From Buxus sempervirens (taxonomy: Eukaryota > Streptophyta > Magnoliopsida > Buxales > Buxaceae): a stretch of DNA of 64,000 nucleotides. Shown here one piece after another: positions 1 to 64,000 of this stretch (the stretch's first letter is position 1; each line of letters opens with the position of its first letter). Location of the stretch: the NCBI GenBank assembly GCA_947561395.2, contig OX387187.1, positions 32,655,829-32,719,828 of the forward strand, given 5' to 3'. The notes under the pieces are model-generated. The model was given only the letters and a program-made list of their open reading frames with translations. It made no database searches and was not told the DNA's origin. The translations under genes were made by a program, and so were the position numbers.

Positions 1-214
1 AGTGCATGCTGAGGATCACCGAGAATTCGAAAGGGTCGGAGTACCCTATGTGGATTATGAGTTACCCACCACACTCAATTTCCAAGCTGTGGAGATGGTG
101 CAGGTGAACCGTATCCCCGAAGCTGAAAGGGGGCGACGACTCTCGAAAAAGAGGAGAAAGTACATGTTCAGCGCTGCTGACTGCGCAGACTAGGGTCTCA
201 GAGCCAGCGATGGA

Positions 215-1303
215 TTGGGCAAGTATAAGCAGGGAATTAAGACAGCCATCCGACCTTACGAGCAGACTATTGGTTTTGGACTGGGGTTCAGACCGCAGCC
301 AGAAGACTACTCCCGACTCCTTGGGAACCGTGCCGAGAGGAAAAGGGCGAGAACTGAAGGAAGAGACCCCCACTGGCCCATATGCACACACGAGAACTTG
401 TACCACCACTTCGCTAACATGGAGCGTGAAGCGGCCCAAGCTATCGAGAACATAGTCCCCCAGGGATGGGGAGATGAGTTTTTGGAAACCCCTGACATGG
501 AAGAAGACTACCTGCAAGGATTGGCTCAGATGCTTTGGGAAGAGCCACCATCTATGGAAATGATTGGGGATATAGTGGAAGTAGACCCGTTGGCTCCTGA
601 GGGGTCGCCAGATGGCCTACCAGCACTGATCGCCTTGGACTCAATTGACGAAGTTACCATGGCCTTCGCCCCACCAGATGAGCAATTCATCCCTGATGGG
701 ATCCTGATCAACCCTGCAATTATGATGGAAGTACCGCCACTTGCTCCCATTGAAGAATCCAAAGAAGAAGGGCCAATCATGTATGTTTGCATGATGGAAG
801 GGCGAGACAGCTCAGGAGCACCAACCCGCAGGCCAAGGTCGCCTCCTCCATGCCCCTATATCCCGCACCCTGGAACTCGCGATGGTTTGAACCGCATGTT
901 CTGTAGCATGCCCCAAGTGCTAGGGCCAGTACCGGAAGAGGTGTACCGTGCAGCTTACGGCAAATGGGCACCACCAGCTTACTCTTCTACAGTTCCTGGG
1001 ATACGAACTGGGATACCTATAATGTTTGCACCCCCCAGAGTTGACCCGGCCAACGAGGTTACCGTCGCGTATGCACCGCCCGAGGATGAGATACCGTGGG
1101 CCATCCCCATCAGTGGAGCATGGATGGGGATATCATCAGAATCTGGCCCCCAGTCAGAGAGAAGCCAGAACAAACCAGTGGGAGGCACAACACATGATCC
1201 AATCTGCCTATTGTCGGATGACAGCGCCAACATGGTACTAGCTGAAGAACCGGAAGCGGCAATCATCATCAACAAGGAAGATCGGGCACCACTCAAAAAC
1301 TAG
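215..1303 (+). CDS. Tat/Ogre ORF between gag and reverse transcriptase
   Basis: This open stretch of about 360 codons lies upstream of the reverse transcriptase. It is rich in Pro, Glu and acidic residues and contains phrases such as GLGFRP and repeated MFAPP/VAYAPP-like blocks, the weakly conserved spacer seen in Tat/Ogre polyproteins around the protease. I see no certain catalytic protease motif. Assignment rests mainly on position directly before the RT region and on the GLGFRP phrase. Part of a broken element. Confidence 0.5.
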   Translation: MGKYKQGIKTAIRPYEQTIGFGLGFRPQPEDYSRLLGNRAERKRARTEGRDPHWPICTHENLYHHFANMEREAAQAIENIVPQGWGDEFLETPDMEEDYLQGLAQMLWEEPPSMEMIGDIVEVDPLAPEGSPDGLPALIALDSIDEVTMAFAPPDEQFIPDGILINPAIMMEVPPLAPIEESKEEGPIMYVCMMEGRDSSGAPTRRPRSPPPCPYIPHPGTRDGLNRMFCSMPQVLGPVPEEVYRAAYGKWAPPAYSSTVPGIRTGIPIMFAPPRVDPANEVTVAYAPPEDEIPWAIPISGAWMGISSESGPQSERSQNKPVGGTTHDPICLLSDDSANMVLAEEPEAAIIINKEDRAPLKN

Positions 1304-1762
1304 AGCGCCACGCCTTTTGCTGTCAGCAAAGCTACCATTCCAAAGGGGGTTCTTATCACCTCTGAAATTTCCATTGTAGCTACTGCTGAAGTTTTTAATG
1401 AATACCTGAACTCTTCTTACTACTTGCATTTGTTTGAAAAAGAAAATAACAAAAATGAACAACTTGAGCATCGCGATCTTAGTATCAATCCCGACGCACA
1501 CCCGGAAAGTCTGGGGCACGGGATAGGTAATAAGATTGCCATAAGGGAACAAGAAAAACAAAAAGAAAAGCCAGTCCAGATGGCAATAATAAATGAAACG
1601 CATGAGCCAGTGTCCAATCCTGAAAACGAGCAAGAACTCGACAAATCAGATTGGGGCACTCGCCCATCGTAGCAAGAAGATTAAAACATCGTCCCCTGTG
1701 AGCCTTTCGAGCATGAGGACGATGATGAATCATGGGAGACCTCGCTTGAAATCCAACTTGCA

Positions 1763-3990
1763 TTGGAAAGGCATGAAAAGGGTCCCCAGGCCAACATTGA
1801 GGAAACAGAGTCAATTGACATAGGTGAAGTAGCACAACCCAGGATTCTCCAAATTGGTAAAAAGCTGTCACCATTATTGAGAAAACAGATGTTTGATTTT
1901 CTTAAATCTTATTCTGATGTGTTTGCATGGTCATATGAGGATATGCCCGGGTTAGACATGGACTTGGTAGTGCATCGGTTACCAACAAAGTCTGAGGCCG
2001 TACCTGTGAAACGGAATCTCAGGCGCACGAAGCCGGAATGGGCCCTGAAGATCAAGGAAGAGGTCACCAAGCAACTGGATGCCGGGTTCTTGCAAGTAAC
2101 TCACTATCTGGAGTGGTTAGCCAACATTGTGCCAGTTCCCAAGAAAGATGGGAAAGTCAGGATGTGTGTCGACTATAGAGATCTGAACAAAGCAAGTCCG
2201 AAGGACGACTTCCCATTGCCGCACATTGATGTACTGGTGGACAATACAGCAACGCATTCGATGTTCTCTTTCATGGACGGTTTCTCTGGTTACAACCAGA
2301 TAAGGATGGCACCTGAAGATATGGAGAAGACATCCTTTATCACGCACTGGGGCACTTACTGCTACCACGTGATGCCATTTGGACTAAAGAATGCGGGCGC
2401 TACATATCAGCGTGCAATGACTCTGTTATTCCACGACATGATACACAAGGAAATGGAAGTGTATGTGGATGACATGATAGCGAAGTCTAAGGAAGAAGAA
2501 GATCACTTGGTGAACCTTGGAAAGATGTTTGACAGACTCAGAGAGCACAAGCTTCGGCTCAACCCAAACAAGTGTGTGTTTGGAGTGACTTCAGGAAAGC
2601 TGCTCGGCTTCATAGTGGGCAAGCGAGGCATTGAGGTTGATCCTGTCAAAGCAAAGGCAATTCTGGAGATGCCTCCTCCGTCGACAGAAAAGGAAGTGAG
2701 AGGATTCCTGGGCAGATTGCAGTATATCAGTAGGTTCATTGCGCAGATGACTCCTGTGTGTGAGCCTATATTCAAGCTGCTAAAGAAAGACAACCCTGTG
2801 GTTTGGAATGACGACTGTCAAATAGCGTTTGATAAGATCAAGGCCTATCTGATGAGTCCGCCGACTTTGGTCCCGCCTGTCCCAGGACGACCCTTGATTA
2901 TGTATCTGACAGTCTCTGCGACGGCTGTAGGATGTGTGTTAGGACAACACGATGAGAAAGGGCGGAAAGAACAAGCAATCTACTACCTAAGCAAGAAATT
3001 TACCGACATCGAAGTCAGATACACAGTGCTTGAAAAGACGTGTTGTGCCCTAATCTGGGCAGCCCAGAAGCTTCGCCATTATTTGCTTAGCCACACAGTC
3101 TTACTGATCTCCAATCTGGATCCGTTGAAATACATTTTTGAGAAGCCGATCTCCACTGGTAGGGTTGCCAGGTGGCAAGTCCTTTTATCTGAGTATGACA
3201 TTGTCTACACAACCAGAAAGGCGATAAAAGGACAAGCTGTAGCAGATCACTTGGCAGAGCATCCGCTACCGGACTACCAACCACTTCTGACTCAATTCCC
3301 AGACGAAGATGTGATGTGTACAGAGTCTGCAGATATTACAGAAGAAACCAAGTGGCAAATGTTCTTTGACGGGGCAGTGAATGTAAATGGAAAAGGGATC
3401 GGAGCAGTGCTAATTTCCCCAGACAATGTCCATCACCCGATAGCAGCAAAGCTTCTGTTTGATTGCACTAGCAACATGGCCGAATATGAAGCATGTGTGT
3501 TAGGCCTGCGAGCGGCGATCGAGATGCATATACAAGAGCTGAAAGTATTTGGTGATTCGAGTCTTATCATCTATCAAGTGATGGAAGACTGGAAGACCAG
3601 AGATGTGAAGTTAGTGCCATACCAAGAGCTGGTCAAGGAATTAGAAGAGGAATTTGAGAGCGTGACATTTGACTACATGCCACGAGACGGGAACCGATTT
3701 GTAGATGCCCTAGCTACACTGGCATCAATGGCCACCATCACGAATGATGCTTGGGTGCAACCACTGGAAATAGAAATTTGGCGTTACCCTGTTTACCGCT
3801 TCAGTGTTGAGAAAAGCACACCCGAAGAAGAGCCTTGGTACGCAGACATTGAGAGGTACACAAGGAACAGAATTCTGCCAGAAGGTGCCTCAGCTGCAGA
3901 GAAGCGAACTATACAAAGGTTGGCAGGGCAATACTTTTACAGTGGGGGCAGACTGTACAAGAAGTCATACAATGATTCCCTACTGCTATG
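1763..3990 (+). CDS. Tat/Ogre reverse transcriptase, RNase H and archaeal-type second RNase H
   Basis: The reverse transcriptase shows the NIVPVPKKDGKVRMCVDYRDLN block, FMDGFSGYNQIRM, MPFGLKNAGATYQR and the YVDD catalytic box (about 2462). The first RNase H follows, with AIYYLSKKFTDIEVRYT near 2980. A second, archaeal-type RNase H starts near 3359 (FFDGAVNVNGKGIGAVLISP) and ends near 3730 with DALATLASM. The double RNase H is diagnostic for the Tat branch of Ty3. The protein would act in the cytoplasmic virus-like particle to copy the element RNA. Part of a broken element. Confidence 0.9.
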
Positions 3991-4019
3991 TGTCAGAGAA
4001 GCCGAGGCATGGAAATTGA

Positions 4020-5082
4020 TTGAGGAAGTCCATGGAGGGTTGTGCGGCGCACACATGAATGGGCATATGCTAGCAAGAAAGATTCTAAGGATGGGCTATT
4101 ACTGGATGACCATGGAGGCAGACTGCTACGCTCATGCAGAAAATGCCAGCTATGCCAGATTTATGCCGACAACATCCATACACCATCGAATACGTTACAT
4201 CCCATGACATCACCTTGGCCGTTTGCCATCTGGGGAATCGACATGATAGGCCAGGTTCATCCAATGGCTTCAAACGGGCATCGGTTCATCTTAGTGGCAA
4301 TTGACTATTTTACCAAGTGGGTAGAGGCCATGTCCTTCGTGGATGTAAAGAAATCTCATGTGCTCAAGTTTATCAGAAACAATATAGTCTGTCGCTACGG
4401 AGTTCTAGAAGCGGTCATCACTAATAATGCAAAGAATCTGAATAATAAGGACATGGAAAAGATGTGTGAAGATCTGAAGATCAGACATCTAAACTCCACG
4501 GCATACCGGCCCAAGATGAATGGGGCAGTAGAGGCTGCCAACAAGAATCTGAAGAAGATACTTGAGAAAATGGTAGTCACTTACAGAGACTGGCATGAGA
4601 AGCTGCCCTATGCACTGCACGCTTATCGGACGTCGATTCGGACATCGACCGGAGCAACCCCGTTCTCCCTGGTATATGGAATGGAAGCAGTCCTCCTCGT
4701 GGAAGCACAGATTCCGTCACTTAGAATTCTGAAGGAAGCCGAAATCAGTGACGTCGAGTGGGAAGAATCCAGATTTGACCAGTTGCAGTTACTGGATAAA
4801 AAGAGGATCAAGGCTTTGTGCCATGGCCAACTCTATCAACAGAGAGTGGCGCGAGCCTACAACAAGAAAGTGAAGCCACGACAGTTCAAAGTGGGAGACC
4901 TAGTGCTGAAGAGAATCTTTCCCCATCAAGAAGACAACCGTGGGAAATTCAAGCCAAACTACGAGGGGCCATTCGTAGTCCACAAGGTTCTGTCCCGAGG
5001 AGCACTCATCCTACAAGAAATGGACGGGGCAATTTTTCCTGAGCCGATAAATGCAGACGCAGTCAAACTGTACTATGCCTAA
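4020..5082 (+). CDS. Tat/Ogre integrase region
   Basis: The zinc-binding N-terminal part (HGGLCGAHMNGHMLARKI, then two cysteine positions near 4130-4160) precedes an rve-type catalytic core beginning FAIWGIDMIG and containing AIDYFTKWVEA and STAYRPKMNGAVEAANK. The C-terminal part has PRQFKVGDLVLK and ends INADAVKLYYA, as usual for Tat integrases. It overlaps the end of the RT/RNase H region and completes pol. No chromodomain is visible. Part of a broken element. Confidence 0.85.
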
Positions 5083-6230
5083 GATCATTCTGATTGGGAA
5101 ATGAAGAGAGGCCATCCTTGACTCTCCTTTAGACTATAAATCCTTCAGAATACCTTAAATTCTCCCCTAGTTAAACAATTTTGAGCCTTAAAATTCTTTC
5201 AACCCATTGCAAGTGTTCTACACATCAAACCGGGCATTCCTGGCAAAGGAAAAAGAAACAGGGCATCCTGGCCCAGAAAAACCTCAAAAAGAAGAGAAAT
5301 TGCGAAAGAAAAAGAAAGAAAAAAGAAACACAGAAAATGGGGAAATGTTTACCCAGCAAAAATATAGAGATACAAATAAGCCAGGATGTAAGTCCCACCA
5401 ACAATAAAAGTAGCACACTTTACAAACCCAAAAATTAAAGCTTTTTTGAGCCACTTATCCTTTCTTTCATAGCCAAGACCAAGCCTATGTTTCGTCCTAG
5501 TTCCAAAGACCTCTCGGATCCTGAAAAGAATGGTCAGGGCAAACAGTTAAGTCGGCATTCGTCAGCAATGACGGAATTCAGAGCTTCCTAGGAAGGCTAG
5601 ACACAGTGAAAACCCGAAAAAAAGGGCGTTGTGTAGTAAGTCCAAAAAAAAAAAAAAACTGGTCACATCTGGATTGAGCAGAGCAAGATACGGAGGAGAG
5701 CAGTAACAGTAGCAGACAGTAAACTGAGAAAATTGCACAAATCTGAGAGGTCCAGACCGGCAGGTTGCGCCTGAGTCAAAGACTTCACCGTGGCCTGTGA
5801 TGACGATGCTACTGACAATACCAAGCACTCCAAGTCCCGTCTGACCACGGAAAATTTCTTTGATATTGCAAACACAAGCACACACTGACACACCTGTCTT
5901 CTCTATAATTGTTCTGCTTAACTATTTGAAGCTCCACGTTGGGCTACTAGCCAGAGTTGATAGTCTCTCAACCTTGGCAGAGGCCATTTCTAGTTGCAAT
6001 GGGCAAAAGGCTCGGAGCAAAGAAAATAAGAATGCTTTGCATTAATCCCCAGATAGTCCAAGACTGACCTTCTTGTTCCCTTCATGACTCCATAGGTACA
6101 GCAAAACTGGGATGACGGACGTCTTCTCCAAAAATCCCCAATGAAATCATTTCATCAGAAGGAGCAGGATACCTGTCTGGAATCCCCAGTAGAGTCCTCT
6201 CAAGCGAGTGATGCCTGACAATAAAAACGT
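5083..6230 (+). other. 3' non-coding region of the first Tat/Ogre element
   Basis: There is no gene here. The stretch carries a purine-rich block (about 5230-5340) and a phrase, TTTCATAGCCAAGACCAAGC, that recurs in altered form near 17330-17360, so it is homologous to the 3' region of the later Tat element. A small hairpin lies at 5601-5637 (outer arms ACACA/TGTGT, inner CCC/GGG). The last bases before the LTR at 6231 do not form the purine tract seen at the two other LTR starts. Confidence 0.6.
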
Positions 6231-9169
6231 TGTAAGCACCTTATTTTTGCACCCTTGGAATTGCCGGAAATGCAAACCCTAAATAGAAAGTCAAACCATA
6301 AGGGACAAAAAGTTGACCTTCTGACCAAGTGATAATGGGCCACCTTGATTTATCCCATTGGATGGAGAATCCCGACACGAGTCCAACGCAACTGAGTTTG
6401 CTGGAATCGGAGTCCGGATGAAGATTCTAAGGGCAGTCAAACTTAAGGGAAGGCCAAAAGTTGACTTTTCCTCGGAATCCGTGCCAAGTGTTTAGCCATA
6501 TGTCATTGAATATAGGGCTCCGATACGAGTCTAACGCAATTGAGTTTGCTCAAATCGGAGTTCGGATGAAGGAGATATGATCTGTCGAAGTTTCCGGGCA
6601 GCAAAGCCAGAAACTGCACACGTGGCACAAGAACTGCGCACATGGCGACCAACGCAGCAAAATATCTCAGGGACTAAATCTTAAATATAAAAAATTCGTA
6701 CGGGCGATCCGTAGATATCAAAAAGGGTCAAATCGGTCGAATCGGTCAAGTCGAAGGGCAAATCCGTAATTTCTCGATTTGTATCCGGTCTAATATACCG
6801 GATACACTAGCTACCCTTCATGACCGGACTTGAAGACCGGATATACAAGAAGATTTTCGCGCGAGATCCGCGCCGATCGCCCGACAAATTCGCGGCGGCA
6901 TTTAATTTCCAAATGATTGTGTTTGTATCCGGTCTTGAAGACCGGATACAAAGGAGCCTTAGTGTATCCGGTCTTCAAGACCGGATACACATAGGGCATA
7001 GTGTATCTGGCCTGAGTTGCCGGATACATTATTTTTTCTATAAAAAGCAAACCAGCAGCTCATTTCGGGGGTTGGCTTTCTTTTGGCTGTTTCCACCCCT
7101 TCTCCTCCACCCTTCCTGGTACGAAACCAGCCTCCCTCACCCCTCTTTCCTCCTTCTTTTTCTCCATTTCCTCATAACCAAGATAGGAGGCTTGCTGTTG
7201 GCGGATAAAGGAGAGGTGCTCCAGCAACTCTTGGAGCTGTAAAGGGGGTTCAACACTCATCACAAAGGGTTTTAAACCCCAAGGTAATGCTTCCCTACAC
7301 CTTGTATTTCACATACATGAGAATGAGTGTATTTCCCAATGTTTAGAAAGTCTTGCTTATTCCATGCTCAAAATCAGTTTTTCAGTAAAGTTTCCTTGCA
7401 TTTGCTTTGTTAATTCTGTAGGCTGCTGCTTCACATGCTTCTTGTGATTCAATGAGGGAGCATGTTCCCTCTTGCTTGATCTCATGTATCCCATATGCAA
7501 GCCTCCCCCTATTCCCTTCTTTAGGCAATCTTTTTAGCTAAGTGTGTGACTTAGTTTTGCATGATTATGGTATGATTGAGGGTGATGCATTTGTTTTACT
7601 CATTTACACATGATTATAGTGGTATGCGTGCCTGTGATTTCACCTTCATGACTGTGTGTCCCAAGCATGGGTATGAGCAAAGCTTGGTGGGTGTGCATGG
7701 AAAGGGATAAGCATGGCTTTACTGTTTTAAGTACTTGTTTAGGACCCCATGCATGATTGGTTGTTTGCCTGTTATTGTTCATACTTGGCCGTTGTTCCAT
7801 AGGTCTGTAAGCACCCGGAATGGAGGTACATGACCTCTGTTCCTCCACTGAATTTCGTACAAGATGTAGAAGAAGGGAAGCCCATACCCTTCTCCCATGA
7901 TCCGGCTTGGAAAGCCCTTCATGAGAGCCAAGTGGCTCACCTGAACCAACGTGGGCTCACCTAGGAGCCCACACGACCTCCAGAACCCCCTGGAGGGCTT
8001 AAAAACCCAACCCCCTGGCAGAAATCCGAAAATTGGGTTTCTGCAGGTTGATCCGGCAACTCAGGCCGGATCAACAGAGCCCCCTGTGTAGCCGGTCAAG
8101 GATGCCGGATACACAGAGACCAGTGCATATCCGGCGACAGATACCGGATACACAGTGACCTGTAGGTAGCCGGCATCTCAGGCCGGCTACACTGCCAGAA
8201 TCCATTTTGAGCCATTTGCTGATCTTGTATGTTTTTTTTGAATTGTTTAATCAAATCCGAATGAACCAGAAGGGTTTCCGGGTCACCCGGAAACCCAAAG
8301 TGGGCCACGGACCGACCCGGTCCAAATTGATTTCCGGTGGGCCTTCCAACGGGGCCCACCAAGCCCGACCAACCCACTTGTGCTTAAATAAGATAAATAA
8401 GAGATTTGAGTGGGCCAAACCATTTGAGGCCCACCCAAGCCCTATCTGGGCCATGCATGCTTAAAGTAGATCGTGGTGTGGCCGAGACCACGGGCAGGGC
8501 CTATCGGGCCCACTAAGCCCATGAACCCAACCAACTTAGGGTTTAAGAACCCTAACTCAGGAAGTCCTGGGCTTTCAAGCCCAAGCCTAGGTAAAGGGCC
8601 CCAAGCCCAATATCTGGCCCATTTTTGTAAAGGTTAATCAAGAATAACTCAAAACACTTGGCAACCAAGGTGAGGCCCACTCAAGGGCCCACAAACAATC
8701 CCGGCCCACTTGTGCATAGAAATCACTTAAATAACCAAATCGGAATTTAAATAAAATCAATTCACTTCAACCAAAGCCCAAGGGGCCTCTCAGGGTTAGA
8801 CTAAGGCCCACCAAGGGACAGGTGGGCTCAACCAAGCCCACCCAGGAATCCGCGGGCCTTCCAATGGGGCCCACCCAATCAGACTCACATCACTTTAATT
8901 AAAAAGATAAAATCAAGTAAAGGGACCCACACCACTTTGGCGGTTCCGCTAGACTTAATCAAATCACATGCTGGAATAGGAATTGGGTAAGCGAGAGACC
9001 GACTGAATTGACTCAAACCAGGGAATCCTATGGGACCCGTCACTTGACGGGGTGGACTGGGGTGTCTACGGACTTCCCCATACCGCAACCGAGCCCCAAT
9101 CTCAAAGCCGCAGACCAAAAGCCTTAATAGAAGAAATTAGGCACCTAGGTGTCTGCCTGCACCCCATCA
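6231..9169 (+). repeat. Tat/Ogre-type LTR A (about 2.9 kb)
   Basis: It begins TGTAAGCACC and ends near CCCCATCA just before a TGGCGACTCC primer-binding site. It aligns by eye along its length with LTR B (10234-13254), at roughly 85% in the parts compared, so the two are old or belong to sister subfamilies. The U3 part holds four or five GTATCCGG/CCGGATAC palindromes (6781-7027), then a TATA box at 7039. Further palindromes of the same style appear near 8090-8190. The middle (8300-8900) is rich in GGCCCA/GGGCC words. No host gene is contained. Confidence 0.85.
7039..7047 (+). promoter_or_regulatory. LTR A TATA box
   Basis: TATAAAAAG directly follows the last U3 palindrome and matches the TATAAATA at the same place in LTR B; the downstream words GCAAACCAG(C/T)AGCTCATTTC are shared. 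Probable core promoter of the element. Confidence 0.6.
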
Positions 9170-9174
9170 GGCAG

Positions 9175-9192
9175 TGGCGACTCCAAACAAAC
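9175..9192 (+). promoter_or_regulatory. Primer-binding site after LTR A
   Basis: TGGCGACTCC lies five bases after the LTR end, as at 13260. The word is typical of Ogre/Tat primer sites, usually ascribed to tRNA-Arg. Only the first ten bases are convincing. Confidence 0.55.
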
Positions 9193-10216
9193 CCCGAGGC
9201 ACGCATCGTTTTGCGTGCGCCTCGTCGTGCGACCGAAATCGGGTGTGCACAAACGTCTCAAGCCTCGCCCAGTCTGAAGAGGCCGGCCTTGCAAAGGAGA
9301 GCCAGAAAGGGACAAAGAAAGCCAACTTCAATCCTCAGCAGAGTCTCTCGCACTCGACAAGGGCTTGAATAAGCATGAAGAACTCAAGCCCGTGCAAAAG
9401 GAAAACGCCGTATCAAGGAAAATGACAGCGTGAGGAATCCCCACTTATCCCCAGTGGAGCATCCTTCCCAGGGGGACTCCCACGCTCGCCAGTAACAAGG
9501 ATTGAATCAAAAGGAGAGGCGACGAGGAAAAGATTCCTTCCCAAATCCCCAGCAACAGTCATACCAAGCTAGGGAGCCCCTCCAAGAGAACAAGCCAGCG
9601 CTACCAAAGAAGGGACAAGAAGACATGGAGAAGAATGAGCATAAATGAAGATATCACCGGGCAAAGATGGCCCCTTTTGTAATTTTGTTTTCACACTTTT
9701 GTAAATAGATTAGAGCAGGTGTGTGGGCTCCTCTGAGGCACTGGACAGCGCTGGAAGCACCTCCTCACCAACAGCAGTTCCTCCTCCACTCTTCCTTCCT
9801 CTTTTCTCCATTCGGTCGGCATCCTAACCCAACCCTTGGCCGTCAAAAGAAAGATAAGCTTCAAGTAAAAGACATAAAATGGATCAAAAGTCAGAAGTCA
9901 CCTAAAAGCTTTAATGGAACAAATAAGAAGAAAAGAATATTGTCAAGTGTCTGGCATCAACGCCGAAACAGGTTGGCGAGCTCAAGTCCAATCTGATCTC
10001 TTTTAAACTTAAATCAAATGCTGAGGAGTTGCCCTACAAAAACCCGAAAGAAAAGGGTGAGGAAACTCTGAAGCCAGGGAGTGGCGCCACATGATTTGGC
10101 CGCTTCCCTCTCAAAATAAAAATTTCAAAGGATTAAGCTCGTCGACTATGTCGACAGAAATGCCAGGCGCAAAACGAGATTCTTTTTCTCTTTGCCGTTC
10201 ATCCGCGAGGTGACTC

Positions 10217-10233
10217 CGGCAAAGAGGGGCAGC
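10217..10233 (+). promoter_or_regulatory. Polypurine tract before LTR B
   Basis: CCGGCAAAGAGGGGCAGC abuts the LTR start TGTAAGCACC. An almost identical tract (CCGGCAAAGAGGGGGCAGC) stands before LTR C, which supports both LTR boundaries. Confidence 0.75.
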
Positions 10234-13200
10234 TGTAAGCACCTCATTTTTGCGCTCCCAAAAAGCCAGAGATGCAAAAACCCGGCCGAAAAGTCAAACC
10301 CGGAGGGGTGAAAAGTTGACATTTTAATCAGATAAAATTGGGCCACCTTGATCTATCCCATTGGATAAATAATCCCGACACGGTTCCAGCGCAACTGGGT
10401 TTGTAGGAATCGGAGTCAGGATGAAGGTTCTGCGGGCGGTCAAACTTAAGGAAAAGCCAAGAGTTGACTTTTCCTCGATTTTCGTGCCAAATACCTTACT
10501 TTAGCCCAATGGATAGAGAATCCCGACACGGTTCCAGCGCAACTGGGTTTGCAAGAATCAGAGTCCGGATGAAGGTTCTAAGGGCAGTCAAATTTAAGGG
10601 AAAACCTAAAGTTGACTTTTTCTCGGAATCCGTGCCAAGTGCTTAGCCCCATGTCATTAAATAGAGGGCTCCGATACGAGTTTAACACAATTGAGTTTGC
10701 TCGAATCGGAGTTCGGATGAGGGAGATATGATCTGTCGAAGTTCCCAAGCAGCAAAGCCGGAAACTGCATACGTGGCGCAAGAACTGCACACGTAGCAGC
10801 CAACGCAGCAAAATATCTCAGGGACTAAATCTTAAATATAAAAATTTCGTACGGGCGATCCGTAGATATCAAAAAGGGTCAAATCGGTCGAATCGGTCAA
10901 GTCGAAGGGCAAATCCGTAATTTTTCGATTTGTATCCGGACACATATACCGGATACACTGCCTATCCTTCATGGCCGGACTTGAAGACCGGATACATCAA
11001 GATATTCGCGCGAGATCCGCGTCGATCGCCCGACAAATTTGCGGCGGCATTTAATTTTCGAATGATTATGTCTTGTATCCGGACTTGAAGACCGGATACA
11101 AAGGGAAGCTAGTCTATCCGGACTTCAAGTCCGGATACGAAGAGGCCTTAGTGTGTCCGGCCTGAGTTGCCGGATACATTAAAATTTCTATAAATAGCAA
11201 ACCAGTAGCTCATTTCCGGGGTTGGGCTTTTCTTGGCTGTTCTGAGCTTCCTCCTCCACTTTTCTCCCACACGAATCTCCACCTCTTCAACCCCTTTTGG
11301 CCCCCATACCAGCCCAAGCCCTTCCTCTCTTCTCCTTCTCCTCTCTATCCCTACTGAAAGAAGAAGGATTGGAGTTGCTGTTGGTGCTCCAAGGAGGTCT
11401 CCAGGTGCTGTACCACCCCCAAGGCATACCACCATCTTGCACAAGAGGTCAAGGACCTCAGGTAAGACTCCTCTCCATGTTAGATTCGACATATATTAAA
11501 ACTGTATTTTTCTGCAAATATTCTTGTGTGGTTTCTCTTTTTTCGCATGAGGACACGTTCCTACCATGCTAAGTATGTATTTTTCATCATTTGCATGGCA
11601 TGAGGGTTACTACACGTAAGAAACCCACGTGGGTTCCTCTAGGAAGGCATGGTGGTCCATCTATCACCCGCTCTTTAGTCCCTTTGTGTTGCTGTTTTTT
11701 TTTGTTTTTGTTTTGCTCCAAGCATGTTTAAAAAGGGAGCATGTTCCCTCTCCTCTTGCCATCTAATGTATCCCCATATGTAACCCCCTCGCTATTCCTT
11801 TCTTCGTCTCTTCAAGTGAAATGCATGTGTATAGCTAGTGGGGTTTTGCTGTGAATAACATGCTGCATGTGTTAGCATAGGTTTCCTCTTGTCTTTGCAT
11901 GAAGGTAGTTTGCCTTGGACCCAAGCATGTGGGGACCAACCCTCCCTGGAAGCAGATTTTCCCTTCATCATTAAGACCATGTGTGTCCTATTTTCATTAC
12001 TATCTTGTGTAAGCATGATCCCCTTTCCCCTTGTTTTACATTCCCTTGCTCTTGCTAAAAGACCCAAGGAGAGAAGCCAAGTGTGGCTTCTCCCAAGACT
12101 GAACCTACGTGGGCCTCACAGGGGCCCACAAGGCCTTCAAAACCCTCCTGGGAGCCCCTGGAATCAATCCCAAAAGGCCAAAACCCCAAAAAGGCCAATT
12201 CCAGAGTGATCCGGATACTCAGGCCGGATCACCTTTGGCCTCTGTGTATCCGGATACACTGGCCGGATGCACACAAAAGCCTGATTTTTTGCATATTGTT
12301 GATCCCCGGCCGAATTTTTGGCTAATTTGTACTAAAACCAATGAACCAACAGGGTTTCCGGGCCACCCGGAAACCCAAGATGGGACTTGGACCAACCGGT
12401 CCGACCCGGCACACTTGTGGGCCTTCCAACGGGGCCTACCAAGCCCAATGAACCAAAGCCTGCTAATTGAACAAATTAAGTGAAATGAACGAATTGAACC
12501 GGGCGGGCCAAGCCCAATGCGGCCCACCCGTGCCTCGTGATGTGAATGAATGCATGAACTGTGTGGTTTGGCCGAGACCATGGGCTAGGGCCTGTCGGGC
12601 CCGCTAAAGCCCACCAACCGAACCGAGTTAGGGTGCAAGCCCTAAACCCCGAGGAACTGGGCTTTCAAAGCCCAAGGCCTGGATCATGGGCCCAAAGCCC
12701 AATGACCAAGCCCACTTTGGTAAAAATTGAATAAAGATAAATTAGACTTGCTTGGTCACCATGTGGGCCCACCAACCGATCCGGCCCACCACTTTCATGA
12801 AAAACACCTAAGCTTTAACTTAAACCTTAATAAAAATAAACTCACTAACCAAAGCCCACAGGGCCTCCTAGGCTTAGACAGAGGCCCACATGGGCACATG
12901 GGCTTACCCAAGCCCACCAAGGGCACCACGGGCCTTCCAACGGGGCCCGCTCAATCAGACTCAAATAATTTAAATAAAACCAAGATAAAATCAACTAAAG
13001 GGACTCACACCACTCAGGTGGTCCTGCCAAGACTCAATCTGAATTACATGCGGGATTAGGAATCGGGTGAGAACCAAAGTGAAAAGCTGACTCAAGATAG
13101 GGAACCCATGGGACCCGTCATCCGACGGGGTGGGTTGGGGTGTCTACGGACTTCCCCAGCCCGCAACCGAGAACCGACTTAGAATCTCAAGCCGCAGACC

Positions 13201-13254
13201 CAAAGCCCTAAATAGACAAGATTAGGCACCCAGGTGTCCGCCTGCACCCCATCA
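10234..13254 (+). repeat. Tat/Ogre-type LTR B (about 3.0 kb)
   Basis: It starts TGTAAGCACC immediately after a polypurine tract and ends CCCCATCA five bases before a TGGCGACTCC primer site at 13260. U3 palindromes at 10932-11177 have arms like those of LTR A but with paired substitutions in the centre. A TATA box is at 11189. Two nearly repeated U3 blocks (CCCGACACGGTTCCAGCGCAA at about 10374 and 10522) show an internal duplication that LTR A also carries in altered form. No host gene is contained. Confidence 0.85.
11189..11196 (+). promoter_or_regulatory. LTR B TATA box
   Basis: TATAAATA lies 12 bases after the last U3 palindrome, at the position equivalent to 7039 in LTR A. Confidence 0.65.
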
Positions 13255-13259
13255 GGCGG

Positions 13260-13277
13260 TGGCGACTCCGAATTCCC
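13260..13277 (+). promoter_or_regulatory. Primer-binding site after LTR B
   Basis: TGGCGACTCC follows the LTR end by five bases, as after LTR A, and marks the 5' side of the internal region that holds the hairpin array and gag. Confidence 0.6.
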
Positions 13278-13308
13278 CCCGTGCCGCGCTTATGCCGCGC
13301 GCACAGGC

Positions 13309-14275
13309 CGTCTAAAAGCCTCTGAATTTTAGACAATCATTTCTTTGGGCCATCTAAAAGCCTCTGAATTTTAGACAAATCATTTCTTTGGGCCGTCTAT
13401 AAGCCTCTGAATTATAGACACATATCCTTTGGGCCGTCTAAAAGCCTCTGAATTTTAGACAATCATATCCTTTGGGCCGTCTAAAAGCCTCTGAATTTTA
13501 GACAAATCATTTCTTTGGGCCGTCTAAAAGCCTCTGAATTTTAGACAATCTTTTTTTGGGCCGTCTATAAGCCTCTGAATTATAGACACATATCCTTTGG
13601 GCCGTCTAAAAGCCTCTGAATTTTAGACAAATCATATTCTTTGGGCCGTCTAAAAGCCTCTGAATTTTAGACAAATCATTTCTTTGGGCCATCTAAAAGC
13701 CTCTGAATTTTAGACAATCATTTCTTTGGGCCATCTAAAAGCCTCTGAATTTTAGACAAATCATTTCTTTGGGCCGTCTAAAAGCCTCTGAATTTTAGAC
13801 ACAACCTTTTTGGGTCGTCTATAAGCCTCTGAATTATAGACACATATTCTTTGGGCCGTCTATAAGCCTCTGAATTATAGACACATATCCTTTGGGCTGT
13901 CTAAAAGCCTCTGAATTTTAGACAAATCATTTCTTTGGGCCGTCTAAAAGCCTTTGAATTTTAGACAATCATTTCTTTGGGCCGTCTAAAAGCCTCTGAA
14001 TTTTAAACACAACCTTTTTGGGCCGTCTATAAGCCTCTGAATTATAGACACATATTCTTTGGGCCGTCTATAAGCCTCTGAATTATAGACACATATCCTT
14101 TGGGCCTCTGAAAGCCTTTGAATTTCAGACTTTTTCCAAAAATATCCCTGGTCCTCTGAAAGCCTTTAAATTTCAGACTTTTTCCAAAAATTTCTTTGGG
14201 CCTCTGAAAGCCTTTGAATTTCAGATCCTTTTCTTTTTTTGGGGACCTATTGGAAGCCCTAGAATATTCCAACAA
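13309..14275 (+). repeat. Tandem array of 23 hairpin units (about 42-bp period) in a Tat leader
   Basis: Each unit is an 8-base arm, a 9-base loop (GCCTCTGAA, later GCCTTTGAA) and a complementary arm, followed by a spacer ending TTTGGGCC. By my count 13 units have arms GTCTAAAA/TTTTAGAC, 6 have GTCTATAA/TTATAGAC, 3 have TCTGAAA/TTTCAGA, and the last is TTGGAA/TTCCAA. The arms change in step, so pairing is kept. The array lies 50 bases after the primer-binding site and 190 bases before the gag ATG, in what would be the transcribed leader. Tandem repeats in Tat/Ogre untranslated regions are known; I do not recall paired-arm change being described. Confidence 0.95.
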
Positions 14276-14462
14276 TTCAATTCAAAAAAAAAAAAGAAGC
14301 AAATAAAGAAACAAAATCCAAACTTGTGTTCACCCAGCTTGCACATAGGCATTCCTAGGCATGTGAATGAGATTAAATTGGCACTGATATTTTCTCTTTA
14401 TTTATCCAGGTACCAATACACTTGCAACCATAGCTCTTGTAACCATATCAAGAGCTCGCGCC

Positions 14463-16160
14463 ATGAATCCGATTGAGACTGAAGTTGATGCTCCACACCC
14501 AGATATTGTCTTACTTCAGGAACAGGTGGCAGGACTAGCCCGAATGCTAGAGAACATACTATCGGTACAGGCCCAACAAGTTCAAGCCCAGAACCAAGCA
14601 TCCATTTCCAACCCAGCACCTCCACCCCAAATCAATATTCCACCTCCAATTCAACCTATTCCTGAACCCATTTATGAACCCACCCCTGAACCTATACTGA
14701 TCAGGGATGAGATGGTTGAATCGGACAAAGAAAAGGAAAAAGAAAGGATAAGGGAAGAAATGGAAAAGAAATTCATGCACAGACCGGAGATGATTCAAGA
14801 TGAACTAAGGGAGGTAAAAGGGGTGAATAACTTTGGAGGCACCAATTTCGAAGATTTGTGTCTATACCCCAATGTATGTCTACCAGCCAAGTTTAAATGC
14901 CCAGATTTCGATAAATATGATGGCACTGGCTGCCCAATGAGCCATTTGAAGTTATACTGCGGGGCTTTATGCCAGTTTGGCCGGGATGACGGCATACTAA
15001 TTCAACTCTTCCAAAGGAGTTTAACTGGAGCTGCTTTTAGATGGTTTGCCACTTTGGATCATGGGAAAATAAGAAGGTGAAAGGATTTAGCAGATTCCTT
15101 TTTGGCACAATACAGGTTCAACTCTGAGATTATACCAGATAGGTATGACATGATGAGGATGGCGAAGAGAAATGATGAGACCATAAGGCAATATGCGAAA
15201 AGGTGGAGGGAGTTGGCTGCACAAGTCAAGCCACCCATGGGAGAACCAGAAATGATTTCAACCTTCATCAGCACACTGGGGCAACCCTTTTATAGTCACT
15301 TGGTGGGTCAAACTACCACCAACTTTGCTACCCTAGTGCAAGTGGCAGACAGAATTGAAGATGGGATCAAGTCTGGGAAAATAGCTGATTACTCTGCAGT
15401 GTTGAACCAGGAAGCTTCCACCACTTTCTCTACACAGAAAAAGGAGAATGGTAATGAAAGAATAAAGAATGAAGAAAGGAGATAAGCAAAAGTGAATATG
15501 GTACAACTTCCCAGGGAACCCTTCCAAATCAATGCCCATCCACCTCCTATCAAGCCAACCCATCAAGTTCCTTTTCTGCCTATCCAAATTAATGTCCCTT
15601 CTGCACAGCCTGTAAAGGGGGAAACAGAAGTAAGGATGAGAAGGGAATTTTCTAAACTACCTATGAGACCATCTGAACTTTTGCCTACCTTACTTCAAAA
15701 GGGTTATGTGACTTTGAGGTTGCCAAATCCTCATGCAAACAAGGGGAAGAATTATGATCCATCTGCAATCTGTGATTATCATATGAACACTCCAGGGCAT
15801 ACCACTGATCGTTGCTTGGCCCTAAAGCATGCAATTCAGGATTTACTGGATAATAACTCCTTATCATTCAATTCAATTACACCCATCCCACCTACCGATA
15901 ACAATGGGGCAGGTAGCTCAAATGCAATAGGGGCAATTTTCTTTGGAGAAAGAAGATTTGACCCTTCTCAGCTTATCGCTCCTATTGGTTCAACAGTCAA
16001 GGTTTATCTTGAAAGGAATGCTCCTGGTTATGAGCAGGAAGGCTTGCCTCACTCAGCAGGAGAAAGAAATTATCAGAAAAAGGGAGAAAAGTCAACTTTT
16101 GCCTGTGAGAATAGAGGCAGTTTTCGAACTCCCATGTTCTCTGAAAAGAAACCTACATAA
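14463..16160 (+). CDS. Tat/Ogre gag region (broken)
   Basis: It begins MNPIETEVDAPHPDIVLLQE, then a coiled-coil and Pro/Ile-rich segment, then the Tat gag core: KFKCPDFDKYDGTGCPMSHL, the SLTGAAFRWFATLD box, MAKRNDETIRQYAKRWRELA and ISTLGQPFYSHLVG. The distal part (LPMRPSELLPTLLQKGYVTL, then a CDYHMNTPGHTTDRC zinc-knuckle-like box and AIQDLLDN) is typical of Tat gag ends. The protein would form the particle core. The region is a fossil with about two or three breaks; no pol follows it. Confidence 0.85.
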
Positions 16161-19100
16161 GAAGAATGCGCATTTCCTGAGGATCTTAAGGAGCCTTGTT
16201 CTCAGGAAGTGATTTCAATAAAGGCTCTTCAAAAAAAATAAAAAAAGATTTTCCCCTTTAACATTTTTCTAAAAAAAAAAAAAGTTTTTAGCAAGGTCCT
16301 TTTACTTATGAATCATATCTCTTATTGAATTTCATTGAGTTGAATATGACTTTGACATTTGGCTCAATTTTGAGACCAAAATCGAAGAAAAAGACATTTT
16401 ATGTGAAAATTCAAATCTTTTTAAGTGTCATGAGAAGAATATTCTGCAAAATTATGAAGTGACCAATTGTATGGCCTTTGGAACCAAAGATGACCCACAG
16501 TCTTCAACAGAAAAGATAGAAGAAGATTTAAAGTTTCTGCATTAGAATACAGAAAGGATCACATCACTTGCTGATTCGTTCAAAAGGAAGTTGATAATAT
16601 TGTTTGAAGAAATTTTGGAGCTTTGCACTTGAAAATATGGGAGAAGATTTGACCTTTTCATTGGAAATCGAATTGAGCATCATTTGAAGGAAAGAATCCA
16701 AATTCATAAGATTGATCAAAAGGTGAAGAACTTGTTCATAACATAAGTTCTATTTAAAGAGGCTTTCATATTGACAGAAGGTGATTAAGAAAAAAAAAGA
16801 GAAGAAAAAATCCTGAGCCAGTCATGTAGTGCAACTCTACTAAGTCTGAAAATTCAAAAATTTCTTAAAATGATAAGAGGCCTTTCTTTCTTATATCCCC
16901 AAAATTTTTGAAATCCCTAGTTAAACCCTTTGAGTTTGATACATTTTTCCAAGTAACCTAAACTGAGAATTGTAACCCCATACTGGGGCAAATTTATTAA
17001 GGCATAAAAAAAAGGGAATGAAGGGACAATTATTGAAGTTCAAAAGGGATTTTGAATATGTTTTCAGAAAATGGGGCAAAGAAATGAAAAAAAAAAAGAG
17101 GAATAAAAAAAGATAAGCAAATGCTATTTGGAGAATGTCTTCAAAATTGTGAAGAAAAGAATAGAAAAAAAAGAAGTTCAATGCTGGAGAATAAGTTTCA
17201 AATGAAGAAATCAAATTGAAGGAAGAACTTCATTATTGGGAGCAATTTTGTATTCATTCCAAGGGAAGAAATGCCTTAAAAATTACAATTTCAGTTAACC
17301 CATTTGATCATAGGGTATTTGAGCCTTTTATTCCTTTTCTTTCTAAACTAACACCAAGCCTTCGTTTTGTCCTATTCATAAGTCCTCTTTGATTAAAATT
17401 TTTTTGAATTAAGACAACTTTGACTACATAGTTGCTGGTGATGAAGGATATAAAAAAAGAAAAAGGAAAAAATGGAGAAAATGTAGTGAAAACCCGGAAG
17501 GGCACTACATGGCAAATAATCAGCTATCTACAAGAAGGAAATTGTTAGAGAGGAAAGTCCAGAATTGGCATAGATCCAGGTGAAGTCCTCATGTTGGTGG
17601 TTATTGAGGAAAATTCTCTTTTCAAGACTGAAGCAACATAATCAGAACTATGATATGAATCATCTGTGAACAAGTTGATGGCCATCAAAATTGCCATTAG
17701 GAAATTATTGCTGAAGTTGAAGTCATAAATTCCTATATCATGGATACAATGGAGAAACAATTGCTCTTCAATTGGATGAAAGAAAATGTCTTTCTAGACT
17801 GGGGCAAAATAGTCAGATAGAAAGAGTCGTCATATCTGGAGCATCAATTGACAAGCCGATGGTCATGGGAATGATTCTAAAGGTTCCAAAGGCTTATTTT
17901 GGTCTTTCTTCATTTTCTGAAATAATCTTCTCATTATTCAACTTGATTTTAATTCTTTTGGACTATATGCTAATAAGTAATTGGATCATTTTTTCAAAAA
18001 AATATAAAAACACAAAAAAGCAAAAAAATATATTTTTGGCCTATGATGAGAATCTATATCTTTTCATAAAACATTGGTTTTGCAAGCATTAGAGAATTCT
18101 GAGGCCACTAGTATAAAACATATTTTTTTATGTTTGCATTTGTATTCTTCTATTGGGGTTTTTTTTTTTTGGCAAAGGTTTAAAAAAAAAAAAAAAAAAA
18201 AGAAGAAGAAAAAGAAAAAGAAAGAGAAGAAAAAAAAATAAAAAAAGAAAAAAAGGAAAAAAGAGGATCATCTCTACTGAGGGACAAATACTTCTTCAAA
18301 CAATCAAAACCGGGGCATGCTCAGCGTCTTTCCTTCTGGGTTTTCATTGGAATGAATTCCAACTTCTGGAAGAAGCAATCAAGCTTTAGTCTTCGAATTT
18401 GAAAGAAGAAAAAGGCTTTGAAGCAATGGCATGTTTTCTTCGTTAAACAAGGGTTCCCAATTCTTCAATCATGAAGAAGGATTTTACTGGGGCAGCAAGA
18501 GGCATGAAAGACAGATCATGGGTTATAAAGGCATGAGATTAGATCATCAGATTATGGTTCTCAAATCCATCAATCAAGATGAGGGCATTCACTTGGGCAA
18601 TTAAAAAGCATGAAGACAGATTATGGGCAGTAAGGGCACATACATCGTTATTAAAAGAGCAAGAAGATAAAGAAGCAAAAGCAAGTTGCAAAATATTCAA
18701 GCACAGGTTCGGGCATCAAATGGCACCTAGGTATATCAAATAAGAAAATCAATCAGGAAAATTCAAAAAGTGAAAAACATCAAAATCAATTGAGTCTGCA
18801 GTGGTCAATTTTAAATCCACATTCTTTTCAAAATTTGCTTGTCTCATATTTCTTTTCATAGCCACGAGAGCTCAAAGAAATCTGAGATAAGGAAGAGACG
18901 CCACCCCATCAGACTTCAAGCAGGGGTTTCATTGGCTATCTTCGAATCCATGTTTTTATCATTTCTTTGTTTGACCAAAGCAAGTTCAATTAATGAGATG
19001 TTTTTCAAATGTGTAATTTTGAGTTGTGTCTGTTCATTGTGCTACAACTGCAGGCCACCCAGAAAAATTGTCTTTTTCATCATTTTCTCCACACTTTTTA

Positions 19101-19389
19101 GGAGATTAATGTTTATATTAGTTGCAAGGATTGCCACCTTACCCACTTTTGTTTAAAAATTTTGTCTCAAATCTCACTTCATAGCCACGAGTGCTCAGTG
19201 AGAGGAGAGAGGAGGATTTGGCCCTTAAGCTGAGGGACTTTTAGCAAATCTTCCACAATAAATCCTTTTTCATCCATTTAATCCTTGCAAAATGCAATTA
19301 GTTAGACAAAGATCTCAAAAAGTGCAATTGGTGGGTCTTTTTACTCTCTGCTGGTAATTGGTTCCAATCACCGGCAAAGAGGGGGCAGC
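16161..19389 (+). other. Non-coding remainder of the gag-bearing Tat element, with its 3' region
   Basis: There is no pol here. From about 17310 the text parallels the first element's 3' region (ACACCAAGCCTTCGTTTTGTCC, then GTGAAAACCCGG), so this is Tat 3' non-coding sequence. A hairpin with arms GTAGTG/CACTAC and inner CCC/GGG lies at 17483-17508. A word TCATAGCCACGAG occurs at about 18859 and 19182. A 90-base A/AAG-rich simple run lies at 18180-18265. The part 16200-17300 is AT-rich and I recognise nothing certain in it. Confidence 0.55.
19373..19389 (+). promoter_or_regulatory. Polypurine tract before LTR C
   Basis: CCGGCAAAGAGGGGGCAGC directly precedes TGTAGACACC, fixing the LTR start. 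Confidence 0.8.
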
Positions 19390-21224
19390 TGTAGACACCC
19401 CAAATTGCACTACAAAATGAGAAAATAATGAAAATATTAATTGGGATTTGAAACAGGTCAAAAAAGTGTAAATCTGGCCAAACTGGTCATGACCGTATTT
19501 TGTTTACGGACTGGTCATACTTGCAGTTGATATACGGTCACGACGTGCCCGTATTAATAATATGGGCAGGGCGCGACCGTAATATATATACGGGCACGGG
19601 GTCTTTGTGCGAATTTATCCTTTTTGATTTTTGAGCCTTATCTGCACCCAAATATCTCTCTTGGATAAGCGAATTCTCTTATTTATCTGTTCGAATTATC
19701 TCATTTATCCTTGTGGATAAAGGATTGGCATGATCTTGTGTTTAACTCAAACTGAAACTCTATCTTGCCAAACCTTGGACCAACCATGCCCCTGGGTTTG
19801 CTTATAAATAGAGGGCCTTTGCTCAAGCAAAAGGCCACGAAATTTTGAAGTCTAAAAAGCTCCAAGAGAAGAAGAGAAACCCCTGCTGCTTTGCTTGCTC
19901 AATCCAGATAAGTCCCTTTTCCCTTTTATTTTCTGTCTTCAATTCTAGATGTAATAGGATCATCTCTATTGCTGTAGAATAAGGCCATCTTTTGTATCTA
20001 GTATTTCTAAACTTGCCTCCAAGTACCTCAAGAGTCTCTCTAGCCGTAAAACGTGAAGAGAGAGCTAAGGGAAAAGAGAACAGGTGGATCCCTAGAATAG
20101 AACCCCATATCTGTTTTTCTCTTTTTTCTAGAATAAAGCCTCTGATTGTGTTTGTATAACCAAACCTATCTCCAAGTACCGCAAGAATCCTCTCTAGCCG
20201 TAAAACGTGAAGAGAGAGCTAGGGGAAAAGAGAACAGGTGGATCTGTAGGGTAGACCCCCACGTGTTCTAATCTGTGAGATATGGCTACTTTAAATATCT
20301 TGATCATGTTTTAATGCTTTTTATGATGAATCTGAATGAATAACATGAATCCATGATGTTTATAGCATGAGATCCCCACTTTTTGCTAAAATTTGGATTT
20401 TTGCTACATATTTGCACCTACAGCACTGTTTTCGTGATTTTTGTGATTTTAGGCTAAGATCCTGGATTTATCATGATCAATATGGTAGATCTGGATCCAA
20501 GAGCCTGAAAATAAATTCTAGGGTTTCATGATATGGTTTTTGATTTGTTTTCCACTTTTGAGAGAAGACCCTACGGTCTAAGTTCTCCCCTTTTGACGTT
20601 CTTCATCAACGTGGGTATTTTTGGTTTTTATTTTTTGATTTAATGTGAAATTTGGGCTTTATCTATGTCCTGGACTATTCAAGTTCAATTTTGAAATATT
20701 TTATAAAAATCATATTTTTCTAGATTTCTAGAATTTAGCTTGAAGCCAGATCTTTGGATTTTTCACTTTAAATTGATTTTATTTGATTTTATCTCAATTT
20801 TGTTTTGATCATGAAACCCTAGGAATGGTATGATCATATTTGAAAGTTCTGGATCAATCAGACTATTCGTATGAAAAAACCATACAATTCTCTCTTTTTT
20901 TGTGATTTTTCCTGATTTTTATAGCAAGCTTTTTTTTTTTTCCTTTTATTAAAACATGAACAATACCTGGCAACCACCTTGTGTGGATGAATAAGGGTGC
21001 CTAACACCTTCCCCTGTTCATAACCTAATCCCCTTACCCATCTCTGGTTGTTTTTTTAGGAGGGTTATTTTTACCCTAAAATTGCCTTTTGTGCTTATTT
21101 AATATTTTGGTGTCCATTCACACCTAAATTGAATGGTGGCGACTCTTTGTTTTATTTAATCCTGTGTGATGATTGAGGAAGTCAAAAGGAAATTTTGATT
21201 TTTTCCCATGTCTCACAAAAGGCA
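19390..21224 (+). repeat. Tat/Ogre-type LTR C (about 1.8 kb)
   Basis: It starts TGTAGACACCCCAAATTGCAC, the same family as LTR D (35490) and LTR E (61939), not the family of LTRs A and B. U3 palindromes at 19485-19597 include perfect 10-base arms GTGCCCGTAT/ATACGGGCAC. The TATA box is at 19803. Two copies of a block with CTCTCTAGCCGTAAAACGTG and AAGAGAGAGCT follow at about 20040 and 20195. The end is uncertain: a TGGCGACTCT primer-like word is at 21137, but similarity to LTR D runs on to about 21224 (CCCATGTCTCACAA then GGCA). Confidence 0.75.
19803..19810 (+). promoter_or_regulatory. LTR C TATA box
   Basis: TATAAATA, followed by GAGGGCCTTTGCTCAAGCAA, matches the equivalent sites in LTRs D and E. 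Confidence 0.7.
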
Positions 21225-22030
21225 CAATTGCAACTACATGACTCTATATTAATTGCTGTAAAGGCCCTATAAAACCATGATATTCAATGGTAAAATTCTA
21301 TCCTGCAAATTAGTTGAGGATTTAGGACATCTCAACTGAATCAAAAGAAGAGTTTATACATCTCAAGGCTTTCCAATGGTAAAATAAATGAACTATGTGC
21401 TTCCTAATACTATTTAGTCTCACTTCTTCTAACAATATTAACCCAGCAGCTGTAAGACAGTGGCTCAATAAAGAAAATTCCAGTTTATACGACACATCAA
21501 GATATTGCCTGGGAATAGAGTAGCAGTGTCAAACCATTAAACTTAATTCTGAGGCAAGTAGAAAAATGCTAATGTAAATAGTAATAGTCCCAAATTTTGG
21601 GAACTGTTATGGACTCTGCTAATCCATCAATTGTGAGCAAAGATTGCTATGAAATATATGAATTAATTTATTGTTGTGAAAGCACGACCCAATTATCTTT
21701 AACAAGAGAGCAACCAATAGGGCATAGCATATTAGCAATAAGGAAAACCCTTGCCCACATGAAAATAGGAACTGTGACAGCCTTAATGGTTTGTAAACAA
21801 ACCAATGAGAGACGAAGTCTGGACTCTAGGGAGTGCAGCAAACTAGCATTTTTGCTGATGCCTTGATTTGTGTAAAATGCATAAAAAAAATTTGGTATTA
21901 CACTTGCACAAGGATTCTGCTTTAGTTTTTCATTGTTTTTTGTTTGTTTTGGTTTTGTGGGAGTGGTTTTTATGGTAGAAGGGGGCAATTTGGATTGTGA
22001 GGAAGCTAAATGGTAAAAGGAACTCACACA
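21225..22030. other. Intergenic or intronic stretch, nothing recognised
   Basis: This AT-rich stretch lies between LTR C and the truncated quinone-reductase gene. If that gene once continued, this would be part of its third intron; I found no sign of the missing last exon here. Confidence 0.4.
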
Positions 22031-22921
22031 GTATTCTCTTGGCCTCCTCCGTGGAAGCTAGTACTCCAGAAAATGCCAGCAGGTTTACCAGCAAGAGCCT
22101 AAGACGCCCAGAGCTCATGAGTGTCATCAAAGAAGGCCTTGAACTGGGCTGTCATCATGCCAAAACGAGATGGGAAGCCAAAGATAAAACCATCAGCTTC
22201 CTTCAGTTGCTGAGGACTAATCATGGGCACATCCTCTGCTTTTGGGGGAGCCTTCATCTTTTCCAGTACCTTGTCAGGGAGGGTCTCAAGTACCTGTTTG
22301 GTTCCAATCAAGGAAGAATTGATCTCGAAGCAAGAATATGAAGACAATAAGAAAGCCTCATGCTCCCAACTCACATTTCATTTCTCTCTTCCCTTATTTT
22401 CTTGATAACCTTAAGTATCAGCTTCATTTTTTCCATGCATTATGACAAATTACCTGCCAGAGGGTGGCCTCAACACCTTGAACAGCATTGGCTCCTTGCT
22501 GCACTTCCCGTGCCATAATTTCCACATGTCCATACAAGGAGTAGTAGCTGATAAAAGAGACAAAAATTGAGCTTGGCTTATGAGTCCGATCCATAGGAAG
22601 TAAAGAAAGAAGAAATATAGTATCAACACAAATGACAAATAACAGCAAAGACAAAACAATGTAAGGAAGAACATAGAGAGTTTATGTAGTTTAGCATTTT
22701 GCCTACTTCCATGGAGGACGTGAAAATGCTTCCACAAAATCTGAGAAATTAGGGCTATAAGTTCCTTCGTCTCTCACAGCAATCAAACAGTAACAACAAA
22801 ATACAAGAAATCTATCACAACCTATGGGTCAAAATTACAAATTCAAAACAATCAAAATCTGAGGTTACTTCTTGCAGATTAGAAGCACTTACATTATATA
22901 CAGTTTTGCTGTGGCGGCCAT
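22031..22921 (-). pseudogene. FQR1-like: NAD(P)H:quinone oxidoreductase, FQR1/WrbA family, truncated
   Basis: Three exons read on the minus strand. Exon 1 (22921-22893) encodes MAATAKLYI and ends at a GTAAGT donor. Exon 2 (22547-22454) encodes [22 protein letters not shown]...LWQ. Exon 3 begins at 22293 with [18 protein letters not shown] and holds [24 protein letters not shown]. This is the FMN-binding flavodoxin-like fold that reduces quinones by two electrons in the cytosol. A TAG (22099-22101) replaces the usual Gln after ELWAS. Similarity continues beyond it (ALAGKPAGIF, GGGQE) to a possible GTGAGT donor near 22031. The last exon, about 90 residues including the conserved HHGM region, is not seen; it may lie left of the Tat cluster or be lost. 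I judge it a pseudogene. Confidence 0.8.
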
Positions 22922-24440
22922 GGATACAGTTAAGTGGAGGATGACACTAAACCAATTAACAGTTATTCATCCAAGGCTTCCTTCAAACCAAAATCAGCTC
23001 CAACTGTTCTGCTCTAACACATAAAGCACTAAAATGCTCAACAATAATGATGACTGCATAAGGAGAAAAATGATCTTCTCACCTTTATCCCCTTGAAGAT
23101 AGAACCCAATCAATAGAAGCACCATTAACCAGGCCAAGAAGAAAGAAAGAACAAGCAAAGAGGAGGGAAAAAGAATAAGAAGAATATGATCAAGGGAAGC
23201 ACCATCAACCCCCTTTTGGTCCAACTTTAACAACCAGAAATTTGTTTTACAAGGAAATTCTAGACCTACCAGTCATTTCTTCCATTCTTATAACACCAAG
23301 TAAAATGAGATATAATCACTGAAAAGATAAGCATTCCACACGCTCAAAATATACTTGAACAAGAAGCTCATCTATGGCTCAAGAGATTTAAAGAAGCTAA
23401 GGAAAGACCTGTGGTATAAGTTAGTGCCTTTCTGATGTTATGCATTATGCATCCGGGGTCAGGACTCCCATCACCCAAGCAAGCATTCACTCGAGAATAA
23501 GACAAGTTGGAAGAATCAATGAATCCTTCTCGCGATGAAGAAATGGCTCTAGCCTGGCTATAAATATAAAGAGGCTTCACTCTATCGTTTAAACATGAGA
23601 TTCCAGCAATTCCCCATGCTCAAGAATATTGCTCAGAAGAATCAGAACAATAACATTTAGCCACCATATACACAATGAAATCAAACTCATAGATTAGTAG
23701 AGGTTATCCGATGCACCAAAGCCACAAGCATTTGCAATGGGCAGTGCTCAAGCATTTGAAAATACAATTTCATAGTAATAAAAAATTTTAGTTTCTTTTA
23801 GGCATCTTATCAAACATGTCATCAACAAATATGCAATAACCATGAGTTGAAATTTAAAATATCATCAACGAACCTAATCGAATCTAGTAGAAGCCATAAT
23901 CAAGCCAACCCCAATTAAATAGCTCGTCAAGCCAAAGCAAAACTCCAACCACAACGATCAAAATGTATCATCGAGTGACCCTACAACGAAAAACACATTG
24001 GTGAGAAATAGAGGAAGCAAACGATGGTCATGATTCTCCTCCTCTTGTATTTGTGTTGGAATTTGGAACCCCCAGAATGAAATAGATGATGGATGGAGTG
24101 AAAGTTTCTGATGATGAAGATCTGTGATGGAATGGTTCGTCCAAGTACGAACAGCAGACGCACGAACACGAACATGAACAACCGTCGGATACCATGAGCA
24201 AGGAAGAATGGCATGCACCCACGCAACAATCAAAGAGCAGGAGGAGACACCCCTTCTCTTTGGATTCGCCGGCTTGAGTAACGAAGAGTTTTGATTTTCG
24301 CTGCATTTGCGATTTGGCGCAAACGGGAAACATGTATTTTTGGGGAAGATGGGCGTAACGGAGAGTCTCTGTTTATTTGGCCCATGACCGTTAACGGAGA
24401 GTCTCCGTTTAAGTTATTACGCTAGAGTGGGACGCGTGGC
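22922..24440. other. Flank of the quinone-reductase relic, nothing certain
   Basis: This would be the upstream region of the minus-strand quinone-reductase gene. I see no recognisable coding sequence. Near 24348-24400 the word AACGGAGAGTCTC(T/C)GTTT occurs twice, each nearly self-complementary. Confidence 0.35.
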
Positions 24441-24491
24441 GGAAATCGGCCGAAGCTCCAGCCGATCTTCCAGCGTCCCGCTCCAGCTGAT

Positions 24492-24898
24492 ATGGGGTCT
24501 CGCGCTCTGACACACCACCTCTCCTCCTCAACCTCTGCTAATGCACATAAACTTTCTTCGACTGAGCTGTGGTTCTTCCACCAGTCTCTGCTCAAATTTT
24601 ATGAGGTCCGTCCATGGTTTACCTTCCCCAACAACATTGCAAATGCCTCGGTCATCCAAATTCTTAATAGCGAAGCCGACGGCGGCTCCGGCAATCTTCA
24701 CATCCTAGATATTGGGGTATCTCATGGTTTACAGTGGCCGACCCTGATTGAAGGCTTGGCTTGCCGATCCAGTGGCCCTCCTTCACGGGTTAGGCTTACT
24801 ATTGTTGCAACCAGTACCACCACCATTGACGACAATCAAAACACAGCACCTGCCTTCTCAGTTGGTCCTCGTGGTGATGACTTCTCCTCCCGACTCCT
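24492..24898 (+). pseudogene. SCL29-like: GRAS regulator (NSP1/SCL29 type), 5' fragment before the chromovirus insertion
   Basis: The fragment encodes MGSRALTHHLSSSTSANAHK, then LLKFYEVRPWFTFPNNIANASVIQI, the VHIID-type box LHILDIGVSHGLQWPTLIEGL, and VGPRGDDFSSRLL. These match the NSP1/SCL29 clade of plant GRAS transcriptional regulators, known for roles in symbiotic signalling and strigolactone synthesis. The leucine-rich first GRAS subdomain is absent: an in-frame TAG lies upstream at 24423 and the preceding text is unrelated, so the gene is also 5'-truncated. It stops where the element starts. Removing the element and one CTCCT leaves the reading frame open into 34242-34842 (FSSRLLLYAKKRNLNLQIN), about 335 codons in all. 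Confidence 0.9.
24894..24898. repeat. Target-site duplication, left copy (CTCCT)
   Basis: CTCCT here and at 34237-34241 flank the TG...CA ends of the chromovirus; five bases is the usual Ty3 duplication length. Confidence 0.95.
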
Positions 24899-27290
24899 TG
24901 TCACGCCCTAAATCCCCCCTTCACGACTTACATAGCGTGAGTGGGACCGAGCCTGACCTTGCTCGTAAGCGGATACCAAGGCGCAATTATCAAACAATAA
25001 AAGTCTCTATTTCATATTAAAAGTCTCCAGAGTTCAGCGGAAATAAATAACATCTCAACATCCTAGAGCCAATTTAAACCAATAACAAAGTAAACCATCC
25101 GGTCCAAACATATCCAAATTACATGTTCCAAAAAAAACACACAAGTCCTATGATTAATAAAAGTCTAGGTCACGAGAATCCCACAACACTATCATTTCCT
25201 TCCGTTCCTTTTCTCTTGATCATTTCCTGCAAAGATGTAAGGGTGAGTTTCAACGAAACCCAGTAAGTGAGGTTAATATACCTCACATGAAGTTATGCAC
25301 AATATCTTGCTATATTAATACAACATCAATTACGTATAGTAATTAGTAGTTAATCTACATTTTTCCTAGGTTTCATTCATATGGGTAGTGTACCATATAA
25401 GTATAGTATAATTAATAAGGGAACATGCATCTCTATTGAATAAAACAACATTGCCATTAAATAAGCTACAACTAAAAATATAAAGCAATGCCACAATAAT
25501 AATGTTAAACAGTTTAATAAGAAAATGTGAAATTAAAATGTTGAATCCAATTAATTCAAACCACATAACCGAAACCACACTCCCAGGAGTATAAAATCCT
25601 CCTGGGTACTCATACTAGTGCTATGCACTAGGAGTACTCAACCAATCAACCTCCCAGTAGGCGTCCCGTACTGGGTACTCAACTAGGTGTGTCCCTAGGA
25701 GTACAAAATCCCGGAGATAATCCCACCAGGTACTTAACTAATGCTTGGCCAAACATTAGAAGTACTCACATCCGAACTCCTGGTGGTTTCTCACACCGGG
25801 TACTCGACTAGTGAATTCCTATCACTAGGAGTACTCAATATCATCCCAGTGGATTTCTCACACTGGGTACTCAACTAGCATGCAAACTAGGAGTACCATC
25901 ATCATTATCATCTCCCAGCGAATGTTACACGCTGGGTACTCAACTAGTATGTATAACTAGGAGTACAATCACATAGCTCGAAATCCTAAGAATTTATAAT
26001 AAGGCAATAGATATAGCCATGCTCACAAAAGAGTCTACACATTTTGTTCAGCATATTCACAACATTTAAAAAGTGTCATGTATAACTACAATGCCCCTTT
26101 GTGTAGCCATCATCTTGCCATCATCCAACAAAAGGGATGGTGATGACCTAAGTCAATGAATAGTAAAGACCTATGGGCTAGAGTGCTGCTAGAGTGCAAG
26201 GCTTGATTTATGCTAAAGCTTTTTGATTTATGCTAAAGCTTTGTACGATGAGGTCATCCTCCACTCAAGGAGGAGGACTTCATCCGTTCTCTTCTTTTAT
26301 TTCTCACTGTTCATGAGCATCATTCATTTATTGCTCACTATTCATGAGCATCATTCACTTGCTTTTACTATTCTCGGTCCATGAGCTTCTATTGTTTCTA
26401 TTGTTTCATGAGAAAATAATAAACATGAATGGGAAAACAGATACAAGGGCCGATTGTGTACACACGAAAAAGGGTTTCATGGGTTTTCAAACGTACTTAA
26501 ATAAGACAAGTCAACCCATCTAATACATGAGAAAAGAGGATAATGAGAGCACCATTAAAATTCAATAAACATGTACGAATAGACCCATTTCAACATCAAA
26601 CAACTTTGAATAGTTTAGTGAACAGTAGACCAGCCACGTTTATTCAACAGTAGTTGATTGAACAGTAATTTATTCAACACAAAACAACCCAGCCACGTTT
26701 CATTGGTTTTCTTTCTTTCCCCTTTTCATTATTATCATTGTATTTTCTTTTTTTTTTTTTGTTGAATCCAATGAAACCTGACGTATTCAAATCAGAACAC
26801 TTAATTAAAGTGGAGGAGCATAACATCCCACAAAATTTAACATTTTTGAGGTCCTTCTTGACAAGAGCAGATTTATAATAACCTATATAAATCATCCAAT
26901 TAGAAACAAAACATAATGCACAATGTCATGAGAAATCTATTAAACCCACTTACTTGTTTTAAGAGCACCAAGTTAAAGTTTATCTTCAAGATTCTTTTTC
27001 CCAAGACAATGGAAGCTAGGCTTGATATGAGAGTGAGGGAGAGAATGAGAAAAGGGGAGAAGGTGAGATGAGAAGGAGAAAGGGAAAAAGGGGCGTGGGG
27101 TGAAGGGAGAGTCTTTGAAATAGGTTTTAGCAAATGACGGCTAGGGTTTGCTTTTGGAAGGGATTGTGTGTGTGTGCAACTAGGGGGGGTTGTGTGCTCA
27201 TCCATAATTTCTCAAATAAAAGCAACTTGACCAGTCAAACTTTTGACTGGTCAAAGTTCCAAAGAAATCTTTTTTTTTTAAGTCGTTACA
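24899..27290 (-). repeat. Left LTR (3' LTR) of the chromovirus
   Basis: This 2392-bp LTR has plus-strand ends TGTCACGCCC...GTCGTTACA. It contains a hairpin array at 25582-25966 and a probable TATA box read on the minus strand (TATATAA, plus positions 26884-26890). Confidence 0.95.
25582..25966 (-). repeat. Six-unit double-hairpin array inside the chromovirus LTR
   Basis: Each unit of about 65 bp has a first hairpin with arms CCCAG+2 bases and a second with outer arms GTACTC/GAGTAC around CTAG-type inner arms. First-hairpin arms seen are CCCAGGAG/CTCCTGGG, CCCAGTA/TACTGGG, CCCAGTG/CACTGGG and CCCAGCG/CGCTGGG, so the inner bases change in pairs. Inner arms of the second hairpin vary likewise (CTAGTGC/GCACTAG, CTAGG/CCTAG, CTAATG/CATTAG, CTAGT/ACTAG). 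One unit is degenerate. Confidence 0.9.
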
Positions 27291-27304
27291 ATCTACCCTC
27301 CTTA
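27291..27304 (-). promoter_or_regulatory. Polypurine tract of the chromovirus
   Basis: On the minus strand AAGGAGGGTAGAT directly precedes the 3' LTR start TGTAACGACTT. A small hairpin with arms AATTTC/GAAATT lies just upstream (27309-27326), a common feature of this lineage. Confidence 0.8.
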
Positions 27305-27359
27305 AAAGAATTTCGTCCCCGAAATTAACAACAACAGAACACATATAAATAACATACCT

Positions 27360-30300
27360 TTAAACGAATAGGTGCGGGTATTTCTCTTTAACTTCTTCCT
27401 CATCTTCCCAGGTTGCTTCATCTTCAGTCTGGTTGTTCCACAAAACCTTCACTAAAGAGATTGTCTTCTTTCTCATAACATGCTGCTTCCTATCAATTAT
27501 CCTTATAGGCAATTCTTCATAGGTCACATCAGCCCTAAGAGGTAATGATTTCCAATCCACCATCTGAGATGGGTCTGGAAAGAATCTCCTCAACATAGAA
27601 ATATGGAAAACATTATGCACTGAGGATAACCGGGCAGGTAGCTCCAATCTGTAAGCCACCTTACTGATCTTCTCTGATATCTCAAATGGCCCAATAAAAC
27701 GAGGGGCTAGTTTGCCTTTCTTCCCAAACCTGAACACCCCTTTCATAGGCGACACCTTCAAGAATACATAGTCTCCTTCATCAAATTCTAACTCACATCT
27801 TCTCTTATCAGCATAACTTTTCTGCCTATCTTGTGCTGTCTTAAGTCTGTCTTTGATGATCTTGATATTATCAGTAGTCTCTTGCACATAGTCTGGCCCC
27901 AATACAACTACATCACTGACATCAGCCCAACATACAGGTGATCTGCATGGCCTACCATATAGAGCCTCAAAGGGTGCCATCCCGATACTAGCCTGGAAGC
28001 TATTATTGTATGCAAACTCTACGAGAGGAATGTGGCTCTCCCAACTACCTCCAAAGTCCAAGACACAAGCCCTCAACATATCCTCAAGCACTTGGTTAAC
28101 TCTTTCAGTCTGGCCATCTGTCTGGGGGTGATACGCTGTACTGAAATTCAACTTGGTTCCCATGGCTTTATGGAGACTAGTCCAAAAGTCTGAGGTGAAT
28201 CTGGAGTCCCTGTCTGATACTATAGTAACTGGTACACCATGGTATCTCACAACCCCAGATACATACAATCGAGCTAGATCATTCATGCTGATTTTAGAAT
28301 TAATTGGCAAAAAGTGTGCTGACTTCGTTAATCTGTCAACAACTACCCAAATAGCATCATGGTGATTCCTTGTCATAGGCAACCCCACAATGAAATCCAT
28401 AGACACGTTCTCCCACTTCCAAGTTCCAATGGGCAGAGGTTGCAAAAGCCCTGCTGGTTTCTTGTGTTCTGCCTTCACCTGCTGGCAAGTAGCACATCTA
28501 GCCACAAAATCAGCAACTTCTTTCTTCATATTCTCCCACCAGTACACCCTATGAATATCTTTGTACATCTTGTTGCCTCCTGGATGTACGGTGTATCTGG
28601 ACTTATGGGCTTCTCTCATAATCTCCTCTCTAAGGCCTCCTTCTTTAGGCACACATATTCTTCCCTTAAATCTGATACTACCATCTGGGTACAACGCCCA
28701 ATCTGACCTGGATGCTACCAAAAACTGCAATGTCTGATCTCCCTTTTGCTCATCTATGATCCTCTTAATCAATTCTGGTTGAATAGTCAATTGAGAAATG
28801 AAATTTTGAGTTGATTGTGAAATTGGGCACAAACTCAACTCAGCCATAGACCTCACCAAACTGTCATCTTGCACTGCCAATCTATATAAAACACTTCTTT
28901 TCTGCCTGCTTAATGCATCTGCCACTACATTAGCCTTCCCTGGATGATACTGAATTGTAAAGTCATAATCCTTCACCAACTCCATCCACCTTCTCTGCCT
29001 CATATTTAACTCTTTCTGAGAAAAGATGTATTTCAGGCTCTTGTGGTCTGAGAATAGTTCAAACTTCTCTCCATACAGATAGTGTCTCCAAATCTTAAGA
29101 GCAAACACCACAGCAGCCAATTCCAGATCATGAGTAGGATAGTTTAACTCATGTGGTTTCAGTTGCCGTGATGCATATGCCACCACCTTGCCTTCTTGCA
29201 TTAAGACACATCCCAGACCCTGAAGTGAGGCATCAGTGTACACTGTATAACTCTTGCCACTTACTGGCAAAGTCAATACAGGTGCAGTGGTCAACTTGGT
29301 CTTCAATTCCCTGAATGCCTTCTCACAAGCATCAGACCAAAAGAACTGCTCTCCTTTTCTAGTCAGCTTTGTTAATGGGGAAGCTATCCTGGAAAAGCCC
29401 TCAATAAACCTTCTGTAATAACCTGCTAATCCCAGGAAACTTCTGATCTCAGATGCCGACTTGGGCTGCTCCCATTTCATAATTGCCTCTATCTTAGAAG
29501 GATCCACAGATACTCCTTCACTAGATACAACATGCCCCAAAAACTGCACTTCCTGCTTCCAGAATTCACACTTAGACAGTTTGGCATACAACTGGTGTTG
29601 CTTCAATGTCTGCAACACCACTCTCAAGTGCTGCTTATGGTCTTCCTCACTCCTGGAGTAAACCAATATATCATCTACAAAAACCACCACAAACTGATCT
29701 ATATATGCTCGGAAGACACGATGCATCAAATCCATAAAAGCAGCTGGTGCGTTCGTGAGCCCAAAAGGCATCACCACGAACTCATAATGACCATACCGAG
29801 TCCTAAAAGCAGTCTTAGGTATGTCTTCCTCTCTAATCCTCAACTGGTGGTAACCAGATCTCAAGTCAATCTTAGAGAAGAATTTTGCACCCTTCAATTG
29901 GTCGAACAGATCATCTATCCTTGGTAGTGGATACTTGTTCTTGATGGTAACATTGTTAAGCTTTCTGTAATCCACACATAGCCTAAGAGATCCGTCCTTC
30001 TTCTTTACAAACAAAACTGGTGCTCCCCAAGGTGAAGAGCTCGGTCTGATAAACCCCAGTTTCTCCAATCCATCCAACTGCTCCTTTAACTCCTTCATCT
30101 CTGTTGGTGCCATTCTATAGGTAGCCAACGATATGGGTTGCGTACCAGGCATGAGATCAATGCAGAAATCAATCTCACGTCGAGGTGGCAATCCAGATAT
30201 ATCTTGAAACACCTCAGGAAACTCACAAACCACAGGAATATCTGCTACTCCCTTCTCCTTCTCAACATCCATAGCATAAAACACAGCTAAATGCCCAAAC

Positions 30301-31688
30301 TCAGACTTAGACCCATCATACACAATAACTGGCCTACCCAGGGGGTGGAAAGTTACCATCTTACGATAACAATCCAGACTGGCATGATAGGATGCCAAAA
30401 AGTCCATGCCAAGAATGACATCGAACTCCCCCATCTTAATCTCAATCAAATCAACAATCAAAATTTCATCCCCAATCCTTATCTCACAGGCTCTGCACAC
30501 TCTGCTCAAACTGCTAGAGTTGCCCAAGGGATTACTCACAACCACAGATATATCTAAGGCAGTTGGCTCTAAGCCCAAACATCTCATGCAAGAAGCAGAA
30601 ATAAAAGACATAGACGATCCAGAGTCAAACAGAACAGTCACAGGCACATGAAATAACAAAACTGTACCTTCTACCACAGCATTCGAAGCACTAAAGTCCT
30701 TAGATGACAAAGAAGATAGGATACCTGCTGGGGGAGCTGGGGGTAGTAAAGCAGGTGCATTGCCTCCATAATGAGGCTGATTCACACTCTCTCTTCTAGG
30801 CCTCCTGCAGTTGCGACTAATGTGGCGCTCCATGCCACAGTTATAGCACTTAAGTGGAGGTCGGGATGATATAGGCACTGCAGGCGTATAAGATGAACCT
30901 CCTTGGAACCTTTGCCTCTTCTCTCTTGATCCTCCCCCAAAGTCTCTAGATTGCTTCCCTTTTCCCTTGGAGTTCTGTAGCTCCCTAGCTGCCCGTGATG
31001 CCTCCATGTCTGCTTCCACCAATGTTGCCATGTCCACCACATCAGCAAAAGTAGGTAGACGATGGGTGATGATACGAGAACGAATGGGTTGCCTCAATCC
31101 ATCCTCAAACCTCCTGGCCTTAGCGGATTCATCTATCACAGTGTGGGGAGAAAATCGGGAAAGCAAAGTGAACTGCGTCTCATACTCTGCTACTGACATC
31201 GAGCCTTGCTCCAACTTGTGGAACTCATGAACCTTCTGCCTCTTGAAACTCTCAGGAAAATAGGTGCCAAAGAAAAGCTCCTTAAACTGCTCCCAAGTCA
31301 TAGGAGTAACATCCCTAGAGTTCCTGATGTTATCCCACCAAGCATCTGCTTCCTTCTGCAACAAAAAGGTGGCAAGTCTAATCTTGCTCTCAACTGGGCA
31401 TTCCATAGCTTCAAATATCTTCTCCACCCTGACAATCCACTCATGGGCCTCCATTGGATCCTTGGAACCATTGAAGGAAGGAGGTGTAAGCTTCTTGAAT
31501 TCCTCCAATAGTGTCCTGGGTCTCTCAGTTGGATTGAGGGGAGCCCTCTCCTGACAAGCTAGGTTCCCCTGCACTACTTCTGCTAACCCACTAATCATCC
31601 TCATGACATCATCCATCTGAGGCCCAGGTGCTTGGCCCTCACCAGAGGATCCAACTCCATTAGTATGACCCCTAGTCCTCTGAGACAT
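27360..31688 (-). CDS. Chromovirus gag-pol polyprotein (1442 aa)
   Basis: A single frame runs through gag (retrotrans-gag domain, about residues 50-220), a CCHC knuckle [14 protein letters not shown] (about 281), aspartic protease [12 protein letters not shown] (about 354), reverse transcriptase with [11 protein letters not shown] (about 670), RNase H from [10 protein letters not shown] (about 814), integrase with an HHCC zinc part (about 1030) and core MDFIVGLP...[11 protein letters not shown], and a C-terminal chromodomain-like segment (about 1385-1442, [20 protein letters not shown]). Length and order are normal for a Tekay/Del-type chromovirus. The product makes particle proteins, cDNA and the integration machinery. 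It looks whole. Confidence 0.95.
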
Positions 31689-31828
31689 CTACAGATGGAA
31701 TAAAATATCATGAGATCACAAGCAAGGAAATATTAAGATATAAAATATCATACACTCAATCATTCATAATACACCACATTAATATTGTAATACTACATGT
31801 CTTTCCTAGTTTCATTGAGCCCAAACTT

Positions 31829-31842
31829 AGGCTCTGATACCA
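31829..31842 (-). promoter_or_regulatory. Primer-binding site, tRNA-Met type
   Basis: On the minus strand TGGTATCAGAGCCT lies three bases inside the 5' LTR, complementary to the 3' end of initiator tRNA-Met, as in chromoviruses. Confidence 0.9.
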
Positions 31843-31845
31843 CTT

Positions 31846-34236
31846 TGTCACGCCCTAAATCCCCCCTTCACGACTTACATAGCGTGAGTGGGACCGAGCC
31901 TGACCTTGCTCGTAAGCGGATACCAAGGCGCAATTATCAAACAATAAAAGTCTCTATTTCATATTAAAAGTCTCCAGAGTTCAGCGGAAATAAATAACAT
32001 CTCAACATCCTAGAGCCAATTTAAACCAATAACAAAGTAAACCATCCGGTCCAAACATATCCAAATTACATGTTCCAAAAAAAACACACAAGTCCTATGA
32101 TTAATAAAAGTCTAGGTCACGAGAATCCCACAACACTATCATTTCCTTCCGTTCCTTTTCTCTTGATCATTTCCTGCAAAGATGTAAGGGTGAGTTTCAA
32201 CGAAACCCAGTAAGTGAGGTTAATATACCTCACATGAAGTTATGCACAATATCTTGCTATATTAATACAACATCAATTACGTATAGTAATTAGTAGTTAA
32301 TCTACATTTTTCCTAGGTTTCATTCATATGGGTAGTGTACCATATAAGTATAGTATAATTAATAAGGGAACATGCATCTCTATTGAATAAAACAACATTG
32401 CCATTAAATAAGCTACAACTAAAAATATAAAGCAATGCCACAATAATAATGTTAAACAGTTTAATAAGAAAATGTGAAATTAAAATGTTGAATCCAATTA
32501 ATTCAAACCACATAACCGAAACCACACTCCCAGGAGTATAAAATCCTCCTGGGTACTCATACTAGTGCTATGCACTAGGAGTACTCAACCAATCAACCTC
32601 CCAGTAGGCGTCCCGTACTGGGTACTCAACTAGGTGTGTCCCTAGTAGTACAAAATCCCGGAGATAATCCCACCAGGTACTTAACTAATGCTTGGCCAAA
32701 CATTAGAAGTACTCACATCCGAACTCCTGGTGGTTTCTCACACCGGGTACTCGACTAGTGAATTCCTATCACTAGGAGTACTCAATATCATCCCAGTGGA
32801 TTTCTCACACTGGGTACTCAACTAGCATGCAAACTAGGAGTACCATCATCATTATCATCTCCCAGCGAATGTTACACGCTGGGTACTCAACTAGTATGTA
32901 TAACTAGGAGTACAATCACATAGCTCGAAATCCTAAGAATTTATAATAAGGCAATAGATATAGCCATGCTCACAAAAGAGTCTACACATTTTGTTCAGCA
33001 TATTCACAACATTTAAAAAGTGTCATGTATAACTACAATGCCCCTTTGTGTAGCCATCATCTTGCCATCATCCAACAAAAGGGATGGTGATGACCTAAGT
33101 CAATGAATAGTAAAGACCTATGGGCTAGAGTGCTGCTAGAGTGCAAGGCTTGATTTATGCTAAAGCTTTTTGATTTATGCTAAAGCTTTGTACGATGAGG
33201 TCATCCTCCACTCAAGGAGGAGGACTTCATCCGTTCTCTTCTTTTATTTCTCACTGTTCATGAGCATCATTCATTTATTGCTCACTATTCATGAGCATCA
33301 TTCACTTGCTTTTACTATTCTCGGTCCATGAGCTTCTATTGTTTCTATTGTTTCATGAGAAAATAATAAACATGAATGGGAAAACAGATACAAGGGCCGA
33401 TTGTGTACACACGAAAAAGGGTTTCATGGGTTTTCAAACGTACTTAAATAAGACAAGTCAACCCATCTAATACATGAGAAAAGAGGATAATGAGAGCACC
33501 ATTAAAATTCAATAAACATGTACGAATAGACCCATTTCAACATCAAACAACTTTGAATAGTTTAGTGAACAGTAGACCAGCCACGTTTATTCAACAGTAG
33601 TTGATTGAACAGTAATTTATTCAACACAAAACAACCCAGCCACGTTTCATTGGTTTTCTTTCTTTCCCCTTTTCATTATTATCATTGTATTTTCTTTTTT
33701 TTTTTTGTTGAATCCAATGAAACCTGACGTATTCAAATCAGAACACTTAATTAAAGTGGAGGAGCATAACATCCCACAAAATTTAACATTTTTGAGGTCC
33801 TTCTTGACAAGAGCAGATTTATAATAACCTATATAAATCATCCAATTAGAAACAAAACATAATGCACAATGTCATGAGAAATCTATTAAACCCACTTACT
33901 TGTTTTAAGAGCACCAAGTTAAAGTTTATCTTCAAGATTCTTTTTCCCAAGACAATGGAAGCTAGGCTTGATATGAGAGTGAGGGAGAGAATGAGAAAAG
34001 GGGAGAAGGTGAGATGAGAAGGAGAAAGGGAAAAAGGGGCGTGGGGTGAAGGGAGAGTCTTTGAAATAGGTTTTAGCAAATGACGGCTAGGGTTTGCTTT
34101 TGGAAGGGATTGTGTGTGTGTGCAACTAGGGGGGGTTGTGTGCTCATCCATAATTTCTCAAATAAAAGCAACTTGACCAGTCAAACTTTTGACTGGTCAA
34201 AGTTCCAAAGAAATCTTTTTTTTTTAAGTCGTTACA
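31846..34236 (-). repeat. Right LTR (5' LTR) of the chromovirus
   Basis: This 2391-bp LTR is nearly identical to the left one; its hairpin array is at about 32529-32913. The one substitution noticed between the LTRs (25696 versus 32646) falls inside the array. Confidence 0.95.
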
Positions 34237-34241
34237 CTCCT
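34237..34241. repeat. Target-site duplication, right copy (CTCCT)
   Basis: CTCCT directly follows the LTR terminal CA and matches 24894-24898. Confidence 0.95.
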
Positions 34242-34842
34242 CCTATATGCAAAGAAAAGGAACCTCAACCTACAGATTAACCGTATAGATAAACATCCTT
34301 TGCAAACACTGACTCCCCAAATAATCAACACCTCCCCGGATGAAATCTTAATTGTCTGTGCGCAGTTCCGACTCCACCATCTTAATCACAACACCCCAGA
34401 CGACCGAACCCAGTTCTTGAGAGTACTAAGGAACTTTGAGCCAAAAGCCGTGATTTTAAACGAGAACAACTTGGACTGTAGCTGCAGTAGTTGTGGGGAC
34501 TTTGCAGCAGGGTTCTCAAGGCGAGTGGAGTATTTGTGGAGATTCTTGGAGTCCACAAATTCAGCATTCAAAGGCAGAGAATGCGAGGAGAGGAGGGTGG
34601 TTGAAGGGGAGGCGGCGGCAGCTTTGGCAAACCGATCAGAGATGAACGCAGGCAAGGAGAAATGGTGTAAGAGGATGAGATCGATGGGATTTTCAGGGGA
34701 TGTATTTGGGGAGGATACCAAAGATGGAGCTCTAGCTCTGTTGAGGAAGTATGACTCCAATTGGGAGATGAGAATGGATGAGAGAGATGGGTGTGTGTGT
34801 TTGTGGTGGAAAGGGCAACCTGTTTCCTTTTGCTCCTTGTGA
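34242..34842 (+). pseudogene. SCL29-like: GRAS regulator (NSP1/SCL29 type), 3' fragment after the insertion
   Basis: The fragment continues the GRAS domain. LYAKKRNLNLQINRIDKHPLQ is followed by ILIVCAQFRLHHLNHNTPDDR, a PFYRE-like part with NFEPKAVILNENNLDCSCS, then GFSRRVEYLWRFLEST, EGEAAAALANRSEMN, GKEKWCKRMRSMGF and the SAW part ending CLWWKGQPVSFCSL and a stop. The C-terminal half is intact against the family, and the frame is open across the former insertion point. Only the transposon and the missing 5' part break the gene. The two halves are now 9.3 kb apart. Confidence 0.9.
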
Positions 34843-35339
34843 AATTGGAAAAGAAGGTAACTGACAGTAGATAAATAAACAGATATTTTCACCTCTCTGT
34901 TTCTCTTTTATTCGGAAAATCTTTCTTTAATATCTCTGTCTCATCTTTCCAGACGGAGTGGAACGATATTTTCGGTTCCGATTGTCTTATCTTCTTGCTC
35001 TCAGGTTAGATCTTGTTGAGCTTCCGTTACCTATTTACCCTGTCACGCATAGAGACATTGCAAGATGAGGAAACTTAAATCCCAAAGAGAGGAATCTAAA
35101 AGCACGGATAGCCGACCGACGGATAGCACACAAAACCTCCATTGATCACATGCCAGGTTTCAAGATGCAATCTTTCCTAGAGCTGGACGAAATTCTTGAC
35201 GAAATGGACAAAATTCCCGTCCAACCTGAAGACCGAGGAGGATTTTGTGAGACCACCTAACAAACACCGTTATTCATGTGCTTCCAGATAGATGGTAATC
35301 AGAGTAACGATTGGCTTATAGCATTAATGTTTCAAAATA
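34843..35339. other. Stretch downstream of the GRAS gene, nothing recognised
   Basis: It probably holds the 3' untranslated region of the GRAS gene, then unassigned sequence. No gene is supported. Confidence 0.4.
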
Positions 35340-35489
35340 CATTACGCCAAAATTTCGGTTTTTGGCCCCCCAACGATGCGTTTCATTGGAGGAAATCATC
35401 AGGGTGCATCGCTGGCGACTTTGGCGAAATTTCGACGATTTGTCACCGAAACGGAGCGGCGTGCCGAGCGAAACGGAACGAAACGGGCG
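35340..35489 (+). repeat. GC-rich repeat, left part (split by LTR D)
   Basis: The sequence is rich in TTTCGG and CGAAAC words and includes AAACGGAGCGGCGTGCCG near 35449. The same word recurs twice right of LTR D (about 37895 and 37963), so LTR D appears to interrupt one repeat. Confidence 0.5.
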
Positions 35490-37864
35490 TGTAGACACCC
35501 CAAATTGCACTAGGAAAATGATGAATTCATTTTATCTTTTGTAACCAACACAAAAATTTGGATATAAATATGTTCACTTGTATCCGACCTGAGTCATCGG
35601 ATACAAATGCAATTACTTGTATCCGACCTGAGTTGTCGGATACAAGTATTTTTGCTCAAAACTAAGGAATTCCGAGAGTTTTCACTTTTTTACTGTTTTA
35701 CACATCTCTATGAGTGGGACTTCCCGGAAATAGCCTTAGGGTTTAAGTTGGTGGATTCTAGACATCATTTTGTATCTAGCATTGGGGCACCTCTTACCCT
35801 AGCCTTTGCCTATAAATAAGAGGCCTCTCCTCAAGCAAATGGGCAAGAGTTGGAGATTGAAGAACTCCAAGTGAAGAAGGGAATCTCTGCCCCATTGCTT
35901 CCAGAACCCAGGTAAGCCCTAACCCCCTTTTAATTTTCTGTTTTTAAATTCTAGGGTTAGTTCTCTTCTTCTACCTTTCTATAGAATAATGGCCTACTGT
36001 TTATGCTTGAAACCCATCTCCCTACTCAAAGTACCTCGAAACTCTCTCTCGCCGTAAAACGTGAAGAGAGATCTAGGGGAAACGAGAATGGGAGTTGACC
36101 CTTAGTCATAGAACCCTCTTGAATGGCCTATGATTGTGTGAAACCCAATTCCCTACTCAAAGTACCCCAAGATTATTTCTAGCCGAAAAAGGCGAAGAGA
36201 GAACTAAGGGAAACGAGAATGGGAATGGAACCCTAGACATAGAACCCCATTTGATTAATGTACTTTTAATGCTATATGTTGTGATGTATTGATTTAAAGA
36301 GATGATTTTTACATATGCACACATCGCACTCGTTTTGTCGAAATCGGCTTGTATTTTGGATCTGTCGTATTCATTGTGATAGATCTGAAATAAATGGCCC
36401 CAAGCATTTCTGGGACATTTCTTAATAATTTTCAAAATGATACAAGCAAGTTTATCTTTGAGTATTGAAGACCTCATGGTCTAATTTTTCTGTTTTGGAC
36501 ATTTTTGCTCCGTTTTAGGGGTTTTGGTATATTCTCTCCAATCGAAGAGAATGGTGAGCCAAATTCGTGCCCTATTTCCTCCTGGAGGTTTTTCAATACT
36601 TTTTCAAATGATTTTGGTTTGTATTGCACGGATTACACACACTTGATCACTGTTTTGTGTTGATTTTACTTAAAAATGTCAAAACTGAACAGCATCCATA
36701 CCCTAACTTCGGACACCCATAACTTCATCATCCGGATGAATTTTGGAGTGAATCTAAAGACATGTGAAAGGTGAGATTGTCTAGTTCTTGTCCATAAGAT
36801 TTCATCAATTTTTATGAAATGGATTTTTGACACCATTCAATCAAAGTCGACAGGTCAGTTCAGGACAGATTGCTGAACCTGTCACTTTGAATGAGCACCA
36901 TCTGCTCGATTTAAGTCCGATTTGAGTGATTTTGGTTTCTGTGTTTTCCTTTGTGAGTCTACTTTCAAATCCAGTTGATTTCAAATTTTTTTTGCTTTTA
37001 TTTGTGTCGTGGGTAACTAATTTACTCAAAACTGCTCAACAGCACAATTCTGGGCTAATTTGTGATCTTCGTGGCCTGTTCGGGAGGTCACCTAAGGCAC
37101 ATCTGGAGGACGTTTTGTATGGGGCTAGTTTTATTTGAAATATGATACTACATACTTCATTCATGCAAATTTTCAAGGATTTATATGGAGCCAATCTCCC
37201 CAAATGGATTTCCAAAGTTGCCTACTTGTTACTTTTATTGATTTACAACAGCAGATTTCAAATAAGCATAACTCTTAGGGTTTTAACCGGATTTACTTGA
37301 AAATTTTTCTGAGTCTTTTATTTATCATAATCTTTCAAATGGATTTGGTTTGATTCAATTTGAATTTGATTTAAATGATTTATGGTCAAATGGCTCCATC
37401 TTTTACCGAGTTTTTCCGAATTTGCCTCAACTTGCTTATATTTGATTTGAAATTATTGGTGATGTCCTAGAAGTGATAATTCTATAAAAGAGGATCTGGA
37501 ATTCATTGGACTTCTCATGTGGAGGGATCATACATGTTTTTTAATCCTTTTCAAGCCTTTTTTATTATTTTAATTAGCAAGCTTTCTTTATTTTGAACAT
37601 GAACAATACTTGGCAACCACCTTGTGTGGATGAATGGGGGTGCCTAACACCTTCCCCCGTTCATAATCTAATCCCCTTACCCATCTCTGGATTTTTTATT
37701 TTAAGGTGGAATTAATTTTACTCTAGATTTGCCTTTTTGCTTATTTTGATGATTTTGGTGTCCATTCACACCTAAAAAGAATGGTGACGACTCTCCCATT
37801 TTTTCGAATCTCGTGTGATAACCGGAAAGTCACTGGATTGATTTTTCCCATGTCTCACAAGGCA
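35490..37864 (+). repeat. Tat-type LTR D, apparently isolated
   Basis: It starts TGTAGACACCCCAAATTGCAC like LTR C. Two U3 hairpins lie at 35578-35606 (arms TTGTATCCGA/TCGGATACAA) and 35616-35646 (arms CTTGTATCCGAC/GTCGGATACAAG). The TATA box is at 35811. One clear and one degenerate copy of the AGCCGTAAAACGTG block follow at about 36051 and 36181. The right end is uncertain; similarity with LTR C ends near 37864. No adjacent gag or pol is present, so it is either a solo LTR or a 5' end only. A clean target duplication was not found (GGGCG occurs at 35485 and again at 37900). Confidence 0.75.
35811..35818 (+). promoter_or_regulatory. LTR D TATA box
   Basis: TATAAATA, followed by AGAGGCCTCTCCTCAAGCAAA, aligns with LTRs C and E. 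Confidence 0.7.
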
Positions 37865-38010
37865 AAACGGAAAAAAATTTATTTTTTATTGATGAAACCG
37901 GGCGGCGTGCCGACGAAATTCCCTTAAAATCAGAAAAAACCAATTTTTACCCCAAAACGGAGCGGCGTGCCGGTGGGCACGCCAACCGGCACCGAAACTT
38001 CAAACCTTGT
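37865..38010 (+). repeat. GC-rich repeat, right part
   Basis: It holds two more GGCGTGCCG words and ends GGCACCGAAACTTCAAACC. It continues the repeat whose left part is at 35340-35489. Confidence 0.45.
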
Positions 38011-38546
38011 TGCTAGTAGATACTTCATTGTAGTATCTACCCCAGGATTTGTACCGTAAGTCGTAGCTAGCAATTAGCAATTCCTCACCACCCCACCAAA
38101 AGAGGTAAAGGAAAAAGAACTGAACTGAAACTTACTTTAGACCAGTTTCCAATTTCGAATCAGAGCTATCTACCGAAATCCCGAGTATTAATTGTTGCTA
38201 AATACAGAACACTAACTGCTGGAGCGTCAAAGACTGAGAAACATAAGGGAAAACAAATTAAGAGGTTTAACAGTATAAGAGATTGTATTCGTGTGGTCGA
38301 CAATCAACAAAACAACAAAGGACTAGCTTGCCATTAGTATTGCTGTGATGCATTCTCAAGATGCACTGACATCTAACATGTTAACTGAAATTAACAACAG
38401 AGGAAAAAGAAGAACAGGGGGGGGGGGTGTGGGAGGAACAACACCTCAGGATTCGACAAGGACACCATATTTTACACCGAAACCCAAAGCATTCACATTG
38501 TTCTAACCCATAGGACAGAGCTATGGGGCTGAAGAGAGCAAGCTTG
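38011..38546. other. Unassigned stretch before the minus-strand ORF
   Basis: It would be the 3' flank of the ORF at 38547-39029. A G10 run is at about 38417. Nothing else is recognised. Confidence 0.3.
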
Positions 38547-39029
38547 TTAATGAGGCTTCTGCTTGTCTCTGTCACCAACCATGGAGCCAGTAGTAGCGGC
38601 AGCGGTATACTGTAGATCAATTAAGGAGAATGACCGCCATGGAGAGAAACTCCGCGTGAGTAGTGATGATTGTAAAGGTGAATTGTTAACCAATGGCTTA
38701 ACTTGGGGGTGCAAAGGCGGCCACTGTGGAGGAGGTGAATTTGAATTGTCACTGCTATTATTGCTGTCTGAGCTGCTCATGGCAACTGCAAGAGCCAATG
38801 TGCTTCCGCTGGAGTTGGCCGGTCTTTTTGAAATCCCACTACCATTACTTCTCGGCAGGTAAGAATGGTGCTTATCATAGATGATACTGCAGGCAAGTTG
38901 GTTCTTGCGTTTCCTGGTGTAGGCATTCTCCGGCTTGGCAAATTCTTTAACGGTGCTTATCATAGATGATACTACCTTTATGAATGCCTTTCCTTTCAAC
39001 CTCTGAAAGCCAGTCTTCCACTTGGCCAA
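38547..39029 (-). CDS. Unrecognised Ser/Asn/Pro-rich ORF, 160 codons
   Basis: I do not recognise this product. The first 60 residues are basic (MAKWKTGFQRLKGKAFIKVV, then AYTRKRKNQLACS). The rest is low-complexity with a Ser/Asn run and PPPQWPPLHPQ. No signal peptide or membrane segment is seen. A 22-base direct repeat (GGTGCTTATCATAGATGATA plus CT) occurs at about 38867 and 38953, both inside the frame. It may be a terminal exon of a real gene, a fragment, or chance. Codon-level support is weak. Confidence 0.35.
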   Translation of the reverse strand: MAKWKTGFQRLKGKAFIKVVSSMISTVKEFAKPENAYTRKRKNQLACSIIYDKHHSYLPRSNGSGISKRPANSSGSTLALAVAMSSSDSNNSSDNSNSPPPQWPPLHPQVKPLVNNSPLQSSLLTRSFSPWRSFSLIDLQYTAAATTGSMVGDRDKQKPH

Positions 39030-40002
39030 GATAGACGAGAAGAAGTTCTATATCTTCCGCGGTCTGCTAACTCGTCCTTCCTTCTTTGAATAGCCGGAGT
39101 TCGGATCGATCTTTTAATTTTTCTTTCATTCCTATCCCGGACTCCTTCAGACCATCTCCTCCATTAGCCCCCTATCGTCTAAGCTTTTGACTAAATCACA
39201 GACCAGGAAGAGTCAAGTCTTACTTATTTGATTTCTAATTCTTGAGCTATAGAGTAGGTTCGGTAGTCTCTGCACAAATCCTTCTCCTTCCACTTGTGGC
39301 CTTCTTCGAACTCCAGGCTTGTAGGAAGAAATGGGGAGAAGAAAGGGGAAAGGGGAAGAAGAAAGGGGAAAGGTATTGACGGTTTTTGTTTTTTTTGGTT
39401 GAATTCAAAAGGGTACTGACAGTTTATTTGTGCGCTAGGTGATGGCTGGTTTGAATTCAAATTTTGAAATAGACGGGAAACTTAACGTTTGAGTCCGTTA
39501 ACGGTGATTCGCACGTTTAAGCCTTTACAAATTTTTGGGACAGGTGGCAGGATCTTGTTTTATCTGTACATAACGCTGCAAATTGCAGCTGTACAATCTA
39601 CAATCCGCTAAAAAATGTTGTTTTCCTGTTAAAATTGTTATAGCAAAGAAAATCAAAAGAAGAATTTTACAAACAAGTTTACATGGTTCTGTTAAGAAAA
39701 CAAGAGATTTAGGACCCAAAGATCACAAGAAATTGCAAAACGGCAGGGAAAAAATTCCTAAAATAGAACAATAACAAAACAAAAAAACAAAGAATAAGAT
39801 GGAGAAATGTATTTACATGGTTCAGCCTTGAATGCCTATGTGGTATACGAGATGAAGTTATTCTGCTAAAGAACAAGACAAATACAATAGGATCTTTTGA
39901 GCACCATCACTGCTCTTCCAGAAAATCTAAATATTTCTCAAAACGCTATACACTAAAAATGACCCAACTTCCCCTTATATAGTACGCCTACATTACAAGT
40001 TC
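39030..40002. other. Unassigned stretch
   Basis: It contains a GAAAGGGGAAAGGG-type purine run near 39335-39373. No supported gene. Confidence 0.35.
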
Positions 40003-40010
40003 GGCGTGTG

Positions 40011-40120
40011 CAGTGGCGGAACCACGTATTGGTTAGGGGGGCCAATTGCCCCCCCTAACTTTTTTTTTTTAATAAAAAAATGCATGTATTTTATATATTT
40101 TTAATTAAAATTTATGTTTT

Positions 40121-40164
<44 letters not shown>

Positions 40165-40393
40165 AAAATTTTGCCCCCCCAACCCATTGAAATTTTTATA
40201 TTTCATAAGAATCCCTCCTAAAATTTCTGGTTTGCCCCTCCAACTCATTGAAATTTTTATATTTCATGAGAACCCCCTCTAAAATTTCTGGTTTGCCCAC
40301 CCCCAACTCATTAAAATTTCTATATTTCATGAGAAGTGTTTATTGAAAATTTTTTTTTGCCCTCCCAGATTTGGAGTCCTAGTTCCGCCACTG
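40011..40393. mobile_element. hAT-type MITE, 383 bp, with 8-bp target duplication
   Basis: Terminal inverted repeats are CAGTGGCGGAAC...GTTCCGCCACTG. The 8-bp duplication GGCGTGTG stands at 40003-40010 and 40394-40401, the length expected for hAT. Inside are three imperfect copies of a roughly 70-base unit (ATTTTTATATTTCATGAGAA) and a long C-run. There is no coding capacity. Confidence 0.9.
40125..40163. repeat. Poly-C run of about 39 bases
   Basis: An unbroken C-run lies inside the hAT-type MITE; the opposite strand could form G-quadruplexes. Its length may be unreliable in assembly. Confidence 0.9.
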
Positions 40394-40401
40394 GGCGTGT
40401 G

Positions 40402-40923
40402 CCTACATCCACGAGAGAAATAGAAGTTTTCACTATTCAGAGAAAATCTATTTAGACCCTTATTACTACCTTGACCGTGGTATCTTAGAAAATTTTACTA
40501 CCTTATGACCTTACCATGCCGTGGGGAGGGCCTCCTACATTGGTTTGCACTTTCTGCAAACGAGTTTTAACTATCTTGGAAGGGTCTCCCATATTAGGGT
40601 TAATTATGAGCTACATTACAACAAATACACCAAATCCATTGTGGATAAAACCCCTTGAAAATAAAAGCTTCTTGGCCTAAATAAACAAGAACAGTTGCTT
40701 AAAAAGAACAAGAAAGATAAAAGAAGAATAACAATAGAGAAACAGAGGAGAAAAGGGCTTCGAGAGAAATGATGACGAAGGCATGCGGGCTTCACTAGTG
40801 ACTCATGGAACCAAAGGTGAAAAAAAGTGGAGTTTTCAAAAGAAGTACCCACATTACGAAATCCATGTCTCACCAGGTTTTCTTCTTGATGCATCTAATT
40901 CCCGAAGTCGCGAAAACTAAACT
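40402..40923. other. Unassigned stretch
   Basis: I see no gene. A minus-strand open frame at 40616-40894 has no recognisable domain and is not supported. Confidence 0.35.
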
Positions 40924-41284
40924 GGGAAAATTGGATTTTAGTGTTACTTTTCAAAAATAATTCAGATTCAGTCATACAATTCTTGAAAATTGAAAATGAT
41001 TGATACTTTTTTAAAATAATTTACGGTCAGTGTCATTTTAATGTTTATAAAGGCTTTCTTCCTAATATACCCTCAAAAAGACTTGCGAACCTCTCTTTGT
41101 ACGTATATGAGTGAAAAGGTTTTCAAGGTCATTTGAGGGCATTGTCAAAAAAAAGCTTTTATGAACAGTAAAATGACATTGATTCCTAATTATTTTAAAC
41201 AATTATCACTAATTCTTAATTTTTAAGAATTAGACAACTAAATATAAATTATTTTGAAAAAATATCACTAATGACCAATTTCCC
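40924..41284. mobile_element. MITE with long inverted repeats (Mutator-like)
   Basis: The left end GGGAAAATTGGATTTTAGTG and the reverse complement of the right end (GGGGAAATTGGTCATTAGTG) align, and the match continues for about 50 bases (TTTTCAAAAATAATT). Long ends of this kind suggest a Mutator-type MITE. No clean 9-bp duplication was found. Confidence 0.6.
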
Positions 41285-42056
41285 CAAGGCTAGGTAAAGA
41301 TGCCCACATCTACAGAAGATGGGATTTTCTTTATTAGATCAATGGAAAATAGGATTATAAAGTACAAAACCTTCTCTTAGTTGAAAAATGCAATCTCTTA
41401 TTCTCACAACAACAAAAAAACTAATTTGAGTGCATAACAACAAATAAACAAATTACAAAATTACAATATTCCGAAAAAAAATTTCCCGGCTCCACCCCAA
41501 CCCCAAGGACATATACAACATTTTCCAAACAGAAAGCACATACACAACATTGTCCAATATTAAAGGAATCTACCAGAACATCTGTAAGTAACTTTAAAAA
41601 AAATTTTGTTCAAAAAATTTTGTTCAAAGAAGTTTTAAAAACTGAAAAAATTGTTCAAAAGCTTTTGGGGCAGCTTACACTAACAAAATATTGCAAATAA
41701 TTAATTCTTCCAAAATATATAATAATCGTCCAATAAATGAAATGAAATTATGGATTTTATTTGTCGTACTCAAAGATCTTTATCACATGAAGTTAGGTAT
41801 CGAGAAAATATATTCCATCTAACAAAGCACTTGAACCATCTAAATTCCACTTTAGTGGATATTCCTTCATTTTCACACCTCTTTACATGCGAAGTACCAA
41901 ATGATGTTCACTATGTAGCATAAAACACTTCTGATCCAATGTTCTTCTTTCAAGGGCTAAAACTGTATTACCCAAAACCCATCTTCACAGAGCTCAACCA
42001 AAGAACCTCCACATGACCCCTATTCACATATTAAGTTTTAGGATAAAATAGATTGG
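41285..42056. other. AT-rich stretch, nothing recognised
   Basis: No coding sequence or clear repeat. Confidence 0.35.
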
Positions 42057-42061
42057 TTATG

Positions 42062-44730
42062 TGTCACGCCCTAAATCCTCACCTCACGACTTACTATGCA
42101 TGAGTAGGACCGAGCGTAACCTTGCTCGTAAGCGAATCCGAAAATGCATTTATTTCTCAATAAATATTTGAGAATTTCATTTAATACTTCTTCAATCAGA
42201 GTTAAGGCAGAATTTAAACCAATATGACAATTAAAAATCCAAATTGAACCAGCCCGAACCATGGTTTATCCACATACATCCAATTACAATTCTTGAACCC
42301 CAATGGTTCATAAAATACATTAATTCAAAGATTCTTGCCGAAGAAATAACATCTCAAACAACATGTTCGTCATTCTAATCACCATCCCGTCACCATATTT
42401 CATTATCTCAAGATTGTAGGTTTCCTGTGAAAATATAAGGGGTGAGTCTCAACGAAACCCAGTAAGTGAGGCTAATACACCCCGTATGAGAATATGCATA
42501 ATATTCCTCATTTAAATAATATATGTACACCAAATTGATATTTAATAGTATTATCATTAAATATGCAAGGTTTTCCGAAGTTGGGTTCATAACATATTTA
42601 CATATATATTTAATATTAACAATGTTAAACATAAGGGCTCATGAATTCTAACATGAGAACAATAAATTAAACATGATAAAAAGAAACAATAAATAAATCT
42701 TAATCTAAGTGTTAGAAATACTTACCTGTGATTTTTATGGACATATACCTTGCAGAAATATAAATAACAAATAAAAGTAACCGAATGTAAAGAAATATTA
42801 ACCACCAAGTATCATCCTCACATCCCAGTAGACATCTAGGTCACGCTGGGTACTGAATTAGCACTATGTCTGCTAACAGTACAATCATCTCAATATCCTC
42901 TTCCAGTGGGCGTCCCTCACTGGGTACTGAACTAGTATAGACTAGCAGTAAACACACTCCCAATAGAACGTCCCTGATAGACTACTTAACTAGTGTGTGG
43001 CCTCACAACTAGAAGTACCATCGTATATGTGTCTACCAGTCTTCATATTGGGTACTAGACTAGTGAACCCTTGCCACTAGCAGTACAATCGCATCACAAT
43101 CATCCCAGTGGTTAATCACACACCGGGTACTGAACTAGCGTGGCTAGCAGTACAATTTAATCATCATCCCAGACATCTCAAAATGCTGGGTACTGAACTA
43201 GCAACTCGTGCCAGCAGTACAAACATTATATCTCCCAACAACACTTGGTGCTGGGTACTAGACTAGTATCAAGATACTAGTAGTACTCATATCCATATAA
43301 TCATGTTTCACTTGAACTACTGACCCAACATGCCATGCTTTGATTTAATTTCAACAATTATTAAACATTCCACCAATTCATTAAATTTCAAATATATAAG
43401 CAACAATAGGGTGTATGCACACATTGTTATGCTATGGTCCATGAAACAACCCTATCTCCTTCTCTCTCTTCCACCTTAACTAAAAGACAAAATAGCCAAC
43501 CCATCTCTTTATCTCTCTTCCACCTCACCTAAAACAAAATAGCCAACCCATTTACTCCTTTCACTCTCTTTCTCATTTTCCCTCTCTACGTTCTCTCTCT
43601 TCTATATCACCTAAACAATAACTAAAAATAGCCAACCCAATTCTCTCTTTATGTATTTAAATTCCTTTTTATATGAAAGCAAGTCAAAGAATTCATTGCC
43701 TAGCCTTTATAGGGGTTGTAGACTTATAAAGTATGCTAAGCCTATTCACCACTCTCTCTTTTATTCTCTTATAGCACCCGTACCAAAATTCATCTTATTT
43801 ATTATATTTGTACCACCAATGATGATGCCATCCTACTTTTCTTTTGTTTACAGTACCTTACCACTGTACATTTCTTTAACATACCTAAACCTTCAACCCT
43901 CATGCCTGGAGATTTCACAACGTACCCACACACAAATTTGAAATCAATATAAAAATTGTGCAAAAGTGATCAAGTCCAATCAACCAATACAAATCTGCAT
44001 ATAACCAACAAAGTGAAAAGAGGCATACGTCAACCCCATTCAAACCAATAAAACAATTTGCATACAACCACTACCAATTTTTAAATAATAAATCTGCATA
44101 TCCCTAAAATTCTAATATCTAAAAAATTTAGAAATCATCAATACATACATATTCACATAACAACAAAACATTTACCCACGGTGTTTTCAAATGAAAAAAA
44201 ATAATGAATATGAACACTAGTTTCACCAAAAATTATCATGATTTTCATTCCATAAAAATTGTGTGGTTCTCCGTCATCATACACATGGAAAACAAAACAA
44301 ACCAGATTTAAAGGAAATATGCACATAATCATATAAGTTGGATTAATCCCACTTACTTGTATGAAACCTTTGGATTACATGCATCCTCTCTTTTTGTCAT
44401 TTCCATCATTCTCTTAATCCCAAGAACAAAATAAAACATGGAGGTAAGCATATGAGGAAGAGATGTGAGAGGAAGAGAGAGTGAGTGAAATGGAGAGGAG
44501 AAGAGGGCTAAACGTGAGAGAGAGTGGATGTGGCGGCTAAGAGAAAAGAAAAGTGAAAAAGAGGATGTGATGTGTTGTGAAAGGTTAGGGTTTTAAATGG
44601 TTTGATTGGGTGTGTGTGCAGGTAGGGAGTTGGGTGTTTAGCACCAACCAAAAGTCCAAAATAAAAAGACTTTGACCGGTCAACCGCTTGACTTGGTCAA
44701 AATTCAAAAAAGAAATTTCAGGTCCTTACA
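42062..44730 (-). repeat. Solo chromovirus LTR, 2.67 kb, with TTATG target duplication
   Basis: It starts TGTCACGCCCTAAATCC like the LTRs of the 24899 element and ends GGTCCTTACA. TTATG stands at 42057-42061 and 44731-44735, a perfect 5-bp duplication with no internal region, so it is a solo LTR left by recombination. It is a related but distinct family: similarity is clear at the ends and in the hairpin array (42824-43286), weak elsewhere. The right end abuts the LRK10L duplication. Confidence 0.9.
42824..43286 (-). repeat. Double-hairpin array in the solo chromovirus LTR
   Basis: About seven units have the same plan as 25582-25966. Here the outer arms of the second hairpin are GTACTG/CAGTAC (for example 43127-43153, inner CTAGC/GCTAG) or GTACTA/TAGTAC (43255-43286, inner CTAGTATC/GATACTAG, perfect), instead of GTACTC/GAGTAC. 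Confidence 0.85.
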
Positions 44731-47527
44731 TTATGATATATAAATACCAACAAAATATCATACGTTTAATGTTTAAAACTATAAAAATGTTAAAATAATC
44801 AACAATTTCTATTACATATTGAGGAAAAAAAAACTACAAGCAGAGCTTGATCAGATTTATTGTGTATCCGTATACAACTAACATGGTACATCATAATCAT
44901 GATAAATATTTCTATGATCTTGTAGGAATTGAAATAGAGGCAGAAATTTGGTTACAAAAGGGATTAGGAGGCATCACCAAACTCCCGCTGTTTCCTTCCA
45001 GCATCTCTACTACCTTACTCATTGAGGGTCGATTTATCGGATCTATCTGTATACACCATAGACCAACTAAGATCATCTTTCTTGCTACCTCTTCCTCGAT
45101 GATCTCTGCAAATCCTTCTAATCTCTCATGTCCTTGTTCTTCAAGTTTCTTATAAATCCAATGTGGAAAAGATATTTCACTAATATTCTCTATCCTTACA
45201 TCAATGTTCTTTCTTCCCCCAACCATTTCTAGCAGCATCATTCCATAGCTATAAACATCTGACTTATAAGAAACTCTCCAAAGTTTCTGCAGAATACTTC
45301 AGGAGCAATATAGCCTGAAGTCCCTCTTGCACCTGCCACATAGACTATACATTCTCTTGTTGGATATACTTTAGCCATCCCAAATTCTGAGATTTTTGGA
45401 CAAAAATTTTCATCCAAGAGAATGTTGTGAGGTTTTATATCAAAGTGAAGTATGCGGGTATTACAACCACGGTGCAAGTATTCAAGTCCTCTAGCAATGC
45501 CAACTACAATTTGGTGAAGTTTCTCCCATCCCAAAGGATATGCTACACCTGCGTTTGTGTCATAGATGAACTTTTCAAGTGATCCATTTGGCATGAATTC
45601 ATAGATAAGAGCACGTTTGATCCCTCGAAGCAGAACCCAAAAGGACTAACAATGTTGAGATGATTTATCCTAGTAATGGTGGCAGCCTCATTGATGAATT
45701 CTTCTCCAGTACCTTTGGACTCATTCAAGACCTTAACAGCAACTGGGCATCCATCAAAAAGCTTCCCCTTGAAAACACTTCCAAAACCTCCTTGGCCTAA
45801 TTTTTTCTTAAATTTGTTGGTCATTTTGTTCAAATCAAAATACTTGTATCTTCTTGGAGCCTGAGATTCATACCTCTCAAAAAATAATTCCACGTTTTGA
45901 TCACTCTCCTTCTTACAGTTGAAACACAGTCTATGCCGGTAAATACCAATAAGAATTAATACTCCAATCACAACTGCAACTATTACAGATCTATTACAGA
46001 TGATACTATACCTGCAAGCATGTGGAATTATTGAACCAGAAAATCATAATTTAGAAGAATTATAAGATTATGATTCTTCTACAATAAATCCGTGGAATTG
46101 TTTCAGAAACAAACCTATCAGGGCCTTCGAACCATTGGAGCCTACAGCGAAAAAAAAAAACAAAAGCATGTTAATCATCTATTTTTTTTTCTTTAAAAAG
46201 AAGTGAAGAAGATTAAATTAGCAACCAAATTCACTACAAAAGATAAAAGCAAAGTAATCTTAAAAAGGATAAAAAGTTCAAATTTTATAGGAAGTTAATG
46301 AAAAAAATTAGCACAGAAGTACCATAACATGGAGTAGATTTTGTAGAAGCTTGATCATGGGAGTGATAGATTGGAAACAGACTTGGCTTGTTGGCATTTT
46401 TGTGCAAAGTATCTGCAATCAATCAGAATATGTATATCTGTGCAAGAAACCCAAGGCTTTTACCATTGCAAAAAGTGACAGTGACTTTAACCTAATGTAG
46501 GCCCTGCTAGATTAGGAAACTTGAAGAGGTGGACTGGCCCATGAATCTAATTAACCCTTTGCATTTTGCTACAAACTTTTGCTCTCTGACTTGGACACAT
46601 TTTCACATTGAGAACCTAAAGTTTGTATCATCATGCCAAGTGATGTTCTCTAAATATACAAATACAAACAAATCTAAATTTCTTTGGTTGCATGTTTTTT
46701 GGGACTTAACTGGTTAACAGGTCAAGAAAATTCTCTTGTTATCCAAAAGGCTATTTGTCACATAAATCTTGCTTTCATTATAATTCGTAACACTACATCA
46801 TAAAAGAAGAAAAACAACATGGAAAGTGGAAAATAAATATCAGAAAGGGAAAAAGTAACTTATTACAAAATAATGATGCCATGCAACTAAAAAGAAAAGT
46901 TCCTATCCTCAAATTAACTTCTTGTTTGATAAGAGAACAAGAAAGAAAAAGATCTTGCCTTGTCTTGACAAGATCTTTAGCTCTATAGGGTGGATCCCAA
47001 AAACCATAGCTCTAATCCAGTTATAATTTGACCTGCACATAACTAGATCATGTAGCATAAGTAGAAACTACCGAAGCGGGTAGTGAAGATCCTAGTGACT
47101 TACTCTTCAACATTTTTTTTCAAAATTTAAATCTGAATCTTTCAAATTCACAATAAAAATTTCTTGATTGATCCAAGAAACAATACAGGAGCAGAAAACA
47201 AAGAGAAAATGCAGAGAACCATTTTGTCTGCTCTTTATCAAAGTCCTAAGCTCATAATTAAGATGAAAATATTGTAAGAAGATTGAAAATATTGGTTATT
47301 ATAAAATCCACAATGGCCACTGCTTTCCTCACATGCACTGCAGTCACTTTTACTCCATTCCAAAATAAATCCTTTCTTCAAAAATCTTGGTAATTTGAAT
47401 TTATTATGATTTTGTAACTTTCATCTTCATCCACATCCATTGGCACCTTTACTAATGATTGGCATGTCTCCGAGAAGGCCCAAAGCTTCCTCATGGACAA
47501 ACACAGTAAAAGAGTTGTGACTAGAAT

Positions 47528-47926
47528 TAGAGCCGGCAAAATGTGACCCAACCCGACGGGTCAACCCGATTATAAACGGGTTGGGTTGACACGTTTATTA
47601 ATTGGGTTGGGTACGAGTTGGGGTTTCCACAACCCGCCAGTAATCAACTCAACCCGATTATGACCCACCAACCCGACGGGTAACCCGATTAAAGGAAAAA
47701 GGTGGCAAAGTGTCCCGTTCCTACCCGATTAACCCCCCAACCCGACTCGAACCCGGTAAAACCAGATCCAATTAACCCCCCAACCCTATTTTAATCATAT
47801 TTTTTTAAAAATAAAAAATAAAAAAAATAATAAACGGGTTGGCGGGAACCCGTTTATTGGCGGGTTGGGGGTTTTCCAACTCGCCTTAATTTAGTCCAAC
47901 CCGAACCCGACCCGTTGCCAGCTCTA
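47528..47926. mobile_element. hAT-type MITE in LRK10L copy 1 (first)
   Basis: Ends are TAGAGCCGGCAA...TTGCCAGCTCTA, 399 bp. Target duplication ACTAGAAT (47520-47527) / ACTGGAAT (47927-47934) has one mismatch; copy 2 has the empty site (GTGACTGGAATTGC near 53052). The interior is full of CCCGAC/GGGTTGG words. Confidence 0.9.
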
Positions 47927-48283
47927 ACTGGAATTGCTAGCACATGGAACTTTATAGTAATTATTCTCAGTTGGAACTTTGGAGCAAAAATTGTAGAAGA
48001 ATAAGATAGAAGCATGGGAAGAGCTAAAATTAAAGGGAGTTCCATCAAGGGTGAATTGTATCGAGTGGGGCAGGTGCTTTTCAAGGCCCAAGAATCAGTC
48101 ACCAAAAGTGAATTGTTTGAGTAAAAGATATCTGTTATGATATATAATCATCATCAGAAATCTTAAGAACAGGCTCCTTGTCCTTACAAGTGATTCTAAA
48201 GTCTAGAGGTCCACCATAGGATTCTTGTTCATGAGGGATCTAGAAAGGATAGCTTATGTTTGGGCCATTACCATAGTCTCAGG

Positions 48284-48676
48284 TAGAGCTGGCAAAATGT
48301 GACTCGACCCGATGGGTCAACCCGATTATAAACGGATTGGGTTGACCCATTTATTAATTGGGTTGGGGTTTCCCCAACCTGATTATGACCCGCCAACTCG
48401 ACGGGTAACCTAATTTAAAAAAGGTGCCAAAAGTGCCACGTTCCGACCCGATTAACCTCCAAACCGACCCGAACCCGATACAACCCGATCCAATTAACCC
48501 CCCCAACCTTATTTTAATCATATTTTTTGAAAAATAAATAAATAAATAAATATTTATATATATATATAAACGGGTTGGCGGGTTGGGGGTTTTCCAACCC
48601 GCCTTAATTTAGTCCAACCCAATTAACCCCCAACCGGATTATGACCCGACCCGAACCCAACCTGTTGCCAGCTCTA
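48284..48676. mobile_element. hAT-type MITE in LRK10L copy 1 (second)
   Basis: Same family as 47528-47926: ends TAGAGCTGGCAA...TTGCCAGCTCTA, 393 bp. Duplication GTCTCAGG (48276-48283) / GTTTCGGG (48677-48684) has two mismatches; copy 2 has the empty site near 53402. It holds an AAAT/AT microsatellite at about 48530-48565. Confidence 0.9.
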
Positions 48677-48930
48677 GTTTCGGGGTGCACAGGCTTCAAA
48701 CTTCTGATCTGCCCATATTGATTTTTCCACCAAGATGGAAACGAAGATGATATTTATCAATGTAGAAGAGAGTTTTCTGAAGGATCTGAATATGAACAAG
48801 CTGTGATTAGCCATCTAGAAAGAGAGAATTTGGAAGACGACAGAACAATAGAGTGGGTGGAAATGGAAGGAGATAAAAGGACAGGACTTGACTTGCTCCC
48901 CCTCCTTTGCAATTAGTCTTCAGAAGGCAC

Positions 48931-49659
48931 ATTTTTTTTTTTTTTTTTTTGCCAATAAGACTTTTCTTGGCATGTTTTTAGCAATTGCTTGGAAAAAACA
49001 CCCTTTCCAATAATTTTTCCAAAGAGTTTGAAAGCCTACATTTTTGAAAGCATTTGGGTTTTTGTTTGAGAGACGCTTTTAAAAAACTTCATCGCAATAT
49101 CCATTAACGTCGTCAACGGAGCAAGCTGCTCCATTCTAGTACTATGCTTAAAAGGTTATGTGCCACATGGCATTTGATCATTGGCGACTGTCCCCAACAT
49201 CGGAGAAGAATTGCGCCATGTTCGACTTCTCTACTATGATTGACCAGCGAATCAGCGAACCCACGAAGCATCTCCTACTACCAGTGAAGCAAACCACTAA
49301 TCTTGAGACTCGAATTCAGCTATCGACATCTGCATTACCTTGTCGAAAATCAAAGTAAAGTGTTCTTCTTTCCCCAATGAATTTGAATGGAGTAGACATA
49401 TAAGTTTGGTTGCACGATTGCTTTGCAACCAAACCCAATTCCAATATTCATTCAAACGAGAAAAAAAATTGTATGAGGGGAACAATAGGGGAAATGCACA
49501 CGCAGTGCATGTAACAATAAAATAATTAAACGAGTGGATATAATTAACTGGGAGATAAAAAATAAAAATAAAAATAAAAATAGGTTGAAAGATATTTTGG
49601 AAAATAAAAGTAGCAATATGTGTAAGGATATAATAGAAGTATATAGAATTAAAAATAAT
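48931..49659. other. Spacer between the LRK10L copies
   Basis: It contains a T-run (about 48929-48950) and an AAATA microsatellite near 49557-49582. A plus-strand open frame at 49158-49358 has no recognisable domain. No gene is supported. Confidence 0.4.
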
Positions 49660-50040
49660 TGGCATTTTTTGAGAAACACCTTGGATCAATGGCCTAAAAA
49701 ATGGAGAAATTGATGAAGATGTTGCACATAGAATTAGAGCTGGTTGGCTTAAGTGCAAGGGTGCTTCTAAGGTTGTGTGATAAGCGTGTTCCACTTAAAT
49801 TAAAAGGATAAGTTTTACAAAACAGCAAGTAGGCAAGCTATATATGTTGTATAGTGCAAAATGTTAAGTTGCAAAGAATCAACATGTTAAAAAATGAGTG
49901 CTACTGAGATAAGAATGCTATGATGGAGTTCTGGCAAAACTAAGAAAGATAAAATAAGAAATGAAGACATTCAAAATTGGTTAGGCCTAACATATATTAG
50001 TGATTGAAGGAGATTAAATTAAGATGGTTTGGTCATGTAA
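49660..50040 (+). mobile_element. RTE-type LINE fragment, decayed
   Basis: Plus-strand pieces in several frames read NGEIDEDVAHRIRAGWLKCK, DKRVPLKLKG and LRWFGHV, the C-terminal end of RTE-clade LINE reverse transcriptase. It has multiple frameshifts and stops. It ends at the left edge of duplication unit 2. Confidence 0.75.
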
Positions 50041-53000
50041 AACTACATAAATAAAAACCAACAAAATATCATATGTTTCAAGTTTAAAACTACAAAAATG
50101 TTAAAATAATCAACAATTTCTATTACATGTTTAGGAAAAAAGAAAATTATCTTGTACAAGCAGAGCTGGTTCAGATTTTTTGTGCATCCATATAAAACTA
50201 ACATGGTACATCATCATCATAATAAATAATTTCTATGATCATGGAGGAGATGGCATAGAAGCAGAAATTTGGTTACAAAAGGGATTAGGGGGCATCACCA
50301 AACTTCCACTATTTCCTTCCAGCATCTCTACCACCTTACTCATCGAGGGTCGATTTATCGGATCTGTCTGTATACACCATATAGCAACTAAGATCATCTT
50401 TCTTGCTACCTCTTCCTCAATGATCTTTGCAAATCCTTCTAATCTTGTATGTCCTTGTTCTTCAAGTTTCTTATAAATCCAATGTGGAAAAGATATTTCA
50501 CTAATATTCTCTATCCCTGGATCAATGTTCTTTCTTCCCCCAACCATTTCTAGCAACATCATTCCATAGCTATAAACATCTGACTTATAAGAAACTCCTC
50601 CAAAGTTTATGCAGAATACTTCAGGAGCCATATAGCCTGTAGTCCCTCTTCTACCTACTACAGATACTATACTTTCTCTTGTTGAATATAATTTAGCCAT
50701 ACCAAAGTCAGAGATTTTTGGACAAAAATTTTCATCCAAGAGAATGTTGTGAGGTTTTATATCAAAGTGAAGTATGCGGGTATTACAACCACGGTGCAAG
50801 TATTCAAGTCCTCTAGCAATGCCAACTGCAATTTCGTGAAGTTTCTCCCATCCCAAAGGATGTGCCACACTTGCTTTTCTGTCATAGATGAACTTTTCAA
50901 GTGATCCATTTGGCATGAATTCATAGATAAGAGCCCGTTTCGAACCTTCGAAACAGAACCCAAAAAGACTAACAATGTTGAGATGATTTGTCCTACTAAT
51001 GGTGGCAACCTCATTGATGAATTCTTCCCCTGTACCTTTGGACTCATTCAAGACCTTAACAGCAACTGGGCATCCATCAAAAAGCTTCCCCTTGAACACA
51101 CTTCCAAAACCTCCTTGGCCTAATTTTTCCTTAAATGAGTTGGTCATTTTCTTCAAATCAGAATACTTGTATCTTCTTGGAGCCTGGGATTCATAGCTCT
51201 CAAAAAATAATTCCACATGTTGATCACTCTCCTTCTTACGGTTGAAACACAGTTTATACCGGTAAATACCAATAAGAATTAATACTCCAAGCACAACTGC
51301 AGCTATTACAGATGATACTATACCTGCAAGCATGTGGAATTATTGAACCAGAAAATCATAATTTAGTAGAATTATAAGATTATGATTCTTCTACAAGAAA
51401 TCCTTGGAATTGTTTCAGAAACAAACCTATCAAGGCCTTTGAACCATTGGAGCCTACAATGAAACAAAAACAAAAGCATGTCATTAATCATCTATTTCTT
51501 TGCAATGCTTGTTGTTACTTTCATTTGATATCCATCTCTAAGGATATGAGATAGCTAAAATATCCTAAACTATGCTGACAACTAAAAGTATTGCTTATGT
51601 CAACATATATGATTACCTGTACTTGTTCCTGGGTAATCAAATCCTCCAAAAGGTGGAGCGGCAAAAGGTGGAGCCGCAAAAGGTGGAGCCGCAAAATATG
51701 AAGCTGCAAGTGAACATGCAAAAGGTAAAGCTCAGTTGCATCAAAATTGGGATTATATTTCCATATATTAGTTTATGAAAGGTTACCTATACGTAATGAC
51801 TAATGAGTTTGTTAACTCTATGCAATGATTGATTGCGGTTGATTCCTGGGATATGCCATCTACTTTTTTTCTCTTTAAAAAGAAGTGAAGGAGATTAAAT
51901 TTGCATCCAAATTAACAACAAAAGATAAAAGCAAAGTAATCTTACAAAGGATTAAAAGTTCAAATTTTGTAGAGGTGGACTGGCAATGAATCTAATTAAC
52001 CATTAGTATTTTTGTACAAACTTTTGCACCCTAACTTCAACAAATTTTCACAGTGGGAACCTTAAGTTTGTACCATCATACCAAGAGATGTTCTCTAAAC
52101 ATACAAAAAAAAAAACTAAAATTCTTTGGCTGCATGTTTTCTAAGGAATTAACTGGTTAACAGCTGAAGAAAATTCTCTTGTTATTCAATAGGCTATTTG
52201 TCACATAAATCTTGCTTTCGTTATAATTCGTTACACTACATGAAATAGGAAAAACAACATGGAAAGTGGAAAGTAAATATCAGGAAGGGAATAAAAAGAA
52301 CATATTAGAAAATAATGATGTCATACAACTAAAAAGAAAATTTTTAATCCTCAAATTAACTTCCAATTTGATAAAAGAAGAATAATGCAAAAGAAAAGCC
52401 TTATGTTAGTTCTTATCTTGACAAGATTTTCAGCTCTACAAGGTGGATCCCAGAAACTACAGCTCTAATCCAGTTATAAGTTGACCTGTATATAGGTAGA
52501 TCTTGTAGCATGACAAGTAGAAACTACAGGAGCGGGTAGTCAAGATCCTAGTGACTTACTCTTCAACATTTTAAGCAAAAATTTAAATCTGAATCTTCCA
52601 AAATTCACAATAAAAATTTCTTGTTTGTTACAAGAAACATCTCAGGAGCAGAAAATAGAAAGAATGCAGAGAATCATTTTGTTTGCTCTTTATCAAAGTC
52701 CTAAGCGCGTACTTAAGATGAATATATTGTGAGAAGATTAAAAAGATAAACATTTCGTGGGAGTACCATCATTGCAGCTTTTGCTGCGGGGATGATCACG
52801 GCAAAGACACAAGAACTGGTTATTATAAAATCGGCAATGGCCGCTGCTTTCCTCACATTCACTGCAGTCATTTTCACTCCATTCCAAAATAAATCCTTTC
52901 TTTAAAAATCTTGGTAATTTGAATTTATTATGCTTTCCAAACTTGCATCTTCATCAACATCCATTGGCATTTCTACTGATGATTGGCATGTCTTCTATGG

Positions 53001-53610
53001 ATAATTCAAGAAGCCCAAATTTCACTCATGGACAAACCCAGCAAAAGAGCAGTGACTGGAATTGCTAGCACATGGAACTTTATAGTAATAATTCTTAGTT
53101 GGAACTTTGGAACAATTGTGGAAGAATAAGATAGAAGCATGGGAAGAGCTAAACTTAAAGGGAGTTCCATCAAAGGTGAAATTGTATTGAGGAGTCGGGC
53201 AGCTGCTTTTCAAGGCTTGAGAATCAGTGACCAAAAGTGAATGGTTTGAGTAAGATATTTCTTATGATATAATCATCATCAGAAATCTTAAGAACAGGCT
53301 CCTTGTCCTCACAAAGTGATTCTAAAGTCTGGATGTCCATAGTAGGATTCTTGTTCACGAGAGATCCAGAAAGGATAGCTTATGTTTGGGCCATTACCGC
53401 AGTTTCATGGTGCACAGGCTTCAAACTTCTGATCAGCCCATGTAGATTTTTCCACCAAGATGGAAAGGAAGATGATATTGATCAATGCAAAAGAGAGTTT
53501 CCTGAAGAATTTGAACATGAACAAGCTGTGATTAGCCATCTAGAAAGGGAGAATTTGGAAGATGACAGAAGAACAGAGGAAGAAAACAAAGTGGGTGGAA
53601 ATGGAAGGGG
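50040..53610 (-). repeat. Tandem duplication unit 2 (LRK10L region)
   Basis: Pairs with 44736-48930; this copy lacks the two MITEs and keeps the open kinase exon. Confidence 0.85.
50239..53539 (-). pseudogene. LRK10L-like: LRK10L-type receptor kinase, copy 2: open kinase exon, broken ectodomain exon
   Basis: Minus strand, four exons joined in phase 1. Exon 1 (53539-52767) has a signal peptide (MANHSLFMFKFFRKLSFALI), NCGNGPNISYPFW, CPTPQYNFTFDGTPFKF and GFILEWSENDCSECEESSGHC (WAK-type cysteine module). Exon 2 (51703-51617) encodes three AAPPF repeats. Exon 3 (51453-51427) has nine codons. Exon 4 (51323-50239) holds the membrane helix SSVIAAVVLGVLILIGIY and a full kinase: GQGGFGSVFKG, VAVK, HFDIKPHN (non-RD, usual in immune kinases), ISDFGMAK, MAPEVF. 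Exon 1 carries a TGA (53405-53407, codon 45) and one extra base near 53314 relative to copy 1, so a full receptor is unlikely. The kinase exon alone is intact. Confidence 0.85.
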
Positions 53611-53774
53611 TGAACTTTATATGTTTAATATAGTCTTTAACATTCTTCGATTAACTTTCGTTTGGACAGAATGTAATAAAATCCTCCTCCATTAGTCAAA
53701 AACATGTAAGTAGCCGGCCTAAAGCTGCTACTGAAATTAGAAATTATAGACTATACGAACAAAACAAGACTTAC

Positions 53775-54523
53775 CATTGCATTCCCACTCATATAATATA
53801 TTCCCACGTGGAGACTTGCAGGAGTAGTTCATAAGTTCAGAGTCACCTGAGTAGCAACATATTCCACCGGACCTCTCACACTGCTCGTCACTGATGCCGA
53901 ACTTCAAGTTGAACCCATCCTGCTGGGCGTTCCAGTAATTGCTATTATTCAATTTCTCAACTGCTGTACTTCTGATGGGATATATCACAACCATGTTACA
54001 TTTTTGGTCAAAAGCCCACACATCAATGGGAAAAGTCCAGTAAGAGCGGTTTTCACCCAGACAGAGAATCTAGAGTGTGTAAGAAGGCAACAAGAAAGGG
54101 TAGTTATAGAAGAATCTAAGGAAGGTGGTTCCTGGGTTGTAGCCTTGTAGTGCTGCACTAAAGTCCTCGCACTCGATGTCGTGATAGGGTAAATGGCATG
54201 GAGTGTCTTCGTAAACTTTCATGGCTTCGTGGGTGATGCTTCTTTCACAAACACAGTATTTTTGGCCATAGTTGTTGATTAAAGTAAGCGTTTTGCCCTC
54301 ACACCAAAGGCCAAGATCTCTGTATCCACAATATTCACACGAAAGGCTAAGACCACCCTTGTATCCACAGTATTGGTTACCGTAGTTCGAACCCAGAAAG
54401 GATAACTAATGTTGACACCTTTTGACAATCCATGACAGGAGGGGAAAAGTTGGTTGAATTCACAGGACTGGCATGATGATTGATAACAAGGAACACGAAG
54501 AGGAGGAGATGGTGGGAAATCAT
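53775..54523 (-). pseudogene. LRK10L-type ectodomain exon, isolated and broken
   Basis: Minus strand. A signal peptide (MISHHLLLFVFLVINHHASP) is followed in shifting frames by CHGLSKGVNISYPFW, CGYKGGLSLSCEYCGYRDLG, KYCVCERSITHEAMK and FNLKFGISDEQCERSGGICC, ending YEWECN at a GTAAGT donor in phase 1. This is the first exon of another LRK10L-type receptor, with at least two frameshifts and one stop. No kinase exon of its own is seen between it and copy 2, which starts only 236 bases further along, so its kinase part was lost, or it once shared the downstream exons. Confidence 0.8.
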
Positions 54524-54814
54524 TGAGAAATCCTGGTCTAACCTCCAATATCTGATAAGCCATGTATTTGGAGCCTTGGATTTGGGGAGAAATAAGATAA
54601 ATCTCATTTATCTTAGCGGAAAGATTAAAAAAAAAAAAAAGCGCTTGAGGTTGTGTTTGAAGCCTTGGATCTGGGGAGAAATGAAAAGAAAGAAAATAAA
54701 AGCAGAGAAAAGAAAAGAAAAATATTGATTTTTTTTCCTTTTCTGATGTTTGGATGAGATGAGATATAAAAAGAAAAGAAAAATATATTTTAATAATGAT
54801 GGGTTGGGGTGGTG

Positions 54815-57800
54815 TGTAACGCCCCGGAACCGGGTTATGTAGTAAAAACCGTAACTCGTTCCCCAAGGGTTACTTTTATACACAGGATCACTATATCAGA
54901 GTAAGGAAACACATGAAATGGCAATCACAAAATCAGAGTCAACTAAAAGTTTCCCCAACTCACCTGAACCAAGCATAAACCCGCCTGTATCGTCCTCTCT
55001 GAGATCTGAAAACAAAACAAAACAAACGTAATGAGATACGACTATCTCAGCAAGTAACAATGCATGCTCAAACATATTTAATTTTAATTTCTAAAACATG
55101 TACGATTAAAATATACTCAACAACTAACCACAAATAAATCGATTAATCCGACTAATCCGGCAAAACAATATCAAATCACATAATAAGGTGGGACTCGTGA
55201 AATTTGACCGCTTTGTAAGGTTAAGTTCTAGCTCCAAACAGTTCCAGTCCAAGAACCTCTGCCAAATCTGATACCTCTGTAACTGATTCCAATATATCGT
55301 CCCTTGGTGGAAATCACAAGACCTCACCCTCTTCAAGGGTGAAAACGGATATCAATCCAGTCTGAGAACCACTATCGTAACTGCTGCCAATAATAGACCT
55401 CACCCCCTCATGGGGTGGAAACGAAGCTGCTGCAGCACTTCCCTCATGGAAGGCCTCTCCGCATAAAGGAAACGCATGAAGGAAGCTAGACTTTAACCAA
55501 CAAATTAGACAGACTTCACTTAATAGCTAAATTATGGATCCATAACGTGCTATGCCCTAAATAGTTTAAATGATTAAACCAACCATTAAAGCAAGGACTT
55601 CGATTCAAACCAAAATATTTCAACATGCAAACCATTATACAACTGAGTACAAGAAACATATTCATGGCCACTCAGGGCTAACTTACTCCCTCATGGAGTG
55701 TCCCAAAATATTTCTCATGAAAATCCAAGAATGAATCAAAATGAATTAGACAATTCAAGCACAAAAACCCCTTTTATTTAAAACTGTCTATATTTACTAA
55801 AAATTAACTCAAGTCAAATCAAAATAATGTTCAAGCAAATGGAGTCATTAATACTACCAAATTCAGCTCAACAATCCACTAGAATCCTCAACAATAGAAA
55901 TCTCCATAATTTGACACAACCGGTAAAAGTATTTTATAAATTAACCAAAATTAGAAACCAGAAATCTTTCGAAGAAAACATAACCAATTTCTAATCAGGT
56001 CACAAATAGAGAACAGCAAATTTAATAATATTATAATCAGGTCAAGAACTCTCCAATTAGCAAAATTTCTTTTACATATTTCCAACATAATATCTCCTTC
56101 AAATTTATGGTCAAATTTACTTTTCGTAGAGTTCTATTAGTTCTGGAAACCTTGTTTAGAACTTGAACAAATCAATTTAAGCAACTAAGAGAATGGACAT
56201 AATCTGAAATATTAAAAAGTATAAAGGTTTACTTAAATTCCAAATCTGCCACATATGCATTAGTACTATTCAATCCCCAAAACTGAATCAATTTTAGACC
56301 AAATCCTCTAAAATATTGTTAGTTAGTTTCCTCACTCACCCTATTACATCACCTAATAACAGTTTCTACAAAACTACTATGGTTAGAAAATTATGTCCAG
56401 ACAAACTAGACTTTCCAGAAAAATCTGTGCAGACAGGTGCAAAACAAATGTATTTTAAATTACCAAACAGTGAACTTATATTAAATATATATTTTTAAAT
56501 GAATCTAGACCCAAAACCCTACAATTCTCATGAAGACCATCTTACCCAAATCCGTTGTTTGATACCTACAAAAATTCACTTTTGTAGAAAATTTGGTGCA
56601 GTCCCAAAACAGACTTTTCCGCAACCTCTAAACTTAGAATTCAAAATTCACATGGACTGATCTAAAATTTCTTATTCAAAATTTTTTTAGCTTAATTCTA
56701 ATCCTATAAATAGTGTTTTTGCATAGGTTTGGATTTAATTGAATTGCTCAAACAATTTATACGGAATATACACTCCAGTTCAGCCCAAAACAGACATTTC
56801 AGCAACCTCTAAACATGGAACTTAAAATTCATATGGACTGATCTAATAATTCACATTCAAACTATTTCTAGCATATTTCTAATCCTCTAAATAGTGTTCT
56901 TACACAGGTTTGAATTTAATTGAATTGATCAAACAATTTCTATAGAAATATACACTCCAGTTCCACCCAAAACAGACATTTTAGCAATCTCTAAACTTAA
57001 ACTCTCCAAGATGTAAAAATACCTTAAAATCTAGTCTCTTATTAATCTGGGTATTTCCAGAATATTAAACAAGCCTAAATCCATCTTAAAATATAATCTA
57101 TTTATTTTCTATTGAATTTTAATCATAACTATATCAATTCTGTGTTTTCTGACCTAGTGAGAAACAAACCCCCATAACTCATTCATTTCTTAACAAAATA
57201 ACATGAAATCTGGTTTGTTAGACTTCTAACTCAATACACTAAAATAACCTATAGCAGTTTTGTAAAATTCCTCTTGGTTAATTAATTATAAGTTTTCAAA
57301 ATCACCTTTAATTCAAAATCTGTACAGACCAACAGCTGTAATAATTCGATTAACATTACTAAATCATAGGTTTTTATCCCAGAATATATTTTTCAGTGAA
57401 AATAGAGAAATAATGGAACAACTTTCATTCAGAAACCGAAACCTAAATATATCTCCAAATTAGTCTAAAAATTCCATCTTTCTAAAAAGTTCTACAGAAT
57501 CTGGGTTTCAACAGATTCTATCAATTTCGTTCAATTCAAAACTAAATTTCAGGATGTCCACAAAACACACGAAAATCATGACATTTGAAAGGGCTACTTG
57601 CCTTATATTTGTTGGCCTCCCAACTTCAATAACCCAGCAATGAACTCAATTATTCACCATGGTCAAAACCCCTTCAAAATCTGATCTGGACGTCTGGAGC
57701 ACTCTACCACTTGAGTTTTGCTCAAAAAATTCTTCTAAAAGACTCCAAACGAATTCTGGTTCTCCCCCTTATGCTGCTCCTCTTTTCTCCAGCAACAAGG

Positions 57801-58529
57801 ACTCCAAGAGTCCTTTCTCCAGCAGCCCTTGGGAGCTCAAAAGCCTATTTCTCCAGCAACTCTCCAGCAGTTTTTCTCCTCTACGTTTTCTCCAATTGTC
57901 TAGCTTCAGCAATCCAAAAGTCAAGACTTTTAGTTTAATGCTCCAGTAGTTTTTAGAATCCCAAGGGTCTAAATCTAACTCTCCAGCAACCTTTAGAAAC
58001 CCAAAGGTCTAACTCTCCAGCAACCTAACTCTTCAACTTCTTCATAAATCCGGTGCAACTCCACTCCACCAATAGCCTATCGACCCTTGGTTATTTGATT
58101 TACAATCCTAACCAACAACACACTTATATTATTATTTGTTTCCAGCTCTAAATTTTTCTTATAATATTTATTTAATATTGAAACGAAAATATAACATCAC
58201 TTACCCTTAATTCATATAAACCGAATTTTCCAAAGTTCCCAAATTACCCTTGCTTGACCCTCACCTGAAAATCCACCAATATTAATTTTTAAAATTTATT
58301 AATTATTTCCTTCAATTATAATTACTAAAAATCTGGGGTTACGATGTATTTAAAATCCTTCTTATCTTTATAATTAGATTTTCCACCCGGATTCACCCGA
58401 GAAGTCCGGTTTGACCGCTTAATCTTTTTTTTTATTATTATTTTTTTTTTCTGAACTTTCCATCAATTAAATAAATTACTAAACCCCAAAATCCAATTTT
58501 TAATATTATTAAAAATTCGGGATTTTACA
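54815..58529 (-). repeat. Solo chromovirus LTR, 3.7 kb, with TGGTG target duplication
   Basis: Ends are TGTAACGCCCCGGAACC and CGGGATTTTACA. TGGTG stands at 54810-54814 and 58530-58534. There is no internal region, so it is a solo LTR, of a third family related to but distinct from those at 24899 and 42062. Constant-loop hairpins lie at 55325-55699. The right part (57780-58060) repeats CTCCAGCA words. No host gene is contained. Confidence 0.9.
55325..55699 (-). repeat. Scattered constant-loop hairpins in the 3.7-kb solo LTR
   Basis: Four hairpins: CACCCT/AGGGTG with loop CTTCA (55325-55341), CACCCC/GGGGTG with loop CTCAT (55401-55417), CTTCC/GGAAG with loop CTCAT (55438-55452), ACTCC/GGAGT with loop CTCAT (55685-55699). 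The loop is kept while both arms differ. Confidence 0.8.
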
Positions 58530-58800
58530 TGGTGGGCGGTGGTGCCAGGTGGCCATGGGTGGTGGTGGCGGGCGACAGTGGGTGGTGGTGTTGGCGGGTG
58601 ATGGTGGCGGCTACTAGTGGTGGTGGTGGCGGTTAGTAGTGTTGGTGGTGGATGGTGGTTGGCGATGGTGGTGGTGGTAGGCGATGGTGGTGGTGGATGG
58701 TGGTGATGGGTGGTGGTGGCGAGTGATGGTGGGTGGTGGTGGTGGGTTGTGGTGGTGGTGGATGGTGTTAGTGGTGGTGTGAGTGGATGGTGTGAATAGT
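58530..58800. repeat. TGG-rich microsatellite
   Basis: About 270 bases of imperfect (GGT)n with GGCGG and GATGG variants. It produces a spurious His/Pro-rich frame on the minus strand. The solo LTR at 54815 is inserted at its left edge. Confidence 0.9.
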
Positions 58801-59000
58801 GATAAGTGATGGTGAATTTTCTTTTCTTTCAAAATTCCTACCTTTTTGGAGAAAAAATTTTTTACATTGGAAAGTAAGATAGAGAGAAAATTTGGAGAGA
58901 ATCACATTTTCCTTCATCTAAACCAAACAAGAGAAAAAAAAATTTTAATATTTTCTTTTCTTTTCTCCCTAAATCCAGAGTTCCAAACACAGCCTGAAAG

Positions 59001-59462
59001 GACAAGTAGAAAGTGGAGTGAAATCGCCACTATTCTTCATTTGAAAAAGGTGTTTTCACGTTGGAAAATGTGAAAACACAGTGACCGTAAGACGCAAAAG
59101 CCGCTGATTCTATTCGTAGACAATTTCTACCCGTAGAAAGCAACTGGGCTCTTCTGTGATTTTCCTCACTCTTGTCCAACCAGATATTTTGTAACTTGTT
59201 GGATCTATTTTGGGTGACTCATCTAGTTCAACCAACTCCCTAAAAAGGTATGAGTTGGTTGGGATGTCCAATAAGATGGATTGATCAGATTTATCTCGTG
59301 GTCTTAGATTAACAGGCATGCACAAGACATTTAGTAATTCTAAACGAGCCAAATTATACGCATACAAATTTCAAGTAAAACAATTAAAGCATGTAAAGTA
59401 ATAAAACGTCACAAGCAATTTTGCATTGACGGTGTTTGGTAGTCATATATCCAGGTCTTCGA
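59001..59462. other. Stretch downstream of the PR-1 gene
   Basis: It probably contains the 3' untranslated region of the minus-strand PR-1 gene. An 85-codon minus-strand frame at 59110-59367 has no recognised domain and is not supported as a gene. Confidence 0.4.
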
Positions 59463-59961
59463 TCAGTAAGGGCGTTTGCCAATAAAGTTACCTCCTGGAT
59501 CATATTTGCAGGTAACAAAGAAGAAGTCGCTGTTTTGGCATTTAACTCGGGCGCACCCAAGACGTACTGAGTCGCGCCGGACCACCTGAGTATAGTTCCG
59601 ACACTCACCTCCAACACATGAGTTTGACTTATAATCGTAGTTTTTTCTTTTCTGAAACCCACAAGTTCACCGCATCTGTGCCTGTAAAGTCACCGCTTCC
59701 CTTGGCGAGGTTCTCACCATAAGGTCCACCATGAGGTCGAACAGAATGCTCCAGATCGCAATCGACAGCTACTTGATTAGCAAAGGCCTGCGCGAATGCC
59801 GCAACAGTGTTGTTCCACGACATAGGACCGACGTTCACCTGCGCTCGAGCTGCGTTATGGGCTTTAAGGAAGTCTTCAGGAGAATTTTGGGAGTGAGAGA
59901 CCTGAACCAGGCCTAACCCCATGAAAAATAGAAGAGCTAGTTCAAATCTAACCAAGGCCAT
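59463..59961 (-). pseudogene. PR-1-like: Pathogenesis-related protein 1 (PR-1, CAP family), one-base frameshift
   Basis: Single-exon gene, minus strand. A signal peptide (MALVRFELALLFFMGLGLVQ, then VSHS) is followed by the CAP domain: DFLKAHNAARAQVNVGPMSW, FANQVAVDCDLEHSV, GPYGENLAKGSGDFTG, DAVNLWVSEK. The second part reads one frame over: YDYKSNSCVGGECRNYTQVV, RLGCARVKC, FFFVTCKYDPGGNFIGKRPY and a stop. An extra base in an A6 run (plus positions 59641-59646) causes the shift; without it the product has about 165 residues, the usual PR-1 length. The usual Trp after YTQVV is Arg here. PR-1 proteins are secreted, sterol-binding, salicylate-induced defence proteins. A sequencing error in the A-run is possible, so a working gene cannot be ruled out. 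Confidence 0.9.
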
Positions 59962-60600
59962 CTTCCTATCGTTCTATGTAAACAGATCATACGATAGATA
60001 GATCCGTGATTGAAATGAGGCTTCTGGTTGGGGTATTCATAACTAAAAACTCAAGAAAAGTAATCATTCTTAAAGATCTTCAATACTTGGGAGTTTGTCC
60101 TGTTGATCGACGCGCTAATTGACTTACATCTCTGAACTTGAGAAGAGCCCTGGAAGGACATGTAAAGATTTATGATGAGGGAAGTTTCCTACTCAGCTTC
60201 CCCATTAAAGATGACCCAACCTTGAATTAAAAACAAGACTTCACAGGACTTGTTCACCAAAGAAAAAAACAAACAACTTCAGAGGACTTTTCAAAGCTCC
60301 ACAAAAAGTCTTTTTATGGAAAGCGATGTCTATAAGAAAAGGATAATTGTCTTCACTCTCAAGTTGTGGATAGTTTCTGGGTTCTTTTCACCCTCAAGTG
60401 GTGGATAATCTCTTTGTAGAAAGTGTGAGGAGAACGTGTTTTAAGCCTTCCTATCTTTCAATGGAGTCCACAGCCTTATTTTTTATTTTTGGACTTCACA
60501 GCAATGGAAATCATTTATTAACTGGTTTTGAATAAAATTTGTCCAGGTAAAATAGGTTCAGACAATGAAGGGTTATGTTTTATTTCCACCCTTTTGTTTT
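59962..60600. other. Upstream region of the PR-1 gene
   Basis: It would hold the PR-1 promoter on the minus strand. I do not see a convincing TATA box or W-box cluster. Nothing else is recognised. Confidence 0.35.
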
Positions 60601-61405
60601 ATCTTCATCATGAGCTTTATTGACTATGAAATTCCTAATCTCAAGTCCCTGTTCTCTGGGAAACTAAACACCAAGTAAAGAGGAAGACCAAGCCTAGGTA
60701 AAGAGACACAATTTTACGAGGAAACCTTAGATACCTAGGTAAAACCTCGGGTCTTTTTGAGGAAGACCAAGTCTGTGAAAATTGCATTAAACTGAAATGA
60801 GCTTTACAAATTGCTTAGAATTAAAAGAAACTTCAACAATTATAAAGACTCACACTCAAGGTTGATTCCGCAATCTCTTTCTTCAGGGAATTGATCTTCC
60901 CACTTTTCAGCAGCTTCAAGGCTTCACACGAACACTGTGTAGTTGATTAGATTGCCCATTCCAATCCTTCTCCAGATCTGGAATGTTGCTGTTTTCAAGT
61001 CTTTCTCAGCCTTCAAGAACTCTCCAGCAACCTCTCTTCACTGATCTTCTCTCCAGCCCAACTCTTCACCAAGTTCTCCTGGTTGAAAATCTGCTTCCAA
61101 AAACCTCCAAAACTCCTTTTAAATCAGAGGTTTTAACAACCTTGATAACTACCCCAACAACCTTGAAATAACCCAACTGAATCTCGTAACTGTCTCAGAT
61201 TTCAGTTGGGTTATGTAGCTACAACAAGCTACACATAACCCTACTAATAGAAATCTAAACCCACACATTCAACAGATTCCATTTTATTCCTTCATTATTC
61301 ATTCAATACATCTCATTTATATTCAATCAACTAACAGAGACTTTAAAAATCTTCACTAAGTTTTGTCATTCAATTTGTCACATGGGGAAACACATTTTCC
61401 CAACA
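60600..61405 (-). repeat. Ty1/copia-type LTR, left boundary unclear
   Basis: On the minus strand it begins TGTTGGGAAAATGTGTTTCC directly after a polypurine tract AAGGGGGAGAT, the usual junction between a copia internal region and 3' LTR. The far end, near 60600, was not defined and no target duplication was found. Confidence 0.55.
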
Positions 61406-61938
61406 ATCTCCCCCTTGATAATTGCATGACAAAACTTTGGCAAAAAGTGTGAACCAATGGAATGAATGCATGAAAAGTTAATCACATTATACACATTCAT
61501 CATCATATCACAAAAAAAACTAACCCATGTCACATCATTTAAGTAAACAAGATTATTAACAAAAAAAAATATTTCTAACAGAAAGTTAAGTCATTTAAAC
61601 AAAATGTGGTTTCCAGAAAGTTAGTTTTCTCCCCCTTTGGTTTCCAGAAAGTTAGTTTTCTCCCCCTTTTACTTACCCTTCCTTCTCTCCCTTTACCTTT
61701 TCACCCTTTCTCGCCATTGACATCAGCTTTGATCTCCCACTTTTTGACATGCAATTGTCAAGGATGTCTTGTGATTCTCTCACTTGAGTCTCTTTCTCTG
61801 GCCTTATGTAGACTATCAACCCTCTCAGCTATGTACACCAAATCAACCTTGAGGGCAGCTTGCATATCCTGCATCTGTTTTTGTATTGCCTGAATAGCTG
61901 CTCTATGATCCTCTTGGAGTTGCTCAAGTTTGGAGGAT
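61406..61938 (-). mobile_element. Ty1/copia internal 3' end, cut by LTR E
   Basis: It includes the polypurine tract (plus 61406-61418), two tandem copies of a 31-32-base unit (GGTTTCCAGAAAGTTAGTTT plus TCTCCCCC) at about 61609-61671, and a minus-strand coiled-coil frame (QEDHRAAIQAIQKQMQDMQA) from 61938 to 61758. The coding part is incomplete and broken; LTR E is inserted across it. Confidence 0.5.
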
Positions 61939-64000
61939 TGTAGGCACCTCAAATTACACGGGTTTGAAATTTGAAAATATAAAGGTTTTTTTTATGTTTT
62001 GACCAAAGTCAAATTTTGTCAAAGAAGAAAATGTGAGTAACTGAAATCAAATTTCGGTTATTATTAATTTTATGTGTAACCAAGGAATTATTTCAGTTAT
62101 GAGTAAATTGGGTTTTAGTCGAAATTAAATTTCGGTTTGTTCCGGAAAGATCTGGGGAATATTTGGTTGTTGGGCTTCATCATGATTTCCGCGTGGGCGT
62201 AACAGAATGGCAACCGAAAGGCAATTTTGGTTAAACTTCTTTTTGCTGATAACCGAAATTTAATTTCGGTTATAGTTCTCTTTTAGTATAACCGAACTGT
62301 GTTTTTTGTTTTACTATTTTTGCTTCAAATTGAAAAAACGCCGTGAGATCTCACTTATTTACAGCCATACCTGTGTCTGGGAAGCGAGAATTCCCCAATT
62401 TAGACTCTGGAATTGATCTAATTCCATCAATCCAAGCCTTAGAGATGAGGTGGAAGGATTTAGACACATTTTTGTGCCTACCCTTGTGACTATCCTACCC
62501 TTGGCCTTGCTTATAAATAGAAGGCCCCTCCTCTTGCAAATGGCTGATAGTTTGAAGCTTGGAAGCTCTGCAAGAAGAAGGGAACCCCTGTCGGATTGCT
62601 GTCTCAAGACTCTCAAGCTACTAAGGTATAATTCTGTTTATCTTACTAGTCTTCTCCTTTGCATTTCAACTCCCAACTTCTACCTTTCTGTAGTGTAAGG
62701 CCACTTGGTGTTCTTTGTAGCCCCAAACCTCTTCCAAAGTACCTTGGAATCCTCTCTAGCCGTAAAACGTGAAAAGAGAGCCTGGGGAAAAAGAAGATGG
62801 AATGGATCCTTTAAGCTAGAACCTATTTTGACTGATTTGAATATTTTTGTGTGTTGATTATTTGTGCTATCTGGATCTGGAGAAAATATTAAGATTAATT
62901 CTCACTATAGCATTTGATCTTTGTTTTCACCTAGAAATATGATTGTCAACACTTCTTCACACACTTTTCACTGTTTTCATCAAATGAGCTAGATCTTGGA
63001 TCCTCCATGCTTCATATGGAAAATCTGAGATCTCAGGCCTAGAACAAATTTTTAGGACTTCATGAGATGGTTTTCATGATTTTCAAGTTGTTTTGGTCGA
63101 ATTCACTTGCACACATGCACTGGTTTTCCTTCTTTATTCAAAGTTATTCAAAATAGGGCAGCATCTATAGCCTGTATTAGAATGCTCATAACTTCATTAT
63201 CCGGATGAATTTTTGAGTGATTTCAAAGACATGTGATAGATGAGTTTGTCTATTTTATTTTGGGAAATTTTCATTAATTTTTATGGAACCAATTTTTGAT
63301 ACCATTTGTTCAAAGTCGGCAGGTTAGTTCAGTCCAGATTGCTGAACTTATCACTTTGACTGAGCACTATTTGCTCATTTTTTATCCATTTTGAGTGATT
63401 TCAATCTCTTTGTTTCCCTTGAAAAGTCTACTTTCAATTCCAATAGGTTTCACGAGATTTTGTTTTGATTTGTGGCATGTACGCTTGATTGACTCAAAGT
63501 TGCTCTGTAAGAGAGTTCTGGGTTAATCTGTGATCCTCTAGGCATGTTCGAGAGGTCGCCTAAGTCACGAATGGATGGAGTTTCGTGTGAGGCCTATTTC
63601 GTCTGAAAAATGGCACCACATACTTCATCCATGCAAGTTTTCATGGATTTATATGGTGCCAAACTTCACGAATAAGGTTTCAAAGATTCCTACTCACTAC
63701 TTTTTATGATTTACTTCAGTAATTTTGACCAAGTGTTCTTCTCTCGTTTTGAATCACATTGAATTGCAATTTTTACTGAGTATGCTATTTCTTACTAGTT
63801 TTTCAATGGCTTTGATTTCATTTGATTTGGATTTTAATTGAGTGATTTGTGATTAATCAAAGCTTTCAAGCTATTGCAATTCGATTTTCCCAGATTTTAC
63901 CTTAGCTTGGTTTCTCTTCATTTTTAGTTGGATTTTTGTTCACTCATGAAGTTCTAGAAGTGGTATATCCATGAGGAGAACCCAAATTCATTGGTCTACT
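61939..64000 (+). repeat. Tat-type LTR E (right end outside window)
   Basis: It starts TGTAGGCACCTCAAATTACAC, the family of LTRs C and D. A perfect U3 palindrome at 62250-62274 has 12-base arms ATAACCGAAATT and AATTTCGGTTAT around one T; looser copies lie at 62050-62220 and 62285. The TATA box is at 62512. One AGCCGTAAAACGTG block is at about 62757. The text then follows LTR D (for example AACTTCATTATCCGGATGAA) to the window edge. Confidence 0.8.
62512..62519 (+). promoter_or_regulatory. LTR E TATA box
   Basis: TATAAATA, followed by GAAGGCCCCTCCTCTTGCAAAT, aligns with LTRs C and D. Confidence 0.7.

Follow-up and report, generated by a model that had tools for sequence, protein, structure and literature searches.

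Tandem hairpins with paired arm types in the leader of a high-copy Ty3/gypsy family of Buxus sempervirens

Introduction

A row of short tandem hairpins in the genome of Buxus sempervirens raises the question of why the two arms of a unit carry matching differences. Either the fold is used, or both arms are rewritten by copying, or a few paired changes have spread with the units themselves. The locus lies in a window of 64,000 nt (assembly GCA_947561395.2, contig OX387187.1, 32,655,829-32,719,828, forward strand), which is the whole stretch of DNA analysed here. The reading tentatively preferred sees here a hairpin repeat amplified in tandem, placed in the long untranslated leader that separates the primer-binding site from gag in a high-copy Ty3/gypsy (Tat/Ogre-like) family. 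On this reading, pairing would be favoured while the elements are active because the hairpins act in genomic RNA. Units, types, leader position, copy number and the unpaired decay of inserted copies are established below. An RNA role of the fold is plausible but unproven, and is nearly matched in odds by an origin of the array as a by-product of amplification.

The hairpin units in the window

Scripted parsing combined with reading yields 23 tandem hairpins at 13310-14272, with four arm types, in agreement with the earlier note, which had listed three interspersed arm versions and a final TTGGAA/TTCCAA. Units 1-19 (13310..14090, + strand) belong to type A (arms GTCTAAAA/TTTTAGAC, 13 of the 23 units) or type B (GTCTATAA/TTATAGAC, six units) and follow each other at a period of 41-44. 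Units 20-22 (14106..14226, + strand) are the three of type C (TCTGAAA/TTTCAGA), without the eighth pair and so with 7-bp stems; their spacing reaches 48. The last hairpin (14250..14272, + strand) is the single unit of type F (TTGGAA/TTCCAA), with six pairs and a loop of 11 nt. All other loops of these 23 hairpins have 9 nt. The description by the note of perfect or near-perfect stems of 7-8 bp with 9-base loops, in units of about 42 bp, fits most of the row, the exceptions being the F loop, the wider C block and four of the 19 A/B units, in which a pair is broken (an unpaired A.C at the outermost pair in units 2, 10 and 11, and C.A at pair 6 in unit 17). A fuzzy 23-mer search found 22 matches in the array and none in 100 shuffles, which excludes a chance origin of the array.

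The spacer motif ACATATYC follows all six B units of the window and none of the 13 A units, which looks like one event there. The association is looser outside the window. In another copy of the family, L061, the spacer ACATATCC follows three of 12 A units, and the six B units are followed by ACATATCC (one), ATATATCC (three) or ACGTATCC (two). The spacers of window units 4 and 8, judged by eye, begin A-like and end B-like, indicating that exchange took place in the spacers. The absence of ATG from the array (0 against 11 expected from dinucleotides) was dropped as evidence of a role in translation, the copies being non-independent.

Nested insertion and host element

The left edge of the array at 13309 is an insertion break and not the start of the array. 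Immediately ahead of it lies LTR-B (10234..13305, + strand), the LTR of an element of a family here called fam-1. Its end, GCGCGCACA, is found in 10 of 15 printed fam-1 copies and with one change in four more, and is absent in L044. The sequence behind this end differs between copies; L033 and L036 run on into the primer site TGGCGACTCTGCTGGGG, which occurs at the LTR end in two of 30 fam-1 copies. A common end with differing sequence behind it places the end of LTR-B at 13305 and makes the array its flank. On this basis a left junction, TTTGGGCCG|TGTAAGCACC, was predicted and then located 10.9 kb outside the window on its left side, at G000:C9:32644940-32644958. A 5-bp target-site duplication, GGCCG, was likewise predicted and then found, with its right copy at 13306..13310 and its left copy at G000:C9:32644944-32644948, immediately ahead of the LTR start (also in L087). 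A fam-1 element of ∼24 kb, flanked by this duplication, sits within the hairpin array. Left of it are 11 further C-type or decayed C-type units (L087, G000:C9:32644360-32644948), four of them with one arm base altered, so that the undivided array reads 11 C, 19 A/B, 3 C and F. The layout of C block, A/B block, C block and F is broadly common to L062, L063 and the reunited window array.

The sequence TGGCGACTCC at 13261 was rejected as a primer site, as the position falls inside LTR-B; a short upstream frame running up to the first hairpin was dropped on the same ground. At G000:C19:36451677-36451695 another fam-1 LTR starts right after TTTGGGCCG, possibly a second insertion into a hairpin array. 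LTR-A (6231..9251, + strand) is the LTR of a second fam-1 copy, with a probable 3′ limit and nesting order.

The hairpin array itself is part of an element of a second family, fam-2, and not of the abutting fam-1 LTR. The order of parts is plain in L061, where the end of a fam-2 LTR is followed by the primer site TGGCGACTCTGCTGG at 1503, a leader of ∼2 kb, hairpins at ∼3520-4707 and a gag frame from 4996 (Retrotrans_gag, 2e-10). L061 thereby combines an LTR, a primer site and a retrotransposon-type gag of the kind expected in the Tat lineage of Ty3/gypsy. Ahead of its main array, at 3520-3760, stand four type F-like hairpins with a period near 75-79. In the window, fam-2 gag reading frames (14388..16160, + strand; interrupted) contain a Retrotrans_gag domain at 15081-15485 and resemble the L061 sequence, in which the gag frame is open. 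A polypurine tract and LTR-C, a fam-2 LTR by family similarity, follow at 19374..21217 (+ strand; limits set by eye), with half-sites of the TACGG type near 19500-19600 in U3.

The attribution to a Tat/Ogre leader made in the earlier note was right in kind, and needs correction in that the leader is that of fam-2. The Tat lineage is marked by a second (archaeal-type) RNase H domain in pol, and RT_RNaseH together with RVT_3 is present in the window in the pol of fam-1, whereas the array belongs to fam-2. Ogre elements are marked by an extra open reading frame ahead of gag. Between primer site and array of L061, the one element searched, the longest ATG frames encode 113 aa (+) and 124 aa (-), and fam-2 is therefore not filed as Ogre. 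An Rfam search of 13200-14500 returned one sub-threshold match, to U4atac on the opposite strand, which scored 20.8 bits where the cut-off is 53. None of 249 candidates in a gag protein search reached E 0.001, and a search of viral contigs gave 0 matches. A DNA search with the 113-nt repeat, by a method that passes over very common words, yielded 0 candidates.

Elsewhere in the window, a young Ty3/gypsy chromodomain element interrupts a GRAS-domain gene, of which each part (24426-24911 and 34228-34842) matches Pfam GRAS; the LTRs of the element (24898-27293 and 31845-34239) are 99.9% identical. Duplicated stretches with receptor-kinase-like genes occupy 44736-53608 (kinase domain at 50239-51339; main pair 91% alike).

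Copy number and arm types across the genome

Exact matches to the pattern TCTNNAAGCCTNTGAATTNNAGA number 29,085 across the 676.5 Mb assembly, against none for a reversed control. Type B accounts for 2,287 matched units against 119 hybrids with type A (89 B/A and 30 A/B). The observation that no unit mixes arm types holds for the window (0 of 22 A/B/C units) and fails genome-wide. B/A hybrids are the commoner, in 68 places against 28 for A/B (p 5e-5), and in 13 of the 68 they are present two to five times, so that a mismatched unit can multiply.

Arm types were counted in 380 units from 19 arrays, of which 13 came from mismatch listings, five from the first pattern-match rows and one is the window, so that mismatch rates are inflated; units with more than two mismatches in seven pairs were left out. 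All seven core pairs are intact in 283 of the 380 units, distributed over four haplotypes: C (177), A (70, including four A-T units with the loop GCCTTTGAA but an outer G or A), B (30) and D (6). Type D (TTTGAAA/TTTCAAA) is absent from the window set and brings the types to five (A, B, C, D and F); one of its six units is a decayed C, leaving D proper with five units in two arrays. Types A-D pair at all seven core positions and F at six. Folding energies are similar (-5.5, -6.1, -5.8, -5.1 and -4.3 kcal/mol for A, B, C, D and F), and the loop stays at 9 nt while unit-to-unit distances (those <70 being counted) vary from 33 to 66.

Do the arms change in pairs?

Between them, the five types show no fewer than four paired differences, which fall on three stem positions. 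At pair 3, A-T becomes T-A in type B and G-C in type F, which also has two extra loop bases; pair 4 alternates between G-C and A-T, and pair 6 between C-G and T-A. Core-stem differences between types are thus nearly all paired, and independent substitution explains them poorly (Monte Carlo for types A, B and C alone, 0.0015-0.006). Among the window units two of eight pairs are altered on both sides, against none in all six slid controls; two covarying pairs are reached in 92 of 500 shuffles and the covariation score in six of 500. The paired changes are few (about four), old and spread by amplification, as the earlier note had itself cautioned.

For two of the four, a neutral route is at hand. 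Starting from type C, a change of both CTG/CAG sites at a single pair would give type A or type D; these sites are common to both arms and are the most mutated, so that part of the covariation can be explained without function. This bears on an alternative that is almost as likely as the preferred reading and gives the fold no function. In it, tandem duplication and template switching at reverse transcription would have left the array behind as a by-product; paired changes, whether from rare hairpin copying in that process or from deamination striking the same site in each arm independently, would have risen in number by chance. Non-coding tandem repeats are a familiar feature of Tat/Ogre elements, and replication errors have been proposed as their origin in the part of the literature consulted (PMC7004042). 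Mismatched units, moreover, amplify as well. At pair 4, units changed in one arm only (22 and 23) are more numerous than type D, a count that speaks against the preferred reading. Against a by-product stand the pair-3 changes of B and F, which are not double deaminations and so lack that neutral route, and the full pairing of C, A and B (177, 70 and 30 of 380 units), the most frequent arm types, in a sample enriched for mismatches.

Decay after insertion

Once units are inserted, pairing is not maintained. Genome-wide, 883 A.C and 763 G.U mismatches occur at pair 4, that is 1,646 of 29,085 pattern matches; frequent mismatched arms, which the earlier note had named as the finding that would speak against its proposal, are to this extent present. 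As the arms are the same sequence on opposite strands, mutation alone predicts equal numbers of the two mismatches, and constraint on an RNA fold predicts more G.U; G.U is the rarer (binomial p 0.003), and there is no wobble excess. In ten arrays, 59 one-sided changes from the nearest type comprise 26 G.U, 25 A.C or C.A and eight others, a count that is blind to doubles at pairs 4 and 6 and leaves out units more than three changes from any type.

The most-hit sites of the 380-unit count are pair 4 (A.C 22, G.U 23) and pair 6 (C.A 12, U.G 9). C-like units of the 19 arrays (outer base C or T, any loop) show G-C 177, G.U 23, A.C 22, A-T 1 and other 1 at pair 4, and C-G 177, C.A 11, U.G 9, U-A 1 and other 4 at pair 6. 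Under independence 2.9 compensated doubles are expected at pair 4 and 0.6 at pair 6; one is observed at each, and the two found in all (∼3.4 expected) are no commoner than chance, just as a by-product of amplification would have it. The mutated positions are the cytosines of CTG/CAG, which in plants are methylatable (CHG context).

Neither ongoing selection nor ongoing hairpin copying is visible in the inserted copies. The claim of the earlier note, that the fold is used or both arms are rewritten by copying, retains the paired differences between types and finds no sign of either process after insertion; candidates for independent compensatory changes beyond shared ancestry are the ∼four type-level changes, later doubles being no more frequent than chance.

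Collectively, the RNA-fold reading is favoured by the paired types, their similar energies, the small number of B hybrids, the constant loop with variable distances, the covariation in the window and the recurring layout. It is weakened by G.U falling below A.C, doubles at chance level, the 92 of 500 shuffles, the excess of pair-4 singles over D and the amplified hybrids. If it is correct, units with pairing arms would be favoured in active elements through hairpins acting in genomic RNA, most likely in packaging, dimerisation or Gag binding; paired changes would on rare occasions create a new arm type, which duplication of units would then spread, and inserted units would decay freely, mostly by C to T at CTG/CAG sites.

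Palindromic half-sites in U3 and leader

The same elements carry a second kind of inverted sequence. Palindromes of the TATCCGG type recur with a 39-bp period in U3 of LTR-A (6920..7032) and LTR-B (11070..11182), and TATCCGA-N9-TCGGATA with the same period in LTR-D (35575..35648). The window holds 16 (eight, six and two, respectively), mostly 39 bases apart and partly picked for pairing, in which six of ten pairs are changed on both sides; none of 500 shuffles reaches that number or the covariation score, and a +3 slid control reaches five pairs at a lower score (0.103 against 0.279). U3 of LTR-E (62205-62296) has a third motif, AACCGA palindromes with a 39-bp period; no primer site was found behind LTR-E in L077.

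In fam-2, half-site arrays occur in U3 and again in the leader, upstream of the hairpin array, and the motif is the same in both places in 14 of 14 elements. Two have TATCCGG (L071/L061; L086/L075) and twelve TACGGGC/TC (L072/62, L073/63, L074/64, L076/68 and L078-L085), with low leader counts in L079 (one site), L081 and L083 (two each). For L079, L080, L081, L083 and L085, in which no exact primer site was found, the 1,500 bases immediately upstream of the array were taken as leader. Directly before the L071 LTR, stretch 780-1048 has another LTR start and five TACGG sites and is taken for a fragment of another copy. The agreement comprises two motif classes only and may reflect a single historical swap. 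No TATCCGG was found in the first ∼1.4 kb of the fam-1 leaders L033 and L036. Close to the array, seven perfect palindromes TGATTGGT-N9-ACCAATCA, ∼75-82 bases apart, make up a further hairpin family (L075 3914-4385, on the reverse strand of G000:C1:7977000-7981499).

Spacing is rigid. TATCCGR half-sites face each other at a gap of 9 (16 cases) and stand back-to-back at a gap of 16 (nine cases), other spacings occurring mostly where a site is missing; the R agrees in 16 of 16 pairs. TACGGNC sites follow each other in alternating orientation at steps of 14 bases (gap 7 in 48 cases, 21 in 26, 35 in 10, and 6 or 20 in four), and their variable base agrees in eight of the 22 pairs that face each other and in 16 of the 28 that stand back-to-back. 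Since this free base is often unmatched, pairing is not kept there, and candidate protein sites are the likelier reading of the TACGGNC half-sites.

The inverted arms of the hairpin array could by analogy be DNA dyad sites for a dimeric protein, the same preferred half-site being kept in both arms and mimicking covariation. The half-site arrays of the same elements, with their agreement between U3 and leader, and the lack of wobble preference suit this explanation. It is nevertheless improbable, as half-sites match within a hairpin and vary freely between neighbours (order AABAAABAAAAABB..), unit spacing is loose, and U3 is without these half-sites, 14 U3 stretches of 300-400 bases containing only two isolated copies of those of the TCTRAAA array.

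It is tempting, if somewhat doubtful, to propose that each fam-2 lineage has its own palindromic half-site at rigid spacing (TATCCGG with gaps that alternate between 9 and 16 bases, or TACGGGC/TC in alternating orientation every 14), swapped together in U3 and leader. This would mark an element-specific binding factor co-evolving with its sites, or a 5′-3′ RNA contact, beside a separate RNA-hairpin array in the leader kept paired while the element is active.

Significance and relation to known systems

Because a single genome supplies ∼29,000 units, counting can separate selection on stems from hairpin copying and from neutral decay. In the portions consulted of PMC11963269, PMC7004042, PMC6317226, PMC5735166 and PMC4974528, neither a hairpin array in the leader nor an agreement of motifs between U3 and leader is described, a weak absence given mostly open-access coverage; in the main text of PMC11963269 the words ‘hairpin’, ‘leader’ and ‘inverted’ have 0 occurrences.

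Tat/Ogre and Retand elements have tandem repeats downstream of pol (PMC7004042, PMC11963269), and for those of Retand the origin and possible function are called unknown in the text available (PMC11963269). As far as these sources describe them, the likeness to fam-2 lies in family-specific non-coding tandem arrays of variable length and sequence; the fam-2 array differs in its place in the 5′ leader ahead of gag and in a unit that is an inverted repeat with paired type differences.

VANDAL elements are DNA transposons and not LTR elements. An anti-silencing target of the VANC type goes with a binding protein that the element itself encodes. Their VANC target motifs, in the part of the source seen, are tandem and in a single orientation (PMC5735166), whereas the fam-2 half-sites are inverted pairs in facing or alternating orientation.

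The U3/leader motif agreement gives a practical starting point in the search for a trans-acting factor or a long-range RNA contact. In Ty1 (CYC5/CYC3) and Ty3 (bipartite primer site), as reported in the text consulted, stretches close to the two ends of a single LTR-element RNA match in sequence (PMC4974528). The likeness concerns the fam-2 U3/leader half-sites and not the TCTRAAA array; compared with Ty1 and Ty3 as there described, fam-2 has many palindromic copies at rigid spacing, known from sequence and in fam-2 only.
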